A DNA stretch of 64,000 bases from Clostridia bacterium (GTDB lineage: Bacteria; Bacillota; Clostridia; Monoglobales; Monoglobaceae): positions 62,001-126,000 of the forward strand of contig JAFQSM010000036.1 of assembly GCA_017409575.1 (NCBI GenBank). Reading direction: 5' to 3'. The position numbers and the translations under genes are program-made. Below, piece by piece: positions 1-64,000 of the stretch. Below the pieces are notes generated by a model that was given only the letters and a program-made list of their open reading frames with translations, was not told where the DNA came from and made no database searches. Position 1 is the stretch's first letter. Every line of letters begins with the position of its first letter.

Positions 1-934
1 CCGAGATAGCCATAACGGTATATCCCTCTTCCTCCATAGCTTCTTTAAATTTTTTGAAGTTTTCTTCAAAAGACGGAATATCCATTTTGTTGGCAACAAT
101 GACCTGCGGTTTTTCAGCAAGCTTCTCACTGTAATTTTTCAGTTCATTATTGATGATGTGAACATCTTCTATCGGGTCGCGTCCTTCACATCCCGAAACA
201 TCAACAAAATGCAGAATAACCCTCGTCCGTTCAACATGGCGCAAAAAATCATGTCCAAGACCTACGCCCTGGTGTGCTCCCCCAATAATGCCCGGAATAT
301 CTGCAATAACAAAGGATTTACCCTCACCGATTTTTACAACTCCAAGATTGGGGACAAGTGTTGTAAAATGATAGTTTGCAATTTTGGGGCGCGCATCGCT
401 GACAACAGACAAAAATGTTGACTTTCCAACATTAGGAAATCCCAAAAGTCCAACATCCGCAATAAGCTTAAGTTCAAGAGTTATCTCTCTTTCGTCACCA
501 GGAAGTCCTGCCTTTGCAAACTTTGGTGTCTGGCGTGTTGCGGTCGCAAAATGCGAATTCCCCCAACCGCCGTTGCCGCCTTTTGCAATTACAAAGCGGT
601 CACCATCTGCTTTCAAGTCGCATATTACTTTTCCGGTTTCCGAATCGCGGATTACCGTACCGCAAGGAAACTTTATTATCAAATCTTCACCATTTTTTCC
701 GCTTCGATTGCCGTCGCGACCATTTGCGCCATCTTGTGCACAATATTTTTTCTTATAACGAAAATCCAGAAGTGTGCTTACATCTTTGTCTGCCAAAGCT
801 ATAACATTTCCACCATTTCCGCCGTCACCACCGTCGGGACCGCCTGCTGCGACATACTTTTCGCGGTGAAAAGTGACCGCTCCGTCTCCGCCTTTGCCTG
901 CCTGTATAAAAATCTTCGAAGTATCCTTAAACAC
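1..934 (-). CDS. obg: GTPase Obg (CgtA), C-terminal end cut by window
   Basis: Obg is an essential GTPase that binds the 50S ribosomal subunit late in its assembly. The start is a GTG at 934 with GGAGGG upstream. The product opens [16 protein letters not shown], the glycine-rich Obg fold. The G domain follows with G1 GFPNVGKS (about residue 165), G3 DIPGIIGG and G4 NKMD. About 311 codons are visible and the frame stays open to position 1, so the end of the G domain and any C-terminal tail are missing. It lies 75 bp downstream of rpmA in the usual rplU-rpmA-obg order. Family assignment is secure. Confidence 0.96.
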
Positions 935-964
935 GGTAATTCCCTCCTTTTCTCGGATATACAA

Positions 965-987
965 AGTGCACGCGAAATGCGTGCACT
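965..987 (-). terminator. hairpin between rpmA and obg
   Basis: A perfect 9-bp stem (AGTGCACGC / GCGTGCACT) with a 5-nt loop lies in the rpmA-obg gap. The U-run after it is short (TTTGTATAT), so it may be a weak terminator or attenuator, or an RNA-processing site that lowers obg expression relative to the ribosomal proteins. Confidence 0.45.
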
Positions 988-1008
988 GAATGTTTTATTC
1001 GGCTTTAA

Positions 1009-1269
1009 TTACTGAACGATTTCGTAAACAGAAACCTGCTTCTTATCCTTACCTTTGCGTTCAAACTTAACCTGACCGTTTACCAAAGCAAACAAAGTAT
1101 CATCGCTGCCTTTGCCTACGTTTGTTCCGGGATATATTTTAGTTCCGCGTTGTCTTACCAAGATGTTGCCTGCCAACACGTGCTGACCGTCACCCTTCTT
1201 GGCGCCTAAGCGTTTGGACTCAGAATCTCTGCCGTTCTTAGTACTGCCGACACCTTTCTTATGAGCCAT
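1009..1269 (-). CDS. rpmA: 50S ribosomal protein L27
   Basis: L27 (86 aa) lies at the peptidyl-transferase centre. The protein begins [20 protein letters not shown], the standard L27 N-terminus. I chose the ATG at 1269 because GAGAGGTG lies 6 nt upstream; the in-frame GTG at 1278 is part of that ribosome site. Most Firmicutes L27 proteins carry a short N-terminal extension (ending near NLQxFA) that the protease Prp removes, and prp normally sits between rplU and rpmA. Here the gap to rplU is only 44 bp and neither the extension nor prp is present. Confidence 0.97.
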
Positions 1270-1313
1270 TATATTCACCTCTCTTAGTAAATTTTTGAAG
1301 TAAAAATCAACAA

Positions 1314-1625
1314 TTAGCCATTGATTTTCTTGATTTCGAGCTTTGTGTAGGGTTGTCTGTGACCCTGCTTTTTGTGGTAGCCCTTTTTAGCTTTGTACTT
1401 GTAAACGATAATCTTCTTGTCTTTGCCGTTTTTAACAGCAGCAGCTTCAACAGTTGCGCCATCAACATAAGGAGCACCAACTTTGATATCATCGCCATTT
1501 GCCAAAACCAATACTTTGTCAATTGTAACTGTGCTTCCGGCTTCAACATCAAGTTTTTCAACAAAAACGAAATCGCCTTCTGAAACCTTGTACTGCTTTC
1601 CGCCAGTTTCGATAATTGCGTACAT
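1314..1625 (-). CDS. rplU: 50S ribosomal protein L21
   Basis: L21 (103 aa) binds 23S rRNA in the large subunit. The product opens [14 protein letters not shown] and contains [20 protein letters not shown], both diagnostic of L21. Length is normal. AGGAGG lies 9-10 nt before the ATG. It is the first gene after a consensus promoter and a structured leader, and is followed at once by rpmA, so the two are probably co-transcribed. Confidence 0.97.
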
Positions 1626-1708
1626 AATCGTAATCCCTCCTATTACCCAAGACTCGCCAAGTCAGGTGCTGTAAAACAGACTTCAAAAAACCTTTTTTGC
1701 GCGGTTAC
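1626..1708 (-). ncRNA. probable ribosomal L21 leader RNA
   Basis: The untranslated leader between the rplU promoter and start codon is about 80 nt long. It contains blocks that I recall from the Firmicutes L21 leader family: a CCGCGCA element, a T-rich GGTTTTTT stretch, CAGCACCTG, and GGCGAGTCTTGGG next to the ribosome site. GACT/AGTC can pair around TGGCG. L21 leaders are thought to control rplU by protein feedback. The assignment rests on remembered motifs, not a covariance search. Confidence 0.6.
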
Positions 1709-1714
1709 CGTAAT

Positions 1715-1743
1715 ATGATAACACAATTCACCATATTTGTCAA
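1715..1743 (-). promoter_or_regulatory. sigma-A promoter of rplU-rpmA
   Basis: On the minus strand, TTGACA (1738-1743) is followed after exactly 17 nt by TATCAT (1715-1720). The predicted transcript begins near 1708 and enters the L21 leader. Confidence 0.85.
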
Positions 1744-1796
1744 CAAAATTTTTATATTTTCTCAAATTATTTTTCCATTTTCGGACAAACGCGTTT

Positions 1797-2462
1797 TTAG
1801 CAAAAAGTTGCAATATTACTACCTTTTGTATAAAAAATCTCTGTTCTGTGAATTTCTGCATTTTCACAAACACCATCACCCAAAAATTCGCAAAGCTTTG
1901 AAACAAGAATATCAGGCTTTATATTTGTTTCGCCACCTGCAGAAAGTATAACCTCAAATTCTGCAGAGCTCTCGGTCGAACCTTTCAATTTGTAAGAACC
2001 TATATATTCCCTCAGATTTATTTCTTTTTCACCGCGTTTGGTCTTTTTGACCGCAGGGATTTCCTCCTGCGCAAAAAACGCATCCAGCATATCCTCAGTA
2101 ATAGAATTCTTAAGGTCCAAAGCAACCGTATATCTTGCCGAAACAATGTCTTTGGCTTTGATAACCGGTTCGGACGCTTCAAGGATTTTTATATCAGGCG
2201 GCAGACATTCATTCAACTTTTTGACAATCAAAAGTTTGTCAGTTCCGTCTTCAAAATCTATATCCACAAACTCTGTCTCGCTGGTTACTCCAAGTGCCAG
2301 TGGCAAAGAGAATGTAATAAGCTGATGCGGATTAAACCCCTGACTGTACTTTACCGGAAGTCCTGCACGGTGGATTGCTCGGGTAAAAGTCCTGAGAAGG
2401 TCAAGGTGTGATATATATTTGCCCATTCCAAGTTTCGAAAATTTCAAACGAACTTTACTCAA
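1797..2462 (-). CDS. DUF2344 (TIGR03936-type) radical SAM partner protein
   Basis: This 221-aa protein opens SKVRLKFSKLGMGKYISHLD, typical of the DUF2344 family, which accompanies or is fused to a B12-type radical SAM protein. I chose the TTG at 2462 because GGAGG lies at good spacing; longer in-frame options would read through that site. It overlaps the end of the upstream radical SAM gene by 8 bp, so translation is likely coupled. The two families co-occur next to the rplU/obg region in many Firmicutes. The biochemical role is not established to my knowledge; a joint RNA or tRNA modification role would be a guess. Confidence 0.85.
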   Translation of the reverse strand: MSKVRLKFSKLGMGKYISHLDLLRTFTRAIHRAGLPVKYSQGFNPHQLITFSLPLALGVTSETEFVDIDFEDGTDKLLIVKKLNECLPPDIKILEASEPVIKAKDIVSARYTVALDLKNSITEDMLDAFFAQEEIPAVKKTKRGEKEINLREYIGSYKLKGSTESSAEFEVILSAGGETNIKPDILVSKLCEFLGDGVCENAEIHRTEIFYTKGSNIATFC

Positions 2463-4305
2463 AGCACACACCTCCTCCAAAACTTGCAGCTCCACACCCC
2501 ATACACTTTTCGCGGCATGATGGAGTTGTTACCCCTTCATATGCACGATCGTGTTCTTTCATAAGATATTCTTTTTTAACACCTATGTCGATATGGTCCC
2601 AGGGAAGAACTTCACTGTGTTCAATCTTTCTGTATGCATAAAATTCGGGGTCAATTCCTGAGTCCGAAAATGCTTCAAGCCATTTTTCATAATCAAAATG
2701 TTCGTCCCAGCCATCAAACTTGCAGCCTTTTCTCTGTGCCGAAATCAAAACATCACCAAGGCGTCGGTCACCTTTTGCAAAAACTGCTTCCAAAAAGCTT
2801 ACATGACTTTGATGCCAATTGTACGAAATGCTTTTTGTTTTTATTGTATCTTTAAGAAGCTTTTGCTTTTGAACAAGTGTTTCTATACGGTCCTGAGGCT
2901 CCCATTGAAATGGAGTAAACGGCTTTGGAACAAATGACGATGTGCTGACTGTAACAGTAAGCTGCCTGCCCTTGCGGATTTCTTTTGGTATAGTATAAAA
3001 AACATCTACTACCTTTTGTGCAAGATCGGCAATACCTTTTACATCCTCTTCGGTTTCGGTCGGAAGCCCTATCATAAAGTAAAGCTTAATTCGGTTGTAT
3101 CCACCCTCAAATGCAATTCGGGAAGTTCTTAAAAGGTCAGACTCCAGAACATTCTTATTTATAACATCACGAAGTCTTTGTGTTCCTGCCTCGGGTGCAA
3201 AAGTAAGACCGCTTTTTTTGACAGTCTGGACCTTTTCCATAAGCTCCATAGAAAAATTGTCAACGCGAAGAGACGGAAGCGACAGATTTATACGCTTGTC
3301 CACCGTAATTTCCAAAAGTCTGTCAATAAGCTCGTGAAGACATGTAAAGTCACTTGTGCTAAGGGACGACAGAGACATTTCCTCGTATCCGGTGGAATCA
3401 ATCATCTTCTGAGCAGTTTCAAGCAATTTGTCGGTCGAATGTTCGCGAACTGGACGATACAGATACCCAGCCTGACAAAAACGGCAACCACGAATACAGC
3501 CGCGGAAAATTTCCAAAGTTATGCGGTCATGAACTATATCCATAAAGGGAACAATCATCTTGTCAAGAACATAACTCTGGTCAAGATTTTTTATAATACG
3601 CTTCTTTATTCTGGCAGGTGCACATTCCCGATTTGGTTTGACTGATTTTATAGTTAAATCTTGATTATACTCTACATCGTAAAACCCGGGAACATAAATT
3701 CCTTCAATTTTTGAAATCTCTTCAAGATAGGCAAGTCTGTCCTTGCCACTCTTTTTCCATTTTTTATAAACATCAATTATTTCGTTGTTTACTTCTTCGC
3801 CTTCACCAAGAATAAAAAAGTCTATCACATCAGCAAGAGGTTCACCGTTATATGCACAAGGTCCGCCTGCACAGATAAAAGGGTCACCATCGCCTCTGTC
3901 TTTTGACCTGAGCGGTATTTTTGCCAAATCAAGCATATTTACCACATTAGAAAAACTCATCTCGTACTGAAGAGTAAATCCAACTATATCAAAGTCCTTG
4001 AGAGGAACATAGCTTTCGAGCGAAAGAAGCGGAATATCATTTTTGCGAAGTTCCTCTTCCATATCAACCCAGGGCGCAAACACGCGCTCGCACACGGTAT
4101 CATCGCGGTCATTCATCATATGATAAAGAATTTTCATCCCAAGATGTGACATCCCCACTTCGTACACATCAGGAAAGCAAAACGCAAACGAAACCATGTC
4201 GTTTTCCCATTCCTTGTGAACACTGTTAAATTCGTTGCCAATATATCGTGCGGGCTTTTGTACTTTTTTGAGGCACGCTTCAAATTTTGTCTTATATAAA
4301 CTCAT
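2455..4305 (-). CDS. B12-binding-type radical SAM protein (TIGR03960 family)
   Basis: This 616-aa protein has an N-terminal cobalamin-binding-like domain (about residues 30-200, with FPDVYEVGMSHLG and GGPCAYNGEPL). A radical SAM core follows with C270-x3-C274-x2-C277 for the 4Fe-4S cluster. The ATG at 4305 has AAAGG upstream and gives the usual family N-terminus (MSLYKTKFEACLKKV). It is translationally coupled to the DUF2344 gene. The substrate is unknown. The pairing suggests the two work together, and that is all the context supports. Confidence 0.88.
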   Translation of the reverse strand: MSLYKTKFEACLKKVQKPARYIGNEFNSVHKEWENDMVSFAFCFPDVYEVGMSHLGMKILYHMMNDRDDTVCERVFAPWVDMEEELRKNDIPLLSLESYVPLKDFDIVGFTLQYEMSFSNVVNMLDLAKIPLRSKDRGDGDPFICAGGPCAYNGEPLADVIDFFILGEGEEVNNEIIDVYKKWKKSGKDRLAYLEEISKIEGIYVPGFYDVEYNQDLTIKSVKPNRECAPARIKKRIIKNLDQSYVLDKMIVPFMDIVHDRITLEIFRGCIRGCRFCQAGYLYRPVREHSTDKLLETAQKMIDSTGYEEMSLSSLSTSDFTCLHELIDRLLEITVDKRINLSLPSLRVDNFSMELMEKVQTVKKSGLTFAPEAGTQRLRDVINKNVLESDLLRTSRIAFEGGYNRIKLYFMIGLPTETEEDVKGIADLAQKVVDVFYTIPKEIRKGRQLTVTVSTSSFVPKPFTPFQWEPQDRIETLVQKQKLLKDTIKTKSISYNWHQSHVSFLEAVFAKGDRRLGDVLISAQRKGCKFDGWDEHFDYEKWLEAFSDSGIDPEFYAYRKIEHSEVLPWDHIDIGVKKEYLMKEHDRAYEGVTTPSCREKCMGCGAASFGGGVCFE

Positions 4306-4423
4306 ACTTTCAAACCTTTCAACTGTAATACAATACATATAATACAACAAACCGAGGATTTTTTCAAGCATAACCTATTAAAAATCCTAATATAATATTA
4401 AAAAAAGAAAGGACAACCCAAAA

Positions 4424-4741
4424 ATGAAAGAGATTCGTGAATACAAAGGCAGACGGCCATCAAAAAGACCGCCTATTTCTTCAAAATCCAATTATTTCAA
4501 AAAGCTTTTAAAGCAATCTTTTGTTTCGATATTGATTTTTGCAGTTATTCTTTCAAATAATTTTTTGAAGACTGATTTTGCGGCAAAAATCCAAACCTTT
4601 GCCAAAGCTGCTCTTGAATACGAAATTGATCTGACTGTTGTTTCGGACTCGATTAAAACCTTTTTTAAAAGCAGCATCCCCACATCAAGCCAAGGAGAAG
4701 TTGAAAATGAAAATCCCACAAATTCCCCAAAAAATCTTTGA
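4424..4741 (+). CDS. small SpoIVFA-like membrane protein
   Basis: This 105-aa protein has a basic cytoplasmic N-terminus (residues 1-30), one membrane segment (about 31-48, SFVSILIFAVILSNN) and a short outer tail. It overlaps the next gene, an S2P protease of SpoIVFB type, by 35 bp. In B. subtilis, spoIVFA and spoIVFB form the same pair next to rplU. SpoIVFA anchors and restrains the protease, and carries a LytM/M23-like domain that is absent here. I infer a minimal SpoIVFA counterpart from position and topology; sequence similarity is weak. The ATG at 4424 has AAAGGA upstream. Confidence 0.6.
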   Translation: MKEIREYKGRRPSKRPPISSKSNYFKKLLKQSFVSILIFAVILSNNFLKTDFAAKIQTFAKAALEYEIDLTVVSDSIKTFFKSSIPTSSQGEVENENPTNSPKNL

Positions 4742-5591
4742 TATACCTGTCGGAAAAGGTTTTCGTATAAACATCTGGACAATTCCTATGCTTGTTACGG
4801 CTTTTTTCAGCAATTATGGTGAACTTTTTCTTTTTGCATACCTTTCCTCTGCACTTCACGAACTTGCACACATCCTTTGCGCCAAAGCACTAAACATCGG
4901 CATCTCGTATATACAAATATACCCTTTTGGAATTGCGGCACATCTTGAAAATGAATATATCAGAAGTTCTGAAAAAGAATTTTTTATATCATTTGCAGGA
5001 CCTTTTTGCAGCTTGATTTTTTGCTGGATTTTTTCATTTTTTGAAAAAATTTATCCCATCCCTCAGATTTCGTTTTTAACAAATACAAATCTCGCACTCT
5101 GTTTTATCAACCTTCTTCCAATCCTGCCTCTTGATGGCGGCAGAATGCTCAAGTCAATCCTTACGACCCGATTTGGAATTATACGCGCCTATCGGTTTAT
5201 GTTAAAAATCAGCAAGATTATGCTGATTTTTCTTGTGCTTTTTATCCTGTGTTTGATTTTTGCAAGCAAATTCAATTTTTCACTTGTTCTTATAACAGCA
5301 TTTCTGCTTCAGAATCTTGTTTTCGAGCATCAGGCAATTTCTGTAATTTCTCTTAAAGAAATTCTCTCAAATCATCAAAAATCAAAACATTCCGAAAATC
5401 TTCCGACCCGGGTTTTGTGTGTGTGCAAAGACCGCCCGGCATCAGGAATCATACGCCACCTCAGTTATGACTGTTTTTATGTTGTAAATATAATGGATAA
5501 AAATTCTTCAATAATCAAAACAGTTACCGAGGTTGAAATTCTTGATACTCTTATCAAAAAAGGAATACGGACAAAATATCAGGATATATAA
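4707..5591 (+). CDS. spoIVFB: SpoIVFB-type M50 intramembrane metalloprotease
   Basis: This 294-aa site-2 protease has several membrane helices, the zinc motif HELAH (SALHELAHILCAK, about residues 50-62) and the third-ligand motif LPILPLDGGRML (about 137-148). SpoIVFB cleaves pro-sigma-K in the mother cell during sporulation. The C-terminal 60 residues (CKDRPASGIIRHLSYDCFYV onward) look like the CBS-like domain of that subfamily. The ATG at 4707 is chosen for AAGGAG at 8 nt. A terminator follows immediately. The role in sigma-K processing is inferred from family and synteny. Confidence 0.82.
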   Translation: MKIPQIPQKIFDIPVGKGFRINIWTIPMLVTAFFSNYGELFLFAYLSSALHELAHILCAKALNIGISYIQIYPFGIAAHLENEYIRSSEKEFFISFAGPFCSLIFCWIFSFFEKIYPIPQISFLTNTNLALCFINLLPILPLDGGRMLKSILTTRFGIIRAYRFMLKISKIMLIFLVLFILCLIFASKFNFSLVLITAFLLQNLVFEHQAISVISLKEILSNHQKSKHSENLPTRVLCVCKDRPASGIIRHLSYDCFYVVNIMDKNSSIIKTVTEVEILDTLIKKGIRTKYQDI

Positions 5592-5628
5592 AATAAGGCT
5601 GTGACAGTTATGTTGTCACAGCCTTATT
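5592..5628. terminator. bidirectional terminator, spoIVFB-like / thiN
   Basis: A perfect 15-bp inverted repeat (AATAAGGCTGTGACA / TGTCACAGCCTTATT) with a 7-nt loop lies exactly between two convergent genes. A-rich and T-rich flanks allow it to work on both strands. Confidence 0.9.
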
Positions 5629-5631
5629 TAC

Positions 5632-6255
5632 TTAGTCATCAGAATAAATCACCAACACACATCCTTTTTCAAAGGTAACGCGTGGTTTTTTGTCTTTTAA
5701 AAACTGATTGCTGCTTGCCATCACCTGACCAGAGTCAAGCAGGATATTGTCTGCCTCGTATAAAAGGCCTTTGACCGAAAACTTTTCTATATTGCCGCCA
5801 AATGGAAAAAACGAAACATACTTTTTGCCTGCATCAAGGACTTCAAAGCTTTTGTTCTCCATTGTAACAACATTTTTTTCATCCAGCAAAAATCCTTTTC
5901 CGCCATTATCAAGAATTTTTTTAAGAAGACAAAAATGCGAAAATTCGTGGTCAATGCGACCTCCCAAACCACCAATAATTGAAATATCGGTAAATCCATT
6001 TTCCAAAGCGAACATAACAGCAAGGTCTGTATCGGTATTATCCTTCTTTGCAGGAAAGCGAATAATCTTTTTTGCCTTTATCTCAATGTTGTCAAGCGAA
6101 TCAGCATCACCCATCCAGACATCAGCATCAACGCCCAGTCGATTTGCATGCCTTATTCCACCGTCAGCACAAATTATAAAAGCATTTGAAAAATCAATCT
6201 TCTCAAGCCAGGTATATGACTCTATCTTGCCCGAACTGAATATAATGCACTTCAC
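5632..6255 (-). CDS. thiN: thiamine diphosphokinase
   Basis: This 207-aa enzyme phosphorylates thiamine to thiamine diphosphate with ATP (salvage route). Family motifs are in order: ADGG (about residue 30), MGDADS (49-54), DNTDTDLA (about 72-79) and GGLGGRIDH (about 95-103), which carries the conserved Arg-Asp-His. The GTG start overlaps the rpe stop as GTGA. It is the last gene of the long minus-strand operon and stops 4 bp from a terminator. Confidence 0.93.
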   Translation of the reverse strand: MKCIIFSSGKIESYTWLEKIDFSNAFIICADGGIRHANRLGVDADVWMGDADSLDNIEIKAKKIIRFPAKKDNTDTDLAVMFALENGFTDISIIGGLGGRIDHEFSHFCLLKKILDNGGKGFLLDEKNVVTMENKSFEVLDAGKKYVSFFPFGGNIEKFSVKGLLYEADNILLDSGQVMASSNQFLKDKKPRVTFEKGCVLVIYSDD

Positions 6256-6917
6256 TTTGTTGTTTCCCTCATCTTCTTTATTACGGCACCGGCGTCCTCT
6301 GCCCTGAATATTGCCGAGCCTGCAACTATAACATTTGCACCGTTTTGAGTTGGCATAAGGATATTATCGGGTGTTACGCCGCCGTCAACTTCAAGGTATA
6401 TATCTTTTCCAACTGAATCAATCATTTGCTTTGCTTTGGCAATTTTTTTATTCATTTCCTCAATATATGACTGTCCGCCAAACCCCGGTTCAACCGTCAT
6501 TATAAGTACCAAATCAACTTTTTCAAGATACGGCATTACCAGTCCGACATCGGTACCCGGTTTCACCGAAACACCTGCCAGTTTGCCAAGACTGTGTATG
6601 TAATCTATAGCTTCTTCAGGATTTTCCATGGCTTCGTGGTGTATTGTTATTACATCAGCGCCTGCATCTGCAAAAATTTTTATGTACTTCATCGGCTCCG
6701 AAATCATCAGATGCACATCAAACACAAGGTTTGATACCTTGCGCAAGGCTTTTACCATATCGGGTGAAAACGCAATATTGGGGACAAAATGCCCATCCAT
6801 AATATCAATATGTGCCCAGTCTGCACCCTCGTCTTCAATCTTTTTGAATTCGGCGCCCAAGTTTGTCCAATCAGCCGCCAAAATTGACGGCGCAATTTTT
6901 ATTTCTTTCTTTTGCAT
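6252..6917 (-). CDS. rpe: ribulose-phosphate 3-epimerase
   Basis: This 221-aa TIM-barrel enzyme interconverts ribulose 5-phosphate and xylulose 5-phosphate in the pentose phosphate pathway. It shows APSILAAD near the start, HIDIMDGHFVPN (metal-binding His and Asp), HLMIS, VEPGFGGQ and EVDGGV. Length is normal. The start has GAGGATG upstream. It has a 4-bp overlap with thiN and an 18-bp gap to rsgA, as in the B. subtilis operon. Confidence 0.96.
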   Translation of the reverse strand: MQKKEIKIAPSILAADWTNLGAEFKKIEDEGADWAHIDIMDGHFVPNIAFSPDMVKALRKVSNLVFDVHLMISEPMKYIKIFADAGADVITIHHEAMENPEEAIDYIHSLGKLAGVSVKPGTDVGLVMPYLEKVDLVLIMTVEPGFGGQSYIEEMNKKIAKAKQMIDSVGKDIYLEVDGGVTPDNILMPTQNGANVIVAGSAIFRAEDAGAVIKKMRETTK

Positions 6918-6935
6918 AAAATCATCCTCATTCTG

Positions 6936-7811
6936 TCAATACTTTTGGCTTGCCTGCTTTACTTCGTCAAAAAGAAGCTTGTAGCTTTCGTGCCGGCTTT
7001 CCGAAATTTTGCCCTCATCCAAAGCTTTGCGTACTCCACAATCCGGCTCGGCAATATGTCGGCAGTCCATAAATCTGCACGCCCCCAAAAACTGACCGAA
7101 TTCTCTGAAAAGTCCGGGGAGTTCTTCGGGAAGAACAGACTCAAGTTCAAACGAGCTGAATCCCGGCGTGTCAATTATATATCCGCCAAAAGGCAGTTTG
7201 ACCAGTTCGGAATGTCTTGTTGTGTGTCTGCCACGCTCTGTTTTGTCGCTTACTTTGCCGGTTTCAAACCTCTCCTCGCATATTATCTTGTTGAGTATGC
7301 TTGATTTTCCGACCCCTGAATTGCCTGCAAAAACTGTTATCTCATCTTTTAAAAGAGCTTTTATTTTCTCAATATTCTTTTCCTCTGCAGCACTTGCTAT
7401 GACCACTTCAAAGCCTGCTTTTTCATAAAGTTCAGGAAGCTTTGTATCTTCGGTCAAATCGCTTTTGTTAAAGCACAGCGAAATTTTGAGTCCGGCATAT
7501 TCTGCCGAAGCAATCAGTTTGTCAAGAACATATGTGTTGGGTTTTGGACTTTCAAGTGCCACAATTGCCATCATCTGCGAAACATTGGCAACGGCAGGTC
7601 TTACCAGAACGCTGCTTCTTTCAAAAATTTCTGCAATCATTCCTGTTTTTTTGTCCGGATTAAGCTCCACCTCGACCCTGTCGCCAACAAGTGGAGTCAT
7701 TCCTTTTTTTCTGAAAATCCCTTTGGCGCGACACTCTATGATTCCATTTTCGGTATTGGCATAATAAAATCCGCCAACGCCCCTTTCAATAACTCCACAA
7801 AGCTTATCCAT
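6936..7811 (-). CDS. rsgA: ribosome small-subunit GTPase RsgA
   Basis: This 291-aa GTPase acts in late 30S maturation and release of assembly factors. It has an N-terminal OB fold (about 1-75) and then a circularly permuted G domain: G4 NKSD (about 114) comes before G1 GNSGVGKSS (about 165) and G3 DTPG (about 211). A zinc site follows (CRFMDCRHIAEPDC, about 245-258). AAAGGAG lies before the ATG. It is directly downstream of the PASTA kinase, as in other Firmicutes. Confidence 0.95.
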   Translation of the reverse strand: MDKLCGVIERGVGGFYYANTENGIIECRAKGIFRKKGMTPLVGDRVEVELNPDKKTGMIAEIFERSSVLVRPAVANVSQMMAIVALESPKPNTYVLDKLIASAEYAGLKISLCFNKSDLTEDTKLPELYEKAGFEVVIASAAEEKNIEKIKALLKDEITVFAGNSGVGKSSILNKIICEERFETGKVSDKTERGRHTTRHSELVKLPFGGYIIDTPGFSSFELESVLPEELPGLFREFGQFLGACRFMDCRHIAEPDCGVRKALDEGKISESRHESYKLLFDEVKQASQKY

Positions 7812-7822
7812 CTATAACTCCT

Positions 7823-9661
7823 TTAATGCAAGTGAACTGTGCTCTTTTGCTGCGATACCCCGTCATAGAAAATTTCAACAGTAACTGTGTTTGTTGTGCC
7901 TTCAAGCTTAACAACATCACTTTTGCCTTTTGCCAAGTTTTTGCTGTAGACGTTCGAGCCATTTACACTTACTTGCACAAGTGCACTTTCCTTATCTTTG
8001 GGTCCATAAATTGTAATCATCGTGCTTTTTTTCTTAACTTCGGGTTTTTGTTCTACAGGTTTGTTTTCCTCATCAGTATTATTTGCATTTCCCTCGTCTT
8101 CGTCGTTCTTGGTTTCTTCTTCGGGGCCCTTACTTACATAAAATACAATTTTGTCGCCTTTTTTGACAGTTGTTCCTGCCTCAGGCTCTTGTCTTATAAC
8201 CGAGCCTGTAGGTATGGTATCGCTGAATTCTTCTTCAAATTCTGCTGTAAGACCAAGCTTGTCAACTTCCATTTCTACTTCACGCGAGTCTTTGTATCTT
8301 GTGTAATTTTTCAATACAAATTCCGAGCTACCACCGCTCAGCTCTACTGTTATGATAATAACATCCTTCTTTTTGACTTTTGTGCCATATTCGGGGTCTT
8401 GTGAAAGGATTGTGCCTGCCTCGCTGTCACTTTCGGTTGTCTTGCCTCTTACGATATTGAATCTGTATTCAACTTCTTCATCAATGTCGACATATTTATC
8501 GATAGCTTCCTCATACATCATACCCTCAAGTTTGGGGATTTCAACAGTTTCACCGCCTGAAATCATACCGCCAATTCCAGTAATTGAAAGGAATGCCGCC
8601 GAAATAAGTGCAATAAGAGCAATTGCGCAAGCTATAGCAACAACAATTACTTTGCGTTCTTTCTTTTTGTCTATTTGCGAAGAATTCTTTTTAACAGGAG
8701 CTTTTTTAGGCATAACTTCCTCTTCTTCCTTTTCAACTTTTTTGTCAATCTTAATTGCCGGCATTTTTATTGTTTGTCCGCCATCAGGAATAATTAGTTC
8801 GTCCTCTTCAGCGGTTTCTTCAATTATTCCACGATTAGGGTCATTAAGAACATCCTCAAGGTCCAAAATCATCTCGCTTGCGCTCTTATATCTGCCCGAA
8901 ACCTCTTTGCACATTGCCTTAAGAACAATTTTTTCAAGAGGCAGCGGAATGCTTAAGTTATGTTCTCTGGGCGGTACCGGTTCATCCTGAAGATGCATTA
9001 TGGCAACGGTAACAGGTCTTTCACTGTCAAACGGCACGGTACCGGTCAACATTTCGTAAAGAACAATACCAAGCGAGTATATATCCGAACGCTCGTCAGT
9101 ATATCCACCGCGTGCCTGCTCGGGCGAAATATAATGTACTGACCCGATTGCTGTATCCTCGCAAGTCATTGTTGACTGAACATTGGCGCGCGCGATACCA
9201 AAATCTGTAACCTTTAAAACGCCGTCATCTTTCATAATAATATTATGCGGCTTTATGTCACGGTGAATTATAGAATTTTTGTGTGCCTGTTCAAGACCCT
9301 TTGCAATCTGAACAGCATAACCCACAGCCTCGCGCCAGGGAAGTATATGCTTTGCATCGATATACTCTTTAAGAGTTGTTCCTTTGATATATTCCATCAC
9401 AATATAGTGGAGTCCGTCTTCGTTTCCTACATCAAAAATCGAAACAATGTTGGGATGTGTAAGGCTGGCAGCAGCTTGCGCCTCAACATTAAATCGACGC
9501 ACAAATTCCTCGTCATTCTGCAAATCAGGGCGAAGAACTTTTACTGCCACAAAACGGTTGAGAAGCTTGCACTTGGCCTTGTAAACAACAGCCATACCGC
9601 CGCTTCCGACTTTTTCAAGTATTTCATATCTGCCCGCAAGGACTTTTCCAATCAATGTCAT
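7823..9661 (-). CDS. prkC: PASTA-domain Ser/Thr protein kinase PrkC
   Basis: This 612-aa membrane kinase senses cell-wall fragments and phosphorylates many cytoplasmic proteins. The kinase domain spans 1-270: glycine loop GSGGMAVVY (19-27), ATP-binding Lys41, HRDIKPHN (133-140), DFG (153-155). A charged linker and one membrane helix (about 338-360) follow. Outside are only two recognizable PASTA repeats (about 373-443 and 447-511), fewer than the three of B. subtilis PrkC. An acidic linker and a C-terminal beta domain end the protein. It overlaps prpC by 4 bp (ATGA), so kinase and phosphatase are co-translated. Confidence 0.95.
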   Translation of the reverse strand: MTLIGKVLAGRYEILEKVGSGGMAVVYKAKCKLLNRFVAVKVLRPDLQNDEEFVRRFNVEAQAAASLTHPNIVSIFDVGNEDGLHYIVMEYIKGTTLKEYIDAKHILPWREAVGYAVQIAKGLEQAHKNSIIHRDIKPHNIIMKDDGVLKVTDFGIARANVQSTMTCEDTAIGSVHYISPEQARGGYTDERSDIYSLGIVLYEMLTGTVPFDSERPVTVAIMHLQDEPVPPREHNLSIPLPLEKIVLKAMCKEVSGRYKSASEMILDLEDVLNDPNRGIIEETAEEDELIIPDGGQTIKMPAIKIDKKVEKEEEEVMPKKAPVKKNSSQIDKKKERKVIVVAIACAIALIALISAAFLSITGIGGMISGGETVEIPKLEGMMYEEAIDKYVDIDEEVEYRFNIVRGKTTESDSEAGTILSQDPEYGTKVKKKDVIIITVELSGGSSEFVLKNYTRYKDSREVEMEVDKLGLTAEFEEEFSDTIPTGSVIRQEPEAGTTVKKGDKIVFYVSKGPEEETKNDEDEGNANNTDEENKPVEQKPEVKKKSTMITIYGPKDKESALVQVSVNGSNVYSKNLAKGKSDVVKLEGTTNTVTVEIFYDGVSQQKSTVHLH

Positions 9662-10416
9662 ACTGTTTCCTCCTTTTTAAACTGAAGGGCAATAACCGTT
9701 ATATTGTCAACTCCGCCGTTTTTGTTTGCCTCATCAATCAGTGTATCCACTGCATTTTTTAAATTTTCTGAATTATTAAGTATTTCTTTTATTTGCTTTT
9801 CACTCAGCATTTCGGTAAGTCCGTCACTGCAAATAAGTATTGTCTCTCCTCCACATGGAACATAATCATAAAAGTCAGCATCTACATACTTTTCGGGACC
9901 TACTGCTCGTGTGATTATATTTTTATCCGGATGGTTTCGTGCCTCGGCTCTTGTTATGCTTCCGCTTTGCACCAGCTCCTCAACGACCGAATGGTCAACC
10001 GTAATTTTTCGTATAATCGCATCTGACACAAGATATGCCCGGCTGTCACCAACATTTGCAATTCGTACAAGGTCTTTTTTTACAAAAGCTACTACTGTTG
10101 TTGTTCCCATACCGGCCTGTGCCGAATTTTTAATGGACATATTGTATATTTCGGAATTTGCAAAGTCAATTGCCGCCGCCATTTTCTTTACAATTTTTAC
10201 GCTGTCTTCCTCCAAAAGAGAGTCTGCAAGGTCATCACAAATAAGATTAGCCGCCATACTGCTTGCTATTTCGCCGGCATTATGTCCGCCCATTCCGTCA
10301 GCAAGCACGCAAATACCCGAGGGTACGCCATCTTTAAATCCGCTTATTGCAAAGCTATCTTCGTTAAGCTCGCGCAGCCTTCCTATGTCTGTCTTGCCAT
10401 ACACTTCAACAAACAT
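9658..10416 (-). CDS. prpC: PP2C-type Ser/Thr phosphatase PrpC
   Basis: This 252-aa metal-dependent phosphatase reverses PrkC phosphorylation. PPM motifs are clear: RLRELNEDSF, VLADGMGGHNAG (metal-binding Asp), GDSRAYL, and CSDGLTEML near the C-terminus. I prefer the ATG at 10416, with AAAGGG at a usable distance, over the TTG at 10437. Gene order rlmN-prpC-prkC is conserved. Confidence 0.94.
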   Translation of the reverse strand: MFVEVYGKTDIGRLRELNEDSFAISGFKDGVPSGICVLADGMGGHNAGEIASSMAANLICDDLADSLLEEDSVKIVKKMAAAIDFANSEIYNMSIKNSAQAGMGTTTVVAFVKKDLVRIANVGDSRAYLVSDAIIRKITVDHSVVEELVQSGSITRAEARNHPDKNIITRAVGPEKYVDADFYDYVPCGGETILICSDGLTEMLSEKQIKEILNNSENLKNAVDTLIDEANKNGGVDNITVIALQFKKEETV

Positions 10417-10469
10417 ACCATCATCCCTTTCTGTCAATTCTAAAGTATTTTTATACTGTGATTATCAAA

Positions 10470-11531
10470 CTAATTTATATTTTGATTTCTGTTTTTCCTA
10501 AGCTGTCCGCAAGCGGCATTTATGTCACTGCCCATTTCGCGTCTTACAGTTGCCGCGATACCATTTTTCTCGAGCCTTGCACGAAACGCCTCAATTCCTG
10601 CCTTGCTGCTTTTTTCAAATCCTATTTCTTTTACTTTGTTTACGGGGATAAGATTTACATGGCAAAGCATCCCTTTCAGGAGTCTTGAAAGCTTATCAGC
10701 CTCTTCAACGCTGTCATTGACCCCCGAAATCAAAGTATATTCAAACGAAATTCGTCTTGAAGTGCTTTTTATATATTCTCTGCACGCCGACAGCACTTCC
10801 TCAATCGGATATTTTTTGTTTATCGGCATAATTTCGGAGCGTTTTTCGTTTGTTGGAGCATGGAGCGAAATCAAAAGTGTAATCTGCAACTTTTTCTCGG
10901 CAAGAGCAAGAATTTTGTCGGCAATGCCGCAAGTCGAAATTGAAATATGCCTTTGCCCTATATTAAGCCCTTCTTCTGCATTTACAAGGTCAATAAATTT
11001 AAGAACATTGTCAAAATTGTCAAATGGCTCGCCAATCCCCATCATAACAACATTCGAAATTCTTTGACCCAGGTCTTTTTGCACGCATATAATCTGACTG
11101 AGCATCTCGCCTGCTGACAAATTTCTTATTTTGCCGCCGATTGTCGATGCACAGAATTTGCAACCCATAAGGCATCCAACCTGAGAGGATATGCAAATTG
11201 TATATCCGTATTCATACTTCATAAGTACCGATTCGATAAAATTGCCGTCACTTAATTCTAACAGATATTTACGGGTTTCGTCAATCTTTGAAACAAACTT
11301 TTCGCAAATTTTTACCGCACCTATGTACGCTTTTGCCGAAAGCTCTTCACGCAAAGCTTTGGGGATATTGGGCATATCTTCAAAAGATTCTGCACCCTTT
11401 TGTATCCACTCAAAAATCTGCTTTGCCCTGAATTTTGGCTGCCCCATATCCAAAATAAGCTTTTCAACTTCAGCCAGCGTCAAATCTATAAGTCTTATTT
11501 TTTCTGTTTCTTTTCTTTCACCATTTTGCAT
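10470..11531 (-). CDS. rlmN: dual-specificity RNA methyltransferase RlmN
   Basis: This 353-aa radical SAM enzyme methylates C2 of A2503 in 23S rRNA and A37 in some tRNAs. The cluster ligands are C120-x3-C124-x2-C127 (GCLMGCKFCAS). MMGIGEPFDN is the SAM-binding GGE-type motif, and the resolving Cys is in NAACGQL at the C-terminus. The start at 11531 overlaps rsmB by 37 bp; its ribosome site is weak, so translation is probably coupled. Confidence 0.95.
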   Translation of the reverse strand: MQNGERKETEKIRLIDLTLAEVEKLILDMGQPKFRAKQIFEWIQKGAESFEDMPNIPKALREELSAKAYIGAVKICEKFVSKIDETRKYLLELSDGNFIESVLMKYEYGYTICISSQVGCLMGCKFCASTIGGKIRNLSAGEMLSQIICVQKDLGQRISNVVMMGIGEPFDNFDNVLKFIDLVNAEEGLNIGQRHISISTCGIADKILALAEKKLQITLLISLHAPTNEKRSEIMPINKKYPIEEVLSACREYIKSTSRRISFEYTLISGVNDSVEEADKLSRLLKGMLCHVNLIPVNKVKEIGFEKSSKAGIEAFRARLEKNGIAATVRREMGSDINAACGQLRKNRNQNIN

Positions 11532-12796
11532 ATATAAAATCCGCTTTCACCATAAACTGAGGTCAATATCTGCTCCTCGTATTCTTTTTTAAAGTCTTTA
11601 TGATTTTTCAAAAATTCTTCAATCTGCAATCTGTTTTCTTCGGGAAGAATTGTGCAGGTACTGTAAACAAGCACACCCCCGTCTTTTACATACAGGGCAG
11701 CATTTTTCAGAATTTCTGCCTGAATTTTGCAAAGTTCTGTGACTTCTTCCTCGCATCTGCTCCACTTTATATCAGGCTTTTTATGTAAAACACCAAGTCC
11801 CGAACAGGGAACATCCGCCAGAACCCTGTCAGCAGATTCCAAAAGCTCGTCACATTTTTTTGAAGAATCCATAACCTTTGCATTTATTATGTCAATACCA
11901 AGTCGTTTTGCAGATGCCATTATCAAGTCAATTTTATGTTCAAAAACATCAAATGCCAATATTTTGCCGTTGTTTCCCATTCTTTCGGCAATCGCACAGG
12001 ATTTTCCGCCCGGTGCGGCACACATATCTATTATCGTTTCATTCGGCTTTGGGTCAAGAACTTTAACCGTTTTTTGTGAAGAAATATTCTGAAGTGAATA
12101 AAGTCCGTCTTTGTAAGCATTTGATTTTTCTATATTGAGTTTACCTTTTACAAACAACGAACTTTCGGTAATTTCACAATTTTCGCACAAAAGACCCTCT
12201 TTTGAAAGAATATCCGAAAGGTTTGCCTTGTCAGTTTTTAAGGGGTTTACCCTTATATGCAAGCTATGAGCATTTCTGTTTTCCTTAAAAAGCTCTTCAC
12301 AAGTCTCTGCACCATACTCTTCAATAATTCGTGCCGTTATCCACTCGGGATAAGAATATTCAAGCGACAAATCCGCTGCCGTGTCTCCTGTTTTGGGAAA
12401 CTGAAAGCTTTCAACTCCTCGCGCAGACGCTCGCAAAACTCCATTTACAAAACCCGAAGCTGCTGAGTGTGAATACTTTTTTGCAAGCTTTACCGATTCG
12501 TTGCAGGCAGCATTTGCAGGAATTTTGTCCATATAATAAATCTGGTAAATTCCCATTCGGAGAATATTAAGCACCCATGGTGTCATTTTTTTGATTTTAA
12601 CTTTAGAGAATTTTGATATTATAAAGTCAAGTGCCGTTTTGTTCGAAATTATTCCATAAATAATTTCGGTAATCAATCCTTTGTCCTGCGCCGAAAAATC
12701 ATCTTGTCTAAGTGCTGTTTTTAGTGCAGCGTTTGTATAAGCTCCTGATTTTTCTATGCTGTAAAGCGCCTTTAATGCAGCTTCTCTTGCCGTCAT
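11495..12796 (-). CDS. rsmB: 16S rRNA (cytosine-5) methyltransferase RsmB
   Basis: This 433-aa enzyme makes m5C967 in 16S rRNA (E. coli numbering). The N-terminal NusB-like helical domain (about 1-135) is followed by a Rossmann methyltransferase domain. That domain has MCAAPGGKS (SAM site), DVPCSGLG (motif IV Cys) and YSTCTILPEEN (motif VI catalytic Cys). AAAGGAG lies before the ATG. The C-terminal ten residues are lysine-rich and run into the rlmN start. Confidence 0.95.
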   Translation of the reverse strand: MTAREAALKALYSIEKSGAYTNAALKTALRQDDFSAQDKGLITEIIYGIISNKTALDFIISKFSKVKIKKMTPWVLNILRMGIYQIYYMDKIPANAACNESVKLAKKYSHSAASGFVNGVLRASARGVESFQFPKTGDTAADLSLEYSYPEWITARIIEEYGAETCEELFKENRNAHSLHIRVNPLKTDKANLSDILSKEGLLCENCEITESSLFVKGKLNIEKSNAYKDGLYSLQNISSQKTVKVLDPKPNETIIDMCAAPGGKSCAIAERMGNNGKILAFDVFEHKIDLIMASAKRLGIDIINAKVMDSSKKCDELLESADRVLADVPCSGLGVLHKKPDIKWSRCEEEVTELCKIQAEILKNAALYVKDGGVLVYSTCTILPEENRLQIEEFLKNHKDFKKEYEEQILTSVYGESGFYICKMVKEKKQKK

Positions 12797-12810
12797 AACA
12801 AAACTCTCCT

Positions 12811-13521
12811 TTAGTCTCTGTTTCTGCCAAAGCCAACAATTGAAAGAAGTCTTAAAAGATTGGCAATTGCAACAACAGCTGATGCAACATAGGTCATTGC
12901 AGCGGCGCTCAGCACCTTTTTAGATGCGGCAAGCTCGTCGTTTCCAAGAATTGAATTGTTCTCAAGTGTTTTTATCGCTCTGTTTGAAGCGTTAAATTCC
13001 ACCGGTAAGGTAATAATCTGAAACAAAACAACCAGACCAAATAATATAACGCCAAAATTCGCAAGATTTGAAAAACTGAACAAAATTCCAAATATCGCAA
13101 GAGGCCACGCCGCATAAGATGCAATCTGTACCACCGGCACGATTGTATTTCTCAGCTTTATCGGCGCATAACCCTCGGCATATTGAACAGCGTGCCCTAC
13201 CTCATGTGCTGCAACGCCAATTGCCGCAACCGAAGTACTGGAATATGTGCTGTCCGAAAGCCTTACCACACTTGCTTTTGGGTCAAAATGGTCAGTAAGA
13301 TTGCCCGGGACCCGTTCAACCACCACTTTTTGAAGTCCGTTCATATCCAGAATTCTGCGTGCAATTTCTGCCCCTGTATAACCTCTGTTGTTTGCCACTC
13401 CTCTGTATTTGTTGAAGGTCGAATTAACCTTTGTCTGCGCATACATTGCAAATATAAGTGCAGGCAAAACCAAAACTATATATGTCATATCAATACCATA
13501 AAAATAACCCATAGGATACAT
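12811..13521 (-). CDS. YugP-type membrane zinc metallopeptidase
   Basis: This 236-aa protein belongs to the neutral zinc metallopeptidase family PF04298. It has an N-terminal membrane helix, HEVGHAVQYAEGY (HExxH, about residue 116) and further membrane helices in the C-terminal half. Substrates are unknown. It is inserted between fmt and rsmB, which are adjacent in B. subtilis. Spacing (14 bp to rsmB, 22 bp to fmt) places it inside the operon. Confidence 0.9.
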   Translation of the reverse strand: MYPMGYFYGIDMTYIVLVLPALIFAMYAQTKVNSTFNKYRGVANNRGYTGAEIARRILDMNGLQKVVVERVPGNLTDHFDPKASVVRLSDSTYSSTSVAAIGVAAHEVGHAVQYAEGYAPIKLRNTIVPVVQIASYAAWPLAIFGILFSFSNLANFGVILFGLVVLFQIITLPVEFNASNRAIKTLENNSILGNDELAASKKVLSAAAMTYVASAVVAIANLLRLLSIVGFGRNRD

Positions 13522-13543
13522 AAATCAAAACATCCTTTCTTTT

Positions 13544-14485
13544 TTAAGCCAAAACTTCGCCGCAGTCAATTGAATGTCCGTTGAGGTAATCCCTCACCTG
13601 CATACGCTTGCTTCCGGCAAACTGCACTTCGCTTGCAAGAATTGAAGCATTGTCACCACAAGCGATTTCTATGCCTTTTTCGCTCACATTCAAAATTTGC
13701 CCCGGACAGCCGTCAGCTTTTTTGCTTGTCAGAACTGCGCTGTAAATCTTCAGATTTTCGCCTTTATACAAAGTATGTGCAACAGGCCAGGGATTCATTC
13801 CGCAAATCAAGTTTATGATTGATTGAGCAGGTCTTGACCAATCAATTTTTGCAGTTTCTTTACTTATCATTGGCGCGTAACACGAGCCCTCATCATTTTG
13901 CTTTTCCGGCTTAAGTTCGCCCTTTTCTGCCAAAACAAGTGTTTCAATCAGCAATTCGGCGCCAATATCCATAAGTCTGTCATGAAGTTCGCCCGATGTT
14001 TCGTACTCGCCGATTTGAGTTTCGACTTTAAGAAGCATATCACCGGTATCGAGACCCTTTTCCATCAGCATTGATGTTATACCCGTGGTTTTTTCGCCGT
14101 TTATAACCGACCACTGAATCGGGCCTGCTCCTCGGTATTTCGGCAAAAGTGATGCGTGTATATTGATACATCCGTATTTTGGATAATTTAAAATATACTC
14201 AGGAAGAATTTTCCCGTATGCAACCACTATTATAATGTCCGGATTAAGCCTTTCAAGCTCTGCTTTAAATGCAAAATCTTTCAGTGTTTCGGGCTGAAAA
14301 ACTTCTATATTGTTTTCAGTCGCAGTCACCTTTACAGGCGGCGGAGTCAACTTGTGACCTCGTCCTGCCGGCTTGTCCGGCTGAGTAACAACGCCACAAA
14401 CATCGTATTTGTTTTCAATCAGTGCCCAAAGACACGGTACAGCAAATTCGGGTGTTCCCATAAAAAGAACTCTCAATGTTTTCAT
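13544..14485 (-). CDS. fmt: methionyl-tRNA formyltransferase
   Basis: This enzyme (about 313 aa) formylates initiator Met-tRNA. It opens with RVLFMGTPEFAVPC and contains NIHASLLPKYRGAGPIQW (catalytic Asn-His) and KGLDTGDM. The start is uncertain. ATG at 14485 has its AAAGGA too close, a TTG 9 nt downstream (codon 4) has better spacing, and a GTG lies at 14494. It is followed by the metallopeptidase and preceded by def, the usual partner that removes the formyl group. Confidence 0.94.
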   Translation of the reverse strand: MKTLRVLFMGTPEFAVPCLWALIENKYDVCGVVTQPDKPAGRGHKLTPPPVKVTATENNIEVFQPETLKDFAFKAELERLNPDIIIVVAYGKILPEYILNYPKYGCINIHASLLPKYRGAGPIQWSVINGEKTTGITSMLMEKGLDTGDMLLKVETQIGEYETSGELHDRLMDIGAELLIETLVLAEKGELKPEKQNDEGSCYAPMISKETAKIDWSRPAQSIINLICGMNPWPVAHTLYKGENLKIYSAVLTSKKADGCPGQILNVSEKGIEIACGDNASILASEVQFAGSKRMQVRDYLNGHSIDCGEVLA

Positions 14486-14515
14486 TCCTTTCACACAAAA
14501 CCGATTGTAATCCTT

Positions 14516-14968
14516 TTAAGACTCAAGCCATTCGTCAACCAGTCTCATAAACATATTTCCGTCCAGATGGTCTGTTTCGTGGCAAAATGCCCTTGCCAAA
14601 AGCTCCTCGCCTTCGTATTCATGCCACTCACCTGTGCGGTCCTGCGCTTTGATTTTTACGTACATCGGGCGTTTTACCATTCCAAACTGTCCGGGATAGC
14701 TAAGACACCCTTCGGGTCCGTTTTGCACGCCACGGGTTTCGATTATTTCAGGGTTTATAAGTTCATACGGCTCGTCGTCAATATCAATAACAACAACCCT
14801 CTTCAAAACCCCTACCTGAGGTGCCGCAAGTCCCACGCCCCCTGATTCATAAAGTGTATCAAACAAATCATCAACAAGCTGCGAAAGTCTTTGGTCAAAA
14901 ACCTCAATTTTTCTGCATTTTTTGGTCAACACATCATCGCCGTGCTTTACAATATTTCTTATTGCCAT
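14516..14968 (-). CDS. def: peptide deformylase
   Basis: This 150-aa metalloenzyme removes formyl groups from nascent proteins. All three motifs are present: GVGLAAPQVG (about 43-52), EGCLSYPG with the metal-binding Cys, and CHETDHLDG with the HExxH zinc site. GAGGT lies before the ATG. It lies 16 bp downstream of priA and 30 bp upstream of fmt. Confidence 0.96.
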   Translation of the reverse strand: MAIRNIVKHGDDVLTKKCRKIEVFDQRLSQLVDDLFDTLYESGGVGLAAPQVGVLKRVVVIDIDDEPYELINPEIIETRGVQNGPEGCLSYPGQFGMVKRPMYVKIKAQDRTGEWHEYEGEELLARAFCHETDHLDGNMFMRLVDEWLES

Positions 14969-14984
14969 ATCTCTTTACCTCTTT

Positions 14985-17222
14985 TTAAAACATATTTATC
15001 GGATTTGTATCTATACTCAAAAAAGTCTTTTTTCGTGATTTTTCGTGTTCTTCATACACTTCCCTCAAAAGCGGGTGTATTTTTTCTTCGTTTTTACATT
15101 TAAGCAAAATACGATACCTGTAATTGTTGCGTATTTTTTCAATCGGAGCGGCATCTGGTCCAATCATAGCAAAAATCTCATTTCCGTAGAATTTTGATTT
15201 TTTAATTTTGCTCCCGATTTCTTCGCAAAAAGTCTTTACTTCTTCCAAATCCTCACCTGTTGCCATAATACATATTATGTCACAAAATGGTGGATAATTC
15301 AACCTTTTTCTTTGTATTATTTCGTTTTTGTAAAAAGCCTCGTAGTCATGATTTTGTGCATATTTAATCGTGGCATTAAAAGGCTGATAGGTCTGTATAA
15401 TTGCACGTCCGGCTTTTTCGCCTCTGCCGGCTCTTCCGCACACCTGAGTAAACAGCGAAAAGCTTCGCTCGTTTGCTCTGAAATCATCAACAGCCAGGGC
15501 TGTGTCCGCAGCCAGAACTCCCACCAAAGTAACCTCGTGAAAATCAAGACCTTTTGTGACCATCTGTGTTCCAAGCAAAATATCTGCATCTTCGTTTTTG
15601 AACATATCAAGAATTTTCTCGTGTCCACCTTTTTGGGATGTCGTATCGGTATCCATTCTAAGAACTCCGGCAGTTGGAAAAAGGCGCTTCAATTCTTCTT
15701 CTATTTTTTGAGTTCCTGTCCCAAAATACTTTACATGTTTGGAGCCGCATGCAGGACAACTTGTGACATTTGGGATTGTGTAACCGCAATAATGGCACGA
15801 AAGTGTTTCGCGTTTTTTGTGATATGTCATTGCAATACTGCAATCAGGGCAGTTTATAACCTCGCCACATTCGCGGCAAGAAACAAAGGTCGAATATCCG
15901 CGTCTGTTTAAAAACAGAATTGTTTTTTCCTTATTTTCAAGATTTTTTCTTATCTCGGACTGAAGTTTGAGGCTGAGCGGTGAATTATTCTTGTTTTGAA
16001 ACAACTCGCCGCGCATATCCACAATGCTTACCTCGGGGAGTCTGCCCTCGTTGTATCTGTTTTTCATTTCAAACAAGGTGTACTTGCCATTGTTTGCATT
16101 ATAATATTCGCTGACCGATGGTGTCGCTGATGCCAGAAGCAAAACCGCTTTTTTATCCTCAGCAATTTTTTCGGCAACATCAATTGTGTGATATCTTGGC
16201 GAAGTCTCGGATTTGTAACTGTTTTCGTGTTCTTCGTCAAGTATTATTATCCCAATATTTTGAAGCGGTGCAAATATAGCCGACCTTGCGCCTACAACAA
16301 CTCTTACCTCGCCGCGCTTGATTTTGTTCCATTGGTCAAATCTCTCGCCTTGTGAAAGTGCGCTGTGTATTACTGCCACTTTGTTCCCAAATCTTCCGAC
16401 AAATCGTTGTACCATCTGGGGAGTAAGAGAGATTTCGGGCACAAGCATTATCGCATTTTTTCCCTTTCCCATCACTCTTTCTATGGCCTGCAAAAATACT
16501 TCGGTTTTTCCGCTGCCTGTAACTCCGCGAAGCAGAATTTTTTCATTTCTGCCGGCATCTATTGCCGTATTAAGATAATCAATAACCGTTTTTTGCTCCT
16601 CAGTCGGAGTGTATGCAACTGTCTTTTCGTACTTTTCCTCACAATAAGCCGCACGTTCAATGCGCTCACTCTCTATAGTTATATACCCCAGCTTTTCAAG
16701 CGCTTTGATTGCGTCATAAGTACCACCGCGTTCTTTTACCAGTTTTGAAAGCGGAATATTATCTGTCATAAGAAGTGCTTCGATTATTCTTGCTCTTGCA
16801 ACGGCTCCCGAGACACGAAGTTTTTCTTTGACTTCAAAGGCTTCAGTCTGCGAAATGGCAAGGTTTGCATATTTTACTGTTTTTTCGCTTACTCCTGAAG
16901 CAAGTCCGGGCGGTGTTGTAAGCTTTATAGCCTGATACAAAGAGCAAAAATACTTTTCGCTTATCCAAAGACAAAGTTTAAGAATTTCGGGCGAACACAC
17001 AGGTTCGGTCCCGATAAGGCTTTTTATTTCTTTCAGGTTTTCAAATTCACTTTTTTCGGGCAGGTCAATAATAATCCCCTCAACCAAGTTGTTGCGAAAC
17101 CCAAACGGAACTCTTACGCGCATACCAACAGCGGCCTTTTCTGACAAAAAGTCCGGCACACAATAATCAAAAGATTTGTCTATATTTTGTTCTTTGTTGT
17201 TAAGAAGTACTTTTGCAATCAT
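14985..17222 (-). CDS. priA: primosomal helicase PriA
   Basis: This 745-aa 3'-5' helicase restarts collapsed replication forks by loading the primosome. It has an N-terminal DNA-binding domain (about 1-200), Walker A GVTGSGKTEVF, DEEH box, and a zinc domain of eight cysteines (CRECG, CPDC, CHYCG, CPACG, about 440-480) inside the helicase core. The ribosome site before the ATG at 17222 is weak. In B. subtilis coaBC sits between rpoZ and priA; here it is absent. Confidence 0.96.
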   Translation of the reverse strand: MIAKVLLNNKEQNIDKSFDYCVPDFLSEKAAVGMRVRVPFGFRNNLVEGIIIDLPEKSEFENLKEIKSLIGTEPVCSPEILKLCLWISEKYFCSLYQAIKLTTPPGLASGVSEKTVKYANLAISQTEAFEVKEKLRVSGAVARARIIEALLMTDNIPLSKLVKERGGTYDAIKALEKLGYITIESERIERAAYCEEKYEKTVAYTPTEEQKTVIDYLNTAIDAGRNEKILLRGVTGSGKTEVFLQAIERVMGKGKNAIMLVPEISLTPQMVQRFVGRFGNKVAVIHSALSQGERFDQWNKIKRGEVRVVVGARSAIFAPLQNIGIIILDEEHENSYKSETSPRYHTIDVAEKIAEDKKAVLLLASATPSVSEYYNANNGKYTLFEMKNRYNEGRLPEVSIVDMRGELFQNKNNSPLSLKLQSEIRKNLENKEKTILFLNRRGYSTFVSCRECGEVINCPDCSIAMTYHKKRETLSCHYCGYTIPNVTSCPACGSKHVKYFGTGTQKIEEELKRLFPTAGVLRMDTDTTSQKGGHEKILDMFKNEDADILLGTQMVTKGLDFHEVTLVGVLAADTALAVDDFRANERSFSLFTQVCGRAGRGEKAGRAIIQTYQPFNATIKYAQNHDYEAFYKNEIIQRKRLNYPPFCDIICIMATGEDLEEVKTFCEEIGSKIKKSKFYGNEIFAMIGPDAAPIEKIRNNYRYRILLKCKNEEKIHPLLREVYEEHEKSRKKTFLSIDTNPINMF

Positions 17223-17289
17223 AACTTTGTCTCACTAAAAACAAAGGACCACTTCAGATTTTGAGCAGTCCCTCTGTAAACAGTCAATA

Positions 17290-17523
17290 TTATTCTATTA
17301 CAGCAGCTTCGTCATCCAGGGCTGTATGCTTTGCTTCAACCGCCTCGATTTTATCTTCATAAATTTCGTTAACAGCAACAGTTACATCCTTCGAAGTCTT
17401 TACATCCGAAAGCTTTTGAGCACCCTCAACAAGCTGTCTTGTTCTTTTTGCAGTCTCGATTACCAATGCATATCTGCTTCCTGTCTTTTTTACAAGTTCC
17501 GTAATTGGTGGATAAATCATCAT
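17290..17523 (-). CDS. rpoZ: RNA polymerase omega subunit
   Basis: This 77-aa protein helps assemble the RNA polymerase core by binding beta-prime. It shows the family signature SRYALVIETAKRTRQL (residues 16-31) and an acidic tail. The first ATG at 17523 fits AAGGAG at 10 nt. It directly follows gmk with almost no gap, as in many bacteria. Confidence 0.93.
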   Translation of the reverse strand: MMIYPPITELVKKTGSRYALVIETAKRTRQLVEGAQKLSDVKTSKDVTVAVNEIYEDKIEAVEAKHTALDDEAAVIE

Positions 17524-17524
17524 T

Positions 17525-18094
17525 TTAAATATTCTCCTTTTCGTCTTTTATTATATTTTCTATTTTGGCAATTGCCTCGTCAAGACAATCATTTACTACG
17601 ATATAATCATAATTTTCTTTTTGCGAAAGTTCCCACTCGGCTGCTTTTAAACGCTCTTCTATTTCTTCAGGACTTTCTGACCCACGGTTTTTCAAGCGTT
17701 GGTAAAGAGTCTCGGTGTCGGGCGGAACAACAAAGATAGAAACTGCATCCGGGCGTTTTTTCATAACATTAAGCGCACCCTGGGCCTCAATTTCAAGAAT
17801 TATGTCCAAGCCTTTTGAAAGCCTTTCATCAACTGCATCACCCGGTGTTCCGTAATAGTTTCCGTTGTAATTCGCCCACTCCAGAAATTTGCCGTCATCT
17901 ATCATTTGTTTGAACTCTGCTTCAGTTTTAAAATAATAGGTAACACCCTCAGCATCCTCGGTACGCGGTTTTCGGGTTGTGGCAGAAACTGAAACCGAAA
18001 TATTTTTGTTTCGTTCTACCAGTTGTTTGCAAATAGTACCCTTTCCAACTCCCGAGGGACCCGAAATAACAAAAAGTCTGCCGTTATTCTTCAT
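17525..18094 (-). CDS. gmk: guanylate kinase
   Basis: This 189-aa enzyme converts GMP to GDP with ATP. It starts [20 protein letters not shown] with the P-loop at 11-18, and shows SATTRKPR and GVTYYFKT, the GMP-binding region. The ATG at 18094 is chosen for GGAGAA 7 nt upstream. It overlaps remA by 11 bp. Confidence 0.96.
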
Positions 18095-18368
18095 TTTCAA
18101 GTTCTCCATCATCTTTTGTATCTGCAATATCTTCCTTAACAGCCGCACGACCTGCAATAGTTTCGGTCTGTATTGCCGAAAGAATTATGTGGTCGCTGTC
18201 GGTTATAATAACCGCACGTGTACGTCTTCCGCACGAAGCATCAATAAGCAGTCCCTTGTCTCTTGCATCCTGAACAATACGCTTTATCGGTGCAGATTCA
18301 GGACTGACAATTGCTACAACTCTGTCACCTGATACAATATTTCCAAATCCTATATTTATAAGCTTCAT
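18084..18368 (-). CDS. remA: RemA/DUF370 DNA-binding regulator
   Basis: This 94-aa protein of the RemA (YlzA, DUF370) family is, in B. subtilis, an activator of biofilm-matrix and osmoprotection genes. The core [30 protein letters not shown] and [19 protein letters not shown] matches the family well; the acidic tail is variable. It lies between yloC and gmk as in B. subtilis. The start at 18368 has AAAGGA somewhat far upstream. Confidence 0.9.
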
Positions 18369-18410
18369 TGCACTTTCGCCATCCTTTGCAGAAATTCTTT
18401 TCCTAAATTC

Positions 18411-19286
18411 TTACTCTATATTTTGTATTTGCTCTCTTATCTTCTCGATTTCGGACTTCATATCGACAATAATTTTTGAAATCTCAACATCGTTTGCCTT
18501 TGAACCCATTGTATTTGTTTCGCGGTTCATTTCCTGAATCATAAAATCAAGCTTTTTACCAATAGGAAGGTCTGTATCGATAGCTTTTTTAAATTCGTTG
18601 ATATGACTTCTGAGCCTTACGGTTTCTTCGCCTATATCGGATTTTTCGGCAAATATAGCAACTTCGGTCACTATCCTTTGTTCGTCAACATTCTTGTCTT
18701 CCAAAACCTCCGAAATCCGCCTCTCAAGTCTTGCTTTGTACTCGTCAATTATTGCAGGATAACGTTTTTCAACAAGGCAAAGATTTTCGAATAATATATC
18801 AAGATGCGAAAGGATGTCCTTTTCCATATTCTTGCCTTCGTTTATTCGCATATTTACAAAATCCTTTGCGGCCTCGTCAAAGACTTCAGAGATAAGATTT
18901 GCGATATATTCTTCGTCAGTCTCGTCATTTTCCAATCTGAATATGTCGTGATACTGAGCGATGGTCGAAATTTTAACATCATCCTTAAGGCCAAGCTTTT
19001 TCATGCTTTTGAGCGCATCTATGTAGTTTTGGGCAACAGCCTTGTCAAGCACAACTTTTTTATTGCTGTCTTCGGTTCTTTCAACTGCAACAAAAATTTC
19101 TACCTTGCCGCGTGAAATATACTTTGTCGCCTGCTGTCTTATTTTGTCCTCAACAAATGTGTAATACTTGGGCACCTTGATTGAGGCGTCCATGTATCTG
19201 TGATTTACCGACTTCATATTTACTTTTATAGTAAATCCGTCAACTGTTTTTTCTGCTCTGCCGAATCCGGTCATACTCTTAAGCAT
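18411..19286 (-). CDS. yloC: YicC/YloC family endoribonuclease
   Basis: This 291-aa protein opens MLKSMTGFGRAE and ends with the conserved helical region (DLPIGKKLDFMIQEMNRE, then NTMGSKAND). The family has been shown to have endoribonuclease activity in both Gram-negative and Gram-positive members. AGGAGG precedes the ATG. It is the first gene of the 13.6 kb minus-strand operon that ends at thiN. Confidence 0.93.
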   Translation of the reverse strand: MLKSMTGFGRAEKTVDGFTIKVNMKSVNHRYMDASIKVPKYYTFVEDKIRQQATKYISRGKVEIFVAVERTEDSNKKVVLDKAVAQNYIDALKSMKKLGLKDDVKISTIAQYHDIFRLENDETDEEYIANLISEVFDEAAKDFVNMRINEGKNMEKDILSHLDILFENLCLVEKRYPAIIDEYKARLERRISEVLEDKNVDEQRIVTEVAIFAEKSDIGEETVRLRSHINEFKKAIDTDLPIGKKLDFMIQEMNRETNTMGSKANDVEISKIIVDMKSEIEKIREQIQNIE

Positions 19287-19353
19287 AATCCCTGATTCCT
19301 CCTTACTCTTAGGAAAATTTCTGAATTTTATCTTTTAATAAATAATTATAGTA

Positions 19354-19382
19354 ATTATAGCACACTTTCATTAATTTTGCAA
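19354..19382 (-). promoter_or_regulatory. sigma-A promoter of the yloC-thiN operon
   Basis: On the minus strand, TTGCAA (19377-19382), 17 nt, then TATAAT (19354-19359). It lies 68 bp upstream of yloC. I saw no other promoter this strong before the downstream genes. Confidence 0.75.
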
Positions 19383-19422
19383 CAATACTTTGCATAAAAT
19401 TGGTTAAAAATTAAACAAATAT

Positions 19423-19451
19423 TTGAATTTTTTTTAATTCTGTTGTATAAT
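19423..19451 (+). promoter_or_regulatory. sigma-A promoter of rqcH
   Basis: TTGAAT (19423-19428), 17 nt, then TATAAT (19446-19451), followed 40 bp later by the rqcH start. It is divergent from the yloC promoter. Confidence 0.75.
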
Positions 19452-19492
19452 ACAAATATTAACTTATTTAAACCACAAAAGGAGCAGTCTCA

Positions 19493-21256
19493 ATGGCATT
19501 TGACGGATTTGTAACGCATCAAATCGTACGCGAACTCGAACATACAATTCTTGGAGGCAAAACAGACAAAATCCACCAGCCCGAAAAGGATGAAATTATA
19601 ATTTCGTTCCGCACCCGGGCAGGTCTTTTTCGACTGCTTATTTCGGCGGCAACCTCAAATCCCCGTGTCCATCTGACAGAAGAATCCAGGGAAAATCCTC
19701 TTACCGCTCCGCTTTTTTGTATGATACTTCGCAAGCACCTTGCAGGCGCCAAACTGACACGCGTTTCGCAAATCGGATTTGACCGTATTTTAGAATTCGT
19801 TTTTGAATGTTATACCGAAATGGGCGATCTGACCGAAAAAAAACTTATTGTCGAGGTAATGGGCAAGCACAGTAATATTATTTTGGTTCAAAGCGACAAC
19901 AAAATCATCGACAGTATAAAACACATCGACTTTACAACCAGCGCAGTACGACAAATTCTTCCCGGTCTTATTTATGAACTTCCGCCGATGCAAAACAAAT
20001 TCAGTCCCGAAAGCAATTATTTTGATGCTTTTCTCACAAATTTAAATGCTGCACCAGGCGATGCACTTCTTGACAAACTGCTTTTGAACAACTTTGTGGG
20101 AATGAGCCCCCTTATGGCAAGAGAAATTGTCTTTCGAAAATACAAAAAGGACAAGGTATTCCTTTGTGACGCGAATATTCGCGACTTTGCAAAACACACA
20201 AAATCCTTTATAGATTCATTTTTAAATGATTTGCCCGAGGGTTTTATCGTTCTTGACAACGAAACAAAAAAACCTGTTTCCTTTTCCTGCACCGAGCTTA
20301 CTCAATACAACGGAATGGGAAAAATCAACAGACTGGAAATCCTTTCTGGTGCGGTTGAAGCCTTTTTCTCCGGCAGAAGTCTGCACGACCGCCTGACACA
20401 AAAATCAGCGGCAACAATCAAGCTGATTAACAACAACATTGAGCGTTGCAACAAAAAAATCACAATTCATACCGAAAACATAGAAACATCAAAAAATCGC
20501 GACAGATACAAAATCTTTGGTGATCTTCTGACAGCAAATCTTCACCGGATAGAACCACATTCAACCTCTGTCACGGTCGAAAATTACTATTCTGAAAATC
20601 TTGAGAAAATTGAAATACCGATTAACCCTGAGTTTTCGCCATCTCAAAATGCACAAAGATACTTTAAGCTTTATACAAAGGCAAAAACGACCGAAGAAAC
20701 CTCAAAAATGCAGCTTGAAAATGCCGAAAACGAAAAAGCATATCTCGAAACAGTTCTTGACAGTATAAGCCGTGCAACCGATTATGCCGATATTGCCGAA
20801 ATCCGTGAAGAACTTGCGGAACAAGGCTATATCTCTGCAAATAACTCCAAAAAGAAGAAAAAAACAAAAAGGACCGAGCCCTTAAAATTCATATCATCTG
20901 ACGGCTACACTATTCTGGTAGGCAGAAATAACAAACAAAACGACGAGCTTACGATAAAAACCGCATATTCGACAGATATGTGGTTGCACACAAAAAACAT
21001 TCCCGGCTCGCATGTTATAATCCGCACAAACGGACTTGGCGAAGTCCCCGACAAAACGCTTGAAGAAGCAGCATCAATTGCTGCCTACTTCAGCAAGGCT
21101 CAAAAATCCTCGGGCGTTGCAGTCGACTATACACTGGCAAAAAACATTCGCAAACCAAACGGTTCCAACCCGGGTTTTGTTATTTATGACACCAACTACA
21201 CACTTTTTATCAACCCTGACGAAAAGTTGGTCGAAAAACTTAAAGCAACTGAATAA
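19493..21256 (+). CDS. rqcH: NFACT-family ribosome quality control factor RqcH
   Basis: This 587-aa protein of the NFACT/Rqc2 family binds stalled 50S subunits and recruits tRNA-Ala to add C-terminal alanine tails that target stalled peptides for decay. The N-terminal NFACT-N domain (MAFDGFVTHQIVRELE, NPRVHLT), two helix-hairpin regions, a coiled coil (about 330-440) and the C-terminal NFACT-R domain (MWLHTKNIPGSHVII) are all present. The family is also annotated as fibronectin-binding. AAAGGAG lies before the ATG. Confidence 0.93.
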   Translation: MAFDGFVTHQIVRELEHTILGGKTDKIHQPEKDEIIISFRTRAGLFRLLISAATSNPRVHLTEESRENPLTAPLFCMILRKHLAGAKLTRVSQIGFDRILEFVFECYTEMGDLTEKKLIVEVMGKHSNIILVQSDNKIIDSIKHIDFTTSAVRQILPGLIYELPPMQNKFSPESNYFDAFLTNLNAAPGDALLDKLLLNNFVGMSPLMAREIVFRKYKKDKVFLCDANIRDFAKHTKSFIDSFLNDLPEGFIVLDNETKKPVSFSCTELTQYNGMGKINRLEILSGAVEAFFSGRSLHDRLTQKSAATIKLINNNIERCNKKITIHTENIETSKNRDRYKIFGDLLTANLHRIEPHSTSVTVENYYSENLEKIEIPINPEFSPSQNAQRYFKLYTKAKTTEETSKMQLENAENEKAYLETVLDSISRATDYADIAEIREELAEQGYISANNSKKKKKTKRTEPLKFISSDGYTILVGRNNKQNDELTIKTAYSTDMWLHTKNIPGSHVIIRTNGLGEVPDKTLEEAASIAAYFSKAQKSSGVAVDYTLAKNIRKPNGSNPGFVIYDTNYTLFINPDEKLVEKLKATE

Positions 21257-21290
21257 ATAAAAAAAGACATTGATTTTCAAATGTCTCACG

Positions 21291-21325
21291 CCACTGACAA
21301 AGTCAAAGTCAGTGGTCATTTTTTT
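21291..21325 (+). terminator. rqcH terminator
   Basis: Stem CCACTGAC / GTCAGTGG (8 bp) with a 9-nt loop, then TCATTTTTTT. A smaller GACAT/ATGTC hairpin lies just before it. Confidence 0.85.
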
Positions 21326-21401
21326 GCGAAGGGACTTTAAAAACCTATTGAAATATGGTATAATAAAAATATAGAAAACATCGTAATAATGGGGCGTTGA
21401 G

Positions 21402-21560
21402 ATGCTTTTAGAAGTAACAAACCATCAAAGAAAAATGGTATTTGTCTACACAGAAGATTTAGTTCCCAAAGACCATATTTAAACAAAAATAGATAAATAT
21501 ATTGATTTTTCATTTTTTACTCATAAAAAATATGCACCTCCAAAAGTGTTTAACTTTTGA
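21402..21560 (+). pseudogene. IS1182-type transposase N-terminal remnant
   Basis: The frame from ATG 21402 reads MLLEVTNHQRKMVFVY then TEDLVPKDHI, stops at TAA 21480, and continues in frame as TKIDKYIDFSFFTHKKY before ending at 21560. The VPKDH(L)..KIDKYIDFSF pattern is the N-terminus of IS1182-family transposases. An internal stop replaces one codon and everything after about 50 residues is gone. No terminal repeats were found. It is a small scar, not an active element. Confidence 0.6.
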
Positions 21561-22070
21561 GGTACATATCGCTTCAGTGTGTTTCTTATCTTCTGAAGGA
21601 AGTAATTGCACCAGAGGGTATTTCCGCCATAACCCAAAACAAGTATTATCTTTGTAAATCAGTTTTTTCTAATCTCGTAACAGATTTCTTCCAAAAGGGC
21701 AAGCAGACTCTCTGCACTGAGTGCAACATAACCATACTTAAATCCCTCGTCGCAGGCTTTTGTTCTTCTTGCGCCAATCAAATCGCCCAGATACATATAC
21801 GAAAAAACAACAACCGGCTCGCGTTCTGCCTCCATTTTCAAGATTTCTCCGGGTTTTAATGTGTCGGTAGTGTTGTCCGTGCATTTCGAGACAACCAAGT
21901 GCCATACCACAAACCTTGTTACTCTTTTCAAGAGCACCCTCAAACTTTTCTTCTTGCAAATTTTTCCAAAGCATTTTTTCGTCCGCTCTTTTTACAGAAG
22001 TTTTATTATTTTTCGGATATTTTTGCCCGTTCCAGGTCTTTATATCACAATAAGAAACTTCGTCAATAAG
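21560..22070 (-). pseudogene. broken creatininase-family amidohydrolase gene
   Basis: Pieces of one creatininase-like protein lie in two minus-strand frames. The first contains GCLEMHGQH (family EHGxH metal motif). The second begins TDTLKPGEIL and includes REPVVVFSYMYLGD. The LPxG expected between them is missing and the frame changes near 21869. An in-frame TGA at 21659 interrupts RN(G)FTKIILV, and the conserved NGHGGN is LGYGGN. No start codon exists upstream in frame. At least three lesions make it a pseudogene. The left end touches the IS remnant. Confidence 0.65.
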
Positions 22071-22084
22071 TTATAAAAAATTTT

Positions 22085-22600
22085 TTAAAAATTATTATAG
22101 AAAACTATCTCGGCCGGGTCTCTGTACTCCTCGTGAAAATGTGCAGGGGCAGCATCCTCTGCCGGATAACCCATGGGGAAGAACCCAAGTATCTCAAAGT
22201 TTTCGGGTACATTAAACACCTCGCGTGTTTTAACCGGGTTAAACGCCCCTATCCAAGTACTTCCTATGCCAAGTTCTGCCGCTTTAAGAATCATATGAGT
22301 CGCAACGATGGTTGTATCGATTTCACCAAAATTCTTGCCGTCGCCTCTTGTGTAGGAAAGACTTCTGTCAAAGCATATCAAAAAATTGAGAGGCGCATTA
22401 AAGCCAAATCTTGTACATTCCCCGACCTTTTCAAGTTGTTCTTTGTCGGTAAGCACAAGTATCTTTTGCGGTTGATAATTGCATCCCGTAGGTGCAAGAT
22501 GACCTGCCTCCAGAATTTTTTCAATTATTTCCGGCTCTACCGCCTTGTCCGAAAATTTTCGACAGGAATATCTGAGTTTAGCAAGCTCTGTAAAGTTCAT
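22085..22600 (-). CDS. nitroreductase-family flavoprotein
   Basis: This 171-aa protein of the FMN-dependent nitroreductase family opens MNFTELAKLRYSCRKFSDK (the family R-S-x-R motif that contacts FMN) and contains HLAPTGCNYQP, GIGSTWIGAF and GFFPMGYPAE. It is short for the family, like many clostridial members. The natural substrate is unknown; the likely chemistry is NAD(P)H-dependent reduction. AGGAGAG lies before the ATG. It follows the topoisomerase gene by 12 bp, so it may share its transcript. Confidence 0.9.
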   Translation of the reverse strand: MNFTELAKLRYSCRKFSDKAVEPEIIEKILEAGHLAPTGCNYQPQKILVLTDKEQLEKVGECTRFGFNAPLNFLICFDRSLSYTRGDGKNFGEIDTTIVATHMILKAAELGIGSTWIGAFNPVKTREVFNVPENFEILGFFPMGYPAEDAAPAHFHEEYRDPAEIVFYNNF

Positions 22601-22612
22601 TTTATTTCTCTC

Positions 22613-24835
22613 CTAATCAAATAAAGTGATTTGTTCTGTTCCGTCATCTTCAGGCTTTACAAAAACGCCCTTTGATGGGATGGTTCTTGGTCTGTAGACC
22701 TTTGCATCTTTAAACGGACAATTCTCCTCAAGCATAGCATCTGCAACAACGCTGCCCTTTGTCGGCTGCATAACCATAACGCCCTGAGTGTTTTTGGTTG
22801 TTTTCAGGGCAATCTTGTCAGTATTAAACGAAAGCGCCTTTCCTGCATTTGAAATCAAAACAATATCCGAATCATCTTTAAGATACAGAATTTTCACAAG
22901 CGGTGATACGGTTGAGCAAGCATTTATCAGTTTCTTACGATTTGATTTTGTCCAGTACGACTTAAGGTCCACCTTTGCAACCTTGCCGTTTTCAAAGCAC
23001 ATCAGCAAAAATCCGCTGTAATCGTGAGTGACAACAAGGCCTGTAACCTTTTCGTCACTGCCCATCTGCAAAAGATTGGGCAAATATTCACCCAAAAGAC
23101 TTGCCTTGCTGTCAGGTACTTCGTGTGCCTTTGTTTTGTAGACATCACCCGAACTCGAGAACACCAGAATTTCGGCAGTGTTGTCAGTGTCAATGGTCTG
23201 AACTATGCGGTCATTTTCTTTAAGCTTTTGCTCGCCGCTGAACCGGAGTGAAAGATGCGATATTTTTTTGAGATAACCATCGGCAGTCTGGAAAAGCATA
23301 ATCGGATAGTTGTCAATTTCTTCGGTTGTTTCGCTACTTTCGACATCATCTTCAAAGACAATTTCGGTCTTTCGCGGAACTCCAAACTTTTTCGAAATCT
23401 CTTTAAGCTGTTTTTCAATTATCTTTTCTATTTTTTTGTTATTTTCAAGAGTGTCCTTAAGTTCTTCAAGTTCTTCCTCAAGGTCATTAATCTCTGCTGT
23501 TCTTTTGAGAATATATTCTTTATTAAGGTTTCTCAGCTTGATTTCAGCAACAAATTCCGCCTGGATTTCATCAATACCAAAACCTTTCATAAGGTTTGGA
23601 ACAACAAGTGCATCTTCCTCGGTCTCACGTACTATCTTTACCGCCTTGTCAATATCAAGCAGAATTTTTTCAAGACCTTTCAAAAGATGAAGCTTGTCGC
23701 TCTTTTTGCGGATGTCATAGCGAATTCCGCGTTTTATGCAGTTTTTTCTGAATCTGAGCCATTCGCAGATTATGTCATTGACGCCCAGCACCATCGGTGA
23801 GCCTTCGACCAGAATGTTGAAGTTGCAGCCAAAACTATCCTGAAGCGGTGTTGTTTTAAACAACTTAGCCATCAGTTTTTGAGGGTCAGTACCTTTTTTA
23901 AGGTCTATTGTAAGCTTAAGACCATTAAGGTCAGTCTCGTCACGGATATCCGAAACTTCTTTAAGTTTTCCGGCTTTAATAAGCTCGATTATCTTTTCGA
24001 TTATTGCCTCAACGGTTGTTGTGTAGGGTATCTCCTTTACATCAATACAGTTTGCCTTTTTGTCAAACTCATATTTTGCCCGGATTTTGAAAGACCCTCT
24101 TCCTGTCGAATATATCTCCCTGAAAGTGGCTTCGTCATACAAAACCTCGCCACCGGTAGAAAAATCAGGAGCTTTAAGAACATCCAGAATGTCGCTGTCG
24201 GGATTCTTCATAAGTTTTATGGTGGCATCACATATTTCGGACAGATTAAAACTACAGATATTCGAAGCCATGCCAACGGCAATACCCTGATTGGGATTTA
24301 CCAATATATTGGGAAAGCTTACCGGAAGAAGTGTCGGTTCTTTAAGACTTCCATCATAGTTATCCACGAAATCAACAGTCTCTTTGTCTATATCAGCAAA
24401 AATCTCGGTACATATTTTTGACAGCTTTGCTTCGGTATATCGTGATGCGGCATACGCCATATCCCTTGAATACTGACGGCCAAAGTTACCTTTTGAATCA
24501 ACAAGCGGATGCAAAAGTGCCTGATGCCCCTCGGTAAGGCGCACCATTGTTTCGTATATGGCAGCATCACCATGCGGGTTAAGCTGCATAGTTCTTCCGA
24601 CTACATTTGCAGACTTTATTCTTGATCCGCCTATAAGCCCCATTTTGTACATAGTATAAAGAAGCTTGCGATGTGATGGCTTAAACCCGTCAATTTCAGG
24701 AATAGCACGCGAGATTATTACACTCATAGCATAAGGCATATAGTTGCTTTCCAGTGTATACGTTATCTGCTGATTGTCTATTATGGGTTCTTTATAAACC
24801 TTTGTCTCAGCTTTTTTTGTTGTTTTTCTTGGCAT
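22613..24835 (-). CDS. type II DNA topoisomerase subunit A (ParC/GyrA-like)
   Basis: This 740-aa breakage-reunion subunit carries the catalytic Tyr133 in SRYTEAKLS, the preceding conserved Arg, and NPHGDAAIYETMVRL. A coiled coil (about 420-480) precedes a short C-terminal beta-pinwheel region with only weak repeat signatures (FQTADGYLKKIS, FENGKVAKVDLKS, ISNAGKALSF). No clear GyrA-box is visible. It pairs with the ATPase subunit just upstream. It is a divergent clostridial type II enzyme rather than canonical gyrase. The ATG at 24835 fits GAGGTG. It may be listed elsewhere as parC. Confidence 0.88.
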   Translation of the reverse strand: MPRKTTKKAETKVYKEPIIDNQQITYTLESNYMPYAMSVIISRAIPEIDGFKPSHRKLLYTMYKMGLIGGSRIKSANVVGRTMQLNPHGDAAIYETMVRLTEGHQALLHPLVDSKGNFGRQYSRDMAYAASRYTEAKLSKICTEIFADIDKETVDFVDNYDGSLKEPTLLPVSFPNILVNPNQGIAVGMASNICSFNLSEICDATIKLMKNPDSDILDVLKAPDFSTGGEVLYDEATFREIYSTGRGSFKIRAKYEFDKKANCIDVKEIPYTTTVEAIIEKIIELIKAGKLKEVSDIRDETDLNGLKLTIDLKKGTDPQKLMAKLFKTTPLQDSFGCNFNILVEGSPMVLGVNDIICEWLRFRKNCIKRGIRYDIRKKSDKLHLLKGLEKILLDIDKAVKIVRETEEDALVVPNLMKGFGIDEIQAEFVAEIKLRNLNKEYILKRTAEINDLEEELEELKDTLENNKKIEKIIEKQLKEISKKFGVPRKTEIVFEDDVESSETTEEIDNYPIMLFQTADGYLKKISHLSLRFSGEQKLKENDRIVQTIDTDNTAEILVFSSSGDVYKTKAHEVPDSKASLLGEYLPNLLQMGSDEKVTGLVVTHDYSGFLLMCFENGKVAKVDLKSYWTKSNRKKLINACSTVSPLVKILYLKDDSDIVLISNAGKALSFNTDKIALKTTKNTQGVMVMQPTKGSVVADAMLEENCPFKDAKVYRPRTIPSKGVFVKPEDDGTEQITLFD

Positions 24836-24850
24836 TTTTTTCACCTCTGT

Positions 24851-26830
24851 TTACATAACGTCCGTCAAATCAATATACTTGTAACCATTCTCGGCAATAT
24901 GCTCTTTTCTGCCTGCAAGATTGTCCCCAAGCAAAAGTTCAAATACTTCCTTTGTTTTTTCCACATCATCGGGCATAACTTTGATAAGACGCCTTGTTTC
25001 GGGATTCATTGTTGTTTCCCACATCATTTCGGGCTGGTTTTCACCAAGACCTTTGCTTCGCTGAATGGTATACTTCTGTCCATCAAGCTTTGCAAGGATT
25101 TCTGCCTTTTCCCGCTCGTCAAATGCAAAAAATGTATTGTTCTTGGAATTTATTTCATAAAGCGGAGATTCTGCAATATAAACATAACCTTTTTCGATAA
25201 GTGTTGGTGTCAGGCGATAAAGCATTGTAAGCACCAGTGTACGAATCTGGAAGCCGTCAACATCGGCATCGGTACAGATTATAATTTTGCTCCATCTGAG
25301 GCTGTCCAAATCAAACGAGCTTAAATCCTTGTTGTTCTTTGATGAAATTTCAACTCCGCAGCCAAGGACTTTAAGAAGGTCAACAATTACATCACTTTTG
25401 AATATTCTGTCATAGTCTGCCTTAAGGCAATTAAGGATTTTACCTCTGAGCGGAATTATAGCCTGAAATTCGCTGTCTCTGCCAAGCTTACAAGCACCAA
25501 GTGCCGAATCGCCCTCCACGATATAAATTTCGCGTTTCGAGACATCCTTGCTGCGGCAGTCAACAAACTTTTTGACACGGTTGACAGCATCCATTTTTCC
25601 GTCAAGCTTTTTCTTCATACTGGTTCTTGTTTTTTCCGCTGTTTCACGGCTTCGTTTGTTTACAAGAACTTGTTCTGCAAGCTTTTCGGCATCCATTTTG
25701 TTTTCAATAAAATAAATATCCAGTTGTTCACGCAAAAATGCCGTCATTGACTCCTGAATAAACGGATTTGTAATCGCCTTTTTGGTCTGATTTTCGTAGC
25801 TTGTCAAGGTAGAAAACGAATTGCTGATAAGACACAAACTGTCCTGAACATCGGCAAACAAAATTTTTGATTCATTTTTTGTATACTTTCCGGTTGTCTT
25901 AAGATACTTATCTATTGCATAAACAAACGCATTTCTGACCGCCTTGTCCGGTGCGCCGCCGTGTTCCAAAAAGCTTGAGTTGTGATAATATTCTATACGG
26001 TTGACATCATTGTTCATACAAAAAGCAAAGCTCATCTTTACTTTGTATTCTTCTTTGTCCTCGCGGTCACGGCCACGGCGTTCTGCCTCTATATAATGCG
26101 GCATTGTTTTTTCTTTGCCGTCACAGATTTCCTTGAGGTAATCCATAATTCCGTCTTCGTATTTAAAAACAAATTCTTCAAACTTGCCCGGCTCGGTTTC
26201 GTTGTAAAGAACAAATTTGACGCCCGAATTTACAACTGCCTGTTTTTTTAGAACATCGCAATAATATTCAAGCGAGATATCAATATCAGTAAAAACCTCA
26301 ATATCCGGTTTCCAATGTATTTTTGTACCTGTATTTCGGGATTTGAACGGTGTTTTTTGAAGACCGCCTATGTTCTCGCCTTTTTCAAAATGAAGCTCAA
26401 ATTTAAAGCCGTCACGAAGTATCTCTACATCCATATATTCCGAACTGTATTGTGTAGCACAAGTACCCAAGCCGTTAAGGCCTAGGCTGAACTCATAGTT
26501 TTCGCCGGAATTATTTTTATACTTTCCGCCTGCATACATCTCACAAAAAACAAGTTCCCAGTTGAAGCGGTTTTCTCTTTGGTTAAAGTCTACCGGGATT
26601 CCTCTGCCTCGGTCCTCCACTTCAACGGATTTATCCAAAAATCGGCGAACAATTATCAAATCTCCAAAGCCTTCGCGTGCCTCATCAATAGAGTTTGAAA
26701 GAATTTCAAAAACTGAGTGTCTGCAACCCTCTATGCCGTCAGAGCCAAAAATAACCGCAGGTCTTTTTCTTACTCTGTCCGCGCCTTTAAGAGCAACTAT
26801 ACTGTCATCGTTATAATTTTTAGCACACAC
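24851..26830 (-). CDS. type II DNA topoisomerase ATPase subunit B (ParE/GyrB-like)
   Basis: This 659-aa subunit has a GHKL ATPase domain with VFEILSNSIDEA (catalytic Glu and Mg-binding Asn), DRGRGIP and GLNGLGTC. QTKKAITN holds the conserved QTK lysine. The Toprim domain has EGDSA (about 439-443) and DADVDGFQI (about 521-529). The usual DADVDGAHI is changed at AH to FQ, while the metal-binding acidic residues remain. VRKRPAVIFGSDG replaces the gyrase motif VRKRPGMYIG. The GTG at 26830 is chosen for GGAGG at 10 nt. The pair forms one operon. Confidence 0.88.
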   Translation of the reverse strand: MCAKNYNDDSIVALKGADRVRKRPAVIFGSDGIEGCRHSVFEILSNSIDEAREGFGDLIIVRRFLDKSVEVEDRGRGIPVDFNQRENRFNWELVFCEMYAGGKYKNNSGENYEFSLGLNGLGTCATQYSSEYMDVEILRDGFKFELHFEKGENIGGLQKTPFKSRNTGTKIHWKPDIEVFTDIDISLEYYCDVLKKQAVVNSGVKFVLYNETEPGKFEEFVFKYEDGIMDYLKEICDGKEKTMPHYIEAERRGRDREDKEEYKVKMSFAFCMNNDVNRIEYYHNSSFLEHGGAPDKAVRNAFVYAIDKYLKTTGKYTKNESKILFADVQDSLCLISNSFSTLTSYENQTKKAITNPFIQESMTAFLREQLDIYFIENKMDAEKLAEQVLVNKRSRETAEKTRTSMKKKLDGKMDAVNRVKKFVDCRSKDVSKREIYIVEGDSALGACKLGRDSEFQAIIPLRGKILNCLKADYDRIFKSDVIVDLLKVLGCGVEISSKNNKDLSSFDLDSLRWSKIIICTDADVDGFQIRTLVLTMLYRLTPTLIEKGYVYIAESPLYEINSKNNTFFAFDEREKAEILAKLDGQKYTIQRSKGLGENQPEMMWETTMNPETRRLIKVMPDDVEKTKEVFELLLGDNLAGRKEHIAENGYKYIDLTDVM

Positions 26831-26910
26831 CTTGTCAATACCTCCATCCGAAAAATTTATCCAAAGCATCTACATATAGTATTTGCCCAATATATTATTT
26901 CACAATATAC

Positions 26911-26939
26911 AGTATAACAAAAAAAATTTCCAATGTAAA
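26911..26939 (-). promoter_or_regulatory. promoter of the topoisomerase pair
   Basis: On the minus strand, TTTACA (26934-26939), 17 nt with a T-run, then TATACT (26911-26916), 80 bp before the GTG start. Confidence 0.6.
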
Positions 26940-27001
26940 GTAAATTTTTAAAATTTTCCGTATCTGTCAATAATATTATTGCAAAATATTTAATTTTTTT
27001 C

Positions 27002-27030
27002 TTGACATAGAGGCAAAAGCGTGGTATAAT
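27002..27030 (+). promoter_or_regulatory. consensus promoter of the tRNA-Ser pair
   Basis: TTGACA (27002-27007), exactly 17 nt, TATAAT (27025-27030): a perfect sigma-A promoter 29 bp before the first tRNA. Confidence 0.9.
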
Positions 27031-27059
27031 ATCAAAGTCTCAAGTTGGACAGCAAACAC

Positions 27060-27146
27060 GGAGAGGTGTCCGAGTGGTTTAAGGAGCTAGTCTTGAAAAC
27101 TAGTGATACGAAAGTACCCAGAGTTCGAATCTCTGCCTCTCCGCCA
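27060..27146 (+). tRNA. tRNA-Ser (anticodon UGA)
   Basis: The acceptor stem GGAGAGG/CCTCTCC closes with discriminator G and an encoded CCA (27144-27146). The anticodon loop CTTGAAA gives UGA. The long variable arm (GTGATACGAAAGTAC) is typical of serine tRNAs. The T-loop is GTTCGAATC. Confidence 0.97.
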
Positions 27147-27173
27147 CTTTTTATTTTAATATTTTTTAAATTC

Positions 27174-27264
27174 GGAGAAGTACTCAAGAGGCCGAAGAGG
27201 CGCCCCTGCTAAGGGTGTAGGTCGTTAACGCGGCGCGAGAGTTCAAATCTCTCCTTCTCCGCCA
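27174..27264 (+). tRNA. tRNA-Ser (anticodon GCU)
   Basis: Acceptor stem GGAGAAG/CTTCTCC, discriminator G and encoded CCA (27262-27264). The anticodon loop CTGCTAA gives GCU. A long variable arm (GTAGGTCGTTAACGCGGC) marks a class II serine tRNA. It is the last chromosomal gene before the mobile element. Confidence 0.97.
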
Positions 27265-27270
27265 TAACAT

Positions 27271-27302
27271 AAATACACTTTTTGTGGTTATCAAGTGTAT
27301 TT
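27271..27302 (+). terminator. hairpin after tRNA-Ser(GCU)
   Basis: A 10-bp stem AAATACACTT / AAGTGTATTT with a 12-nt loop begins 6 bp after the tRNA CCA. It probably ends the tRNA transcript, though the T-run is short. Confidence 0.6.
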
Positions 27303-27313
27303 ATACGGTTAGT

Positions 27314-27347
27314 GAGGATATTGTTTGAGAAATCAAGCAATATCCTC
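27314..27347. terminator. hairpin over the recombinase 3' end
   Basis: A 15-bp stem (27314-27328 with 27333-27347; one G-U pair) is capped by GAAA on the plus strand. It includes the last codons and stop of the recombinase, so it can end that transcript. It also fits the short imperfect repeats expected near a recombination site. Confidence 0.55.
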
Positions 27348-28967
27348 TTTCTCATTCTGTAAAAGATTTTTGATAAATCTATATTCAATTTTTACCTCCT
27401 GCGTTACAGGGGTTGTGCTTCTGTCCTTTTCAAAAACTGTTACACTTTCAACAAGGCCGCAAACTATTTCACGGTCAAGCTCTGTTATGTTTTCGTATGC
27501 CGAAATCATATTGAGCCATTCATTTATATTTCCAACAGTTTCGTCCATATTGACAAGTTTATTTTTTAATGCTGGTAGTTTTGTTTCGAGTTCGGTTTTT
27601 TCAGATGTGAAATTCTGCATAAGACTTAAAGCAACATCTTCAGGTATTTTACCCAAGCACTTATCCTCATAAAGATTTTTTATTCTGTCGTTAATTTCAA
27701 AAAGTCTGTTTTCAATACTCTTTACTTTTGATTTTAATGTGCTTATTTCGGAGCTGTTTGTTTTTTTCAAAGCCCTATATAATTTCTCTGCTAATTCCTC
27801 TCGTTTTTCAACTGCAAGCTGTGCATAGTTTCGTATATCGTCCAAAACAAAAGCACTTATGTATTCCTCGTCAATATAATGTGATGAACAAGCTCCGCTG
27901 CCGTTGTTATTATATCTGCTGCAACGATAAACACCTTTTTCACGGTCTTTAAGGTGTTTACGCATATAAGCCAAAGGCATATTACAATCAGAACATTTTA
28001 CAATCCCGGAAAACAAACCGACGTTCTCATTTTTAGTGCGTCGGATTTTTTTATGGTGTTTACCTAATTTCTCTTGCACTCTTTCCCAAAGGGATTTATC
28101 TACAAGAGGAACGTGCGTATTTTCAACCACAATCCAATTTTCAGGACTAACCTGACGCATTTTCTTTGTTTTGAAAGAAACAACCTGTCTTTTACCTTGC
28201 ACCATATTACCAATATAAACTTGATTTCTTAAAAGCTGTAAAATGGTTGCGCTGCCCCAGACGTTTTTTTCTTCCGTAAGCGGATTTGTTTTTCCCAATT
28301 TTTCATAATGGTAAAATCTCGGAGTGCTAACACCCTCACTATTTAATTTGTCTGCAATCATACGAGCGCTATCGCCGTTAGCAAACTCATTAAATAATCT
28401 GCGAACAACTATTGCTGCATCTTCGTCTATGATAAGTATGTGTTTATCTTCGGGAGATTTCATATACCCGTAAGGTGCTTGACTTCCCATAAACTTTCCT
28501 TGTTCAGCACTTTTTTTCTTAACTTGTCGTACTTTTTTTGAAACCTGTTTCGGATAAAATTCGTTTAAGACGTGATGAAAAGCTGCAATGTCATTATTAT
28601 CGTGCATTGTATCAATACCGTCGTTAATTGCAATAAACCTTATATCGTGTTCAATGAAATATTCTTCGGTATAATACCCAGCTTCAACATAATTTCTGCC
28701 AAGTCTTGAAAGGTCTTTTGTAATAATACAATCAATCTTTCCGATTTCAGCATCGTGTATCATTCGCTTAAAATCAGGCCTATCAAAATTCGTACCCGTG
28801 TAACCGTCATCAATGTAACAGTCTCTTAAAGTCCACCCCTTTTCAGTAACATAATCAACAAGAACTTGACGCTGATTGGCAATACTCATGCTTTCCAAAG
28901 TTCCGTTGTGGTCGTCTCTTGAAAGACGACAGTAAATTCCTACATCGTAATTATCTTGCAATTTCAT
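27333..28967 (-). CDS. large serine recombinase (TndX/TnpX type)
   Basis: This 544-aa recombinase probably integrates and excises the element. The N-terminal resolvase domain carries nucleophile Ser16 in YCRLSRDD, then DGYTGTNFDRPDF, DCIITKDLSRLGRNY and IAINDGID. The recombinase domain (about 165-290) has APYGYM and WGSATILQLLRNQVYIGNM. A zinc ribbon (CSDC...YRCSRYNNNGSGACSSHYI, about 325-370) and a C-terminal coiled coil (about 395-470) follow. AGGAGG precedes the start. The family includes Tn5397 TndX and Tn4451 TnpX, which use short dinucleotide crossover sites. Confidence 0.93.
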   Translation of the reverse strand: MKLQDNYDVGIYCRLSRDDHNGTLESMSIANQRQVLVDYVTEKGWTLRDCYIDDGYTGTNFDRPDFKRMIHDAEIGKIDCIITKDLSRLGRNYVEAGYYTEEYFIEHDIRFIAINDGIDTMHDNNDIAAFHHVLNEFYPKQVSKKVRQVKKKSAEQGKFMGSQAPYGYMKSPEDKHILIIDEDAAIVVRRLFNEFANGDSARMIADKLNSEGVSTPRFYHYEKLGKTNPLTEEKNVWGSATILQLLRNQVYIGNMVQGKRQVVSFKTKKMRQVSPENWIVVENTHVPLVDKSLWERVQEKLGKHHKKIRRTKNENVGLFSGIVKCSDCNMPLAYMRKHLKDREKGVYRCSRYNNNGSGACSSHYIDEEYISAFVLDDIRNYAQLAVEKREELAEKLYRALKKTNSSEISTLKSKVKSIENRLFEINDRIKNLYEDKCLGKIPEDVALSLMQNFTSEKTELETKLPALKNKLVNMDETVGNINEWLNMISAYENITELDREIVCGLVESVTVFEKDRSTTPVTQEVKIEYRFIKNLLQNEKEDIA

Positions 28968-29046
28968 AAAAATATTTCCTCCTATTATTGCAGGACACGA
29001 TATAGAATGATTGCATAAGTATTATAACGCGCTTCTGCATATTTGT

Positions 29047-29238
29047 CTATGCTTGTAACACATTTTCAGCGTTATTCACGATTGATTTTTTTTGAAATAT
29101 GTTAAAAAGTAGATTTTCCAATCGCTCACTGCCTGTAAAATGGCTGTTGACTATGTAAACACTATTTCCAACCTCATATTTTGATTGTGATGTGTTTTCG
29201 TTAAGGGTTTTTCGTTCTAAAAAATGTCTATTACTCAT
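29047..29238 (-). CDS. small TnpW-like element protein
   Basis: This 63-aa protein has the core KYEVGNSVYIVNSHFTGSERL, which resembles the short TnpW-type proteins encoded next to TnpX recombinases in clostridial elements (pattern: yeV...HF...S.E.l...l). Their role is unknown. The ATG at 29238 is chosen for AGGAAAGG upstream. It is 79 bp upstream of the recombinase on the same strand. Confidence 0.6.
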   Translation of the reverse strand: MSNRHFLERKTLNENTSQSKYEVGNSVYIVNSHFTGSERLENLLFNIFQKKSIVNNAENVLQA

Positions 29239-29688
29239 AATCAATTTCCTTTCCTAATTATAAGTTTCGGAATGAGAAATCTGACGGCTGCCGGCTTGCA
29301 GCTCCACAGGGAATTTCACCTCTCGGCCCATGCTGATGGGTGCGCCGCGCAATGCTTTGAGGGCGTTCAACGCGGGAGTATCATTATTCAGCCTGTGCGT
29401 CATTGCATACGGACAGCCAAACCGTAATAACAGTACAAATATTCTTCGCTCGTCAACGGAAAATCCTGTGTAAAACAAGAGGTAGAAGCAACCGAAAGGA
29501 TCGGCAGTTTTCCGTTGATGTCGTGGCGTACTTGCTGTAAAGCTCGGCACAGACTTTTTGTATCGGATTTCTCTATGCAGCCCACAGGGCGTTGTCAAAG
29601 AACAATATTTCAAGGCTTTTTACAAAAAGCGTAATATCAGCCTACAAAAGAAAACCACGTTGAATTGATTTTCTTTTGTAGAATGACA
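29239..29688. other. 450-bp stretch without a supportable gene
   Basis: No convincing gene is visible. Open frames exist on the minus strand (for example 29254-29613 and 29400-29585) but lack a ribosome site and recognizable family features. Positions 29280-29380 are clearly richer in G+C than the surroundings (CTGCCGGCTTGCAGC, GGTGCGCCGCGCAATGC). It may hold a recombination site, a decayed gene or a structured RNA. Confidence 0.5.
29642..29681. terminator. 13-bp inverted repeat after the sigma module
   Basis: CTACAAAAGAAAA and TTTTCTTTTGTAG flank a 14-nt loop, 8 bp beyond the 29689 gene end. The position suits a terminator for the minus-strand sigma genes; there is no strong U-run. Confidence 0.5.
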
Positions 29689-29922
29689 TTAAAGATTAAA
29701 GTTAGAAAGAGAACAAATGAGCTTTGTTTCTATTCTGTGTTTTAACTGTTCGTCAACATAAGTGCGTGAAACGCCCTGTCCGTCATAGAATATCCGACGG
29801 GCTAAACTGTTTATATATCGTGAGTAATGAGATACAACAATATTGATTGCTTCTACATTGCCGTTTACGGCTCTTGTAATGGTGTCATAAGGTAAAAGAG
29901 TATAATTTGCTTGTCTGTTCAT
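29689..29922 (-). CDS. HTH_16 helix-turn-helix protein (conjugative transposon type)
   Basis: This 77-aa protein matches the PF12645-type proteins of Tn916-like elements: YDTITRAVNGNVEAINIVVSHYSRYI, then a D-E-Q-L-K-H-R-I-E-T-K-L ending. The fold resembles sigma region 1.2-2 and usually accompanies a small region-4 sigma protein. AAAGGAG lies before the ATG. It lies just downstream of the 29934 sigma gene. Confidence 0.75.
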   Translation of the reverse strand: MNRQANYTLLPYDTITRAVNGNVEAINIVVSHYSRYINSLARRIFYDGQGVSRTYVDEQLKHRIETKLICSLSNFNL

Positions 29923-29933
29923 ATTGAGCTCCT

Positions 29934-30380
29934 TTAAGGGCTCCTAATGCCATTTTGAGCGTTTTTAATGTGCTTTCTTAATTTTCTTAAAGCACTATTA
30001 CGCCTGTATTGCACCGTTGCCCGTATTAGTGATAATTTATTTCCTATTTCTTTATCTGTCATTCTTGCAAAATAAGATAAAAGAACGATAGTTCTGTCCT
30101 GTTCGGAAAGAGCCGTGAGAGCGTCCGCCAATAAATCGTCCCGGATAACAATTTTATAATTTAGCGCCTGAAAGGAATGACCCAAACTGAAATATGTATC
30201 GTATGTATAAAGCTGTCTTAATTCTCTTTCGGCAAGCTCGGAAAATAAAATCTCGTTGCCTTGCAGCCTTTTAATTTCACGATAAAATTTTCTCGTTTCA
30301 TTTCTCATTATTTTTTTGCAATAGCTGTCAAAGGCAAGAGCCTTTCCGTGTTCGTACTGATTCATTAAATCCGCCCTCAT
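29934..30380 (-). CDS. sigma-70 family small sigma factor (Tn916 Orf7 type)
   Basis: This 148-aa protein has a C-terminal region 4 helix-turn-helix: ALTALSEQDRTIVLLSYFARMTDKEIGNKL, then RATVQYRRNSALRKLRKHI (about 90-140). The N-terminal half (FYREIKRLQGNEI...) lacks a full region 2. Such proteins regulate excision or transfer genes in conjugative elements. The start could be ATG 30380 or ATG 30365; neither has a strong ribosome site. Confidence 0.75.
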   Translation of the reverse strand: MRADLMNQYEHGKALAFDSYCKKIMRNETRKFYREIKRLQGNEILFSELAERELRQLYTYDTYFSLGHSFQALNYKIVIRDDLLADALTALSEQDRTIVLLSYFARMTDKEIGNKLSLIRATVQYRRNSALRKLRKHIKNAQNGIRSP

Positions 30381-30430
30381 ATACTAATATCCATAAAATA
30401 GTCAAAAAGCAAAAGTCTGATAAAATTTTT

Positions 30431-30646
30431 TCATTTTAATTTTGAAACATCAATCTTCTGTATCATAGTCAACATCTTTAATGTAAAAATGCTGTCAAGG
30501 TCGTCTGTTTCAATTCCTTTTGCAATAGATTTTCCGATAGCCTTTGCAATCAAAGGCTGATATTTTTTAAGTAGTGCAATCATAGCGTCGCTGTCTCCAG
30601 CCTGCGCCAAAATAACCGCTTCTTTAAGTGTTATGACTTTTTTCAT
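30431..30646 (-). CDS. small sigma-region-2/HTH_16-like protein
   Basis: This 71-aa protein reads LKEAVILAQAGDSDAMIALLKKYQPLI and DDLDSIFTLKMLTMIQKID, resembling the N-terminal helices of sigma factors (region 1.2-2.1). The ATG at 30646 overlaps the upstream region-4 protein by 23 bp, suggesting co-translation. With it, the gene looks like one half of a split sigma factor. Confidence 0.6.
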   Translation of the reverse strand: MKKVITLKEAVILAQAGDSDAMIALLKKYQPLIAKAIGKSIAKGIETDDLDSIFTLKMLTMIQKIDVSKLK

Positions 30647-31076
30647 TGCCGGCTTCCTCCAATCGTTTTTGCAGTTCGATTTCCTCTCTGCACCTTTTAA
30701 GTATTCCATTGACAGCTCTCGGTGAGCAATTTTCAGCAATCGCAATTTCAGATGTGGGCTTGTCCTCAAAGTAGAAGCTGTCAAACACTCTTTTCATTTT
30801 TGGAGTAAAGGAGTTATATGCCCGGAGCAAAAACATATTTTCGCAAAGCTCCCAATCAAATGAAGATTTATTTTCATTTTGCATATCCTCTATGTAATAG
30901 TAACTGATGTTATCAGCGTCCTCAATTCCAACAATTTGTACTTTTGAAATTTGATTATGTAATATCTTTTTTATGGTATTATCAAGGCCTGTTTGGAGAT
31001 AACCTAACATAATACCGTCGTTCTCTGAATGTTCATCAGAAAACTCATATTCGATTTGTTCGTGTTTCAAATTCAT
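30624..31076 (-). CDS. sigma region 4-type protein
   Basis: This 150-aa protein has a C-terminal sigma region 4-like helix-turn-helix (FTPKMKRVFDSFYFEDKPTS, then AENCSPRAVNGILKRCREEI, about 90-140). The N-terminal part is acidic and unrecognized. GAGGAGG lies 8 nt before the ATG. It probably works with the 30431 product, as in bipartite sigma factors; this is inference. Confidence 0.6.
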   Translation of the reverse strand: MNLKHEQIEYEFSDEHSENDGIMLGYLQTGLDNTIKKILHNQISKVQIVGIEDADNISYYYIEDMQNENKSSFDWELCENMFLLRAYNSFTPKMKRVFDSFYFEDKPTSEIAIAENCSPRAVNGILKRCREEIELQKRLEEAGNEKSHNT

Positions 31077-31255
31077 TATGTGTCCTCCTCAACAATCGTT
31101 TCAATAAACAAATACCAAGATTTTCCAAAATCGGAATACCTTAATTCTACAAATATCGGGTTATGGGTATAAAAAAACAGACGTGGACAGAAATTGTCCT
31201 CGTCTGTTGAATGAGCGCAAAATGGCTTTACTATGCTGATTGTAGATATTTTCAT
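31076..31255 (-). CDS. hypothetical 59-aa protein
   Basis: This short frame ends in TAATG, sharing bases with the start of the 30624 sigma-like gene, and the ribosome site of that gene lies inside it. The product (MKISTISIVKPFCAHS... SDFGKSWYLFIETIVEEDT) has protein-like composition, but I recognize no family. It has no good ribosome site of its own. It could be a real coupled gene or a chance frame. Confidence 0.35.
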   Translation of the reverse strand: MKISTISIVKPFCAHSTDEDNFCPRLFFYTHNPIFVELRYSDFGKSWYLFIETIVEEDT

Positions 31256-31290
31256 CAGCACATTTATTAAGCTGATAATTTGTCGAAATG

Positions 31291-31312
31291 TTTTTCAAAA
31301 ATTTTTGAAAAA
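31291..31312. repeat. 22-bp perfect A/T palindrome after res
   Basis: TTTTTCAAAAA followed immediately by its reverse complement lies 17 bp past the res stop, next to a run of eight T. It could form a weak terminator on the plus strand or a bend. Low complexity makes it weak evidence for anything. Confidence 0.35.
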
Positions 31313-31328
31313 ATTTTTTTTCCCCATT

Positions 31329-34300
31329 TTACATTCCTTTCTTAAACTCTTTCCAGCTTTTCGCAACCTCAAGTCGTATATCGTTGCCAAGAGCCTTAAA
31401 GTGTTCTTTTCCGCAATGTATTTTTAATTGCTCTGTTGTTCTTAAATCTATCAGGCTCGTTGAGCCCTTTGTTTCAAGAATGAAATATAGGCCCTCCACG
31501 CCGTCAGCGTCAAGATAAACCGCCCAATCGGGATTGTAATTTCCGATAGGAGTTCTAATCTTAAAGTTTTGGGGTAACTTGAAAAACATCTTTACGTCGG
31601 GATCGTCGTCAAGTGCTTTCGCAAATGGTTTTTCGATTGTTTCACTATCATAAATGATATAATCGTAAACGCTGTTATTTACTGCAACTGCATTTTTGTC
31701 AAGCGTCGCCATAAGCTCCGCACTGTCAAATATCTCCTGCACATAATATCTTTCGCCGTCCAGCTTGATATATTTAATTCCGTCTATTGCGAGTTCGTGT
31801 CGTGTATCTCTTATAATATCAATACAGTTTTCAATGAATAACTGCGGATTGTTTACAAGGTCGCCAACGCGCCCGCTTTGTTTGATAACCTCAAAGATTA
31901 TTCTTTCGGGCGTAGTGGTTTCTTCACAGATAACCGCCAACACATCAGGAATATTTGTGTAGTCATTCTGAATGTCAACAGTTTTCATATCCCTTTCAAT
32001 GTGTGTAACGCCGGAATTTTGAATATCAATAGCTGCCGTCTGCTGAATAATTCTTGCTTTTGGAATTTTCGGCATATCCTTTAATGCCTTTACAGATAAA
32101 CGAATAAGCTCGTCCGTATCTATCTGTACTCTGTATGTAGTTTTCTGCCGTATCTTTTCCCAAAGGGCAGCAAAAGCCGGATTTTCTGCGATAACCTGTT
32201 TTTTCAGATGTACGATAACATCTTTTGAAGCATCTCGTATAACAGGTTTCTTATCAGCCTTTTTGATAATTTCCTCAAAGCGTTCTCTTGCGGCTTCGAG
32301 CTTCTTCGGTAAATCAAGAGTGCCGTTTAACAAGGCTTCTTTCATTGTGTCTTTCATTTTACCTTTTTTGTCAACATACCCTTGTTTTTCAAAGTGAGTT
32401 ATAAGCTCTGCCGCTTCATCATAGGTTACTTTCTTTTCAACCGTTATTTCTTCGGTGTATGTCGTTCCGCTTATTGCTTCCGTACTAATAGGCTCCGTTT
32501 TCTCGATAACGGTCTTAACAACCTCTTTTACAGACTCTAATTCCTGCGGTAATTCTATTTCTTCGGGTGTTATATCTGCTTTAACAGTTCCCGTTTCATC
32601 AATTACACCTTTATCCCTTAAAACCTCAACAACCTTTTGTGCTTGTTCCTCTGTAACAGTTTTTTCAACTTTTTCAGTTTCGGTGTAGAGCATACCACTA
32701 AACAATGAAATTTGCAGTACACCAAATCTAACGCCTGTTTCGTCCTCAATCTCACGTTGGAGAGTGTCGGCAAATTCTGCAAAGGATTCATTTGCCATGA
32801 CGTGCAGTATGTTTATATTCTTATCCTCAATTCTGTCGCCGTCTTGATTTACACATAGACGGAGGCCGCGTCCAATCTTTTGACGGCAAGTAAAGGTTGA
32901 TTTTTGGTCTATAAGGGTACATATCTGAAATACGTTGGGGTTATCCCAGCCCTCTTTTAATGCACTATGAGAGAATATAAATCGCAGAGGACAATCAAAG
33001 GACAGCAACCATTCTTTATCTTTCATAATGGTATTGTAGGTGTTGTAGTCGTCCTGTGTATCACCATTCGTATTTTTTAGCTTTCCTTTTTTATCCTTTG
33101 AGAAGTAACCGTCGTGTATCTTATCAATAGCAGTAGTGAAACGTTCTTTTATAGGAGCATATTTCGGACGGTTTATGAGTTCTGTATAACATTCCTCAAA
33201 AAGCTGTGCGTAAATGCCTTTGCCGTCGTCGTCTGCTCTGTATTTTGCAACCTCGTCAATGAAGAACAGAGAAAGCACCTTAATACCTTTATCCAAAAAC
33301 ATAAGTTCTTTGTTAAGGTGGGTTTCGATAGTTCTTCTAATCTGTGCTTTTTTGATAATCGTTTCATCAACTCCGCCGATTGCTTTTCCAAGCCGGATAT
33401 ATTCTGTATTGGAAAATTCTATTGCTTCGGCTCCCGGAGTACAGTCTATACCCTCAATGATATATCCCTCATACAAATCTCTTTCGCCGGAAAGCACATA
33501 CAAATCCGTACCCGGTTTTACGGTCTTTGATTTTCTGCTCACTTTTCCGTTTTTATCTTTTATATCAAGTTCAATTTTTGCAGAGAAGCCATTTGCCATT
33601 GATACATCTAAAAGTTTGATATATGGCTTGTTAAAATCGTTCTCAACCGTATTTGAATAAACGCATATCTGCTTTACAAGTCCCATTTGGTAAGCGTCAA
33701 CAGGGGTTAATCTGTAAAGAAGATTGATTTTGTCCTTGTGTGTTGCACTATATCGGAAAGTACACAGAGGGTTAAGACTTTTGATTGCTTCTTTTGATTT
33801 TGCCGTAGTGTCAACACTTTGCGGCTCGTCAATAATTACAATCGGTCTTGTGTTCTGAATGTACTGCATTGCAGTATCACCGTTTAATTTGTCCTGTTCC
33901 TGATTTATAATATTTTCGGCTTTTCTGAAAGCGTCTATATTGATTATCATTACCTCAATATTTGAGCTTGTCATAAACTGTCTGACATCAGAGAGTTTTG
34001 CAGAATTGTAAATAAAGTATCTGCAAGGTACATTATCATAGGCTGCGCCGAAATGCTCTTTTGTTATTTCAAAGGATTTATATACACCCTCACGGATAGC
34101 AACAGAGGGTACAACGATAATAAACTTTGTAAATCCGTATTTTCTGTTAAGCTCATATATCGTTTTGGTATATACATAGGTTTTTCCTGTACCGGTCTCC
34201 ATTTCAATACAGAAATTTTTGTCTTGCAAATCGTCCGTCAAAGGTAGATTTTGTTTTTTCTGTACCTCATTCATATTTGCAAGGAGCTTTTCATCATCAA

Positions 34301-34460
34301 TGAGTATAGAGTTTGCTACGCCCTGATCGGTGAATAATTGGAGCTGCTTTTTTTCAATTATGTCAAAAGTGGTTGAATTTTTCTCCTGCCCGGAAAACAA
34401 ATCAACAACGGCATTTACAGCGTCCGTCTGAAATGTCTGATTCTTAAATTTTAATTTCAC
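31329..34460 (-). CDS. res: type III restriction enzyme, Res subunit
   Basis: This 1043-aa helicase-nuclease cuts DNA when two unmodified sites are met head to head. Walker A is METGTGKT (87-94), motif II is DEPQ (211-214), motif III RYSATH (236-241), and motif VI lies in QKIGRGLRLCVN. A C-terminal PD-(D/E)xK nuclease is visible as NYNPDWAV ... YFILETKG (about 985-1005). The GTG start overlaps the stop of the preceding gene (GTGA). Between motif VI and the nuclease is a charged, helical, partly repetitive region (about 590-740, VEKTVTEEQAQKVVEVL). It appears full length. Confidence 0.93.
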   Translation of the reverse strand: MKLKFKNQTFQTDAVNAVVDLFSGQEKNSTTFDIIEKKQLQLFTDQGVANSILIDDEKLLANMNEVQKKQNLPLTDDLQDKNFCIEMETGTGKTYVYTKTIYELNRKYGFTKFIIVVPSVAIREGVYKSFEITKEHFGAAYDNVPCRYFIYNSAKLSDVRQFMTSSNIEVMIINIDAFRKAENIINQEQDKLNGDTAMQYIQNTRPIVIIDEPQSVDTTAKSKEAIKSLNPLCTFRYSATHKDKINLLYRLTPVDAYQMGLVKQICVYSNTVENDFNKPYIKLLDVSMANGFSAKIELDIKDKNGKVSRKSKTVKPGTDLYVLSGERDLYEGYIIEGIDCTPGAEAIEFSNTEYIRLGKAIGGVDETIIKKAQIRRTIETHLNKELMFLDKGIKVLSLFFIDEVAKYRADDDGKGIYAQLFEECYTELINRPKYAPIKERFTTAIDKIHDGYFSKDKKGKLKNTNGDTQDDYNTYNTIMKDKEWLLSFDCPLRFIFSHSALKEGWDNPNVFQICTLIDQKSTFTCRQKIGRGLRLCVNQDGDRIEDKNINILHVMANESFAEFADTLQREIEDETGVRFGVLQISLFSGMLYTETEKVEKTVTEEQAQKVVEVLRDKGVIDETGTVKADITPEEIELPQELESVKEVVKTVIEKTEPISTEAISGTTYTEEITVEKKVTYDEAAELITHFEKQGYVDKKGKMKDTMKEALLNGTLDLPKKLEAARERFEEIIKKADKKPVIRDASKDVIVHLKKQVIAENPAFAALWEKIRQKTTYRVQIDTDELIRLSVKALKDMPKIPKARIIQQTAAIDIQNSGVTHIERDMKTVDIQNDYTNIPDVLAVICEETTTPERIIFEVIKQSGRVGDLVNNPQLFIENCIDIIRDTRHELAIDGIKYIKLDGERYYVQEIFDSAELMATLDKNAVAVNNSVYDYIIYDSETIEKPFAKALDDDPDVKMFFKLPQNFKIRTPIGNYNPDWAVYLDADGVEGLYFILETKGSTSLIDLRTTEQLKIHCGKEHFKALGNDIRLEVAKSWKEFKKGM

Positions 34461-35125
34461 TCTTTATCACCGTCCTTTGTTTCGGGTAAAATATATTTGC
34501 TTGAATTATCAAACTCTATACCATACTTTATAAGTTCAATACCTTGTTTTGAAATTGTGTATTGTGGTATCATAACACCATATTTAACTCTGAAAATTCT
34601 TTCAGTTAGCGAATAGGTAAAATAGTTTGATAGAGTTGGAGTTTCAGGAAGTTCGGTTTGTCCGTAAATGGTTTTTAAGTTCTTTAATTCATCAACAGAC
34701 AACATAGTTATTGCTGTTGAGTAATGTAAATATGCTTCAATGTCAATAAGTTCCAAACAAACTGAACGAGTTAAATTTGCAAACCAATCTATTTTTTCGT
34801 CAAAATCAATTTTTTCTACAATCTGTACTATTTTCTTAACTGTTTCGTTATATCTTGCATTGTCCTTTTCAAATCGTGCTGCAAACTTAACCTGCATTTC
34901 ATAATCTGAAAAGGCCTTTGTAAGAAAACTATACATTTTATCGCAAAATATAATATTGGGAACACTATATACAAGTTCAGATGTGTTTTTAATTATCGAA
35001 GGAATAACTGTTTTATCTCCTGTGAGAAGCCCATAAACGAAATTGACTGTATTCTCGGTAGCAAGTTCTTGAATGTTTTTATCTTTTATAACAATTCCAA
35101 CATTAGAGATTAAGTCTTTCATCAT
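34457..35125 (-). CDS. unknown helical protein between mod and res
   Basis: This 222-aa protein is almost entirely predicted helix, with a C-terminal stretch (YGVMIPQYTISKQGIELIKYG) that looks like the final wing of a winged helix. There is no signal peptide or nuclease motif. It is locked between mod (12-bp gap) and res (4-bp overlap), so it is made with the restriction enzyme. I do not recognize the family. Possible roles are a specificity or control subunit, or a separate abortive-infection-type protein. The ATG at 35125 is chosen for GAGGTG. Confidence 0.7.
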   Translation of the reverse strand: MMKDLISNVGIVIKDKNIQELATENTVNFVYGLLTGDKTVIPSIIKNTSELVYSVPNIIFCDKMYSFLTKAFSDYEMQVKFAARFEKDNARYNETVKKIVQIVEKIDFDEKIDWFANLTRSVCLELIDIEAYLHYSTAITMLSVDELKNLKTIYGQTELPETPTLSNYFTYSLTERIFRVKYGVMIPQYTISKQGIELIKYGIEFDNSSKYILPETKDGDKE

Positions 35126-35136
35126 AACGATACACC

Positions 35137-37059
35137 TCAAACTAATTTAAGCTCAATATCTTTGTCCTGACAGATGTAATGAGCATTTGACATTGATGTA
35201 GCGTCATTAAAACTACTCTTGCCAAGTACAAGTTTTGCCGGAGCATAATCGCACATTTCGTCAACAATTTCGGGAGTGATATTCTCTGCAAGACAAATCA
35301 GCAATAAACAATCATCACCAATGGAGTAAGCTGTTTTACCTTGTATATCAACCTCGTCAATTCTGTATGTAAGCGGAATACCTGTTTTGAGCATAATTTC
35401 ATATACCATATCCAAATCGGAACGGTCTGCCTTAACTCTGTCAAGCATTTCATTCATACGGTCTATTATCTCAAATTGGCTTTGGTCGTCCACGGGAGAG
35501 CCGTCCCAAGTTTTAAGATTAGAGGTATCAAGTTCAAATACCTTAAATCCAATATCAAGAGGCCTTTTTTCTTCTTCACCCAATTTTAATTGTGTGTCTT
35601 GTTCTTCAATAATTTTTCTTCCTGCTCGTCTTATTCTTTCCATACCAACATCACAAATTGTACTATAACCGTCTTTTGCTTTATCTTCATCAAGCACTGC
35701 CGGAAGTTGAACGCAGATAAATTTTCTATTTCCTCCGTCCTCTGCGTTTAGCTGCATAATTGCGTGTGCCGTTGTTGCGCTGCCGGAAAAGAAATCAAGA
35801 ATTATATCATTCTCATTTGAGCCAATTTGTATTGTTTTCTTAATCAGCTCAAGAGGTTTTGGAAAATCAAAGTATGCTGATAATCCTAATTCTCCTAATT
35901 CAACAGTACCTTTTTCTGTTATTACAGAAACGTCGTCCCATATTGTTTTAGGCTTATATGTTGTTTTTCTATATTTCTCATAAATGTTATAATTGCCGTC
36001 TGCTTTTATCTTTGCAACAACATTACTTGTCATTGTATCATCAGAATTGTTGTCTATGAGTTTGTTTTGTCCCCAACGCCAGCAGCTTTCTTGTCCTTGT
36101 GAATTATAAGGTAAAACCTCAATACAGAAAATATCTGACTTTTCAAGTGAAACAGGGCAAAAACCATTTTCGTCTGTAATGTTGGGATTTACATATATCG
36201 GGTAAAACAAGTTTGGCCTGTTATGCCTGCCAAATTTCGGATTTCTGTTTCTAATTTCCCTTATATTGAAATGTCCGATTTTATCCAACAAATTCAAATC
36301 GTTGTTATCGTCTGACTTTTCTAATTCGTTAAACTCTGTTTCTGTATGCTTTGTATAAACAAGCATATATTCGTGAGTTTTTGAAATTTGCTTATATGTT
36401 TGTCCTCTCTTGTTGGATTGGACAATAATTTGAGTGTAGAAATTTTCTTCTCCAAAAACTTCATCACAAACTTTTCTTAAATTTGTAACCTCGTTATCAT
36501 CAATACTAATAAAGATAACACCGTCGTCCCTTAACAAGTTGGCTGCCAATCTTAAACGGGGGTACATCATATTAAGCCAATTTGTGTGAAAGCGTCCCAT
36601 TGTTTCGGGATTGCTCTTTGTTGTCTGTTCAGTAACCTCTTTATATCTCGCAAGGGGATCGGCAAAATCGTCCTCATATACAAAATCGTTACCCGTGTTG
36701 TAAGGGGGATCTATGTATATCATTTTGACTTGTCTGTAATAAGAGGTCTGTAAAAGTTTCAAAACCTCCAAATTATCGCCCTTAATATAAATGTTTTCAG
36801 TTTCATCAAAATTTACACTCTCGTCCTTGCGAGGGCGGAGCGTTCCTGTGGAACGGCGCTGTGCGAGCTGTAAGCTCTCTGCTTTTCCTTTCCACTCAAA
36901 TTTGTACTTTTCAAAATCGTTTGAAATGTATTCGCCGCAAAGTGAAAGCAGTTTATCAATATCTAACTTATCTTCGCTGAAACATTCAGGAAATACCGAT
37001 TTTAATTTTTCTTTGTTTACCTGTTCTAAATCAAGGCTCATTCCGTCCATAATTTCCAT
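35137..37059 (-). CDS. mod: type III site-specific DNA methyltransferase, Mod subunit
   Basis: This 640-aa beta-class adenine N6 methyltransferase recognizes and methylates the target and also guides Res. The catalytic motif IV DPPYNTGNDFVY (117-128) comes before the SAM motif I LDFFSGSATTAHA (about 425). NIYIKGDNLEVLKLL precedes DPPY as in the family. The middle (about 200-370) is the variable target recognition region. AGGAGG lies before the ATG. No simple-sequence tract that could switch phase was seen. Confidence 0.94.
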   Translation of the reverse strand: MEIMDGMSLDLEQVNKEKLKSVFPECFSEDKLDIDKLLSLCGEYISNDFEKYKFEWKGKAESLQLAQRRSTGTLRPRKDESVNFDETENIYIKGDNLEVLKLLQTSYYRQVKMIYIDPPYNTGNDFVYEDDFADPLARYKEVTEQTTKSNPETMGRFHTNWLNMMYPRLRLAANLLRDDGVIFISIDDNEVTNLRKVCDEVFGEENFYTQIIVQSNKRGQTYKQISKTHEYMLVYTKHTETEFNELEKSDDNNDLNLLDKIGHFNIREIRNRNPKFGRHNRPNLFYPIYVNPNITDENGFCPVSLEKSDIFCIEVLPYNSQGQESCWRWGQNKLIDNNSDDTMTSNVVAKIKADGNYNIYEKYRKTTYKPKTIWDDVSVITEKGTVELGELGLSAYFDFPKPLELIKKTIQIGSNENDIILDFFSGSATTAHAIMQLNAEDGGNRKFICVQLPAVLDEDKAKDGYSTICDVGMERIRRAGRKIIEEQDTQLKLGEEEKRPLDIGFKVFELDTSNLKTWDGSPVDDQSQFEIIDRMNEMLDRVKADRSDLDMVYEIMLKTGIPLTYRIDEVDIQGKTAYSIGDDCLLLICLAENITPEIVDEMCDYAPAKLVLGKSSFNDATSMSNAHYICQDKDIELKLV

Positions 37060-37078
37060 TTTGAAATCCTCCTGTATT

Positions 37079-39736
37079 TTAGTTTCCTTTTACATCAATA
37101 ACAAACTGCCTGTATAATCGGCAAGATATATTTGTTCTGTTCTGCAGGTCTGCAATCTGATTTTCAAGCTCTGTATCAAGTCGCATACCATTGACAAAAC
37201 GGTTTTCTTCTTGTTCTCTTAAATCCTTTTGGAGTGTCTTAATAATTTTCTCAATCTTAATCTTTTCCAATCGGATAACTGCATTATCAGCCTTTTTCTG
37301 CACTTGCTCAATTTCTGCTTTGAGATTGTCAATATCTCTATCCAATTTTCCTTTTGCGTGAGCATTTTTGAGCTTCATCAGACTTATTTGTTCTGCTTGC
37401 GCTGGCATTGATTTTTCAAGTGTGTTTTGCTTTAACTGCTCAACGGGGATTGTTCTGTCAAGGTCAATCGGTGAGCTTCCGCCTGACGAGTTCCGCAACC
37501 AATATTCTGTTGATTTTCCGTTTTCGGTATATTCAACTATCGGGAGGGATAGCAGCCTTTGACATGCTTCATCATTCAAAACTGCACCTGATTCCGTCTT
37601 GCCTGTAAGAATGTTATATACTGCGGTTTCTTCACCGCCGGAAATATAAGCAACATAATACCCGATTTTGCAAGGCTCTATATCAGCATTGACGGTTATA
37701 GTTCCGCCCTCTGCACAAGATATGTTTGAAAATATACCCCTTGCAAGAATACTTGAAATTGTTATGCGTCCGTGTCTGGGCTTAAATTCCTTGCTCATTC
37801 CATACGCTGCCAAGCTGTTATATGGTCTGTTCTGTGTGCCGTTCCAATAGTAGAACAAGTGAGGTAATTTATCATAGTCAACAACTTTTATCGTTTGAGC
37901 TTCTTCGTCAATCTCAAATCGGTAAGTTTCAGCAGTTTTATTTCGCTTTTCAAAATAATGCTTAACCACGTCCCAAAGCTCTGAATTTATGCGCTCAATC
38001 TCTTTTTCCAAGTATTGAGGGGTAACAGCAACCTTTTCCGCAATCTCCTTTGTAAAGGTTGTAAAAAGGATATTTTCAGCATTTGATACGGTTTCTTTAT
38101 TATCTGTTTCGTGCTGTTCAAGATTACATTTGAAATCAGCCGTAACTTCGTCTGCGTGTCGGAGCTGTGAGAGTATTTCATCAATCGACAAATCAAAGTT
38201 TCCGAGTATCATATCGGACAGACCAAATATTCCGCTAAACTGTAACACTCTTTTATTGATAAGCTCCATATAGCGAACATCAGCATAATTCTCCTTGTAG
38301 AAGAAATTGACTACCACTACATCAGCCGCTTGTCCTTGCCTGTGGCAACGACTTATACGCTGTTCAAGTTCCGTTGCATTTGTGAGCATATCATAATTTA
38401 TAACGAGAGGACAAAACTCTATATCAAGGCCCTTTGCTGCTTCGTCAGTAGCAACAAGAAGCTGAATATCTTTATCCGTTCTAAACCGTTCCATTATGGT
38501 ATAATCTCTGCTGTTAGCTCCGTTATATGAAATTACAGAGTAGCCTTTATCCGATAACAAACCACTTAAAAATTTAAGTGTTGTAAGATTATCGGTAAAT
38601 ATAATTGCTTTCTGCGGAGCTTTAAGGCTTTTAAGTTTCGGCAATGCTTTTTTCAGTAGGCTCAAAAGCTCCTTGAATTTGCCGCTTATTTCAACCTTTT
38701 GTGCCAGCTCCTTAATTTCTTCCAGCATTGAAATTTCGCTTGCAAGCTGTTCTGTGTTATCAGGTAGAGCGTTAAGTCTTTCCAATGCTCTGTTAAGGGT
38801 ATTTATATACGCCTGTGGTGATGATGATAAAATGTGAGTATGCTGCAAAGTCAAATCGTATCTTTCCATTTTCGGATAAGCATATTTATAAGGCAGCTCC
38901 AAATACGCATTTAATTTATCATACAGTAATTTTTCTTCCTTTGTGAAATCACAACTGATTGTATAAGGAATACGGCGAGTAAAATTCACATAGTCCGTAA
39001 CCTGACTTTTTAGAGTTCGGAAACAAAATTTTGACACCCATTCAGTAAGCTCACCGTAGTTTTCAGGCTTTCGGAAATATCTGTTATAAAATTCGTTTAT
39101 ATCGGGTAATACGGTTTCGTCTATAAAATAGATAAGGCCGTAAATATCCCTTATATCCATTTCAATAGGTGTTGGGGTAAGCAGTAGCTTAAATCCGTGC
39201 AAACACCCTTTTAATACTGCGGATAGCTTGTGATTTTCTGTATATGCTTTATTAAGGCAATCCGCTTCATCAAGAATTATCAAATCCCATTTCAGACGGT
39301 TTATATATTCAGCCTTTTCGACTGCAAAATCATAAGTTGTTATCACGATAGCGTCCTGCTCAAATGGGTTATCTTCATACTGCGAAAATGCTTCCTGACT
39401 GTCTATAAGTACATAAGGCAATGTAAAGCTGCTTTCTATCTTGTCAAGCCACTGCTTAACCAAATTGACAGGCAGAATAATAAGCTGACGGATTTTACCC
39501 TCATACCATTTTTGAGTAGCAACTAACAGTGCTTCAAAGGTTTTACCCAAACTGCCCTCGTCGCATAATATACACCCTTTAAGATAAGGAGAGCGCAAGG
39601 CAAATTCCGCCGCCGCTATCTGATACGGATAAACCTTAATATCAGAGGAAGCAAACGCCGGAGCGAGTTCTATATTATCGGAATTAACCGCTAATCTGCG
39701 CGCCTTGTAGTATGCGTGAAATGGTGTTAAATTCAT
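37079..39736 (-). CDS. SNF2/RapA-type helicase of the restriction island
   Basis: This 885-aa SWI2/SNF2-like ATPase has motif I CDEGSLGKTFEAL (about 58-70; the common form is DEMGLGKT), motif II DEAD (about 155), and motif III LLLTPTPIE, where the usual LTATP is altered. Motifs V-VI are ATDEAAKGLDIEF and EQRISRCHRQGQ. The C-terminal 130 residues form a coiled coil (SLMKLKNAHAKGKLDRDIDN onward). Such helicases often accompany type III Mod/Res pairs in clostridia. It is the first gene of the island and is 19 bp upstream of mod. Confidence 0.85.
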   Translation of the reverse strand: MNLTPFHAYYKARRLAVNSDNIELAPAFASSDIKVYPYQIAAAEFALRSPYLKGCILCDEGSLGKTFEALLVATQKWYEGKIRQLIILPVNLVKQWLDKIESSFTLPYVLIDSQEAFSQYEDNPFEQDAIVITTYDFAVEKAEYINRLKWDLIILDEADCLNKAYTENHKLSAVLKGCLHGFKLLLTPTPIEMDIRDIYGLIYFIDETVLPDINEFYNRYFRKPENYGELTEWVSKFCFRTLKSQVTDYVNFTRRIPYTISCDFTKEEKLLYDKLNAYLELPYKYAYPKMERYDLTLQHTHILSSSPQAYINTLNRALERLNALPDNTEQLASEISMLEEIKELAQKVEISGKFKELLSLLKKALPKLKSLKAPQKAIIFTDNLTTLKFLSGLLSDKGYSVISYNGANSRDYTIMERFRTDKDIQLLVATDEAAKGLDIEFCPLVINYDMLTNATELEQRISRCHRQGQAADVVVVNFFYKENYADVRYMELINKRVLQFSGIFGLSDMILGNFDLSIDEILSQLRHADEVTADFKCNLEQHETDNKETVSNAENILFTTFTKEIAEKVAVTPQYLEKEIERINSELWDVVKHYFEKRNKTAETYRFEIDEEAQTIKVVDYDKLPHLFYYWNGTQNRPYNSLAAYGMSKEFKPRHGRITISSILARGIFSNISCAEGGTITVNADIEPCKIGYYVAYISGGEETAVYNILTGKTESGAVLNDEACQRLLSLPIVEYTENGKSTEYWLRNSSGGSSPIDLDRTIPVEQLKQNTLEKSMPAQAEQISLMKLKNAHAKGKLDRDIDNLKAEIEQVQKKADNAVIRLEKIKIEKIIKTLQKDLREQEENRFVNGMRLDTELENQIADLQNRTNISCRLYRQFVIDVKGN

Positions 39737-39751
39737 TATGTATTGCCGCCT

Positions 39752-39961
39752 TTATTCGTTTATTACCTTTATCAAGTTTTCATCAATGTTGTTATTTTTA
39801 CAATGTTCAGCAAGAACAGCCATAGCGAGCTTGTTCGGTGTTGAACGTCCCGACTCCCAACGGCTCACCGTTGTTACGGTTATATGCAATAAGGCAGCTA
39901 ATTCATTTTGAGTTAGTTTCAGCTCTTTTCGTATTGCTTTTAATGCTTCTTCAATCTTCAT
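39752..39961 (-). CDS. XRE-family repressor
   Basis: This 69-aa protein is almost only a helix-turn-helix domain: LTQNELAALLHITVTTVSRWESGRSTP. The ATG at 39961 is chosen for AAAGGGG. It is transcribed from a promoter that carries a perfect 18-bp palindrome and stands at the head of the restriction island. It probably represses itself and the helicase-mod-res operon. Confidence 0.85.
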   Translation of the reverse strand: MKIEEALKAIRKELKLTQNELAALLHITVTTVSRWESGRSTPNKLAMAVLAEHCKNNNIDENLIKVINE

Positions 39962-40010
39962 AACTAAACCCCTTTTTGTTTCTGTATAGCTATAAAACTC
40001 CATACTAAAT

Positions 40011-40039
40011 ATTATATCATTTGTATATACAAATGTCAA
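40011..40039 (-). promoter_or_regulatory. promoter with 18-bp palindromic operator
   Basis: On the minus strand, TTGACA (40034-40039), 17 nt, TATAAT (40011-40016). The perfect palindrome CATTTGTATATACAAATG (40018-40035) fills the spacer, so a bound dimer would block RNA polymerase. It is the natural operator for the XRE repressor 50 bp downstream. Confidence 0.8.
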
Positions 40040-40188
40040 GTTTTGTCGCTATTTTCAGAAAAAAATATCAACTTGTCAAAGGAAACAAAACTTTTCAAAA
40101 AAATTATGGGAATTTTTACGGAAAGTTTTGCTTTTTCGGGTTTTCAAGGGTATTAGTATATAGGGAAAAAAGTTTTATAGCAAGCACA

Positions 40189-40267
40189 GTAAGTGAGTAC
40201 CCACTTACGATTTTTGCGTTCATTTCCGCCCTGCTGAAATGAGCAAAAACACTTGGGATATTCCCAA
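40189..40267. other. candidate origin of transfer (oriT)
   Basis: Three inverted repeats stand in a row just before mobC. The first is GTAAGTG/CACTTAC (40189-40208). The second is TTTTTGC(GT)TCATTTC / GAAATGAGCAAAAA (40211-40249), with a 9-nt loop CGCCCTGCT and a 2-nt bulge. The third is TTGGGA/TCCCAA (40253-40267). Stem-loops next to relaxosome genes are the usual form of an oriT. The nick site cannot be fixed from sequence alone. Confidence 0.5.
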
Positions 40268-40297
40268 ACCCTTATTGACTAAAAAAGAGGTGAAAAT

Positions 40298-40627
40298 ATG
40301 GCTAACAGGCAGAGAAACATTCAACTGAAAGTATGGGTATCGAAAGAAGAAAAAGAATTGATTGAGCTTAAAATGGCACAGCTCCAAACTAATCAAATGG
40401 GTGCTTATATGCGTAAAATGGCGATTGACGGTTTTGTGATTTATCTTGATACAGATAACATAAAACAAATGAATAATGAGCTGTCAGCAATCGGAAGAAA
40501 CATCAATCAGATTGCAAAGCGTATCAATTCAACAAGTACGGTTTACCGTGAGGATATTATCGAAATAAAGGAAAGGCTTGACGAGGTATGGCAATTACAA
40601 AGACGCATCCTATTCGCTCTACGCTAA
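40298..40627 (+). CDS. mobC: relaxosome protein MobC
   Basis: This 109-aa accessory protein helps the relaxase open oriT. It shows the ribbon-helix-helix-like N-terminus (RQRNIQLKVWVSKEEKELIE) and the MobC core (NNELSAIGRNINQIAKRINS). GAGGTG lies before the ATG. It overlaps the relaxase gene by 40 bp. Confidence 0.88.
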   Translation: MANRQRNIQLKVWVSKEEKELIELKMAQLQTNQMGAYMRKMAIDGFVIYLDTDNIKQMNNELSAIGRNINQIAKRINSTSTVYREDIIEIKERLDEVWQLQRRILFALR

Positions 40628-41922
40628 ATCTCGCACTTGATTATATCCTTAACCCGGATAAGACAGACGAAAAATTACTTGTGTCCTCTTATGGTTGTAC
40701 GCCGGAAACTGCGGATATTGAATTTAACTGGACGAGAAATAAATCAAATAAGTTTTGGGGAAATCAATTAGCAAGACATTTGATACAAGCATTTGAGCCC
40801 GGAGAAACTACGCCAGAACAAGCCCACGAAATCGGAAAGAAATTTGCTGACGAGGTTTTGGGAGGTAAGTATGAATATGTGTTGACAACGCACATAGACA
40901 AAGGCCACATACACAACCACATAATTTTTAATGCCGTATCATTCGTTGACTACAAAAAATATCAATCAAACAAAATATCTTATGGCTTCATCAGACGAAC
41001 AAGTGATAGGATATGCGAAGAATACGGATTGTCTGTTATACGAAATCCAAAGGGACAAGGCAAAAGCTATATTGAGCATACGGCCTACAAGCAGGGTAAG
41101 AGCTGGAAAGCTCAATTACGGACAACGATTGATACACTTATTCCGATAGCAAAAGACTTTGACGATTTACTGCTGCTTATGGAGCAGAAAGGATATAAGG
41201 TTAAGAAACAAAATAAAAATGTTTCATTCTGTGCAGAAGGCAGAGAAAAATATATCCGTTCAAAATCTCTTGGAGAAGATTATACAGTAGAAGCTATCAA
41301 GGAGAGGATCGCCGGAAGGCCGAAGAAAATATCTGCTCCGAAAATTGATAAACGGATAAATCTGATTATAGATATTCAGAACAATATCAAAGCACAGCAA
41401 AGCAAAGGTTTTGAGCATTGGGCGAAAATAAACAATTTGAAACAAGCTGCCAAAACATTAAACTTTCTGACGGAGAATAACATCACAACTTATGAAGAAT
41501 TGGAAAAAGCCGCAGACAAAATACACAAGGAATTTGAGGGAGTAAGTGAAAAGATTAAGGATATTGAAAGCCGTATAAATCAAACTGCACTGCTTATAAA
41601 AAATATTGAAACTTATAAAAAGCTCAAGCCTGTAATTGACAGATATAAAAAATCAAAAAACAAGGCGCAGTTTGCAGAAAAGCACCGAAGCGAGATTATT
41701 TTATATGAGGCAGCATTAAGAGAATTAAAGAAATCAAAATATCCTCCAATCAAAGAATTAAAACAATCATATTCAGAGCTCACATCAGAAAAAGAAACCT
41801 TGTATCAGGAATACAAAAAGCATAAATCGAAGGTGTCCGAAATTGATGTAATAAAATCAAATGTTGAAACACTTTTAGGCGCTTCTCACAGGAAAGACCG
41901 CGAAAAATCGGCGCTTTTATAA
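40588..41922 (+). CDS. MOBP-type relaxase
   Basis: This 444-aa relaxase would nick oriT and pilot the strand. It opens MAITKTHPIRSTLNLALDYI, as in Firmicutes MOBP relaxases (PF03432). It has the three-histidine metal motif HIDKGHIHNH (about 100-109). The likely catalytic Tyr is among Y19 (LDYIL) and Y34 (SSYG). The C-terminal 170 residues are coiled coil. It is shorter than many relaxases, consistent with a mobilization-type element. No coupling protein is seen nearby. Confidence 0.9.
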   Translation: MAITKTHPIRSTLNLALDYILNPDKTDEKLLVSSYGCTPETADIEFNWTRNKSNKFWGNQLARHLIQAFEPGETTPEQAHEIGKKFADEVLGGKYEYVLTTHIDKGHIHNHIIFNAVSFVDYKKYQSNKISYGFIRRTSDRICEEYGLSVIRNPKGQGKSYIEHTAYKQGKSWKAQLRTTIDTLIPIAKDFDDLLLLMEQKGYKVKKQNKNVSFCAEGREKYIRSKSLGEDYTVEAIKERIAGRPKKISAPKIDKRINLIIDIQNNIKAQQSKGFEHWAKINNLKQAAKTLNFLTENNITTYEELEKAADKIHKEFEGVSEKIKDIESRINQTALLIKNIETYKKLKPVIDRYKKSKNKAQFAEKHRSEIILYEAALRELKKSKYPPIKELKQSYSELTSEKETLYQEYKKHKSKVSEIDVIKSNVETLLGASHRKDREKSALL

Positions 41923-41953
41923 TCGTAAAGGGCTGGGCGACGCTAAATTGTTA

Positions 41954-41962
41954 TGATATAAT
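41954..41962 (+). promoter_or_regulatory. extended -10 promoter before 42001
   Basis: TGATATAAT (41954-41962) forms an extended -10 element, 39 bp before the next start codon. No clear -35 is visible at 17 nt. Confidence 0.4.
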
Positions 41963-42000
41963 TTATATAGGCAGACTATAAATAAAAGGAGGTTGTCTAT

Positions 42001-42579
42001 ATGAAAAAGATAACAAAAGTAATCATCACTGCCGCACTTATAAGCACAATGAATTTAACTGCACTTGCTGCTGATATTCCCGGTGAAAGTCTCCCGGAGA
42101 ACGCAACTTATGAGAGTATGAATATAACCGAGAATTTAATCAGCCCGATTCTCTGCGAGGTTGAAAACGGTTTAGGATATGGAGAGGCAAATGCAAAAGC
42201 AAGACAGACAATTTATAATGCAGTAACATCAGGACAAACAAACGGATATGGGTATGCTCACTTAATGGCAATAGCAAGAAACTCAATCTTTCAATATAGA
42301 GATATTTACCTGCGCCCCGCCTTTTACAAGGAAATAGAAACACAAGTACAAACTGTAATATCAGATTTAATAACAGCAGTAGAAAACGGAACACTCACCT
42401 ATGAGGAAGCAAGAAAGCAATCCTACATCAAAATATTACAATGGGTAAATCCGACTTTCACATTGGAAGATATGCAAGGAGATTTCTGTTATTGGGATAT
42501 ACCGCCAATAGACAGTGCATATTTTAACAGAGCCCGTAAGCTGCTGCTTGAAGCACAGACAAGGAGGTTTACACAATGA
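42001..42579 (+). CDS. secreted hypothetical protein
   Basis: This 192-aa protein has a signal peptide (MKKITKVIITAALISTMNLTA, then LAAD; likely cut after ALA at about residue 23). The mature part is mostly helical, with SAYFNRARKLLLEAQTRRF at the end. I recognize no domain. AAAGGAGG lies before the ATG. It overlaps the next membrane-protein gene by 4 bp (ATGA), so the two probably act together at the envelope. Confidence 0.75.
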   Translation: MKKITKVIITAALISTMNLTALAADIPGESLPENATYESMNITENLISPILCEVENGLGYGEANAKARQTIYNAVTSGQTNGYGYAHLMAIARNSIFQYRDIYLRPAFYKEIETQVQTVISDLITAVENGTLTYEEARKQSYIKILQWVNPTFTLEDMQGDFCYWDIPPIDSAYFNRARKLLLEAQTRRFTQ

Positions 42580-42908
42580 CTAAATTACAGATAACAAAAG
42601 ACTTTATAATCAAAACAATAATACCGATATTATTCGCAATATTCCTTTACTCAATGTTTATCAATCTCTGTACCGACTCCGCCGGAACGGTTGACTATAT
42701 GAAACTATTTATACTCTGCGGAATACCTTTCGGAATAACAAGGCTGATTGTGTTCCCATTGTTCGGCTTAAATGGTATGCTTGCAACACTTATATTCAGC
42801 TTCTTTATCGGTGGAGCTATCGGAGGAATAATTCTAATATGGAGGCTGATTGTAGCCTTGTATTACATTCCTTTAACTGCGGTTAGATTTGTCGCCGCAA
42901 GAGCATAA
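42576..42908 (+). CDS. small membrane protein (DUF6050-like)
   Basis: This 110-aa protein has three predicted membrane helices (about 12-30, 43-60, 68-93). FAIFLYSMFINLCTDSAG resembles small integrative-element membrane proteins that I recall as DUF6050. Function is unknown. It is co-translated with the secreted protein upstream and ends at a strong terminator. Confidence 0.65.
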   Translation: MTKLQITKDFIIKTIIPILFAIFLYSMFINLCTDSAGTVDYMKLFILCGIPFGITRLIVFPLFGLNGMLATLIFSFFIGGAIGGIILIWRLIVALYYIPLTAVRFVAARA

Positions 42909-42911
42909 AAC

Positions 42912-42945
42912 AAAATCCCTTGCAGAAAAGAAACTGCAAGGGATT
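42912..42945. terminator. bidirectional terminator
   Basis: Perfect 13-bp stem AAATCCCTTGCAG / CTGCAAGGGATTT, 8-nt loop, then TT on the plus strand. It separates the 42576 gene from the convergent yolD-like gene. Confidence 0.9.
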
Positions 42946-42946
42946 T

Positions 42947-43375
42947 TTATTCCTCAATCTGATTAAATGCTTCGCTTTCAATCAACAATATTTCTTGTAT
43001 TGGTATTTCGGTATCGTCATTCAGGACAACAACATTTTCATACTCTTTTATTTTTTTAACCGTTCCTGTGAGCGAAACATATTCGCCGCCGGATTTTCTT
43101 TCATCAGGCACAAAGTATGTTATTGTGGCCGTTATCTCGTCGTCTGTGTGCTCCTGCAGAAAGAGTAATTTTCGGTTTAATTCGTCCTTTGTATATTCGT
43201 CAAGCTCCATACGCTCGTCCGTGAGCCTTGCCGTTTCCTTTACTGCTTCATCATATCCTGTGAGTGCTGCAAAGGGTGCGAACTGTGCCGCCCTGTTTAA
43301 TATCGGCATTGGTTTTCTTGTCTTTGATTTTTGATGTGGAAGATTTATTATATCCTCATACGGAAAATCATTCAT
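42947..43375 (-). CDS. YolD-like protein
   Basis: This 142-aa YolD-family protein has the signature RAAQFAPFAALTGYDEAVKE (about 28-47). YolD proteins regularly accompany mobile-element Y-family polymerases and are thought to help or control them, much as UmuD partners UmuC. AAGGGG lies before the ATG. It is in the same orientation as the polymerase upstream, with a regulator between. Confidence 0.85.
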   Translation of the reverse strand: MNDFPYEDIINLPHQKSKTRKPMPILNRAAQFAPFAALTGYDEAVKETARLTDERMELDEYTKDELNRKLLFLQEHTDDEITATITYFVPDERKSGGEYVSLTGTVKKIKEYENVVVLNDDTEIPIQEILLIESEAFNQIEE

Positions 43376-43398
43376 TGTATCACCCCTTGAAATACTTG

Positions 43399-43869
43399 TT
43401 AAATCTTACTAAACATTTTGACATAAATATCGTAAGCCGATGAACATTCCTGCTCTGTAAGTCCTGTGTTTTTAACAAGATATTTTACTGCACTTTCTTT
43501 ATCTTTGTATCTTTTAAGCAAAAGAGAAATTTCGGATATTCTTGTTAGTGATTTTTGAAATTCATCAAAACTTATTTCTTTTGAGCTCATTTCATAAATA
43601 CGATATTCTAATAATTTCAATAAGTTTTCATCAGCAGCTTTTTTATACTGTTCATCAGGAATAAACTCTCCTGCAAACAATTCATTTATTGATATTTCTA
43701 ATACATCACATATAATTCTATACATACTTGCGTCAGGTAAGCAAACACCATTTTCCCAATTTGAAATAGAACGGTCTGAAACACCAAGTATTTCAGCTAA
43801 TTCTAATTGAGTGAGTTTTTTCCCTTTTCTGCATTTTGCTATGAATAAACCTATTTTTTTCTGATTCAT
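43399..43869 (-). CDS. XRE-family regulator
   Basis: This 156-aa protein has an N-terminal helix-turn-helix (KGKKLTQLELAEILGVSDRSIS, then NWENGVCLPD, residues 15-48) and a helical C-terminal half of unknown role. It lies between the polymerase and yolD. TTTCTACA and TGTAGAAA half-sites occur in the gap upstream and could be its operator. The start codon is preceded by GGGGG at a usable distance. Confidence 0.8.
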   Translation of the reverse strand: MNQKKIGLFIAKCRKGKKLTQLELAEILGVSDRSISNWENGVCLPDASMYRIICDVLEISINELFAGEFIPDEQYKKAADENLLKLLEYRIYEMSSKEISFDEFQKSLTRISEISLLLKRYKDKESAVKYLVKNTGLTEQECSSAYDIYVKMFSKI

Positions 43870-43969
43870 ATTTCATCAACCCCCATTTCTACACAATATT
43901 ATAAATTATCTTGTTTGGAAAATCCACGAAACAAATATGGAGTTGTAGAAATTATTGCTATAAACAAAA

Positions 43970-45481
43970 TTATGCTTTATGGCCGCCTATCTGTTTATTA
44001 CGGTCAATAGTTGTTGCGCCCTCTTGAAGATTTATACCTTTCAGGATTGCATTTTTACCGAATCTGTTTCGGAGCTCAATAGTAGCCTGTTGTATTTTGC
44101 GTTCCTTTTCAAGCTCTCGTTGTTCCTTTTCACGCTTCTTTGTGAGCTCGTCATAATCGGTAAATAAATCAAGCTGCTCATATCCCTTATCTTCTTTAAT
44201 GTCGCTTTCGCTAATGATATGATTTGCTGCTATTGTAATTCTTCTGACTAACAAATTCTTATCTACAATCCTGTCAAAAAGCTCAACAACAGATTTCATT
44301 ATAAGCATTGTTGAAGCTGTGTGCCGTCCTATATTAGCCGTTCCGTGTGCATGCTTCGGAACTTTTCTTCCGTAATGGTCGGTAGTAACCTCACCTTTAT
44401 AATATTTACTTATTTCGGGATCGGTTAAATTTTCAATATCATATCCAATAGTCAAAACAATTTGGTCGGTAGCAATTTTCTTTTCAACTAAATCAAGAGC
44501 AAGAAGCTCTATCATTTCACGGACTATCAATTTTGCCTTTTCAAAACCATAAGGGCAATGCAAAACCTGCCCGGTGCTTATACTTTTGTTTTCGGGCTTG
44601 TAGGCTTTTGCGTCTGCAATCGTGCAAGGCTCCCAGCCCCAAGCGTGGTCTATGAGCAATTCCGCATTTATTCCGAACAGCTTATAAAGCTGATTTTCGC
44701 CGTAGGTTGTTGTGGAAGCTCTTGCAATATCACCCATAGTATAAAAACGATTTGCTTCAAGTTTTCTTGAATAGCCTGCGCCAACTCTCCAAAAATCAGT
44801 TAAAGGTCTATGCGTCCATAGCTCTCTGCGATAACTCATTTCGTCAAGCTCCGCAATTCTAACACCGTCTTTATCAGCCGGCATTTTTTTAGCCTTTATA
44901 TCCATTGCTATTTTTGCAAGATACATATTTGTACCAATTCCAGCCGTAGCAGTAATTCCCGTTGTAGCAAGAACATCACGAATTATCTTCATAGCCAATT
45001 CGTGCGCTGTCATTTTATAGGTGTTCAGATAGCTTGTAATATCCATAAATACCTCGTCAATAGAATACACAAGTATATCATCAGCAGAAATATATTTAAG
45101 GTACACATCATAAATTCGTGTGCTGTATTCCATATAATGCGCCATGCGTGGAGGCGCAACTATATACGAAAGCTCTAACTCCGGATTTTCAGAAAGCTCA
45201 ATAGCGTTTTCTGATTTGTCAGTAAAAGTCCTGTTCGGCGCCTTGCGTCTGCGTTCATTATTTACCTCTTTTACTCTCTGCACTACCTCAAACAATCTTG
45301 CACGCCCGGAAATACCGTATGCTTTTAAGCTGGGTGTAACTGCAAGGCAGATTGTTTTCTCTGTTCGGGAGCCGTCAGCGACAACAAGATTTGTTGTCAT
45401 AGGATCGAGATTTCTTTCAATGCACTCAACAGAGGCATAAAAGCTCTTTAAGTCAATACAAAGATATGTTCTGTTATCCAT
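43970..45481 (-). CDS. Y-family translesion DNA polymerase (UvrX/UmuC type)
   Basis: This 503-aa error-prone polymerase copies damaged DNA. Catalytic motifs are CIDLKSFYASVE (8-19), with the first metal Asp, and YSIDEVFMD (about 137-145), with the Asp-Glu pair. GIGTNMYLAKIAMD is the helix-hairpin region. YEQLDLF near residue 430 is a beta-clamp binding motif. It belongs to the plasmid/phage group of B. subtilis UvrX. AAAGGAG lies before the ATG. It has its own consensus promoter. Confidence 0.92.
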   Translation of the reverse strand: MDNRTYLCIDLKSFYASVECIERNLDPMTTNLVVADGSRTEKTICLAVTPSLKAYGISGRARLFEVVQRVKEVNNERRRKAPNRTFTDKSENAIELSENPELELSYIVAPPRMAHYMEYSTRIYDVYLKYISADDILVYSIDEVFMDITSYLNTYKMTAHELAMKIIRDVLATTGITATAGIGTNMYLAKIAMDIKAKKMPADKDGVRIAELDEMSYRRELWTHRPLTDFWRVGAGYSRKLEANRFYTMGDIARASTTTYGENQLYKLFGINAELLIDHAWGWEPCTIADAKAYKPENKSISTGQVLHCPYGFEKAKLIVREMIELLALDLVEKKIATDQIVLTIGYDIENLTDPEISKYYKGEVTTDHYGRKVPKHAHGTANIGRHTASTMLIMKSVVELFDRIVDKNLLVRRITIAANHIISESDIKEDKGYEQLDLFTDYDELTKKREKEQRELEKERKIQQATIELRNRFGKNAILKGINLQEGATTIDRNKQIGGHKA

Positions 45482-45516
45482 TTTGACGCTCCTTTCACAA
45501 AAGTTTATACACAGTT

Positions 45517-45545
45517 ATTATATCACATTTATTGTGTTCTTTCAA
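45517..45545 (-). promoter_or_regulatory. promoter of the Y-family polymerase
   Basis: On the minus strand, TTGAAA (45540-45545), 17 nt, TATAAT (45517-45522). I looked for the Gram-positive LexA box GAAC-N4-GTTC and found only a half-site at the -35. Confidence 0.75.
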
Positions 45546-45596
45546 TGAAGAAACTAAACTTTGTTTATATTGTTTGCATAAATTTTCTGAAAAGTA

Positions 45597-45651
45597 TTGA
45601 CAATACGACAGTTGTCGTATATAATATAACTAACATACGACAGTTGTCGTA
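45597..45651 (+). promoter_or_regulatory. promoter and twin operators of blaI-like cassette A
   Basis: TTGACA (45597-45602), 17 nt, TATAAT (45620-45625). The palindrome TACGACAGTTGTCGTA exactly fills the spacer (45604-45619) and recurs at 45636-45651 in the early transcribed region. BlaI/MecI repressors bind such paired dyads (classic half-site TACA/TGTA). These sites use TACGACA. Confidence 0.88.
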
Positions 45652-45670
45652 GGAAAGCGAGGTAATTATC

Positions 45671-46057
45671 TTGAAAAAAACCGATAAGAGACTTCCGGAC
45701 GCGGAACTCGAAATTATGAAGGTGATTTGGCATAATCAAACACCTATATCTACAAGTGAGGTGAAGCAAATTATTGATGATGAAGGCGTAAACGATTGGA
45801 CGCAGCAAACTATTCAGACGCTACTTAACCGTCTTATCGTAAAGGAATTTATTTCAAAGGAAAATCGTGGCAAAGGATATATTTATACACCGCTTATATC
45901 AGAGAACGACTATATCAGTTATGAAAGTAAGATGTTTTTGGAAAAGCTACACGGTAATTCAGTAACAAGTTTAATGCGAGCTTTATTTGACAGAAATAAA
46001 ATGAGTGATGAAGATATTTCAAAACTTGAAGAAATGTTTAAGGAAAAGCAACAATGA
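45671..46057 (+). CDS. BlaI/MecI-family repressor, cassette A
   Basis: This 128-aa winged-helix repressor (LPDAELEIMKVIWHNQTPIS, WTQQTIQTLLNRLIVKEFIS) has a C-terminal dimer and cleavage region (FLEKLHGNSVTSLMRALF). The TTG at 45671 has GAGGT upstream. It overlaps the M56 protease gene by 4 bp (ATGA). In known systems the protease relieves this repressor by cleavage when the sensor is triggered. No beta-lactamase or PBP2a gene is next to it, so the signal is probably not a beta-lactam. Confidence 0.93.
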   Translation: MKKTDKRLPDAELEIMKVIWHNQTPISTSEVKQIIDDEGVNDWTQQTIQTLLNRLIVKEFISKENRGKGYIYTPLISENDYISYESKMFLEKLHGNSVTSLMRALFDRNKMSDEDISKLEEMFKEKQQ

Positions 46058-47946
46058 TAGAACTTATAATGCAAATTTTTTTACAAGTGGTGATTTCATC
46101 ATTAAAAGTGTCAATTATTATAATTTTACTCTTACTGCTAACAAAAATGATTGAAGAGAGATATAGTGCAGGTTTTCGTTATTACTCGTGGCTTGCAGTA
46201 ATTATAATCTTTCTTATTCCGTTTAACAGTTTTGGGCTTAATTATAAGGTTGAATTACCCCGTTCTGCTTTGCACATTCAAAGAGAAGCACAAGAAATGT
46301 TTAATCAAATATCACAAAATATGCCTATCTATGAATTTGAAGAAGAAATTTCTAAAACAGGAAACAACGAGCTTGCATCAGGACATAAAAATAGTAAGCG
46401 CGTTGAAGAAAATGTTGCCGAGCATACAAAATCACTTAATGCTATGTTTCTAATTACGCTTATATGGGCGTTAGGGGTAATCTTGTATTTTGTCATACAT
46501 ATAAAGCGATATAGTTTTTTCAAAAAAGCAGTAAAAAGATTTTCATTACCACTCTCTGATACTCGCATAAAAAAAATTCTTGAAGAAGAACAAAAGCGTC
46601 TGAAAATATCAAAAAAAATACCTGTAAGGATTTCTCATATTGCAGATACACCGCTTCTAACAGGTTTGTTTCGGGTAATGCTAATATTGCCGAACAATAA
46701 TTATACTGATGATGAATTGCATTTCATATTGCGTCACGAGCTTATTCACTACAAACGCAAAGATATATGGTATCAGTTTTTGACTTTAATATTTGTATCT
46801 CTGCATTGGTTTAACCCATTTGTTTACATTATGGCACACGCCATTGAGATTGACGGGGAAACCTCTTGTGATGAAGCTGTGCTCAAAAAAAATTCATACG
46901 AAACAAGAGTATTTTATGGTGAAATGCTGATTGCATTTTTGAAAACAGAAAATCAAAAAAAGTCTTATTTAACAACAACATTTTTCGGAGGTGAAAAAGC
47001 TATGAAAAAAAGACTTACGTTAATAGCGAGTAAAAAATTAAGAAAAAAAGGAATAGCAGCAATGGCAGTTTTGATGATTATAACTGTTATGATGTCCCTC
47101 ACAGTAGCGGCAACTACCATTGAATTTGTTGACAGTAAAGAAATGGTGAAAAACAGTTCTAATCGCGAAAACACAATTATTATGGACACAAGTGAAGGCT
47201 ATGATGTTTTTATTGGTTGTGAGCCTATTCGTGAAACAAATGAAAAAATTAAAGTTCCATTGAAAACTTTTATAGTTTTTATCGACTATAAAATCATATC
47301 TGAAGAAACAGGAAAAACAATCACAATATCGAATGGAAACAGGCAGATTGAATTGTCAGCTAACTCCAATAAAGTAAATATAAACGGTGATAGTGCAAGC
47401 ATAAAAAGGAATATTATAGCTGAAAATGATGATTTTTATGTGTATATTGATGATATAGAGGCATTATTCTCTTATAAAGTCTCTTATGATTTAGAAAAAA
47501 ACAATGTTGTTTTAACAGTAACAGACGAAACACCCGAAGCTGTCAAAACGATAACACCACCGGAGTCGCTTCCCGGAGATTATAACACTCCCCAAAAGGT
47601 AACTGTTATGACGCAGGGAGAAACAATAACTATTCTAATTGATGATAACCCTGTAACATATCCTGATGCTCAACCGTTTATTGATGAACAAGACAGAACA
47701 CAAGTTCCAATAAGAGCTTTGGCTGAAATGCTAAATTGTCAAGTTATATGGAATGAACAAACACAGGGTATTACAATAATAGATGTTGACGGTACTGTCA
47801 TAACAACTAAAATCGGTGATAATAAAATAGTTGCTGACGGCGAAATGATTGAAATGGATACCACAGCAAAAATTATAAACAATAGAACATATCTTCCTTT
47901 GAGATTTGTTTCGGAAGCATTTGGATTTAATGTTTTTTGGGAATAA
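46054..47946 (+). CDS. BlaR1-like M56 sensor protease with stalk domain, cassette A
   Basis: This 630-aa membrane protein has helices at about 6-30, 43-57, 127-150 and 237-258. The zinc motif RHELIHYKRKD (227-237) and EIDGETSCDEA (265-275) form the peptidase site. After KKRLTLIASKKLRKK a further helix (about 333-353) crosses out. The outer part (about 355-630) is not a penicillin-binding domain. It ends in a copper-amine-oxidase-N-like stalk domain (VPIRALAEMLNCQVIWNEQ, LPLRFVSEAFGFNVFW). The ligand is unknown. This is the one-piece version of what cassette B encodes in separate genes. Confidence 0.9.
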   Translation: MIELIMQIFLQVVISSLKVSIIIILLLLLTKMIEERYSAGFRYYSWLAVIIIFLIPFNSFGLNYKVELPRSALHIQREAQEMFNQISQNMPIYEFEEEISKTGNNELASGHKNSKRVEENVAEHTKSLNAMFLITLIWALGVILYFVIHIKRYSFFKKAVKRFSLPLSDTRIKKILEEEQKRLKISKKIPVRISHIADTPLLTGLFRVMLILPNNNYTDDELHFILRHELIHYKRKDIWYQFLTLIFVSLHWFNPFVYIMAHAIEIDGETSCDEAVLKKNSYETRVFYGEMLIAFLKTENQKKSYLTTTFFGGEKAMKKRLTLIASKKLRKKGIAAMAVLMIITVMMSLTVAATTIEFVDSKEMVKNSSNRENTIIMDTSEGYDVFIGCEPIRETNEKIKVPLKTFIVFIDYKIISEETGKTITISNGNRQIELSANSNKVNINGDSASIKRNIIAENDDFYVYIDDIEALFSYKVSYDLEKNNVVLTVTDETPEAVKTITPPESLPGDYNTPQKVTVMTQGETITILIDDNPVTYPDAQPFIDEQDRTQVPIRALAEMLNCQVIWNEQTQGITIIDVDGTVITTKIGDNKIVADGEMIEMDTTAKIINNRTYLPLRFVSEAFGFNVFWE

Positions 47947-47952
47947 TAAGTT

Positions 47953-48117
47953 ATGGAACAACAAACGTTAAATTCTTGGTCTGTATGGATTGACGAAAAC
48001 AAGAAAGTAATTTCAATCAAAGAAAATCCAGCCGGAAAAGAAATCTTTTTTGACAACAGAGATATAGGCATTAAAGCAATAACGGAGCTTGTTTCCAAAG
48101 GTTATAAAATTGGATAA
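47953..48117 (+). CDS. 54-aa protein ending cassette A
   Basis: This short gene starts 6 bp after the M56 gene. The product contains WSVWIDENKKVISIKENPAG, KEIFFDNRDIGIKA and TELVSKGYKIG. A second copy (52750-52917) differs at a few positions. Strong conservation and identical placement at the end of both BlaI/M56 cassettes argue that it is real. It is soluble, with no signal peptide or cysteine. Function unknown. A terminator follows. Confidence 0.75.
   Translation: MEQQTLNSWSVWIDENKKVISIKENPAGKEIFFDNRDIGIKAITELVSKGYKIG
47975..48117 (+). repeat. 143-bp direct repeat, copy 1
   Basis: This copy matches 52775-52917 with six mismatches counted by eye (about 96% identical), with no gap; the copies are exactly 4800 bp apart. 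It covers most of the 54-aa gene. Confidence 0.9.
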
Positions 48118-48122
48118 CAGTA

Positions 48123-48153
48123 AAACCCTTGCCGAACTGGCAAGGGTTTTTTT
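48123..48153 (+). terminator. terminator of cassette A
   Basis: Stem AAACCCTTGCC / GGCAAGGGTTT (11 bp), 5-nt loop, then a T-run. Confidence 0.92.
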
Positions 48154-48183
48154 ATGTTATTTAGATAAATTTTCTGAAACATC

Positions 48184-48242
48184 TTGACAAGTGTAGCTAC
48201 ATCTGTTATACTAATGACAGTAGCTACAAGTGTAATTACACT
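48184..48242 (+). promoter_or_regulatory. promoter and operators of cassette B
   Basis: TTGACA (48184-48189), 17 nt, TATACT (48207-48212). AGTGTAGCTACATCT lies in the spacer (48190-48204). Downstream are ACAGTAGCTACAAGT and the perfect dyad AGTGTAATTACACT (48229-48242). Half-sites GTGTA/TACAC match the classic BlaI/MecI type and differ from those of cassette A, so the two repressors probably do not share sites. Confidence 0.85.
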
Positions 48243-48278
48243 AAAATCAATCTTATGTAACATAAGGAGGACAATAAA

Positions 48279-48650
48279 ATGTCAACTGTTAAACACACAA
48301 TTACCGATTCCGAATACGCAATTATGCGAATACTCTGGAAAGCTGAAAAACAAATGACTGTTGCAGATGTAGTAAGAGAGCTTGACGGAAACGACTGGAC
48401 GGCTTCTACCGTATCTACCTTTTTGCAAAGGCTACTTAAAAAAGAGGTTATTGCCTGCGATAAAAAGGGCAAGACCAATTTGTATTACCCTTTGCTGAAA
48501 CAAAGCGAATACGATTTGAGCGAAACAGAAAATTTCCTGTCAAAGATTTATAAAGGCTCTGTTAAAAATCTTGTTGCGGCACTCTATGAAAACAAAAAAC
48601 TTTCAAATGAGGATATGTCGGATTTGAAAAAAATGTTTGAATTGGAGTGA
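48279..48650 (+). CDS. BlaI/MecI-family repressor, cassette B
   Basis: This 123-aa winged-helix repressor (ITDSEYAIMRILWKAEKQMT, WTASTVSTFLQRLLKKEVIA) has the usual C-terminal region (FLSKIYKGSVKNLVAALYEN). AAGGAGG lies before the ATG. It is followed 4 bp later by a stand-alone M56 protease. It is clearly diverged from the cassette A repressor, so the cassettes are not a fresh copy of one another across their full length. Confidence 0.94.
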   Translation: MSTVKHTITDSEYAIMRILWKAEKQMTVADVVRELDGNDWTASTVSTFLQRLLKKEVIACDKKGKTNLYYPLLKQSEYDLSETENFLSKIYKGSVKNLVAALYENKKLSNEDMSDLKKMFELE

Positions 48651-48654
48651 TACT

Positions 48655-49482
48655 ATGTTTGAGCTTTTCAAAACAGTGCTTATATTAAGCCTTTTTGGTT
48701 TTGGGATAACAGCTTTACTGCTTTGCTTAAAACCCATTACCGCAAAAAAATTTCCTGCTAAATGGCAATATTACGTATGGATTGCGGTATTGCTCTCAAT
48801 GATTATACCTACATACAAGCTGATACCCCCAAAAGAAGCTCAAAAGCTCCCGCTGCTCCCTCAAAATGAAATTGTGCAGCCGGAAGCTGTGCAAGATTTA
48901 GAGGAAGCTCCGAGAACGGTTATAATCGAGGAAACACCCATTGAGTACAGAGAGGTAAACATCACACCGAACTATCGTATTAAGCTGCTTGATTTATTGG
49001 CTTATGTGTGGTTTGTCGGTATGTGTATTTATCTGATTGTCGTTATCAGCAGCTATATTATTTATCTCATAAGGAAACATAAAAAAGCTATACGAATAAC
49101 GGAAAATGCTGTGCTGAATGAGGTTAAAAAGGAATTGAAGATAAAACGGCATATCAAAATCAGAATGTCGAGGGATTTTGAATCGCCCATGCTTGTAGGC
49201 GTTCTGTTCCCGGTTATCTATATTCCCTGCAGAGAAATCCCGGACGAAAATATGCGAATGGTATTCCTGCACGAACTGACTCATTACAAGAGAAAAGATT
49301 TGATTATAAAATGGTTATCACTCTTTGTAAACGCTGTGCATTGGTTTAACCCTCTTGCATATCTGCTCTGTGCGAACGTCAGCGAGGCCTGCGAGGTTTC
49401 CTGTGATATGGCAGTTACAAAAAATATGTCCGATACAGAACAAAAAATCTATATGAAAACAATTCTTGATTTAGTTGAATAG
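48655..49482 (+). CDS. stand-alone M56 protease of split BlaR1 system
   Basis: This 275-aa protein has helices at about 5-25, 38-53 and 112-139, the zinc motif LHELTHYKRKD (205-215) and a last helix about 217-240. The sequence ends 20 residues after EACEVSCDMAV. It stops exactly where one-piece BlaR1 proteins continue into the final transmembrane helix and outer sensor. The next gene begins 14 bp later with the missing part and its own AGGAGG. The ATG at 48655 is chosen for GGAGTG. I see it as a natural split, not a frameshift. Confidence 0.85.
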   Translation: MFELFKTVLILSLFGFGITALLLCLKPITAKKFPAKWQYYVWIAVLLSMIIPTYKLIPPKEAQKLPLLPQNEIVQPEAVQDLEEAPRTVIIEETPIEYREVNITPNYRIKLLDLLAYVWFVGMCIYLIVVISSYIIYLIRKHKKAIRITENAVLNEVKKELKIKRHIKIRMSRDFESPMLVGVLFPVIYIPCREIPDENMRMVFLHELTHYKRKDLIIKWLSLFVNAVHWFNPLAYLLCANVSEACEVSCDMAVTKNMSDTEQKIYMKTILDLVE

Positions 49483-49496
49483 GAGGCGAAATTTAT

Positions 49497-50573
49497 ATGT
49501 TAGAAAGATTATATACAACAAAAATGAGCGCAAATAAAAAACAGATACAGAATAGATTTACAAAAATTCGTTCTGCAAACAGTAAAATTTCAAAAATGAT
49601 GTCCCTTGTAATGGCAATATTTGTTGCAGTAACAATGCTCTGTGCTAATGTTGTTATGGCTATGGTTGATGAAAAAACAAGCGAACAATATGTAATTGAG
49701 GTAAAAAAAGCAGAAACAATTTTAGATTACTACAATAAGCCATTTGTTGAAAACGATACGGTATATTTCCCATTAAGAGAAACCTTTGAAAAATTCGGGA
49801 TAATGGAAAACAAAGACAGTTATATAAATTGGGACAATGGTAAAATTGATATTTGTATTGCTTGGTCTGATAATAGCGATTATGCAAAAGAAGCTCATAG
49901 CCAATTAAATAATGGTAATGGAGTTAATGTAATTACATTGTTGCATCATTACAGAATTGAAATCGGAAAAAATGTTATGACGTATAATGCAACAAAGAAT
50001 TTAGCCGGGCAGGATATATCATCACCCAAATCAATGAATAGTGCCCCTTTGTTAAGGAATGGTATAACTTATGTACCCTTTGAATATCTAAAAGGATTCA
50101 ATGTTTCTCATTCATTTATGGAACTTAATTTTACTATAAAAGATGTAAATGGCAATGATTTATATTCCATTCCGTATGTACCTATGAAGTCTGTTACATT
50201 TGAAACGAATGAAAATTCAGAATTTGACGCAAGTGATGCAACAGCAGTATTACATACTTTTTTGAAAGCACTATATAGAGCAGACTATAATACAATGACA
50301 ACTTTATGTACGAGAAACTGCGTAAATGAGCATTTTAAGTTTCTTGATACACCGGAGGTTGCAAGTGTTTACGGCATTCATAAAGCAAGTACAAAAAGTA
50401 TAGGATACGGCTTTACAAACAAAAAAAACGATTATTCAAAAGACCCTATCATAGTAACACTGAATTGTGAGTTGACTGCTTATTCATCAGCAATCGGCGG
50501 TGAACAAGAAATAAAAGTTTATTTTGAAAAGCAACCAGACGGAACATTTTTAATAAGTGATTTTACAAACTAA
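49497..50573 (+). CDS. membrane-anchored sensor 1 of split BlaR1 system
   Basis: This 358-aa protein has a basic inside N-terminus LERLYTTKMSANKKQIQNRF, the same segment that follows the protease domain in one-piece BlaR1-like proteins. A helix (about 34-55) crosses the membrane. The outer part has two half-modules like copper-amine-oxidase-N stalk domains (NDTVYFPLRETFEKFGI and RNGITYVPFEYLKGF) and then an NTF2-like domain (about 240-358, LHTFLKALYRADYNTMTTLC). No protease motif is present. AGGAGG lies before the start. It is presumed to signal to the adjacent protease. Confidence 0.8.
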   Translation: MLERLYTTKMSANKKQIQNRFTKIRSANSKISKMMSLVMAIFVAVTMLCANVVMAMVDEKTSEQYVIEVKKAETILDYYNKPFVENDTVYFPLRETFEKFGIMENKDSYINWDNGKIDICIAWSDNSDYAKEAHSQLNNGNGVNVITLLHHYRIEIGKNVMTYNATKNLAGQDISSPKSMNSAPLLRNGITYVPFEYLKGFNVSHSFMELNFTIKDVNGNDLYSIPYVPMKSVTFETNENSEFDASDATAVLHTFLKALYRADYNTMTTLCTRNCVNEHFKFLDTPEVASVYGIHKASTKSIGYGFTNKKNDYSKDPIIVTLNCELTAYSSAIGGEQEIKVYFEKQPDGTFLISDFTN

Positions 50574-50612
50574 ACTTTGACAAAGAATTATTGACAAGGA
50601 GGCGAATTTGAT

Positions 50613-51650
50613 ATGTTTGAAAGATTATATACAACAAAAATGAGTGCTGATAAAAAATCCTTACAAAAACGCTTTTCTAAAATCCGTTCAAAAAACGGGA
50701 GAATATCAAGACTAATGGCAATTTTCATGTCCGTTGCTGTTCTCATAACAATAACCTGTGCAACTATTGTTATGGCAGCCGTAGGATCGGACGGATTGGA
50801 GTATTGGGATAAAAACGAAGTCTATATTTTAGGTAGTATGAAATTGTCAGTTGATGTAGAGCTTGAAAAAGCTCCGCAATGGATAAAAGATATTTCTTCC
50901 AATGGAAAGCTAACTCTTATGATAAATAAAATAGATACCCGTGCCACATCAGGACTTGTAACACACAGTAATTCAGCAAAAATAAGTGGAGATATTGGAA
51001 GCGAAACTCTTACTCGTTCAGGAACATCAAGCTATTATAATACAGAGCTTGTAAAATCTGATAAAGAATATGACTGGGCTGTTATGCTTTTTAGTTATGG
51101 CACCACTGATAAGGGCGATATTGATACTGATAATATTTATGCTTATTTTACAACTAATTATGATGAGTTATCAAGATATATCGGCGTGGACTATGATTTT
51201 TTCAAAAAAGAGATTGGTTTTGAAAAGTTTTCAAAAGGCTATGATATTCAATATATAGGTGATTACGAAGAAGCTGAAAAGATGTATAATAACGGAATTT
51301 ATGTAAATTATTTCACCTACTTTGAAAACAAGTACAATAACCGTGAGGTTGAAAATATTGATATAAACATTATTAGAGCTGATAATGGTTTTATAACTGT
51401 TAAACCTAACATTGACATTGTAAAGGCGTCAAAACTTCAGGTCTATATATGTGAGCCAAATCAAATATATCGTAGCGGAACGATTAAGCCTTACAAATTA
51501 TCAGAGGTAAACGGAACAGAAATAAAAATCCCCAATATGCATCTATCAGAAAAATATGAAAGTGGAAAGACTTATGCTGTGCTTTCTGTTGTAACAGATG
51601 ATTATGACAATGTTCTTTATCGTCAGCAAGACTATGTGAATATACCGTAA
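50613..51650 (+). CDS. membrane-anchored sensor 2 of split BlaR1 system
   Basis: This 345-aa paralog of the preceding protein shares about 33 of its first 57 residues, including MFERLYTTKMSADKK and the membrane helix (about 34-55). The outer domain (about 58-345) is unrelated and unrecognized; its last 80 residues look like an Ig-type beta fold (TYAVLSVVTDDYDNVLYRQQ). The DNA around both starts is also nearly the same (GGAGGCGAA...ATG), pointing to duplication followed by exchange of the outer part. Confidence 0.8.
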   Translation: MFERLYTTKMSADKKSLQKRFSKIRSKNGRISRLMAIFMSVAVLITITCATIVMAAVGSDGLEYWDKNEVYILGSMKLSVDVELEKAPQWIKDISSNGKLTLMINKIDTRATSGLVTHSNSAKISGDIGSETLTRSGTSSYYNTELVKSDKEYDWAVMLFSYGTTDKGDIDTDNIYAYFTTNYDELSRYIGVDYDFFKKEIGFEKFSKGYDIQYIGDYEEAEKMYNNGIYVNYFTYFENKYNNREVENIDINIIRADNGFITVKPNIDIVKASKLQVYICEPNQIYRSGTIKPYKLSEVNGTEIKIPNMHLSEKYESGKTYAVLSVVTDDYDNVLYRQQDYVNIP

Positions 51651-51664
51651 AGGAGGCTTTTGAT

Positions 51665-52738
51665 ATGAAAAAAATAATCAGTTTAATTTTAACACTCACA
51701 CTCCTTTGTTCTATTGGCATAACTGCACTCGCAACCAATAATGAAACTGTTGGAGGAAAAATTACACTAACACAATTCATAGGAACAGAAAGAAATAACG
51801 CAACATCAGTACAGTTATATATCAAAGGACAATTATATACGGTTGATACAAAAGCGTTTTATGACATTGCCGATTCTATGATAATCACATCTAATATTGA
51901 GCCATATACAATTACTAATGACGGCATATATATTTGTGTAAAGGCTGATGAAGATACGGCTGATTTTGTATATTTGAGTGATGCCGGAATAGACAGAGCG
52001 ACTCCAGCTCCGGGCAGACCTCTTTACTCCTTGTATGTTCCCGATGATACAACGCTAATTAACAAACTTTACAAGCTCACAGAAAACACTACAGATACAG
52101 TTTTTAGTGATACAAGCGGACACTGGGCTGAAAATACAATCAACAAATGGAAAGAAAATGGTATAATTTCAGGCTATCCCGACGGAACATTTCAGCCGGA
52201 TAACCCTGTAACACGTGCCGAACTTGCAAAAATAGTTACATTGGCATTTGATTTGCAGGAAAATGAGTTTGTATACAATGAAAATGACATTGATAATTCA
52301 GCGTGGTATTACCAATATTTGCAACGTGCTGCAAAATATATCCCTGTTTATGCGCTACCTGTTGGATATGAGAATAACATACCTTATGTTGATAACAACG
52401 ACGAAAATAGCTTTTTGCCCGAGTGCTATGCTATTCGTATGCACGTTGCGGAAACATTGGTTGAAATCAAAAAAGAGAAAGAAAAATTAAATATTGAAAT
52501 TCCGTCCATATTAGAGGTAAAAAGTTCAATAAACGACACTTTCAAAGATGGTGATTATGAAAACCTTTATGCAATGCACGGAACGATTCCTAAAAATGTT
52601 CAGCGAATGTTTGAATACACTTGGTTAGCAAAAGAGCTTGACATTATGCAGGGCGATACAAACGGATATTTTCGTCCGTATGACAATGTAACAAGGGCGG
52701 AATTGCTTACAATGATTGACAGAATTTTGGAGAAATAA
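51665..52738 (+). CDS. SLH-domain surface protein
   Basis: This 357-aa protein has a signal peptide (cut near ALA-TNN, residue 24), a beta-rich N-terminal domain (about 25-140) and three S-layer homology modules. The first is clear (FSDTSGHWAENTINKWKENG, ISGYPDGTFQPDNPVTRAEL), the second degenerate and the third FKDGDYENLY ... NGYFRPYDNVTRAE. SLH modules bind pyruvylated wall polymers. It lies 14 bp after sensor 2, inside the cassette B operon, so it may be the output or the sensed partner. Confidence 0.88.
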   Translation: MKKIISLILTLTLLCSIGITALATNNETVGGKITLTQFIGTERNNATSVQLYIKGQLYTVDTKAFYDIADSMIITSNIEPYTITNDGIYICVKADEDTADFVYLSDAGIDRATPAPGRPLYSLYVPDDTTLINKLYKLTENTTDTVFSDTSGHWAENTINKWKENGIISGYPDGTFQPDNPVTRAELAKIVTLAFDLQENEFVYNENDIDNSAWYYQYLQRAAKYIPVYALPVGYENNIPYVDNNDENSFLPECYAIRMHVAETLVEIKKEKEKLNIEIPSILEVKSSINDTFKDGDYENLYAMHGTIPKNVQRMFEYTWLAKELDIMQGDTNGYFRPYDNVTRAELLTMIDRILEK

Positions 52739-52749
52739 AATTTTAGATT

Positions 52750-52917
52750 ATGAACGAACAAAACATTAAACAGGCTTGGTCTGTATGGATTGACGAAAAC
52801 AAGAAAGTAGTTTCAATCAAAGAAAATCCAGCCGGAAAAGAAATCTTTTTTGAGAACAGGGATATAGGCATTAAAGCAGTAACGGAACTTGTTTCCAAAG
52901 GTTATAAAATTGGGTAA
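52750..52917 (+). CDS. 55-aa protein ending cassette B
   Basis: This is a near copy of the 47953-48117 protein: WSVWIDENKKVVSIKENPAG, KEIFFENRDIGIKA and TELVSKGYKIG, differing only in its first eight residues and in V for I and E for D changes. It sits 11 bp after the SLH gene and just before a terminator. Function unknown. Confidence 0.75.
   Translation: MNEQNIKQAWSVWIDENKKVVSIKENPAGKEIFFENRDIGIKAVTELVSKGYKIG
52775..52917 (+). repeat. 143-bp direct repeat, copy 2
   Basis: Partner of 47975-48117. Three of the six mismatches change the protein and the others are silent. Confidence 0.9.
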
Positions 52918-52918
52918 A

Positions 52919-52954
52919 AAAATCCTATGCAGAACTCAATCTGCATAGGATTTT
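52919..52954. terminator. bidirectional terminator of cassette B
   Basis: A 14-bp stem around AATCCTATGCAG / CTGCATAGGATT with an 8-nt loop, flanked by A-run and T-run. It separates cassette B from the convergent XRE gene. Confidence 0.9.
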
Positions 52955-53297
52955 ATAATATCTCTATTCCACAAGTTTTTGAATATACCTTAACAAGCTC
53001 AACAAGATTATTGACCTGTTCAGGCGTCATTTTCTCAATGTATTTATGCAAAACCGTTTCGGCTCCTTTGCCTGTGTTGCCGAAAAGAATATAATCAGCT
53101 TCGATATTGAGGACTTTACATACATCTTTCAAACGAGGAACGGAAAGCCCTGCTAAACCTCTTTCGATATTACTCATTTGTTGAGCATTACAGATACCGG
53201 CTTTTTCCGCCAAAACCTCTTGCGTCATATTCCTTTTCATTCGTATTTCCTGTATTCTTGCGCCAATCTCCGCATTGGCTTTTGTATAATTCTTCAT
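52953..53297 (-). CDS. XRE-family regulator
   Basis: This 114-aa protein has a helix-turn-helix at about 10-65 (RMKRNMTQEVLAEKAGICNA, MSNIERGLAGLSVPRLKDVC). The C-terminal helix (MTPEQVNNLVELVKVYSK) is the usual dimerization segment of such regulators. The ATG at 53297 is chosen for AGAGGTG. It diverges from the SLOG gene, across 172 bp that include that gene's promoter. Confidence 0.85.
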   Translation of the reverse strand: MKNYTKANAEIGARIQEIRMKRNMTQEVLAEKAGICNAQQMSNIERGLAGLSVPRLKDVCKVLNIEADYILFGNTGKGAETVLHKYIEKMTPEQVNNLVELVKVYSKTCGIEIL

Positions 53298-53402
53298 TAT
53301 CTCACCTCTAATACCTCTTGGCAAATGCTTACACTATTTATTATAATGCTTTTAACTCGAATTATAAATGTGCCTAAAATATGATAAACAATGCTTAAAA
53401 CA

Positions 53403-53431
53403 TTGACTATCTTGTGATATTGTGATATAAT
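53403..53431 (+). promoter_or_regulatory. promoter of the 53470 gene
   Basis: TTGACT (53403-53408), 17 nt, TATAAT (53426-53431). GTGATAT is repeated within the spacer and -10. Confidence 0.7.
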
Positions 53432-53469
53432 ATACACAATACTATGTATTAGAACAGGAACATATCAGT

Positions 53470-53991
53470 ATGAATACGGATAATAAAAGGCTGCGACGCT
53501 GCTGCTTTACAGGACACAGACCGGAAAAGCTGCTCAAATCCGAAACGGATATAAGCAGAGTTGAAGCGAAAATCAAATCCCTCCTGCGTCCCGCTGTTGC
53601 ATCAGCAATTCAGGACGGATATATCACTTTCCTTTCGGGTATGGCAAGAGGCTTTGACTTATGGGCTGCCGATGTTGTTCTTGAAGCAAGAGCGCACAAC
53701 CCTGAAATACATCTTATATGTGCCTTGCCTTTAATAGATTTTGAAAAGAAATGGGCTCCTGCAGAACAGGAACACTATAACAGTATTTTGAGGCAAGCAG
53801 ACTATGTAAAACTTGTATCAAAGAATTATTATTCAAGATGTTTTCAAGTTCGCAACGAATATATGGTTGATAACTCGGCAAGAGTAATTGCCGCTTATAA
53901 CGGAACATACGGAGGAACGAGAAACACAATAAATTATGCTCATACCCGTAATGTTGATGTAGTAAATCTTTTAGAAAGTGAGTTGTTATAA
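53470..53991 (+). CDS. SLOG/DUF1273-family protein
   Basis: This 173-aa protein of the DUF1273 branch of the SLOG fold has CCFTGHRPEKL near the start (nucleotide-binding loop), then FLSGMARGFDLWAADVVLE and ALPLIDFEKKW. SLOG proteins bind or process nucleotide-like ligands. DUF1273 members are frequent in conjugative elements of gut Firmicutes, with unknown roles. The next gene starts at the base after its stop. Confidence 0.85.
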   Translation: MNTDNKRLRRCCFTGHRPEKLLKSETDISRVEAKIKSLLRPAVASAIQDGYITFLSGMARGFDLWAADVVLEARAHNPEIHLICALPLIDFEKKWAPAEQEHYNSILRQADYVKLVSKNYYSRCFQVRNEYMVDNSARVIAAYNGTYGGTRNTINYAHTRNVDVVNLLESELL

Positions 53992-54306
53992 ATGTTTAAT
54001 TTATTCAAGAAAAAGAAAGTTGAGCCGGCTCCCGTAAAAACTGCGGAGGAACTTGCAGCCGAACACGAATACAGAATGGAACACGACGCAGAATACAGAA
54101 TTTCTATGGAGAAAAGCAGAGCATTTTTCAAAGCTGACAGAGAAGCAAGAGAAAAAGCTGGCTTAACAAATCTTCCCGGTGAATATTTCTTTAACTGCCC
54201 TAACTGCGGATCACTTTGTAAAGGCGGCTGGACTGCTTTACACGGAATGGATAATTTACACGGACATACAGGCTGTCAGACTTGCAATATTCATTTAATG
54301 GTTTAA
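53992..54306 (+). CDS. zinc-ribbon hypothetical protein
   Basis: This 104-aa protein has a charged helical N-terminal half (ELAAEHEYRMEHDAEYRISM) and a C-terminal zinc ribbon, CPNCGSLC ... GCQTCNIHL (about 70-101). I recognize no family. It is coupled to the SLOG gene with no gap, so the two are likely to work together. Confidence 0.65.
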   Translation: MFNLFKKKKVEPAPVKTAEELAAEHEYRMEHDAEYRISMEKSRAFFKADREAREKAGLTNLPGEYFFNCPNCGSLCKGGWTALHGMDNLHGHTGCQTCNIHLMV

Positions 54307-54324
54307 GACGAAAAGAGGGGTAAA

Positions 54325-54900
54325 ATGTTCGCTTTATTCGCGCTTACAGCTCTCCTGTGCTTATCTTTAATTCTGCTTATTGTCAGCAGGTCATTCATCA
54401 GTAGAGCTGTTAAGAATACATTTAGCATTATTGCAGTTATTCTGATTCTCTTTTCTGCCGTTACTCTGATAATTGATTTTACGGTCTATACAAAAGGCGG
54501 AATTGTATCAGAGGAACATATAACAATAAGGCAAGGAAAAATAAATGACAGAATTGAATTTTTCTCTGTCAATGATAAATATTGGAGTGTCGGTAAAAAT
54601 TTCAAAGGGCATATTATGGCAACAGCCCAAAATCCTACAAATATGGAAATCAGGACAACACCAATAGAAACAATAATGCAATATCCTATCGCAATATACC
54701 ATTTACCCATAAGCAAGTATGTTGTTAAAATGGAGTATTTAACAACTGACAGACATTTAGCGAATAAAAATTTTGAGTTTTTCAAATCGGGCTACATAGA
54801 TACAGAAAACAAAATTATAAGTATAGTCGCCTTGTTGTCTTTTATCGCTTTAATAGCAGTCATAATAACAACGATAAAAAAGAAAAGGTGCATAATTTGA
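54325..54900 (+). CDS. membrane hypothetical protein
   Basis: This 191-aa protein has two N-terminal helices (about 2-20 and 31-52), an outer beta-rich domain (about 53-165) and a C-terminal helix (about 166-186) ending KKKRC. No family is recognized. A terminator follows, ending the unit that starts at 53470. Confidence 0.65.
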   Translation: MFALFALTALLCLSLILLIVSRSFISRAVKNTFSIIAVILILFSAVTLIIDFTVYTKGGIVSEEHITIRQGKINDRIEFFSVNDKYWSVGKNFKGHIMATAQNPTNMEIRTTPIETIMQYPIAIYHLPISKYVVKMEYLTTDRHLANKNFEFFKSGYIDTENKIISIVALLSFIALIAVIITTIKKKRCII

Positions 54901-54905
54901 AAACA

Positions 54906-54936
54906 AGGCGTGCCGTGTGTTCGGCGCGCCTTTTTG
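54906..54936 (+). terminator. terminator after 54325 gene
   Basis: Stem AAGGCGTGCCG / CGGCGCGCCTT (11 bp, one G-U pair), 6-nt loop, then TTT. It is much richer in G+C than its surroundings. Confidence 0.85.
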
Positions 54937-55023
54937 AATACAATACCAAAAGTGAACGAAAGCCCGGATAACACTTGTTCAGAGAGCAATAAAACCATTA
55001 TGCAATTTCGTTTGGTATGCCGA

Positions 55024-55052
55024 TTGATTTACAGACCTTGCTATGATATAAT
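55024..55052 (+). promoter_or_regulatory. promoter of the 55094 gene
   Basis: TTGATT (55024-55029), 17 nt, TATAAT (55047-55052). ATGATATAAT recurs before 42001, suggesting a shared promoter style. Confidence 0.65.
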
Positions 55053-55093
55053 ATATGTGGGTAATTATACAATCGGTTAAGGAGTAATTTGAA

Positions 55094-55321
55094 ATGGATA
55101 AAACAGATTTTGAAAAAAGTCTTGATGATATAATTCAAGCATTGGCAATCAGAATAAATGAGGTCTATCATTTAGATAAATCAAACGCTATTCGCAAACT
55201 GCGTTCTACCTCTCTTTTCTCTATGATTGAGAATGAGGAAACGAAGCTGTGGCAAAGAGATATTGAAAGCCTGTTTGCATTGTATCAGGACGAAATCGAA
55301 ACAGGACATTTTACAATTTGA
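55094..55321 (+). CDS. hypothetical 75-aa protein
   Basis: This small acidic, helical protein (MDKTDFEKSLDDIIQALAIR; LWQRDIESLFALYQDEIETG) has no recognized family. It is 17 bp upstream of the GIY-YIG-like gene and probably co-expressed. Confidence 0.55.
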   Translation: MDKTDFEKSLDDIIQALAIRINEVYHLDKSNAIRKLRSTSLFSMIENEETKLWQRDIESLFALYQDEIETGHFTI

Positions 55322-55338
55322 GTTGGGAGCATAATTTA

Positions 55339-55773
55339 ATGCGTGATAAAATCATCAGAATAAAATGGAACGACGCTCTGCTTCTTGATGAAGCAATAGA
55401 AAGCGAATTATCAAATGCACAGGGATTGTACTATCTTTCCCGTGTGTTCGGAGAAAACGAAACAAGCCTGTATCTCGGTATTGCAACAAAGCACAACACG
55501 ATAAGAAACAGGCTGAAATCTCATAGAGATAGTTGGTTAAAATTATACAGAGGAAAATTGTATGTGAGGATCGGACACATTACATATCCCCGTAATGCAG
55601 ACGCAAGTGTTATCGACCATGCTGAAAGTGCTATCGTCTATGAGCAGAAAGATATATTTTATGAGAACACAAGTAAAACGAAAACATATTCCTATACGGA
55701 TTTATACAGAATTGAGAACGAGGGCGACATATTTGAGTTAAAGCCTACAATCCGTATGCACGAACAGGAATAA
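55339..55773 (+). CDS. GIY-YIG-like hypothetical protein
   Basis: This 144-aa protein contains GLYYLSRVF ... SLYLGIATKHNTIRNRLKSH then GKLYVRIGHI, and HAESAIVYE further on. This resembles a GIY-YIG nuclease fold: paired tyrosines in the first strands, an Arg/His helix, and a late Glu. Key catalytic spacing is not exact, so nuclease activity is uncertain. The ATG at 55339 has GGGAG at 9 nt. Small DNA-acting proteins of this sort are common in mobile elements. Confidence 0.55.
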   Translation: MRDKIIRIKWNDALLLDEAIESELSNAQGLYYLSRVFGENETSLYLGIATKHNTIRNRLKSHRDSWLKLYRGKLYVRIGHITYPRNADASVIDHAESAIVYEQKDIFYENTSKTKTYSYTDLYRIENEGDIFELKPTIRMHEQE

Positions 55774-55787
55774 TACAAGGAGTATTT

Positions 55788-56054
55788 ATGAAAAAGTTAA
55801 AGACAATAAGAAATATATCGTTTACTATACTGATATTATTTGTTTTGTATATTGGCATAATCGGATTGAATATTTTGTTTGATGATAAAACATATCCAAC
55901 AGCACATTACGGCCTTACAAGAACTGACGAATTTTTCTTAACTGTATTCTTTGCATTAGTCTATGTTGGAATACCACTTTTAATAGATTTTATTGTTTTT
56001 ATTGTATCAATAATCAAAATACATAATCTTAAAAAACAAGGAAAAAACATATAA
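55788..56054 (+). CDS. two-helix membrane protein
   Basis: This 88-aa protein has membrane helices at about 9-30 and 50-78. The ends are basic. AAGGAG lies before the ATG. Function unknown. Confidence 0.6.
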   Translation: MKKLKTIRNISFTILILFVLYIGIIGLNILFDDKTYPTAHYGLTRTDEFFLTVFFALVYVGIPLLIDFIVFIVSIIKIHNLKKQGKNI

Positions 56055-56147
56055 ATATGCAACTTTTTGGGCTTCAAAAGTGTATTATAAGTAGAGGAAA
56101 CTTTTTCCTCATTCATACGTCTAAAAGATATAAAGGAGGCATTACCT

Positions 56148-57092
56148 ATGAAACGAATTTTAATTACATCACTTATTTTAAGCTGCCTGCTGCTCTCTGC
56201 CTGCAACGACAGTACAAGCGTCGGAGTAATAGGCGGTGCAGACGGCCCGACAAGTATATTTGTCAGTAGTGAAAACGGCGATACCGTTAAAAAACCTCTC
56301 CGTATGATTAAGGTTGACGGGAAGCTGTATTATGATAGTGGAAAAGTTAGTGATATGACGCCCCGCTGCGGAACTCTTGACGGAGAGCTGAAACAAGTCG
56401 GAGCAGAACACGAAATACCTAAAAATGATAACGAATGTAATTTTGAGGGTGCAGAAGGCTATCAGAGTGCTACAAGCATTACAAAGGAAATCCCCATAAA
56501 TGGCGAATGGGTAATCTTTAAGCAGTTTGACGATTCTGAACTTGATATGAGCATTTTCAAATACTGCTTTTACTTAAAAGGCAAAACACCTAACGCAGAA
56601 AACGAAAGCGAAATAGTTGTATTGACAGAAGATATAAACTATAATTTTGAAGAACACAACAAACTATTTAGCAGCTCTCAAACTCCTAATGATAAAAAGT
56701 ACAGAACAACATTTAGAGTTTATGGGGATATTGATAAATGGGGAATTTCTTTATCGGCAGACAAAATTTCGCCATTAAGTCTAAATCTTCAAATTGAGCA
56801 GTTCGGCGGCTCCCCAACGGGAGATTTACAAACAGGGTTAGCGTACTCACTTGAAAGAATTATCAATGATGAATGGCAACCTGTACCGACAATAATCAGT
56901 AATACTCCTGCTTGGAACGCAGCAGCTTATCAAATCCAAAAGAATGAAATTACAGAAATGAAAATTGACTGGCAATATATATACGGACCTCTGCCGTCTG
57001 GATTTTATAGATTGACAAAGGAAATAACGGATTTCAGAGCAGCCGGAGATTTTGACACAAAAACATACGAACTATATTTCACGATTGAGTAA
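56148..57092 (+). CDS. lipoprotein with IGGADGPT motif
   Basis: This 314-aa lipoprotein has a signal peptide with lipobox LLLSAC (Cys19). The mature protein begins CNDSTSVGVIGGADGPTSIF, a short motif that also appears in the 59066 product (GIIGGADTPTEIYI). The rest (about 130-314) is a beta-rich domain with WGISLSADKISPLSLNLQIE, like extracellular stress or wall-associated domains. The ligand is unknown. AAAGGAGG lies before the start. It heads a run of closely spaced envelope genes ending at 61033. Confidence 0.75.
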   Translation: MKRILITSLILSCLLLSACNDSTSVGVIGGADGPTSIFVSSENGDTVKKPLRMIKVDGKLYYDSGKVSDMTPRCGTLDGELKQVGAEHEIPKNDNECNFEGAEGYQSATSITKEIPINGEWVIFKQFDDSELDMSIFKYCFYLKGKTPNAENESEIVVLTEDINYNFEEHNKLFSSSQTPNDKKYRTTFRVYGDIDKWGISLSADKISPLSLNLQIEQFGGSPTGDLQTGLAYSLERIINDEWQPVPTIISNTPAWNAAAYQIQKNEITEMKIDWQYIYGPLPSGFYRLTKEITDFRAAGDFDTKTYELYFTIE

Positions 57093-57106
57093 GGAGGCAA
57101 ATTCCA

Positions 57107-57430
57107 ATGAAAAAAATATTATACTACATTCCTTTTATTGCATTTATGACCTTATATCTTGCTGTGATTTGTATAGGTGGTCTTTCTTTTGAATACACAG
57201 TTTTTCTATTCCTTGCTGCATTATTATGTGCCGGAATACTTTTACATAAACATATCTGGCTTGGTGGCTTGATTGGCATTATACCCGGAATAATTTTTAT
57301 TGAAAACGGAACACATAATGTAAAACTTGGTGAACAGGAAATAATTGTAGGTAGTTGCCTTGTCTTATACTATCTTGTGTGTATGATATATATTTTTATC
57401 AAGAAACGAAAAGGCGGTAAATGGATATGA
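57107..57430 (+). CDS. small multi-helix membrane protein, paralog 1
   Basis: This 107-aa protein has four predicted helices (about 5-25, 28-45, 50-65, 78-100) and a basic end (KKRKGGK). It resembles the 58407 product in topology, size and ends (MKKI.Y..P.I.F; C.IY), so the two look like tandem paralogs. It overlaps the next gene by 4 bp. Function unknown. Confidence 0.6.
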   Translation: MKKILYYIPFIAFMTLYLAVICIGGLSFEYTVFLFLAALLCAGILLHKHIWLGGLIGIIPGIIFIENGTHNVKLGEQEIIVGSCLVLYYLVCMIYIFIKKRKGGKWI

Positions 57431-58401
57431 AAAAGTTAATTAGTTTTATCAGCATTACAATCCTTTTGCTTTCCTTATCGGTTACAGTATTTGCCGGAAG
57501 CGTGCCGGAGGATTTACTACACTATGACGGAGCTCATATATTTTTCGGCGAGGTGCTTTCTTATACTGAAAACGGAGATGTCGCCGTCTCTCCTGTAAAG
57601 AAAATCAAAGGTGATATAAAAACAGGAACAAAACAAAATTACAGTAATGCAAATGCAGTTGGTGATATTGATATTAAGCCCGGTAATGTTTATCTGATTA
57701 CATACTTTGACGAGAACAACCCAACAGATATTTTTGAGGTTACAAGCTACGACACCAAAACATTAAAATTGAAAAATGTTGAGGGTGATATGTGGGAACG
57801 CTTTGAACAATACTTAAATGACGGAGAATATGAAAAAGCCGAACAAGAAAGAATTGATAAATCAAATGCTGCTCTCACGATTGAGGGCGAAGAAATATCT
57901 TTGGCAGGTCTTTTTGAGATTATTGACATAGATAAGTGCGATAAAATAGAATTTGCCTTATTCAATAGACAGGCAAAGTACGAAATTGACAAAGAAAAGT
58001 TTTTCAAGTTGGCTGATGAAATATATCTGAAAGATGTAAAAAACACATTGGCGTCAAGTGATAATAGTTTTGTTATAAACGCCTATGAGGGAGAAAAAAC
58101 ATATAGCGTGTATATGTGGGATAATTGCAAAGTAGCAAACAGCCGGACAGAAATGTTTAGTGCTCCGCAAGGAGATTACATAATTAAAGCAGCCGACTAT
58201 GAAAAGCTAATTGAGCTATTCCCCGAAGAAGCACAGCCCAATCTTCCAAAACTAAAAAGCACTTATGCAAATTTTGCTTATTGGGTAATTGATAACCCAA
58301 CATTGGCCTACACAATCGGAACATTGATTTTAATTATCTTGGTTGGAGCTATCGGCTTCTTAATCGGATATAAAATCAGGAAGAAAAAAGCAAGGAGGTA
58401 A
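57427..58401 (+). CDS. secreted, C-terminally anchored protein
   Basis: This 324-aa protein has a signal peptide (cut near VFA-GS, residue 24), an outer region of two parts (a beta-rich part about 25-125 and an acidic alpha/beta part about 126-280) and a C-terminal membrane helix (about 297-317) followed by KIRKKKARR. It is anchored with a short inside tail. The ATG at 57427 has better spacing to GGCGG than the one at 57421. No family recognized. Confidence 0.65.
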   Translation: MKKLISFISITILLLSLSVTVFAGSVPEDLLHYDGAHIFFGEVLSYTENGDVAVSPVKKIKGDIKTGTKQNYSNANAVGDIDIKPGNVYLITYFDENNPTDIFEVTSYDTKTLKLKNVEGDMWERFEQYLNDGEYEKAEQERIDKSNAALTIEGEEISLAGLFEIIDIDKCDKIEFALFNRQAKYEIDKEKFFKLADEIYLKDVKNTLASSDNSFVINAYEGEKTYSVYMWDNCKVANSRTEMFSAPQGDYIIKAADYEKLIELFPEEAQPNLPKLKSTYANFAYWVIDNPTLAYTIGTLILIILVGAIGFLIGYKIRKKKARR

Positions 58402-58406
58402 ACGCT

Positions 58407-58715
58407 ATGAAGAAAATAATATATTTTTTACCTGCTATACCGTTCACCATTCTATTAGTATATTTTGCTTTCCTAACTTCAATAGATACAACTCCTGTTG
58501 TTTGGATAATTGATATACTGCTCATATTATCGGGTTTGCTATTATGCAAAAATAAATGGTGGGGTTGCTTCTTTGGCGTAGTTGTAGGCGGAATACTGGT
58601 ATATATGGGGTTACAGGAAACAGGACAGATTTTTAAGGAATACCTTATAGGCTTTCCTCTCATTATTTTTTATGTAGTATGCGGAATTTATGTTGCGAAT
58701 AAAGCAAGGAGGTAA
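58407..58715 (+). CDS. small multi-helix membrane protein, paralog 2
   Basis: This 102-aa protein has four predicted helices and a basic end (ANKARR). It is similar to the 57107 product, as noted there: MKKIIYFLPAIPFTILLVYF, a central KNKWWG / KHIWLG turn and a final helix VVCGIY. AAGGAGG lies before the start. Each paralog partners a secreted protein gene directly beside it. Confidence 0.6.
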   Translation: MKKIIYFLPAIPFTILLVYFAFLTSIDTTPVVWIIDILLILSGLLLCKNKWWGCFFGVVVGGILVYMGLQETGQIFKEYLIGFPLIIFYVVCGIYVANKARR

Positions 58716-58721
58716 ATGCGT

Positions 58722-59036
58722 ATGGGAAACAATTTCGGTAACATAGTTAATTTTATCTTTGCCATAATCGGTGCGATTATAGTTATTGGAATTATCATCA
58801 GAGTAATAATAAATCTGTTCTCAAAAGAGAAAAGTATTAAAGCAATAGTTGTTGACAAACAAAGCTATGACAAGCAAATATACAGAAAAAGTCAGGCTCC
58901 ATTCACACGGAAAGAATATGTTATAACTTTCCTTTGCGGAAATAAAAAGAAATATTTTAATGTATCAGAATTATCGTATAGAAATTATAAAGTTAATCAA
59001 AAAGGAACGCAAAATACAAGGGAAATCAAATTATAG
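58722..59036 (+). CDS. single-pass membrane protein
   Basis: This 104-aa protein has one N-terminal helix (about 8-32) and a basic beta-rich domain (VDKQSYDKQIYRKSQAPFTR, KEYVITFLCGNKKKYFNVS). Its beta pattern resembles small cytoplasmic or outer domains of DUF7489-type proteins, but I am not sure. The ATG at 58722 has AAGGAGG at 9 nt. Confidence 0.55.
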   Translation: MGNNFGNIVNFIFAIIGAIIVIGIIIRVIINLFSKEKSIKAIVVDKQSYDKQIYRKSQAPFTRKEYVITFLCGNKKKYFNVSELSYRNYKVNQKGTQNTREIKL

Positions 59037-59065
59037 ATTTTAACTGATGAACGGAGGTAAACAGT

Positions 59066-60877
59066 ATGAAAAAGTTATTATCAATCATTTTATCAATCAC
59101 AATGTTACTTACAATGTCAATCGCCGTTTTTGCGGACGGAGTTGACGGCCCCATGCAGCCGGCTAAAATCAAAGTCGGAATAAATGCAGAGTTTAAGCCG
59201 TTTGAGTATTACGACGAAAATGGAAATTTAACAGGCTTTGATATTGACCTTATGAATTATATCGGCGAAAGGATCGGTTTTGAAATTGAGTATGTAGAAT
59301 TTCCATTTGACAGGCTTCATCTTGCTGTTACAAGTGGTGAGGTTGATTGTGCTATATCAGCAATTACCGTTACAGATGAAAGAAAACAGCTTGTAGATTT
59401 TTCTGAAATCTACCTTGATACCTATGAGCAGATAGACGAAACATCTTCGCAAATTGTAAATTATGCTATTATCTTTCCCGGAAATTCATCAGAAAAAGAA
59501 AAATTGATTGAAGCGTCAGGAGATAAAACAAATGTACTGATATACACTCTTGTAAATAATGCAATTAAAGAGTTAAAAAATGACGCAACAATCGAAAAGC
59601 TATTAGAAAAATATGATATTCCAAAGGCAAATTATGCAGGTGCAGGTCCCGTAATAGTTGGCTATGATGTTGTCCCAACAAATGAAGAAAATAAAACCTC
59701 TGGAACGTCAGTTCCTTATAGTGATTGGGCAAAATCAGATATTGAAAAAGCAATAGCATTAAATATAATAAATGTCGGTGGAAATTATAATTTCCCTGCT
59801 CCTATTACCCGTGAAGAATTTTGCGAGCTTATATACAATTACTGCTATAATGTAGTTAAAGAGGTTGACACAGTTACAGGAGAAAACAAGTTTACTGATA
59901 CAACAAATTCAAAAATTATCAGATTAAATGCAATGGGAATTATCAACGGAAAATCTGAAACGGAATTTGCACCTAATGACTTGCTTACCCGTGAGGAAGC
60001 TGCCGTTATTCTTAACAGAATGGTAAACAAAACTATTCCTGTACCCGTAACAGAAATGTATTTTAACTTTGATGATGAAGCAAGTATTTCTGATTGGGCT
60101 TCTGATTCCATTCAAGTAATGTGCAATATGGGAGTTATGAATGGTGTTGGAGAAAACAAATTCGCTCCACAAGACACATATACAACAGAACAGGCTATCG
60201 TAACAATCGTTAGAGTATATGCAGCTCAATCCGCTAATACGGGAATTATCGGCGGAGCTGATACACCGACAGAAATTTATATCGGTGAAGATGTTGAGGT
60301 TTCTGATTTCTATATTGAGGAAGCATTTAAGCATACTAAAAAAGCCGGAGAGCTTGCCGGAACAAAAGAATTTATCTCAATGTATATTTCTGATGATGAA
60401 ACAAAAACATCTATTGACAATCTTTCAAAGACAGATTTTGAAAAACCCGTCCAAATGTACTATGTTTCATATAACATTGATAAGGTTGTAGAATACTACA
60501 ATAAAATGATTGCAGAAGAAAATCCAGACGAAGAAATTGACGTCAAAAAATTCATAGAGCTTAACGGATTTAACCTTTCTGTCTTTGCTACTCAAATAAA
60601 TGGTCGCTTTGGTGCAAGAACACTTGCTGCTACAACTGTACTCACAAGCAGAGAGGGTTATATTATGCCGAAAGACTTTGAAAATGATTTCGGCATCTAC
60701 CTGCAGTATGAGGGTGATTATTCAGCACTCGTAACATTTAATAAGATTGGTGAGGGTGTTATCGAGGCTCGTATGCAGTTTGTGAGAAACGGCGAAAAAG
60801 CAGATATGCTAATGTTTATGAGTGAAATTTACGATGCTCTTGGTGAGGAAAGTATAACAATCGGGAAAATTAAATAA
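59066..60877 (+). CDS. solute-binding-protein/SLH fusion protein
   Basis: This 603-aa secreted protein has a signal peptide (cut near VFA-DG) and then an amino-acid-type solute-binding domain (family 3, about 33-190: KVGINAEFKPFEYYDENGNL, TGFDIDLMNYIGERIGFEIE, AITVTDERKQLVDFS). The second lobe is cut short: after DFSEIYLD the sequence jumps to the final helices. Three SLH modules (about 215-385) follow, then GIIGGADTPTEIYIGED and an unknown C-terminal domain (about 405-603). It is thus a wall-bound binding protein, not a free transporter subunit. No permease genes are nearby. Confidence 0.8.
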   Translation: MKKLLSIILSITMLLTMSIAVFADGVDGPMQPAKIKVGINAEFKPFEYYDENGNLTGFDIDLMNYIGERIGFEIEYVEFPFDRLHLAVTSGEVDCAISAITVTDERKQLVDFSEIYLDTYEQIDETSSQIVNYAIIFPGNSSEKEKLIEASGDKTNVLIYTLVNNAIKELKNDATIEKLLEKYDIPKANYAGAGPVIVGYDVVPTNEENKTSGTSVPYSDWAKSDIEKAIALNIINVGGNYNFPAPITREEFCELIYNYCYNVVKEVDTVTGENKFTDTTNSKIIRLNAMGIINGKSETEFAPNDLLTREEAAVILNRMVNKTIPVPVTEMYFNFDDEASISDWASDSIQVMCNMGVMNGVGENKFAPQDTYTTEQAIVTIVRVYAAQSANTGIIGGADTPTEIYIGEDVEVSDFYIEEAFKHTKKAGELAGTKEFISMYISDDETKTSIDNLSKTDFEKPVQMYYVSYNIDKVVEYYNKMIAEENPDEEIDVKKFIELNGFNLSVFATQINGRFGARTLAATTVLTSREGYIMPKDFENDFGIYLQYEGDYSALVTFNKIGEGVIEARMQFVRNGEKADMLMFMSEIYDALGEESITIGKIK

Positions 60878-60892
60878 AGGAGATTTAACTAT

Positions 60893-61033
60893 ATGGAAGC
60901 AATAAATATCTTTTTAGGTATAGCTATTGGCGTTGTAATAGGGCAACAGTATTATAAATATCAAATAGTAAAAAAGAAAAACAAAAAAGTAATTGAACAA
61001 GTTAAGAAATGGATTACCGACTCTGAAAAATAA
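60893..61033 (+). CDS. 46-aa single-helix membrane protein
   Basis: This short gene has AAGGAG 10 nt before the ATG. The product opens MEAINIFLGIAIGVVIGQQY (one membrane helix) and ends in a lysine-rich helix (VKKKNKKVIEQVKKWITDSE). It resembles small helix-plus-basic-tail proteins made at the end of operons. It ends 20 bp before a terminator. Confidence 0.6.
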   Translation: MEAINIFLGIAIGVVIGQQYYKYQIVKKKNKKVIEQVKKWITDSEK

Positions 61034-61053
61034 ATTAAACGCATAAAAAAATA

Positions 61054-61102
61054 ACCGTGATACATGCCGCTGATGAAGCGAACTGTATCACGGTATTTTT
61101 TT
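61054..61102 (+). terminator. terminator of the envelope-protein operon
   Basis: Stem ACCGTGATACA / TGTATCACGGT (11 bp) with a 19-nt loop and a following ATTTTTTT. Confidence 0.88.
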
Positions 61103-61192
61103 GTGGTCTATGTCACGCATTAGAGGGCAGTTTTTAAGGTTTTTGGATAAAGAGTATTACCCCTATGAGTTTTCGCCTTAAAAACCCTTATT

Positions 61193-61579
61193 TTAAGGGA
61201 ATAAAACACCTTTATTCCGTGACATAAGACGCTGTTTTTGTTTTCGTTCCGCTGCTTGCCGTCTTGTAATGACTTTTCTGCAATCGGAACAATACTTTGA
61301 CCTGTTACTGTTTGGGATATAATATCTGCCACATATAGAACACAGTTTTGTGTTCGGTGGCTTCATCAGTTCAATATGCAAATCTTTATCAACAGGCAGT
61401 ACGGCAACCTTAAACCATTTGCAGATAATATGTGAGTATGTTATAAGCTGGGGACATACGCACGGATCGCCGTCGTCAAGCAAAATACAATGGCCGCCGT
61501 CGTAGTTGCAACAGAGCTTGCGAACAAGTGCATTTGTACGTCTGCTTTGCTTCGGGGAAAGTAATATTATTCTGTTCAT
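61193..61579 (-). CDS. cysteine-rich VLP-type protein
   Basis: This 128-aa protein of the cysteine-rich VLP family occurs in conjugative elements of Firmicutes. Cysteines are grouped as CCNYDGGHCILLDDGDPCVC, a VLPVDKDL segment (the VLP of the name), and a zinc finger CSICGRYYIPNSNRSKYCSD then C. The basic end suggests nucleic-acid binding. It overlaps the ArdA-like gene by 4 bp. Role unknown. Confidence 0.85.
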   Translation of the reverse strand: MNRIILLSPKQSRRTNALVRKLCCNYDGGHCILLDDGDPCVCPQLITYSHIICKWFKVAVLPVDKDLHIELMKPPNTKLCSICGRYYIPNSNRSKYCSDCRKVITRRQAAERKQKQRLMSRNKGVLFP

Positions 61580-63513
61580 AGCTCCGGCTCCGATTTGTGA
61601 GGTGCTTTTGAAGGCTCCTTTTTCTCTCCATGCTCTTTGGCAGAATTTTTTATCTGTTCCCGGATAGACGGCTTCGGCGGCTCGTTGTTTATTAAACCGT
61701 CAATCTGATTGAAATTCTGCTCCGTGTGCTTTTCTGCATTTGCAAGATAGTTAAAAGGCTCTCCTGCAAAAGTAATTTCTTTTTTGCATTTGAGCCTTGA
61801 TAATACACCTGTTTTCAATTCTGCAAATTCTGCATAATTTTCCGTAGTGAAAGCTCCGTTTTCAAGCATTTGCTGTTGAGAAACTACCCAACCGTCGCCA
61901 TACAGGAACGAATACATCTTGTGATTATCCGATATATGAATAACGGATTTATCTGAATTATCATAGTATGAAGGCGCGTCAAACATATAGTGATAATTTT
62001 CATTTGCACCCAAGTACACTTTATCATCAGTTCCCACAAGAGCAGTATATCCCTCGTAATTACTTATTACAGCGCTCCTGATTCTGATATAATCAAGAAA
62101 TTCAGGCACTTCCTTAAATCCCACACTATCACAGTAATACGCCTTTTCTTCACCTTTGCCGGAAATAACCACAATATCCGAAACACTCAAACTATGTCCT
62201 TTGAAATCCTGCGGAATATCTATATTAAATCTCTGGAAAAGTTTTTCCAATGTATCAGACGGCATATATGCTGCAGAATAAATCAAGTCATAATTGTTTT
62301 TGTCTGCAAATTCTCCTTTGCTATGCAGCCGTTCCAAACTTTCAAAACGGAAATCTCTTGTATCATCACCCGATTTAAGCTGATAAATGAAATACTTAAC
62401 AGGGATATATTTTTCCTCATACTCTTTGAGTTCAAGAGGAAGAACATCATCATCTGTCTGTCCTAAATCCGCAAGCATATCCTTGATATAATCGGTGCGT
62501 CCGTTATAAAGGCTTTCCGACAATTTCATTGCCATAGCTCCGTCAGGATATTTTGCGGCATAGTCCATATCGTGAGCAACAAAAAACCTATCAAGTGAAT
62601 TTGCAAGCTCCATACTGCGCTTAATCTTATCATCAATAAAGCTGTCGTCATTCTCAATAGGTGTTATTCTGCAGAAGTCAGGAATTTGTGCTGTGTTTCC
62701 GTCATAGTAGGTTGTATATGGCCCCTGTTCTTTCTCCAAAACGGCACTATCAACCATAATAGCCTTTCGTTCCTCTGCCTTGTCTTTTCCGTACTGTTCA
62801 AAATTGATGTAGTCCTCAATATCATAGAGTAATCTTAAATCAATGCCGTTTTCCTCCATAACATATTTACCGTAATCGTCCCAATCATACATATTATCAA
62901 CCAAAGTATAACAATCGGTATTTTGAGCAAGATTTATAAGGTTTTCAATGGAATGTATATCGGCTTCGTCCTCCATAGCAGAAAGAAAGATTTTCAATTC
63001 TTCGGAATTGAGATTTTTAAGTAGGTACGCAAGATAGTTGAGTTCGTCAACGTTTTCACCGGTTGCGATATAATCAGCCAAATCACCGTATGAAATAACA
63101 TAACCTGAAACGGCATATTGTTCAGGCGAGGCATCTTTTGAAAGCCCAATATCATTAAGGAGCTTTTCAAAGCGTTCAGGCTTTGCCGGAAGCGATAACC
63201 ATTGTTCCGCCTGTGTCTCTTTGTTGTAAATCAACACAGAAAACGGCCCCGTGTCCTGTAAAAAGTTTTCCCGGTATTCGTCAAGCCTTTTGAAGAAATC
63301 TTCATTTTGGGTAGCATACCTTGTTAGAAGGCCTTTCACATTATCAAAATTACCTGAAATAATATCATCAGCGATATTTTCCTGTGCTTCCATAACCTCT
63401 GTATGCTCTGAATTATATGTACTGCTGTGTTCCCTTAAATGAACATCAATATCAAAGGCTAAATCCGTAGCGTCGTCCAACGCCATATCCTGATTTATAT
63501 TATCTTTTGCCAT
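61576..63513 (-). CDS. ArdA-like antirestriction protein with YodL/DUF4316 region
   Basis: This 645-aa acidic protein has several element-typical regions. ArdA-like sequence covers about 110-225 (YVISYGDLADYIATGENVDE, LNYLAYLLKN, ENLINLAQNTDCYTLVDNMY). A YodL-like part (about 365-420, YFIYQLKSGDDTRDFRFESL) and a DUF4316-like part (about 415-460, YMPSDTLEKLFQRFNIDIPQ) follow. ArdA mimics B-form DNA and blocks type I restriction on entry. The tail (about 600-645) is basic and resembles that of the next gene (PKPSIREQI / PKPSIKKQL). Domain limits are approximate. Confidence 0.75.
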   Translation of the reverse strand: MAKDNINQDMALDDATDLAFDIDVHLREHSSTYNSEHTEVMEAQENIADDIISGNFDNVKGLLTRYATQNEDFFKRLDEYRENFLQDTGPFSVLIYNKETQAEQWLSLPAKPERFEKLLNDIGLSKDASPEQYAVSGYVISYGDLADYIATGENVDELNYLAYLLKNLNSEELKIFLSAMEDEADIHSIENLINLAQNTDCYTLVDNMYDWDDYGKYVMEENGIDLRLLYDIEDYINFEQYGKDKAEERKAIMVDSAVLEKEQGPYTTYYDGNTAQIPDFCRITPIENDDSFIDDKIKRSMELANSLDRFFVAHDMDYAAKYPDGAMAMKLSESLYNGRTDYIKDMLADLGQTDDDVLPLELKEYEEKYIPVKYFIYQLKSGDDTRDFRFESLERLHSKGEFADKNNYDLIYSAAYMPSDTLEKLFQRFNIDIPQDFKGHSLSVSDIVVISGKGEEKAYYCDSVGFKEVPEFLDYIRIRSAVISNYEGYTALVGTDDKVYLGANENYHYMFDAPSYYDNSDKSVIHISDNHKMYSFLYGDGWVVSQQQMLENGAFTTENYAEFAELKTGVLSRLKCKKEITFAGEPFNYLANAEKHTEQNFNQIDGLINNEPPKPSIREQIKNSAKEHGEKKEPSKAPHKSEPEL

Positions 63514-63515
63514 AA

Positions 63516-64000
63516 TTACACCTCCAAATCGTTATTTTTACTCTTTGCAGGTTTCTTTTGAGTAGAAATATTTTTATTATCGGAAAGCTGCTTTTTTATT
63601 GACGGTTTAGGCTCAAGCTCTATTGACTTATCACGGAATATGTCAAGATAGTTTTTTACATTTTCTTTCAATATTTCGTAATGCCTTTCTTTTGGTGCAG
63701 CCGCATACCATTCCGTTTTTCCGTCGTAAGCCCATATATGAGGCGCAACACCCTCTTTGAAATTAGGATTGCCCGGAACAGGAAGCCTGCCCCAAACATC
63801 AAAAAACTGTATTGCGTGCTTATCTACAACGCCGTCTTTTCTGTTAATAACGGTTATTCGCAGTACATCATAGTTTCTGCTCACGCCGCTATCGTCAATC
63901 TGGCATTTTATTTTCAAATCACTGTCAAGTTCACCGTAGCATACGCCGGAAATATATTTTGTGTTTGAAAACATATCATCATTACCGAAAATCTTTCGCA
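63516..64000 (-). CDS. element protein of unknown function, N-terminus outside window
   Basis: The reading frame stays open past the ATG at 63974 to the window edge, so the true start is probably outside. About 161 residues are visible, including FDVWGRLPVPGNPNFKEG and HIWAYDGKTEWYAAAPKERH. The end (PKPSIKKQL) resembles the tail motif of the next protein. No family recognized. It is 2 bp upstream of the ArdA-like gene, in one operon. Confidence 0.6.
   Translation of the reverse strand, partial: RKIFGNDDMFSNTKYISGVCYGELDSDLKIKCQIDDSGVSRNYDVLRITVINRKDGVVDKHAIQFFDVWGRLPVPGNPNFKEGVAPHIWAYDGKTEWYAAAPKERHYEILKENVKNYLDIFRDKSIELEPKPSIKKQLSDNKNISTQKKPAKSKNNDLEV

Follow-up and report, generated by a model that had tools for sequence, protein, structure and literature searches.

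Does this locus of a Clostridia bacterium encode a BlaR1-type receptor whose protease and sensor have become separate proteins, and could several sensors serve one protease? In BlaR1/MecR1, the outer sensor and the inner protease are normally parts of one protein. The window, a stretch of 64,000 nucleotides, contains an operon which, judged by its sequence, encodes a BlaI repressor, a stand-alone M56 protease, two anchored proteins, an SLH protein and a 55-aa protein (Table 1). The first four are open frames at the coordinates given in the original prediction, and the start it assigned to the region, 48184, coincides with the -35 box of the operon promoter. The SLH gene, which it had placed in the same operon, begins 14 nt downstream of sensor 2, and this SLH protein family is found again behind class-1 sensors in other cassettes. 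The neighbouring cassette A, described there as a fused receptor, does carry M56 and Cu_amine_oxidN1 in a single frame. It also has a related 54-aa ORF at 47953-48117, and a 162-nt repeat, 91% identical, is common to the small-ORF region of the split operon and the region downstream of cassette A.

Table 1. Features of the split operon and of cassette A (positions in the window)
Feature	Position	Strand	Details
Cassette A BlaI	45671-46057		Comparison only, outside split system
Cassette A fused M56 + Cu_amine_oxidN1 receptor	46054-47946	+	Comparison only, outside split system
Intrinsic terminator between cassette A and split operon	48122-48150	+	
Sigma-70-type promoter of split operon, TTGACA-17-TATACT	48184-48212	+	Strongest match of the region, 11/12
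BlaI-type operators (putative)	48192-48240		Within and just after promoter: TGTAGCTACA 48192-48201, GTAGCTACA 48220-48228, TGTAATTACA 48231-48240
BlaI/MecI-family repressor, 123 aa	48279-48650	+	PF03965 1e-31
Stand-alone M56 zinc protease, 275 aa	48655-49482	+	PF05569 3e-47, profile 3-266 of 296
Anchored sensor 1, 358 aa	49497-50573	+	PF07833 3.5e-8, residues 77-199; NCBIfam blaR1_generic 282-381
Sensor 1 shared coupling segment	49497-49661	+	Autocleavage-loop equivalent Y6 T7 T8 K9|M10, Arg20-Phe21 helix, last TM
Anchored sensor 2, 345 aa	50613-51650	+	No Pfam match
Sensor 2 shared coupling segment	50613-50777	+	
Secreted SLH-domain protein, final large gene of operon	51665-52738	+	PF00395 2e-27
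Small protein, 55 aa, 3' end of operon	52750-52917	+	

The protease belongs to the Peptidase_M56 family (PF05569), with 161.7 bits for a cut-off of 31, an HExxH motif and a distal Glu. Residues H206-E207-H210, E247, D251, Y266 and I270 are invariant in 41 of the 41 split M56s collected. Alignment to 8exp places the C-terminus at the equivalent of S. aureus BlaR1 residue 270, at the end of helix alpha8; the protease does stop right after its zinc domain, as predicted. The position of the gene break is the start of the BlaR1 autocleavage loop. In the BlaR1 structure, this loop (271-289) carries the S283/F284 scissile bond and blocks BlaI access, and helix alpha9' is domain-swapped (Arg294-Asp246) (PMC9834060).

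The autocleavage-loop segment, the alpha9 Arg and the terminal TM helix that characterize BlaR1/MecR1 are present, supplied by the sensors. On the NCBIfam BlaR1 model (blaR1_generic), the protease covers positions 10-270 and sensor 1 positions 282-381. The spacing between the P1' residue and the Arg is 10 residues in all cases (F284-R294 in BlaR1, F310-R320 in cassette A, M10-R20 in the sensors). Fused relatives have the same LTTxM...RRF-helix segment in frame with the protease. A predicted read-through fusion model of protease and sensor aligns with BlaR1 across the junction, with Z about 20; this model forces proximity, and no complex of the separate chains was predicted. The model positions, the segment of the fused relatives and the read-through model are among several independent lines that support the proposal that a BlaR1 has been cut into a protease and separate sensors.

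The two sensors have matching N-termini, with 33 of the first 57 residues identical, whereas their outer domains are unrelated and show no BLASTP similarity. At the DNA level, the match is a 186-nt repeat, 73% identical (49475-49660 and 50591-50776). Because it starts 5' of the sensors, it includes the AGGAGG site claimed for each of them. Among the collected cassettes, N-terminal likeness is 0.589 between same-cassette sensors with unrelated ectodomains versus 0.435 between cassettes, the pairs compared not being independent. Such likeness can come from duplication and gene conversion, with no need for functional pairing.

The original prediction would have failed if no other genome kept the split, which is not the case. 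The survey yielded 41 distinct split M56 sequences and 80 sensors, and the system is present in 24 of 391 genomes of the class, in at least nine families of Clostridia. Named loci number 37, and all loci come from metagenome-assembled genomes. The arrangement thus recurs in dozens of gut Clostridia, more than chance would allow. Each split M56 is followed by one to three sensors, and by two or three in 22 of the 40 complete cassettes. Purifying selection acts on every part, with dN/dS of 0.04-0.20 wherever dS is informative. Outside class Clostridia, a phylum-wide sample gave 0/397 besides the source genome at E<=1e-8. Presence on known plasmids was rejected, as only M56s of 26-29% identity turned up there. 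We found no published description of split M56 receptors in the open-licence full-text literature, which is not proof of absence. In the tree, the split M56s form one clade (support 99/98) inside the fused M56 receptors, and its sister group consists of fused M56s with the same coupling segment. Independent splits in several lineages were rejected, as the tree needs one clade. L050, the only "split" row to stray, is in fact a fused protein with a short tail that the length rule had misclassed.

The repressor is a BlaI/MecI-family member by its PF03965 domain and the dyad operator at its own promoter. The motif TGTAnnTACA occurs 41 times upstream of 44 blaI genes, versus 0.32 expected from shuffling, and the position of the operators indicates that BlaI autoregulates the operon. 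In the source genome, which is about 90% complete, the core operator half GTAGCTACA is located only at the split-operon promoter. As this is a single site, the operator search revealed no remote regulon target in that genome. S. aureus BlaI is cleaved at Asn101/Phe102 (PMC9834060), and by analogy Ala101-Leu102 is the candidate bond in the window BlaI; Leu102 is kept in 44/44 aligned BlaIs.

The sensors were also proposed to be interchangeable. Between two cassettes that elsewhere agree at 96.5% and 99.5% identity, a sensor has been replaced. In the case of the 99.5%-identical cassette elsewhere, the first sensors differ and the breakpoint lies within the shared segment. Sensor 1 is absent from the sister cassette L100. 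This swapping between near-identical cassettes, together with the sharing of the N-terminal segment within a cassette, supports the proposal. In two genomes, orphan sensors bear operators without an adjacent protease, and a split M56 is found elsewhere in the genome. These orphans might be remnants.

The reading that we favour, and consider likely, is that a single split, falling where the autocleavage loop begins, divided a BlaR1-type receptor into a membrane protease and detachable sensor subunits, which complete and gate the shared protease in trans, leading to BlaI cleavage. Each sensor would be oriented N-in/C-out. Its cytoplasmic N-terminus would make good what the protease has lost: the autocleavage-loop strand, Tyr6-Thr7-Thr8-Lys9|Met10, would lie in the active site as a pseudo-substrate or plug, the Arg20 helix would complete the active site opposite Asp251, and the fourth TM helix would lead to the outer domain. 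One protease may be shared, or competed for, by several sensors with different outer domains. An external change would pull the plug out, allowing cleavage of BlaI at about Ala101-Leu102 and derepression of the operon itself, which in the window would include the SLH and 55-aa proteins. That the chains form a complex, that the sensors gate the protease, that BlaI is cleaved, that the ectodomains sense ligands and that signals pass through a shared protease are all inferences, without any experiment. A further-reaching version may hold, but we put it forward only tentatively: an obligately heteromeric, combinatorial receptor, with a protease catalytically incomplete until an exchangeable sensor adds the Arg helix and plug in trans, with one to three linked sensors per operon and unlinked orphans competing for one protease and one repressor in AND/OR logic, and with cartridge-like exchange between genomes.

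The outer domains bear on what is sensed. They include Cu-amine-oxidase-N (PF07833 in sensor 1), M23, LytR-CpsA-Psr, FN3-like and NTF2-like types. Sensor 2 belongs to a 24-member class, "GLEHWDKNE", whose C-terminal end is an FN3-like beta-sandwich; its AF2 model has a mean pLDDT of 70.8, and Foldseek matched only the C-terminal domain, solely to FN3-like folds and never with an E below 0.001. The anchored proteins could be effectors first, cell-wall enzymes or surface proteins with M23 endopeptidase, LytR-CpsA-Psr or stalk domains, which use their N-terminal tails to signal to the protease how much of them is present or what state they are in; the operon would then serve homeostatic feedback on these proteins rather than reception of outside ligands. 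M23 domains in 12 of 30 class-0 sensors (the HxGxD and HxH motifs being recognisable in L101 and L042) and a LytR_cpsA_psr domain in one sensor point this way, as do the sole GTAGCTACA location and the absence, in about half of the cassettes, of any output gene besides the sensors. However, enzyme-like ectodomains cannot separate the models, because the BlaR1 outer sensor is itself an enzyme-like fold, and among the three large ectodomain classes, two show no enzymatic domain. We regard effector feedback as unlikely, though not negligible; its coupling mechanism is that of the favoured split receptor, and only what is sensed differs. Since many cassettes lack an output gene and ligands are undetermined, "sensor" denotes a role by analogy.

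A split M56 acting alone, no longer interacting with anchored proteins whose common N-terminus is an inherited signal-anchor, has some precedent: stand-alone BlaR1-like proteases with no outer sensor are reported, namely PetP with PetR in Synechocystis (PMC7896320). However, T8 and R20 are conserved in 80/80 sensors, and M10 (P1'-like) and F21 in 79/80, against a drifting TM sequence, and none of these residues is required in a plain anchor. Without a sensor, the split protease also has no catalytic-helix Arg. Sensor genes lie immediately 3' of the protease in every complete cassette, so that the system does not qualify as PetP-like (a stand-alone M56 with no partner bearing the last helix and outer domain). 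Loss of interaction therefore appears very improbable.

Protease and outer sensor are not in one polypeptide here: they have separate frames and start sites. In the window, 14 nt separate the M56 stop from the sensor 1 start, in different frames. Relative frames at 42 M56-sensor junctions are 19/13/10 (+1/+2/0), as for independent genes, and thus give no sign of read-through or frameshifting from protease to sensor, which was rejected. That a sequencing or assembly error, a pseudogene or a read-through stop conceals one fused receptor is practically excluded for this locus, and for the class it already stands refuted. The two genes share a frame at 10 of the 42 junctions, but the frame distribution, an SD and start codon for sensors throughout, the recurrence in 41 independent sequences, the presence of two or three sensors for one protease (incompatible with a single fusion) and low dN/dS all argue against it.

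It is still debated how, in BlaR1/MecR1, the outer sensor exerts control over the inner protease and what purpose autocleavage serves. The split system is a natural test, with the covalent bond removed at the autocleavage loop and the rest kept, so that protease and sensor can be separately mixed, titrated and mutated. If the favoured reading is true, it would represent a family of bacterial receptors whose sensor subunits can be exchanged and which act by repressor proteolysis instead of phosphotransfer, and in gut Clostridia it would connect gene control to wall-related outer domains.

Among known systems, PetP-PetR of Synechocystis is copper-responsive and also consists of a BlaR1-family protease controlling a BlaI-family regulator on a non-beta-lactam signal; it differs in that no separate sensor subunits are reported for it (PMC7896320). 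With BlaR1/MecR1-BlaI/MecI of S. aureus and B. licheniformis, the split system shares a BlaI partner gene with dyad operators, an M56 gluzincin membrane protease, an autocleavage-loop segment with hydrophobic P1', an Arg helix, a last TM helix and an outer domain. BlaR1, in contrast, is a single chain whose outer domain binds penicillin, whereas the split system has two or more chains, with the break at the autocleavage loop, and none of the 74 sensors scanned matches a penicillin-binding (transpeptidase/OXA-like) Pfam family. The fused Clostridia M56 receptors (cassette A, G000:C17, L090-L092 and L156) have Cu_amine_oxidN1 or LytR-CpsA-Psr-like outer domains, an overlapping repertoire, and the same LTT(G/Q)M...(K/R)RF segment; the closest of them form the sister group in the tree. 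They differ from the split system in being single polypeptides, with one sensor per protease.

The genome carrying the split operon is 1.78 Mb, about 90% complete and in 101 contigs; among the four M56 genes found in it, that of this operon is the only split one. The stand-alone M56 protease with separate sensors, as described in the original prediction, was confirmed, and its interpretation as a split receptor has good support from homology, tree and recurrence. Next to the operon lies cassette A, with a separate BlaI and an ordinary fused M56 receptor of 630 residues that has a Cu_amine_oxidN1 outer domain.

Features of the window and of related loci (L, survey locus; G, survey genome; C, contig)
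Feature	Location	Coordinates	Remark
Y-family DNA polymerase-like gene	window	43970-45481 (-)	UmuC/DinB type, by sequence; adjoins cassette A
Dyad pair	window	45604-45651	cassette A promoter
Small protein	window	47953-48117	ends cassette A
Terminator	window	48122-48150	between cassette A and split operon
Promoter	window	48184-48212	TTGACA-17-TATACT, near-consensus; start of split operon
BlaI	window	48279-48650	split operon
M56 protease, stand-alone	window	48655-49482	split operon
Sensor 1	window	49497-50573	split operon
Sensor 2	window	50613-51650	split operon
SLH protein, secreted	window	51665-52738	split operon
Small protein (55-aa ORF)	window	52750-52917	3' end of split operon
M23 endopeptidase sensor	L101	6785-7822	HxGxD and HLH
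M23 endopeptidase sensor	L102	6001-7041	HxGxD and HLH
M23 endopeptidase sensor	L042	6885-7937	HxGxD and HLH
Fused M56 receptor, LytR-CpsA-Psr-like	L088 (G000:C17)	1561-4494	also L090, L092
Split-type M56	L128	5153-5976	apparently frameshift-broken
M56 of other type	L044 (G060:C66)	39389-40299	apparently frameshift-broken
Orphan BlaI-sensor pair	L110 (G060/G424 contig 65)		with operator, without M56
Orphan lone sensor	L118 (G423 contig 17)		GTAGCTACA operators in its promoter

The split protease aligns with BlaR1 (PDB 8exp/8exs) from TM1 to residue 269-270. In BlaR1, the autocleavage loop (residues 271-289, cut at Ser283/Phe284) sits in the cleft and keeps BlaI out; helix alpha9 from the partner chain places Arg294' at Asp246, and the membrane part ends with TM helix alpha10 (PMC9834060). 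Mapped on BlaR1, the sensor start corresponds to the protease end. The independently built NCBIfam BlaR1 model places the protease at model positions 10-270 and sensor 1 at 282-381. The spacing from the P1'-like residue to the arginine is 10 in BlaR1 (Phe284-Arg294), in cassette A (F310-R320) and in the sensors (M10-R20), and is also kept in fused relatives (LTTGMTGNKETLKRRF). The loop mapping may be one residue off; the arginine assignment is unambiguous. Since the alpha9-alpha10-sensor part is domain-swapped in BlaR1, we infer that a cut in the loop need not disturb assembly.

Across 80 sensors, T8 and R20 are invariant, position 10 is Met in 79 and Ile in one, F21 is present in 79 and Y/F6 in all. 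HExxH, E247, D251, Y266 (BlaR1 Tyr261) and I270 (the BlaR1 S1' residue Ile265) are invariant across 41 split proteases, as is residue L102, the presumed P1' position, across 44 BlaIs. Judged from sequence, this set would be expected of a shared active site, unlike what a mere membrane anchor would need. dN/dS is 0.04-0.20 for BlaI, M56 and sensors in compared pairs with informative dS.

An AlphaFold2 model was computed for the protease and first sensor of locus L102, joined by reading the single in-frame stop as Gly (mean pLDDT 82). Residues 4-297 align with BlaR1 1-292 (Z 20.2, rmsd 6.1 against 8exs; Z 20.0, rmsd 4.2 against 8ext). The alignment extends across the junction into the sensor, of which it covers the first 16 residues, and ends at the start of the swapped helix of BlaR1; a Ste24/ZMPSTE24 match runs on to residue 307. 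Because the fusion forces proximity, the model is evidence of compatibility and not of binding.

Among 391 genomes of the class searched with a profile, 24 from 9 families contained sensor segments (E<1e-10). Scanning 84,980 named species genomes yielded 37 loci, all from metagenome-assembled genomes of uncultured Clostridia or other Firmicutes and, judging by titles, mostly from animal gut samples. In a phylum-wide sample, no sensor-type match was found apart from the window's own genome. Gene order is constant, BlaI - M56 (266-290 aa) - sensors, with one, two or three sensors in 18, 15 and 7 of 40 complete cassettes. The 41 split M56s form one clade (support 99/98) whose sister (99/97) consists of fused M56s carrying the same segment, which would make a single fission the simplest history. 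The split M56 of the window lies closest to sequences of another family (f15) rather than of its own genus (G001, G004), suggesting horizontal transfer. In two M56 genes that appear broken by frameshift (L128, L044), sequencing error and decay could not be distinguished.

Sensors are exchangeable modules. An uncultured Ruminococcus locus (L100) matches the split cassette with 96.5% identity over 48140-49573 (left block) and 99.5% over 50596-52913 (right block), but has two different sensors, of 503 and 256 aa, instead of sensor 1. The end of the left block falls within the shared segment, 77 nt from the start of the sensor gene. Same-cassette sensors without detectable ectodomain similarity share 59% of their first 55 residues, versus 44% between cassettes; these pairs are not independent and gene conversion is likely.

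Among class-0 sensors, 25 of 30 carry Cu_amine_oxidN1 and 12 an M23 domain. In the M23 sensors of L101, L102 and L042 the HxGxD and HLH motifs look intact, so that their outer domain may be an active wall hydrolase. No Pfam domain was found in the sensor-2 class (class-1, "GLEHWDKNE"), whose C-terminal domain is FN3-like in the model. That of the third class is NTF2-like in the L102 model, with occasional matches to DUF4829, DUF4825 or LytR_cpsA_psr. The last domain is present in one split sensor, and a similar one, assigned by sequence (LLFVGLDNN.RADTIML..SIPRNTL), in fused M56 receptors. A secreted "(V/I)GG(K/Q)ITLTQ(F/L)(I/L)G" family, SLH in the window, lies directly behind class-1 sensors and recurs in L104, L105, L116, L126 and L127; it may be their partner or output.

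Both window cassettes end with a 54-55-aa protein (W(S/T)VWIDE..K.IS...G.K...F....IG.K.V..L...GYKIG), the copies forming a 162-nt direct repeat of 91% identity. Neither copy matches NCBIfam. In G060, G004, L103, L108, L114, L116 and L145, relatives occupy the 3' end of M56 cassettes; the protein is possibly an accessory of M56-BlaI circuits.

In 44 blaI upstream regions we counted 41 TGTAnnTACA dyads, versus 0.32 by shuffling. Within the window's genome, as far as it is complete (~90%), the core GTAGCTACA occurs in this operon's promoter only. The dyad in the cassette A promoter, where it is present twice, is a different one, TACGACAGTTGTCGTA, and the two circuits therefore look insulated from each other; this suggests for the cassette A BlaI a putative specificity distinct from that of the adjoining TGTAGCTACA-type BlaI.

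The anchored proteins could instead be primarily effectors, the operon being a homeostatic loop on them rather than a receiver of outside ligands. This reading remains alive because in about half of the cassettes the operon contains no further gene. Two orphan sensors were seen, both in genomes with split M56 cassettes elsewhere, as would be expected of sensors able to work with a remote protease; relics are not excluded. It is probable, though not proven, that signalling runs through the shared protease.

No published description of such a split receptor was found in a literature search limited to open-licence texts. The system is excluded from BlaR1 sensu stricto; two defining BlaR1 features were tested and are lacking. 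It is a derived branch of BlaR1-like M56 receptors and very likely works as they do.
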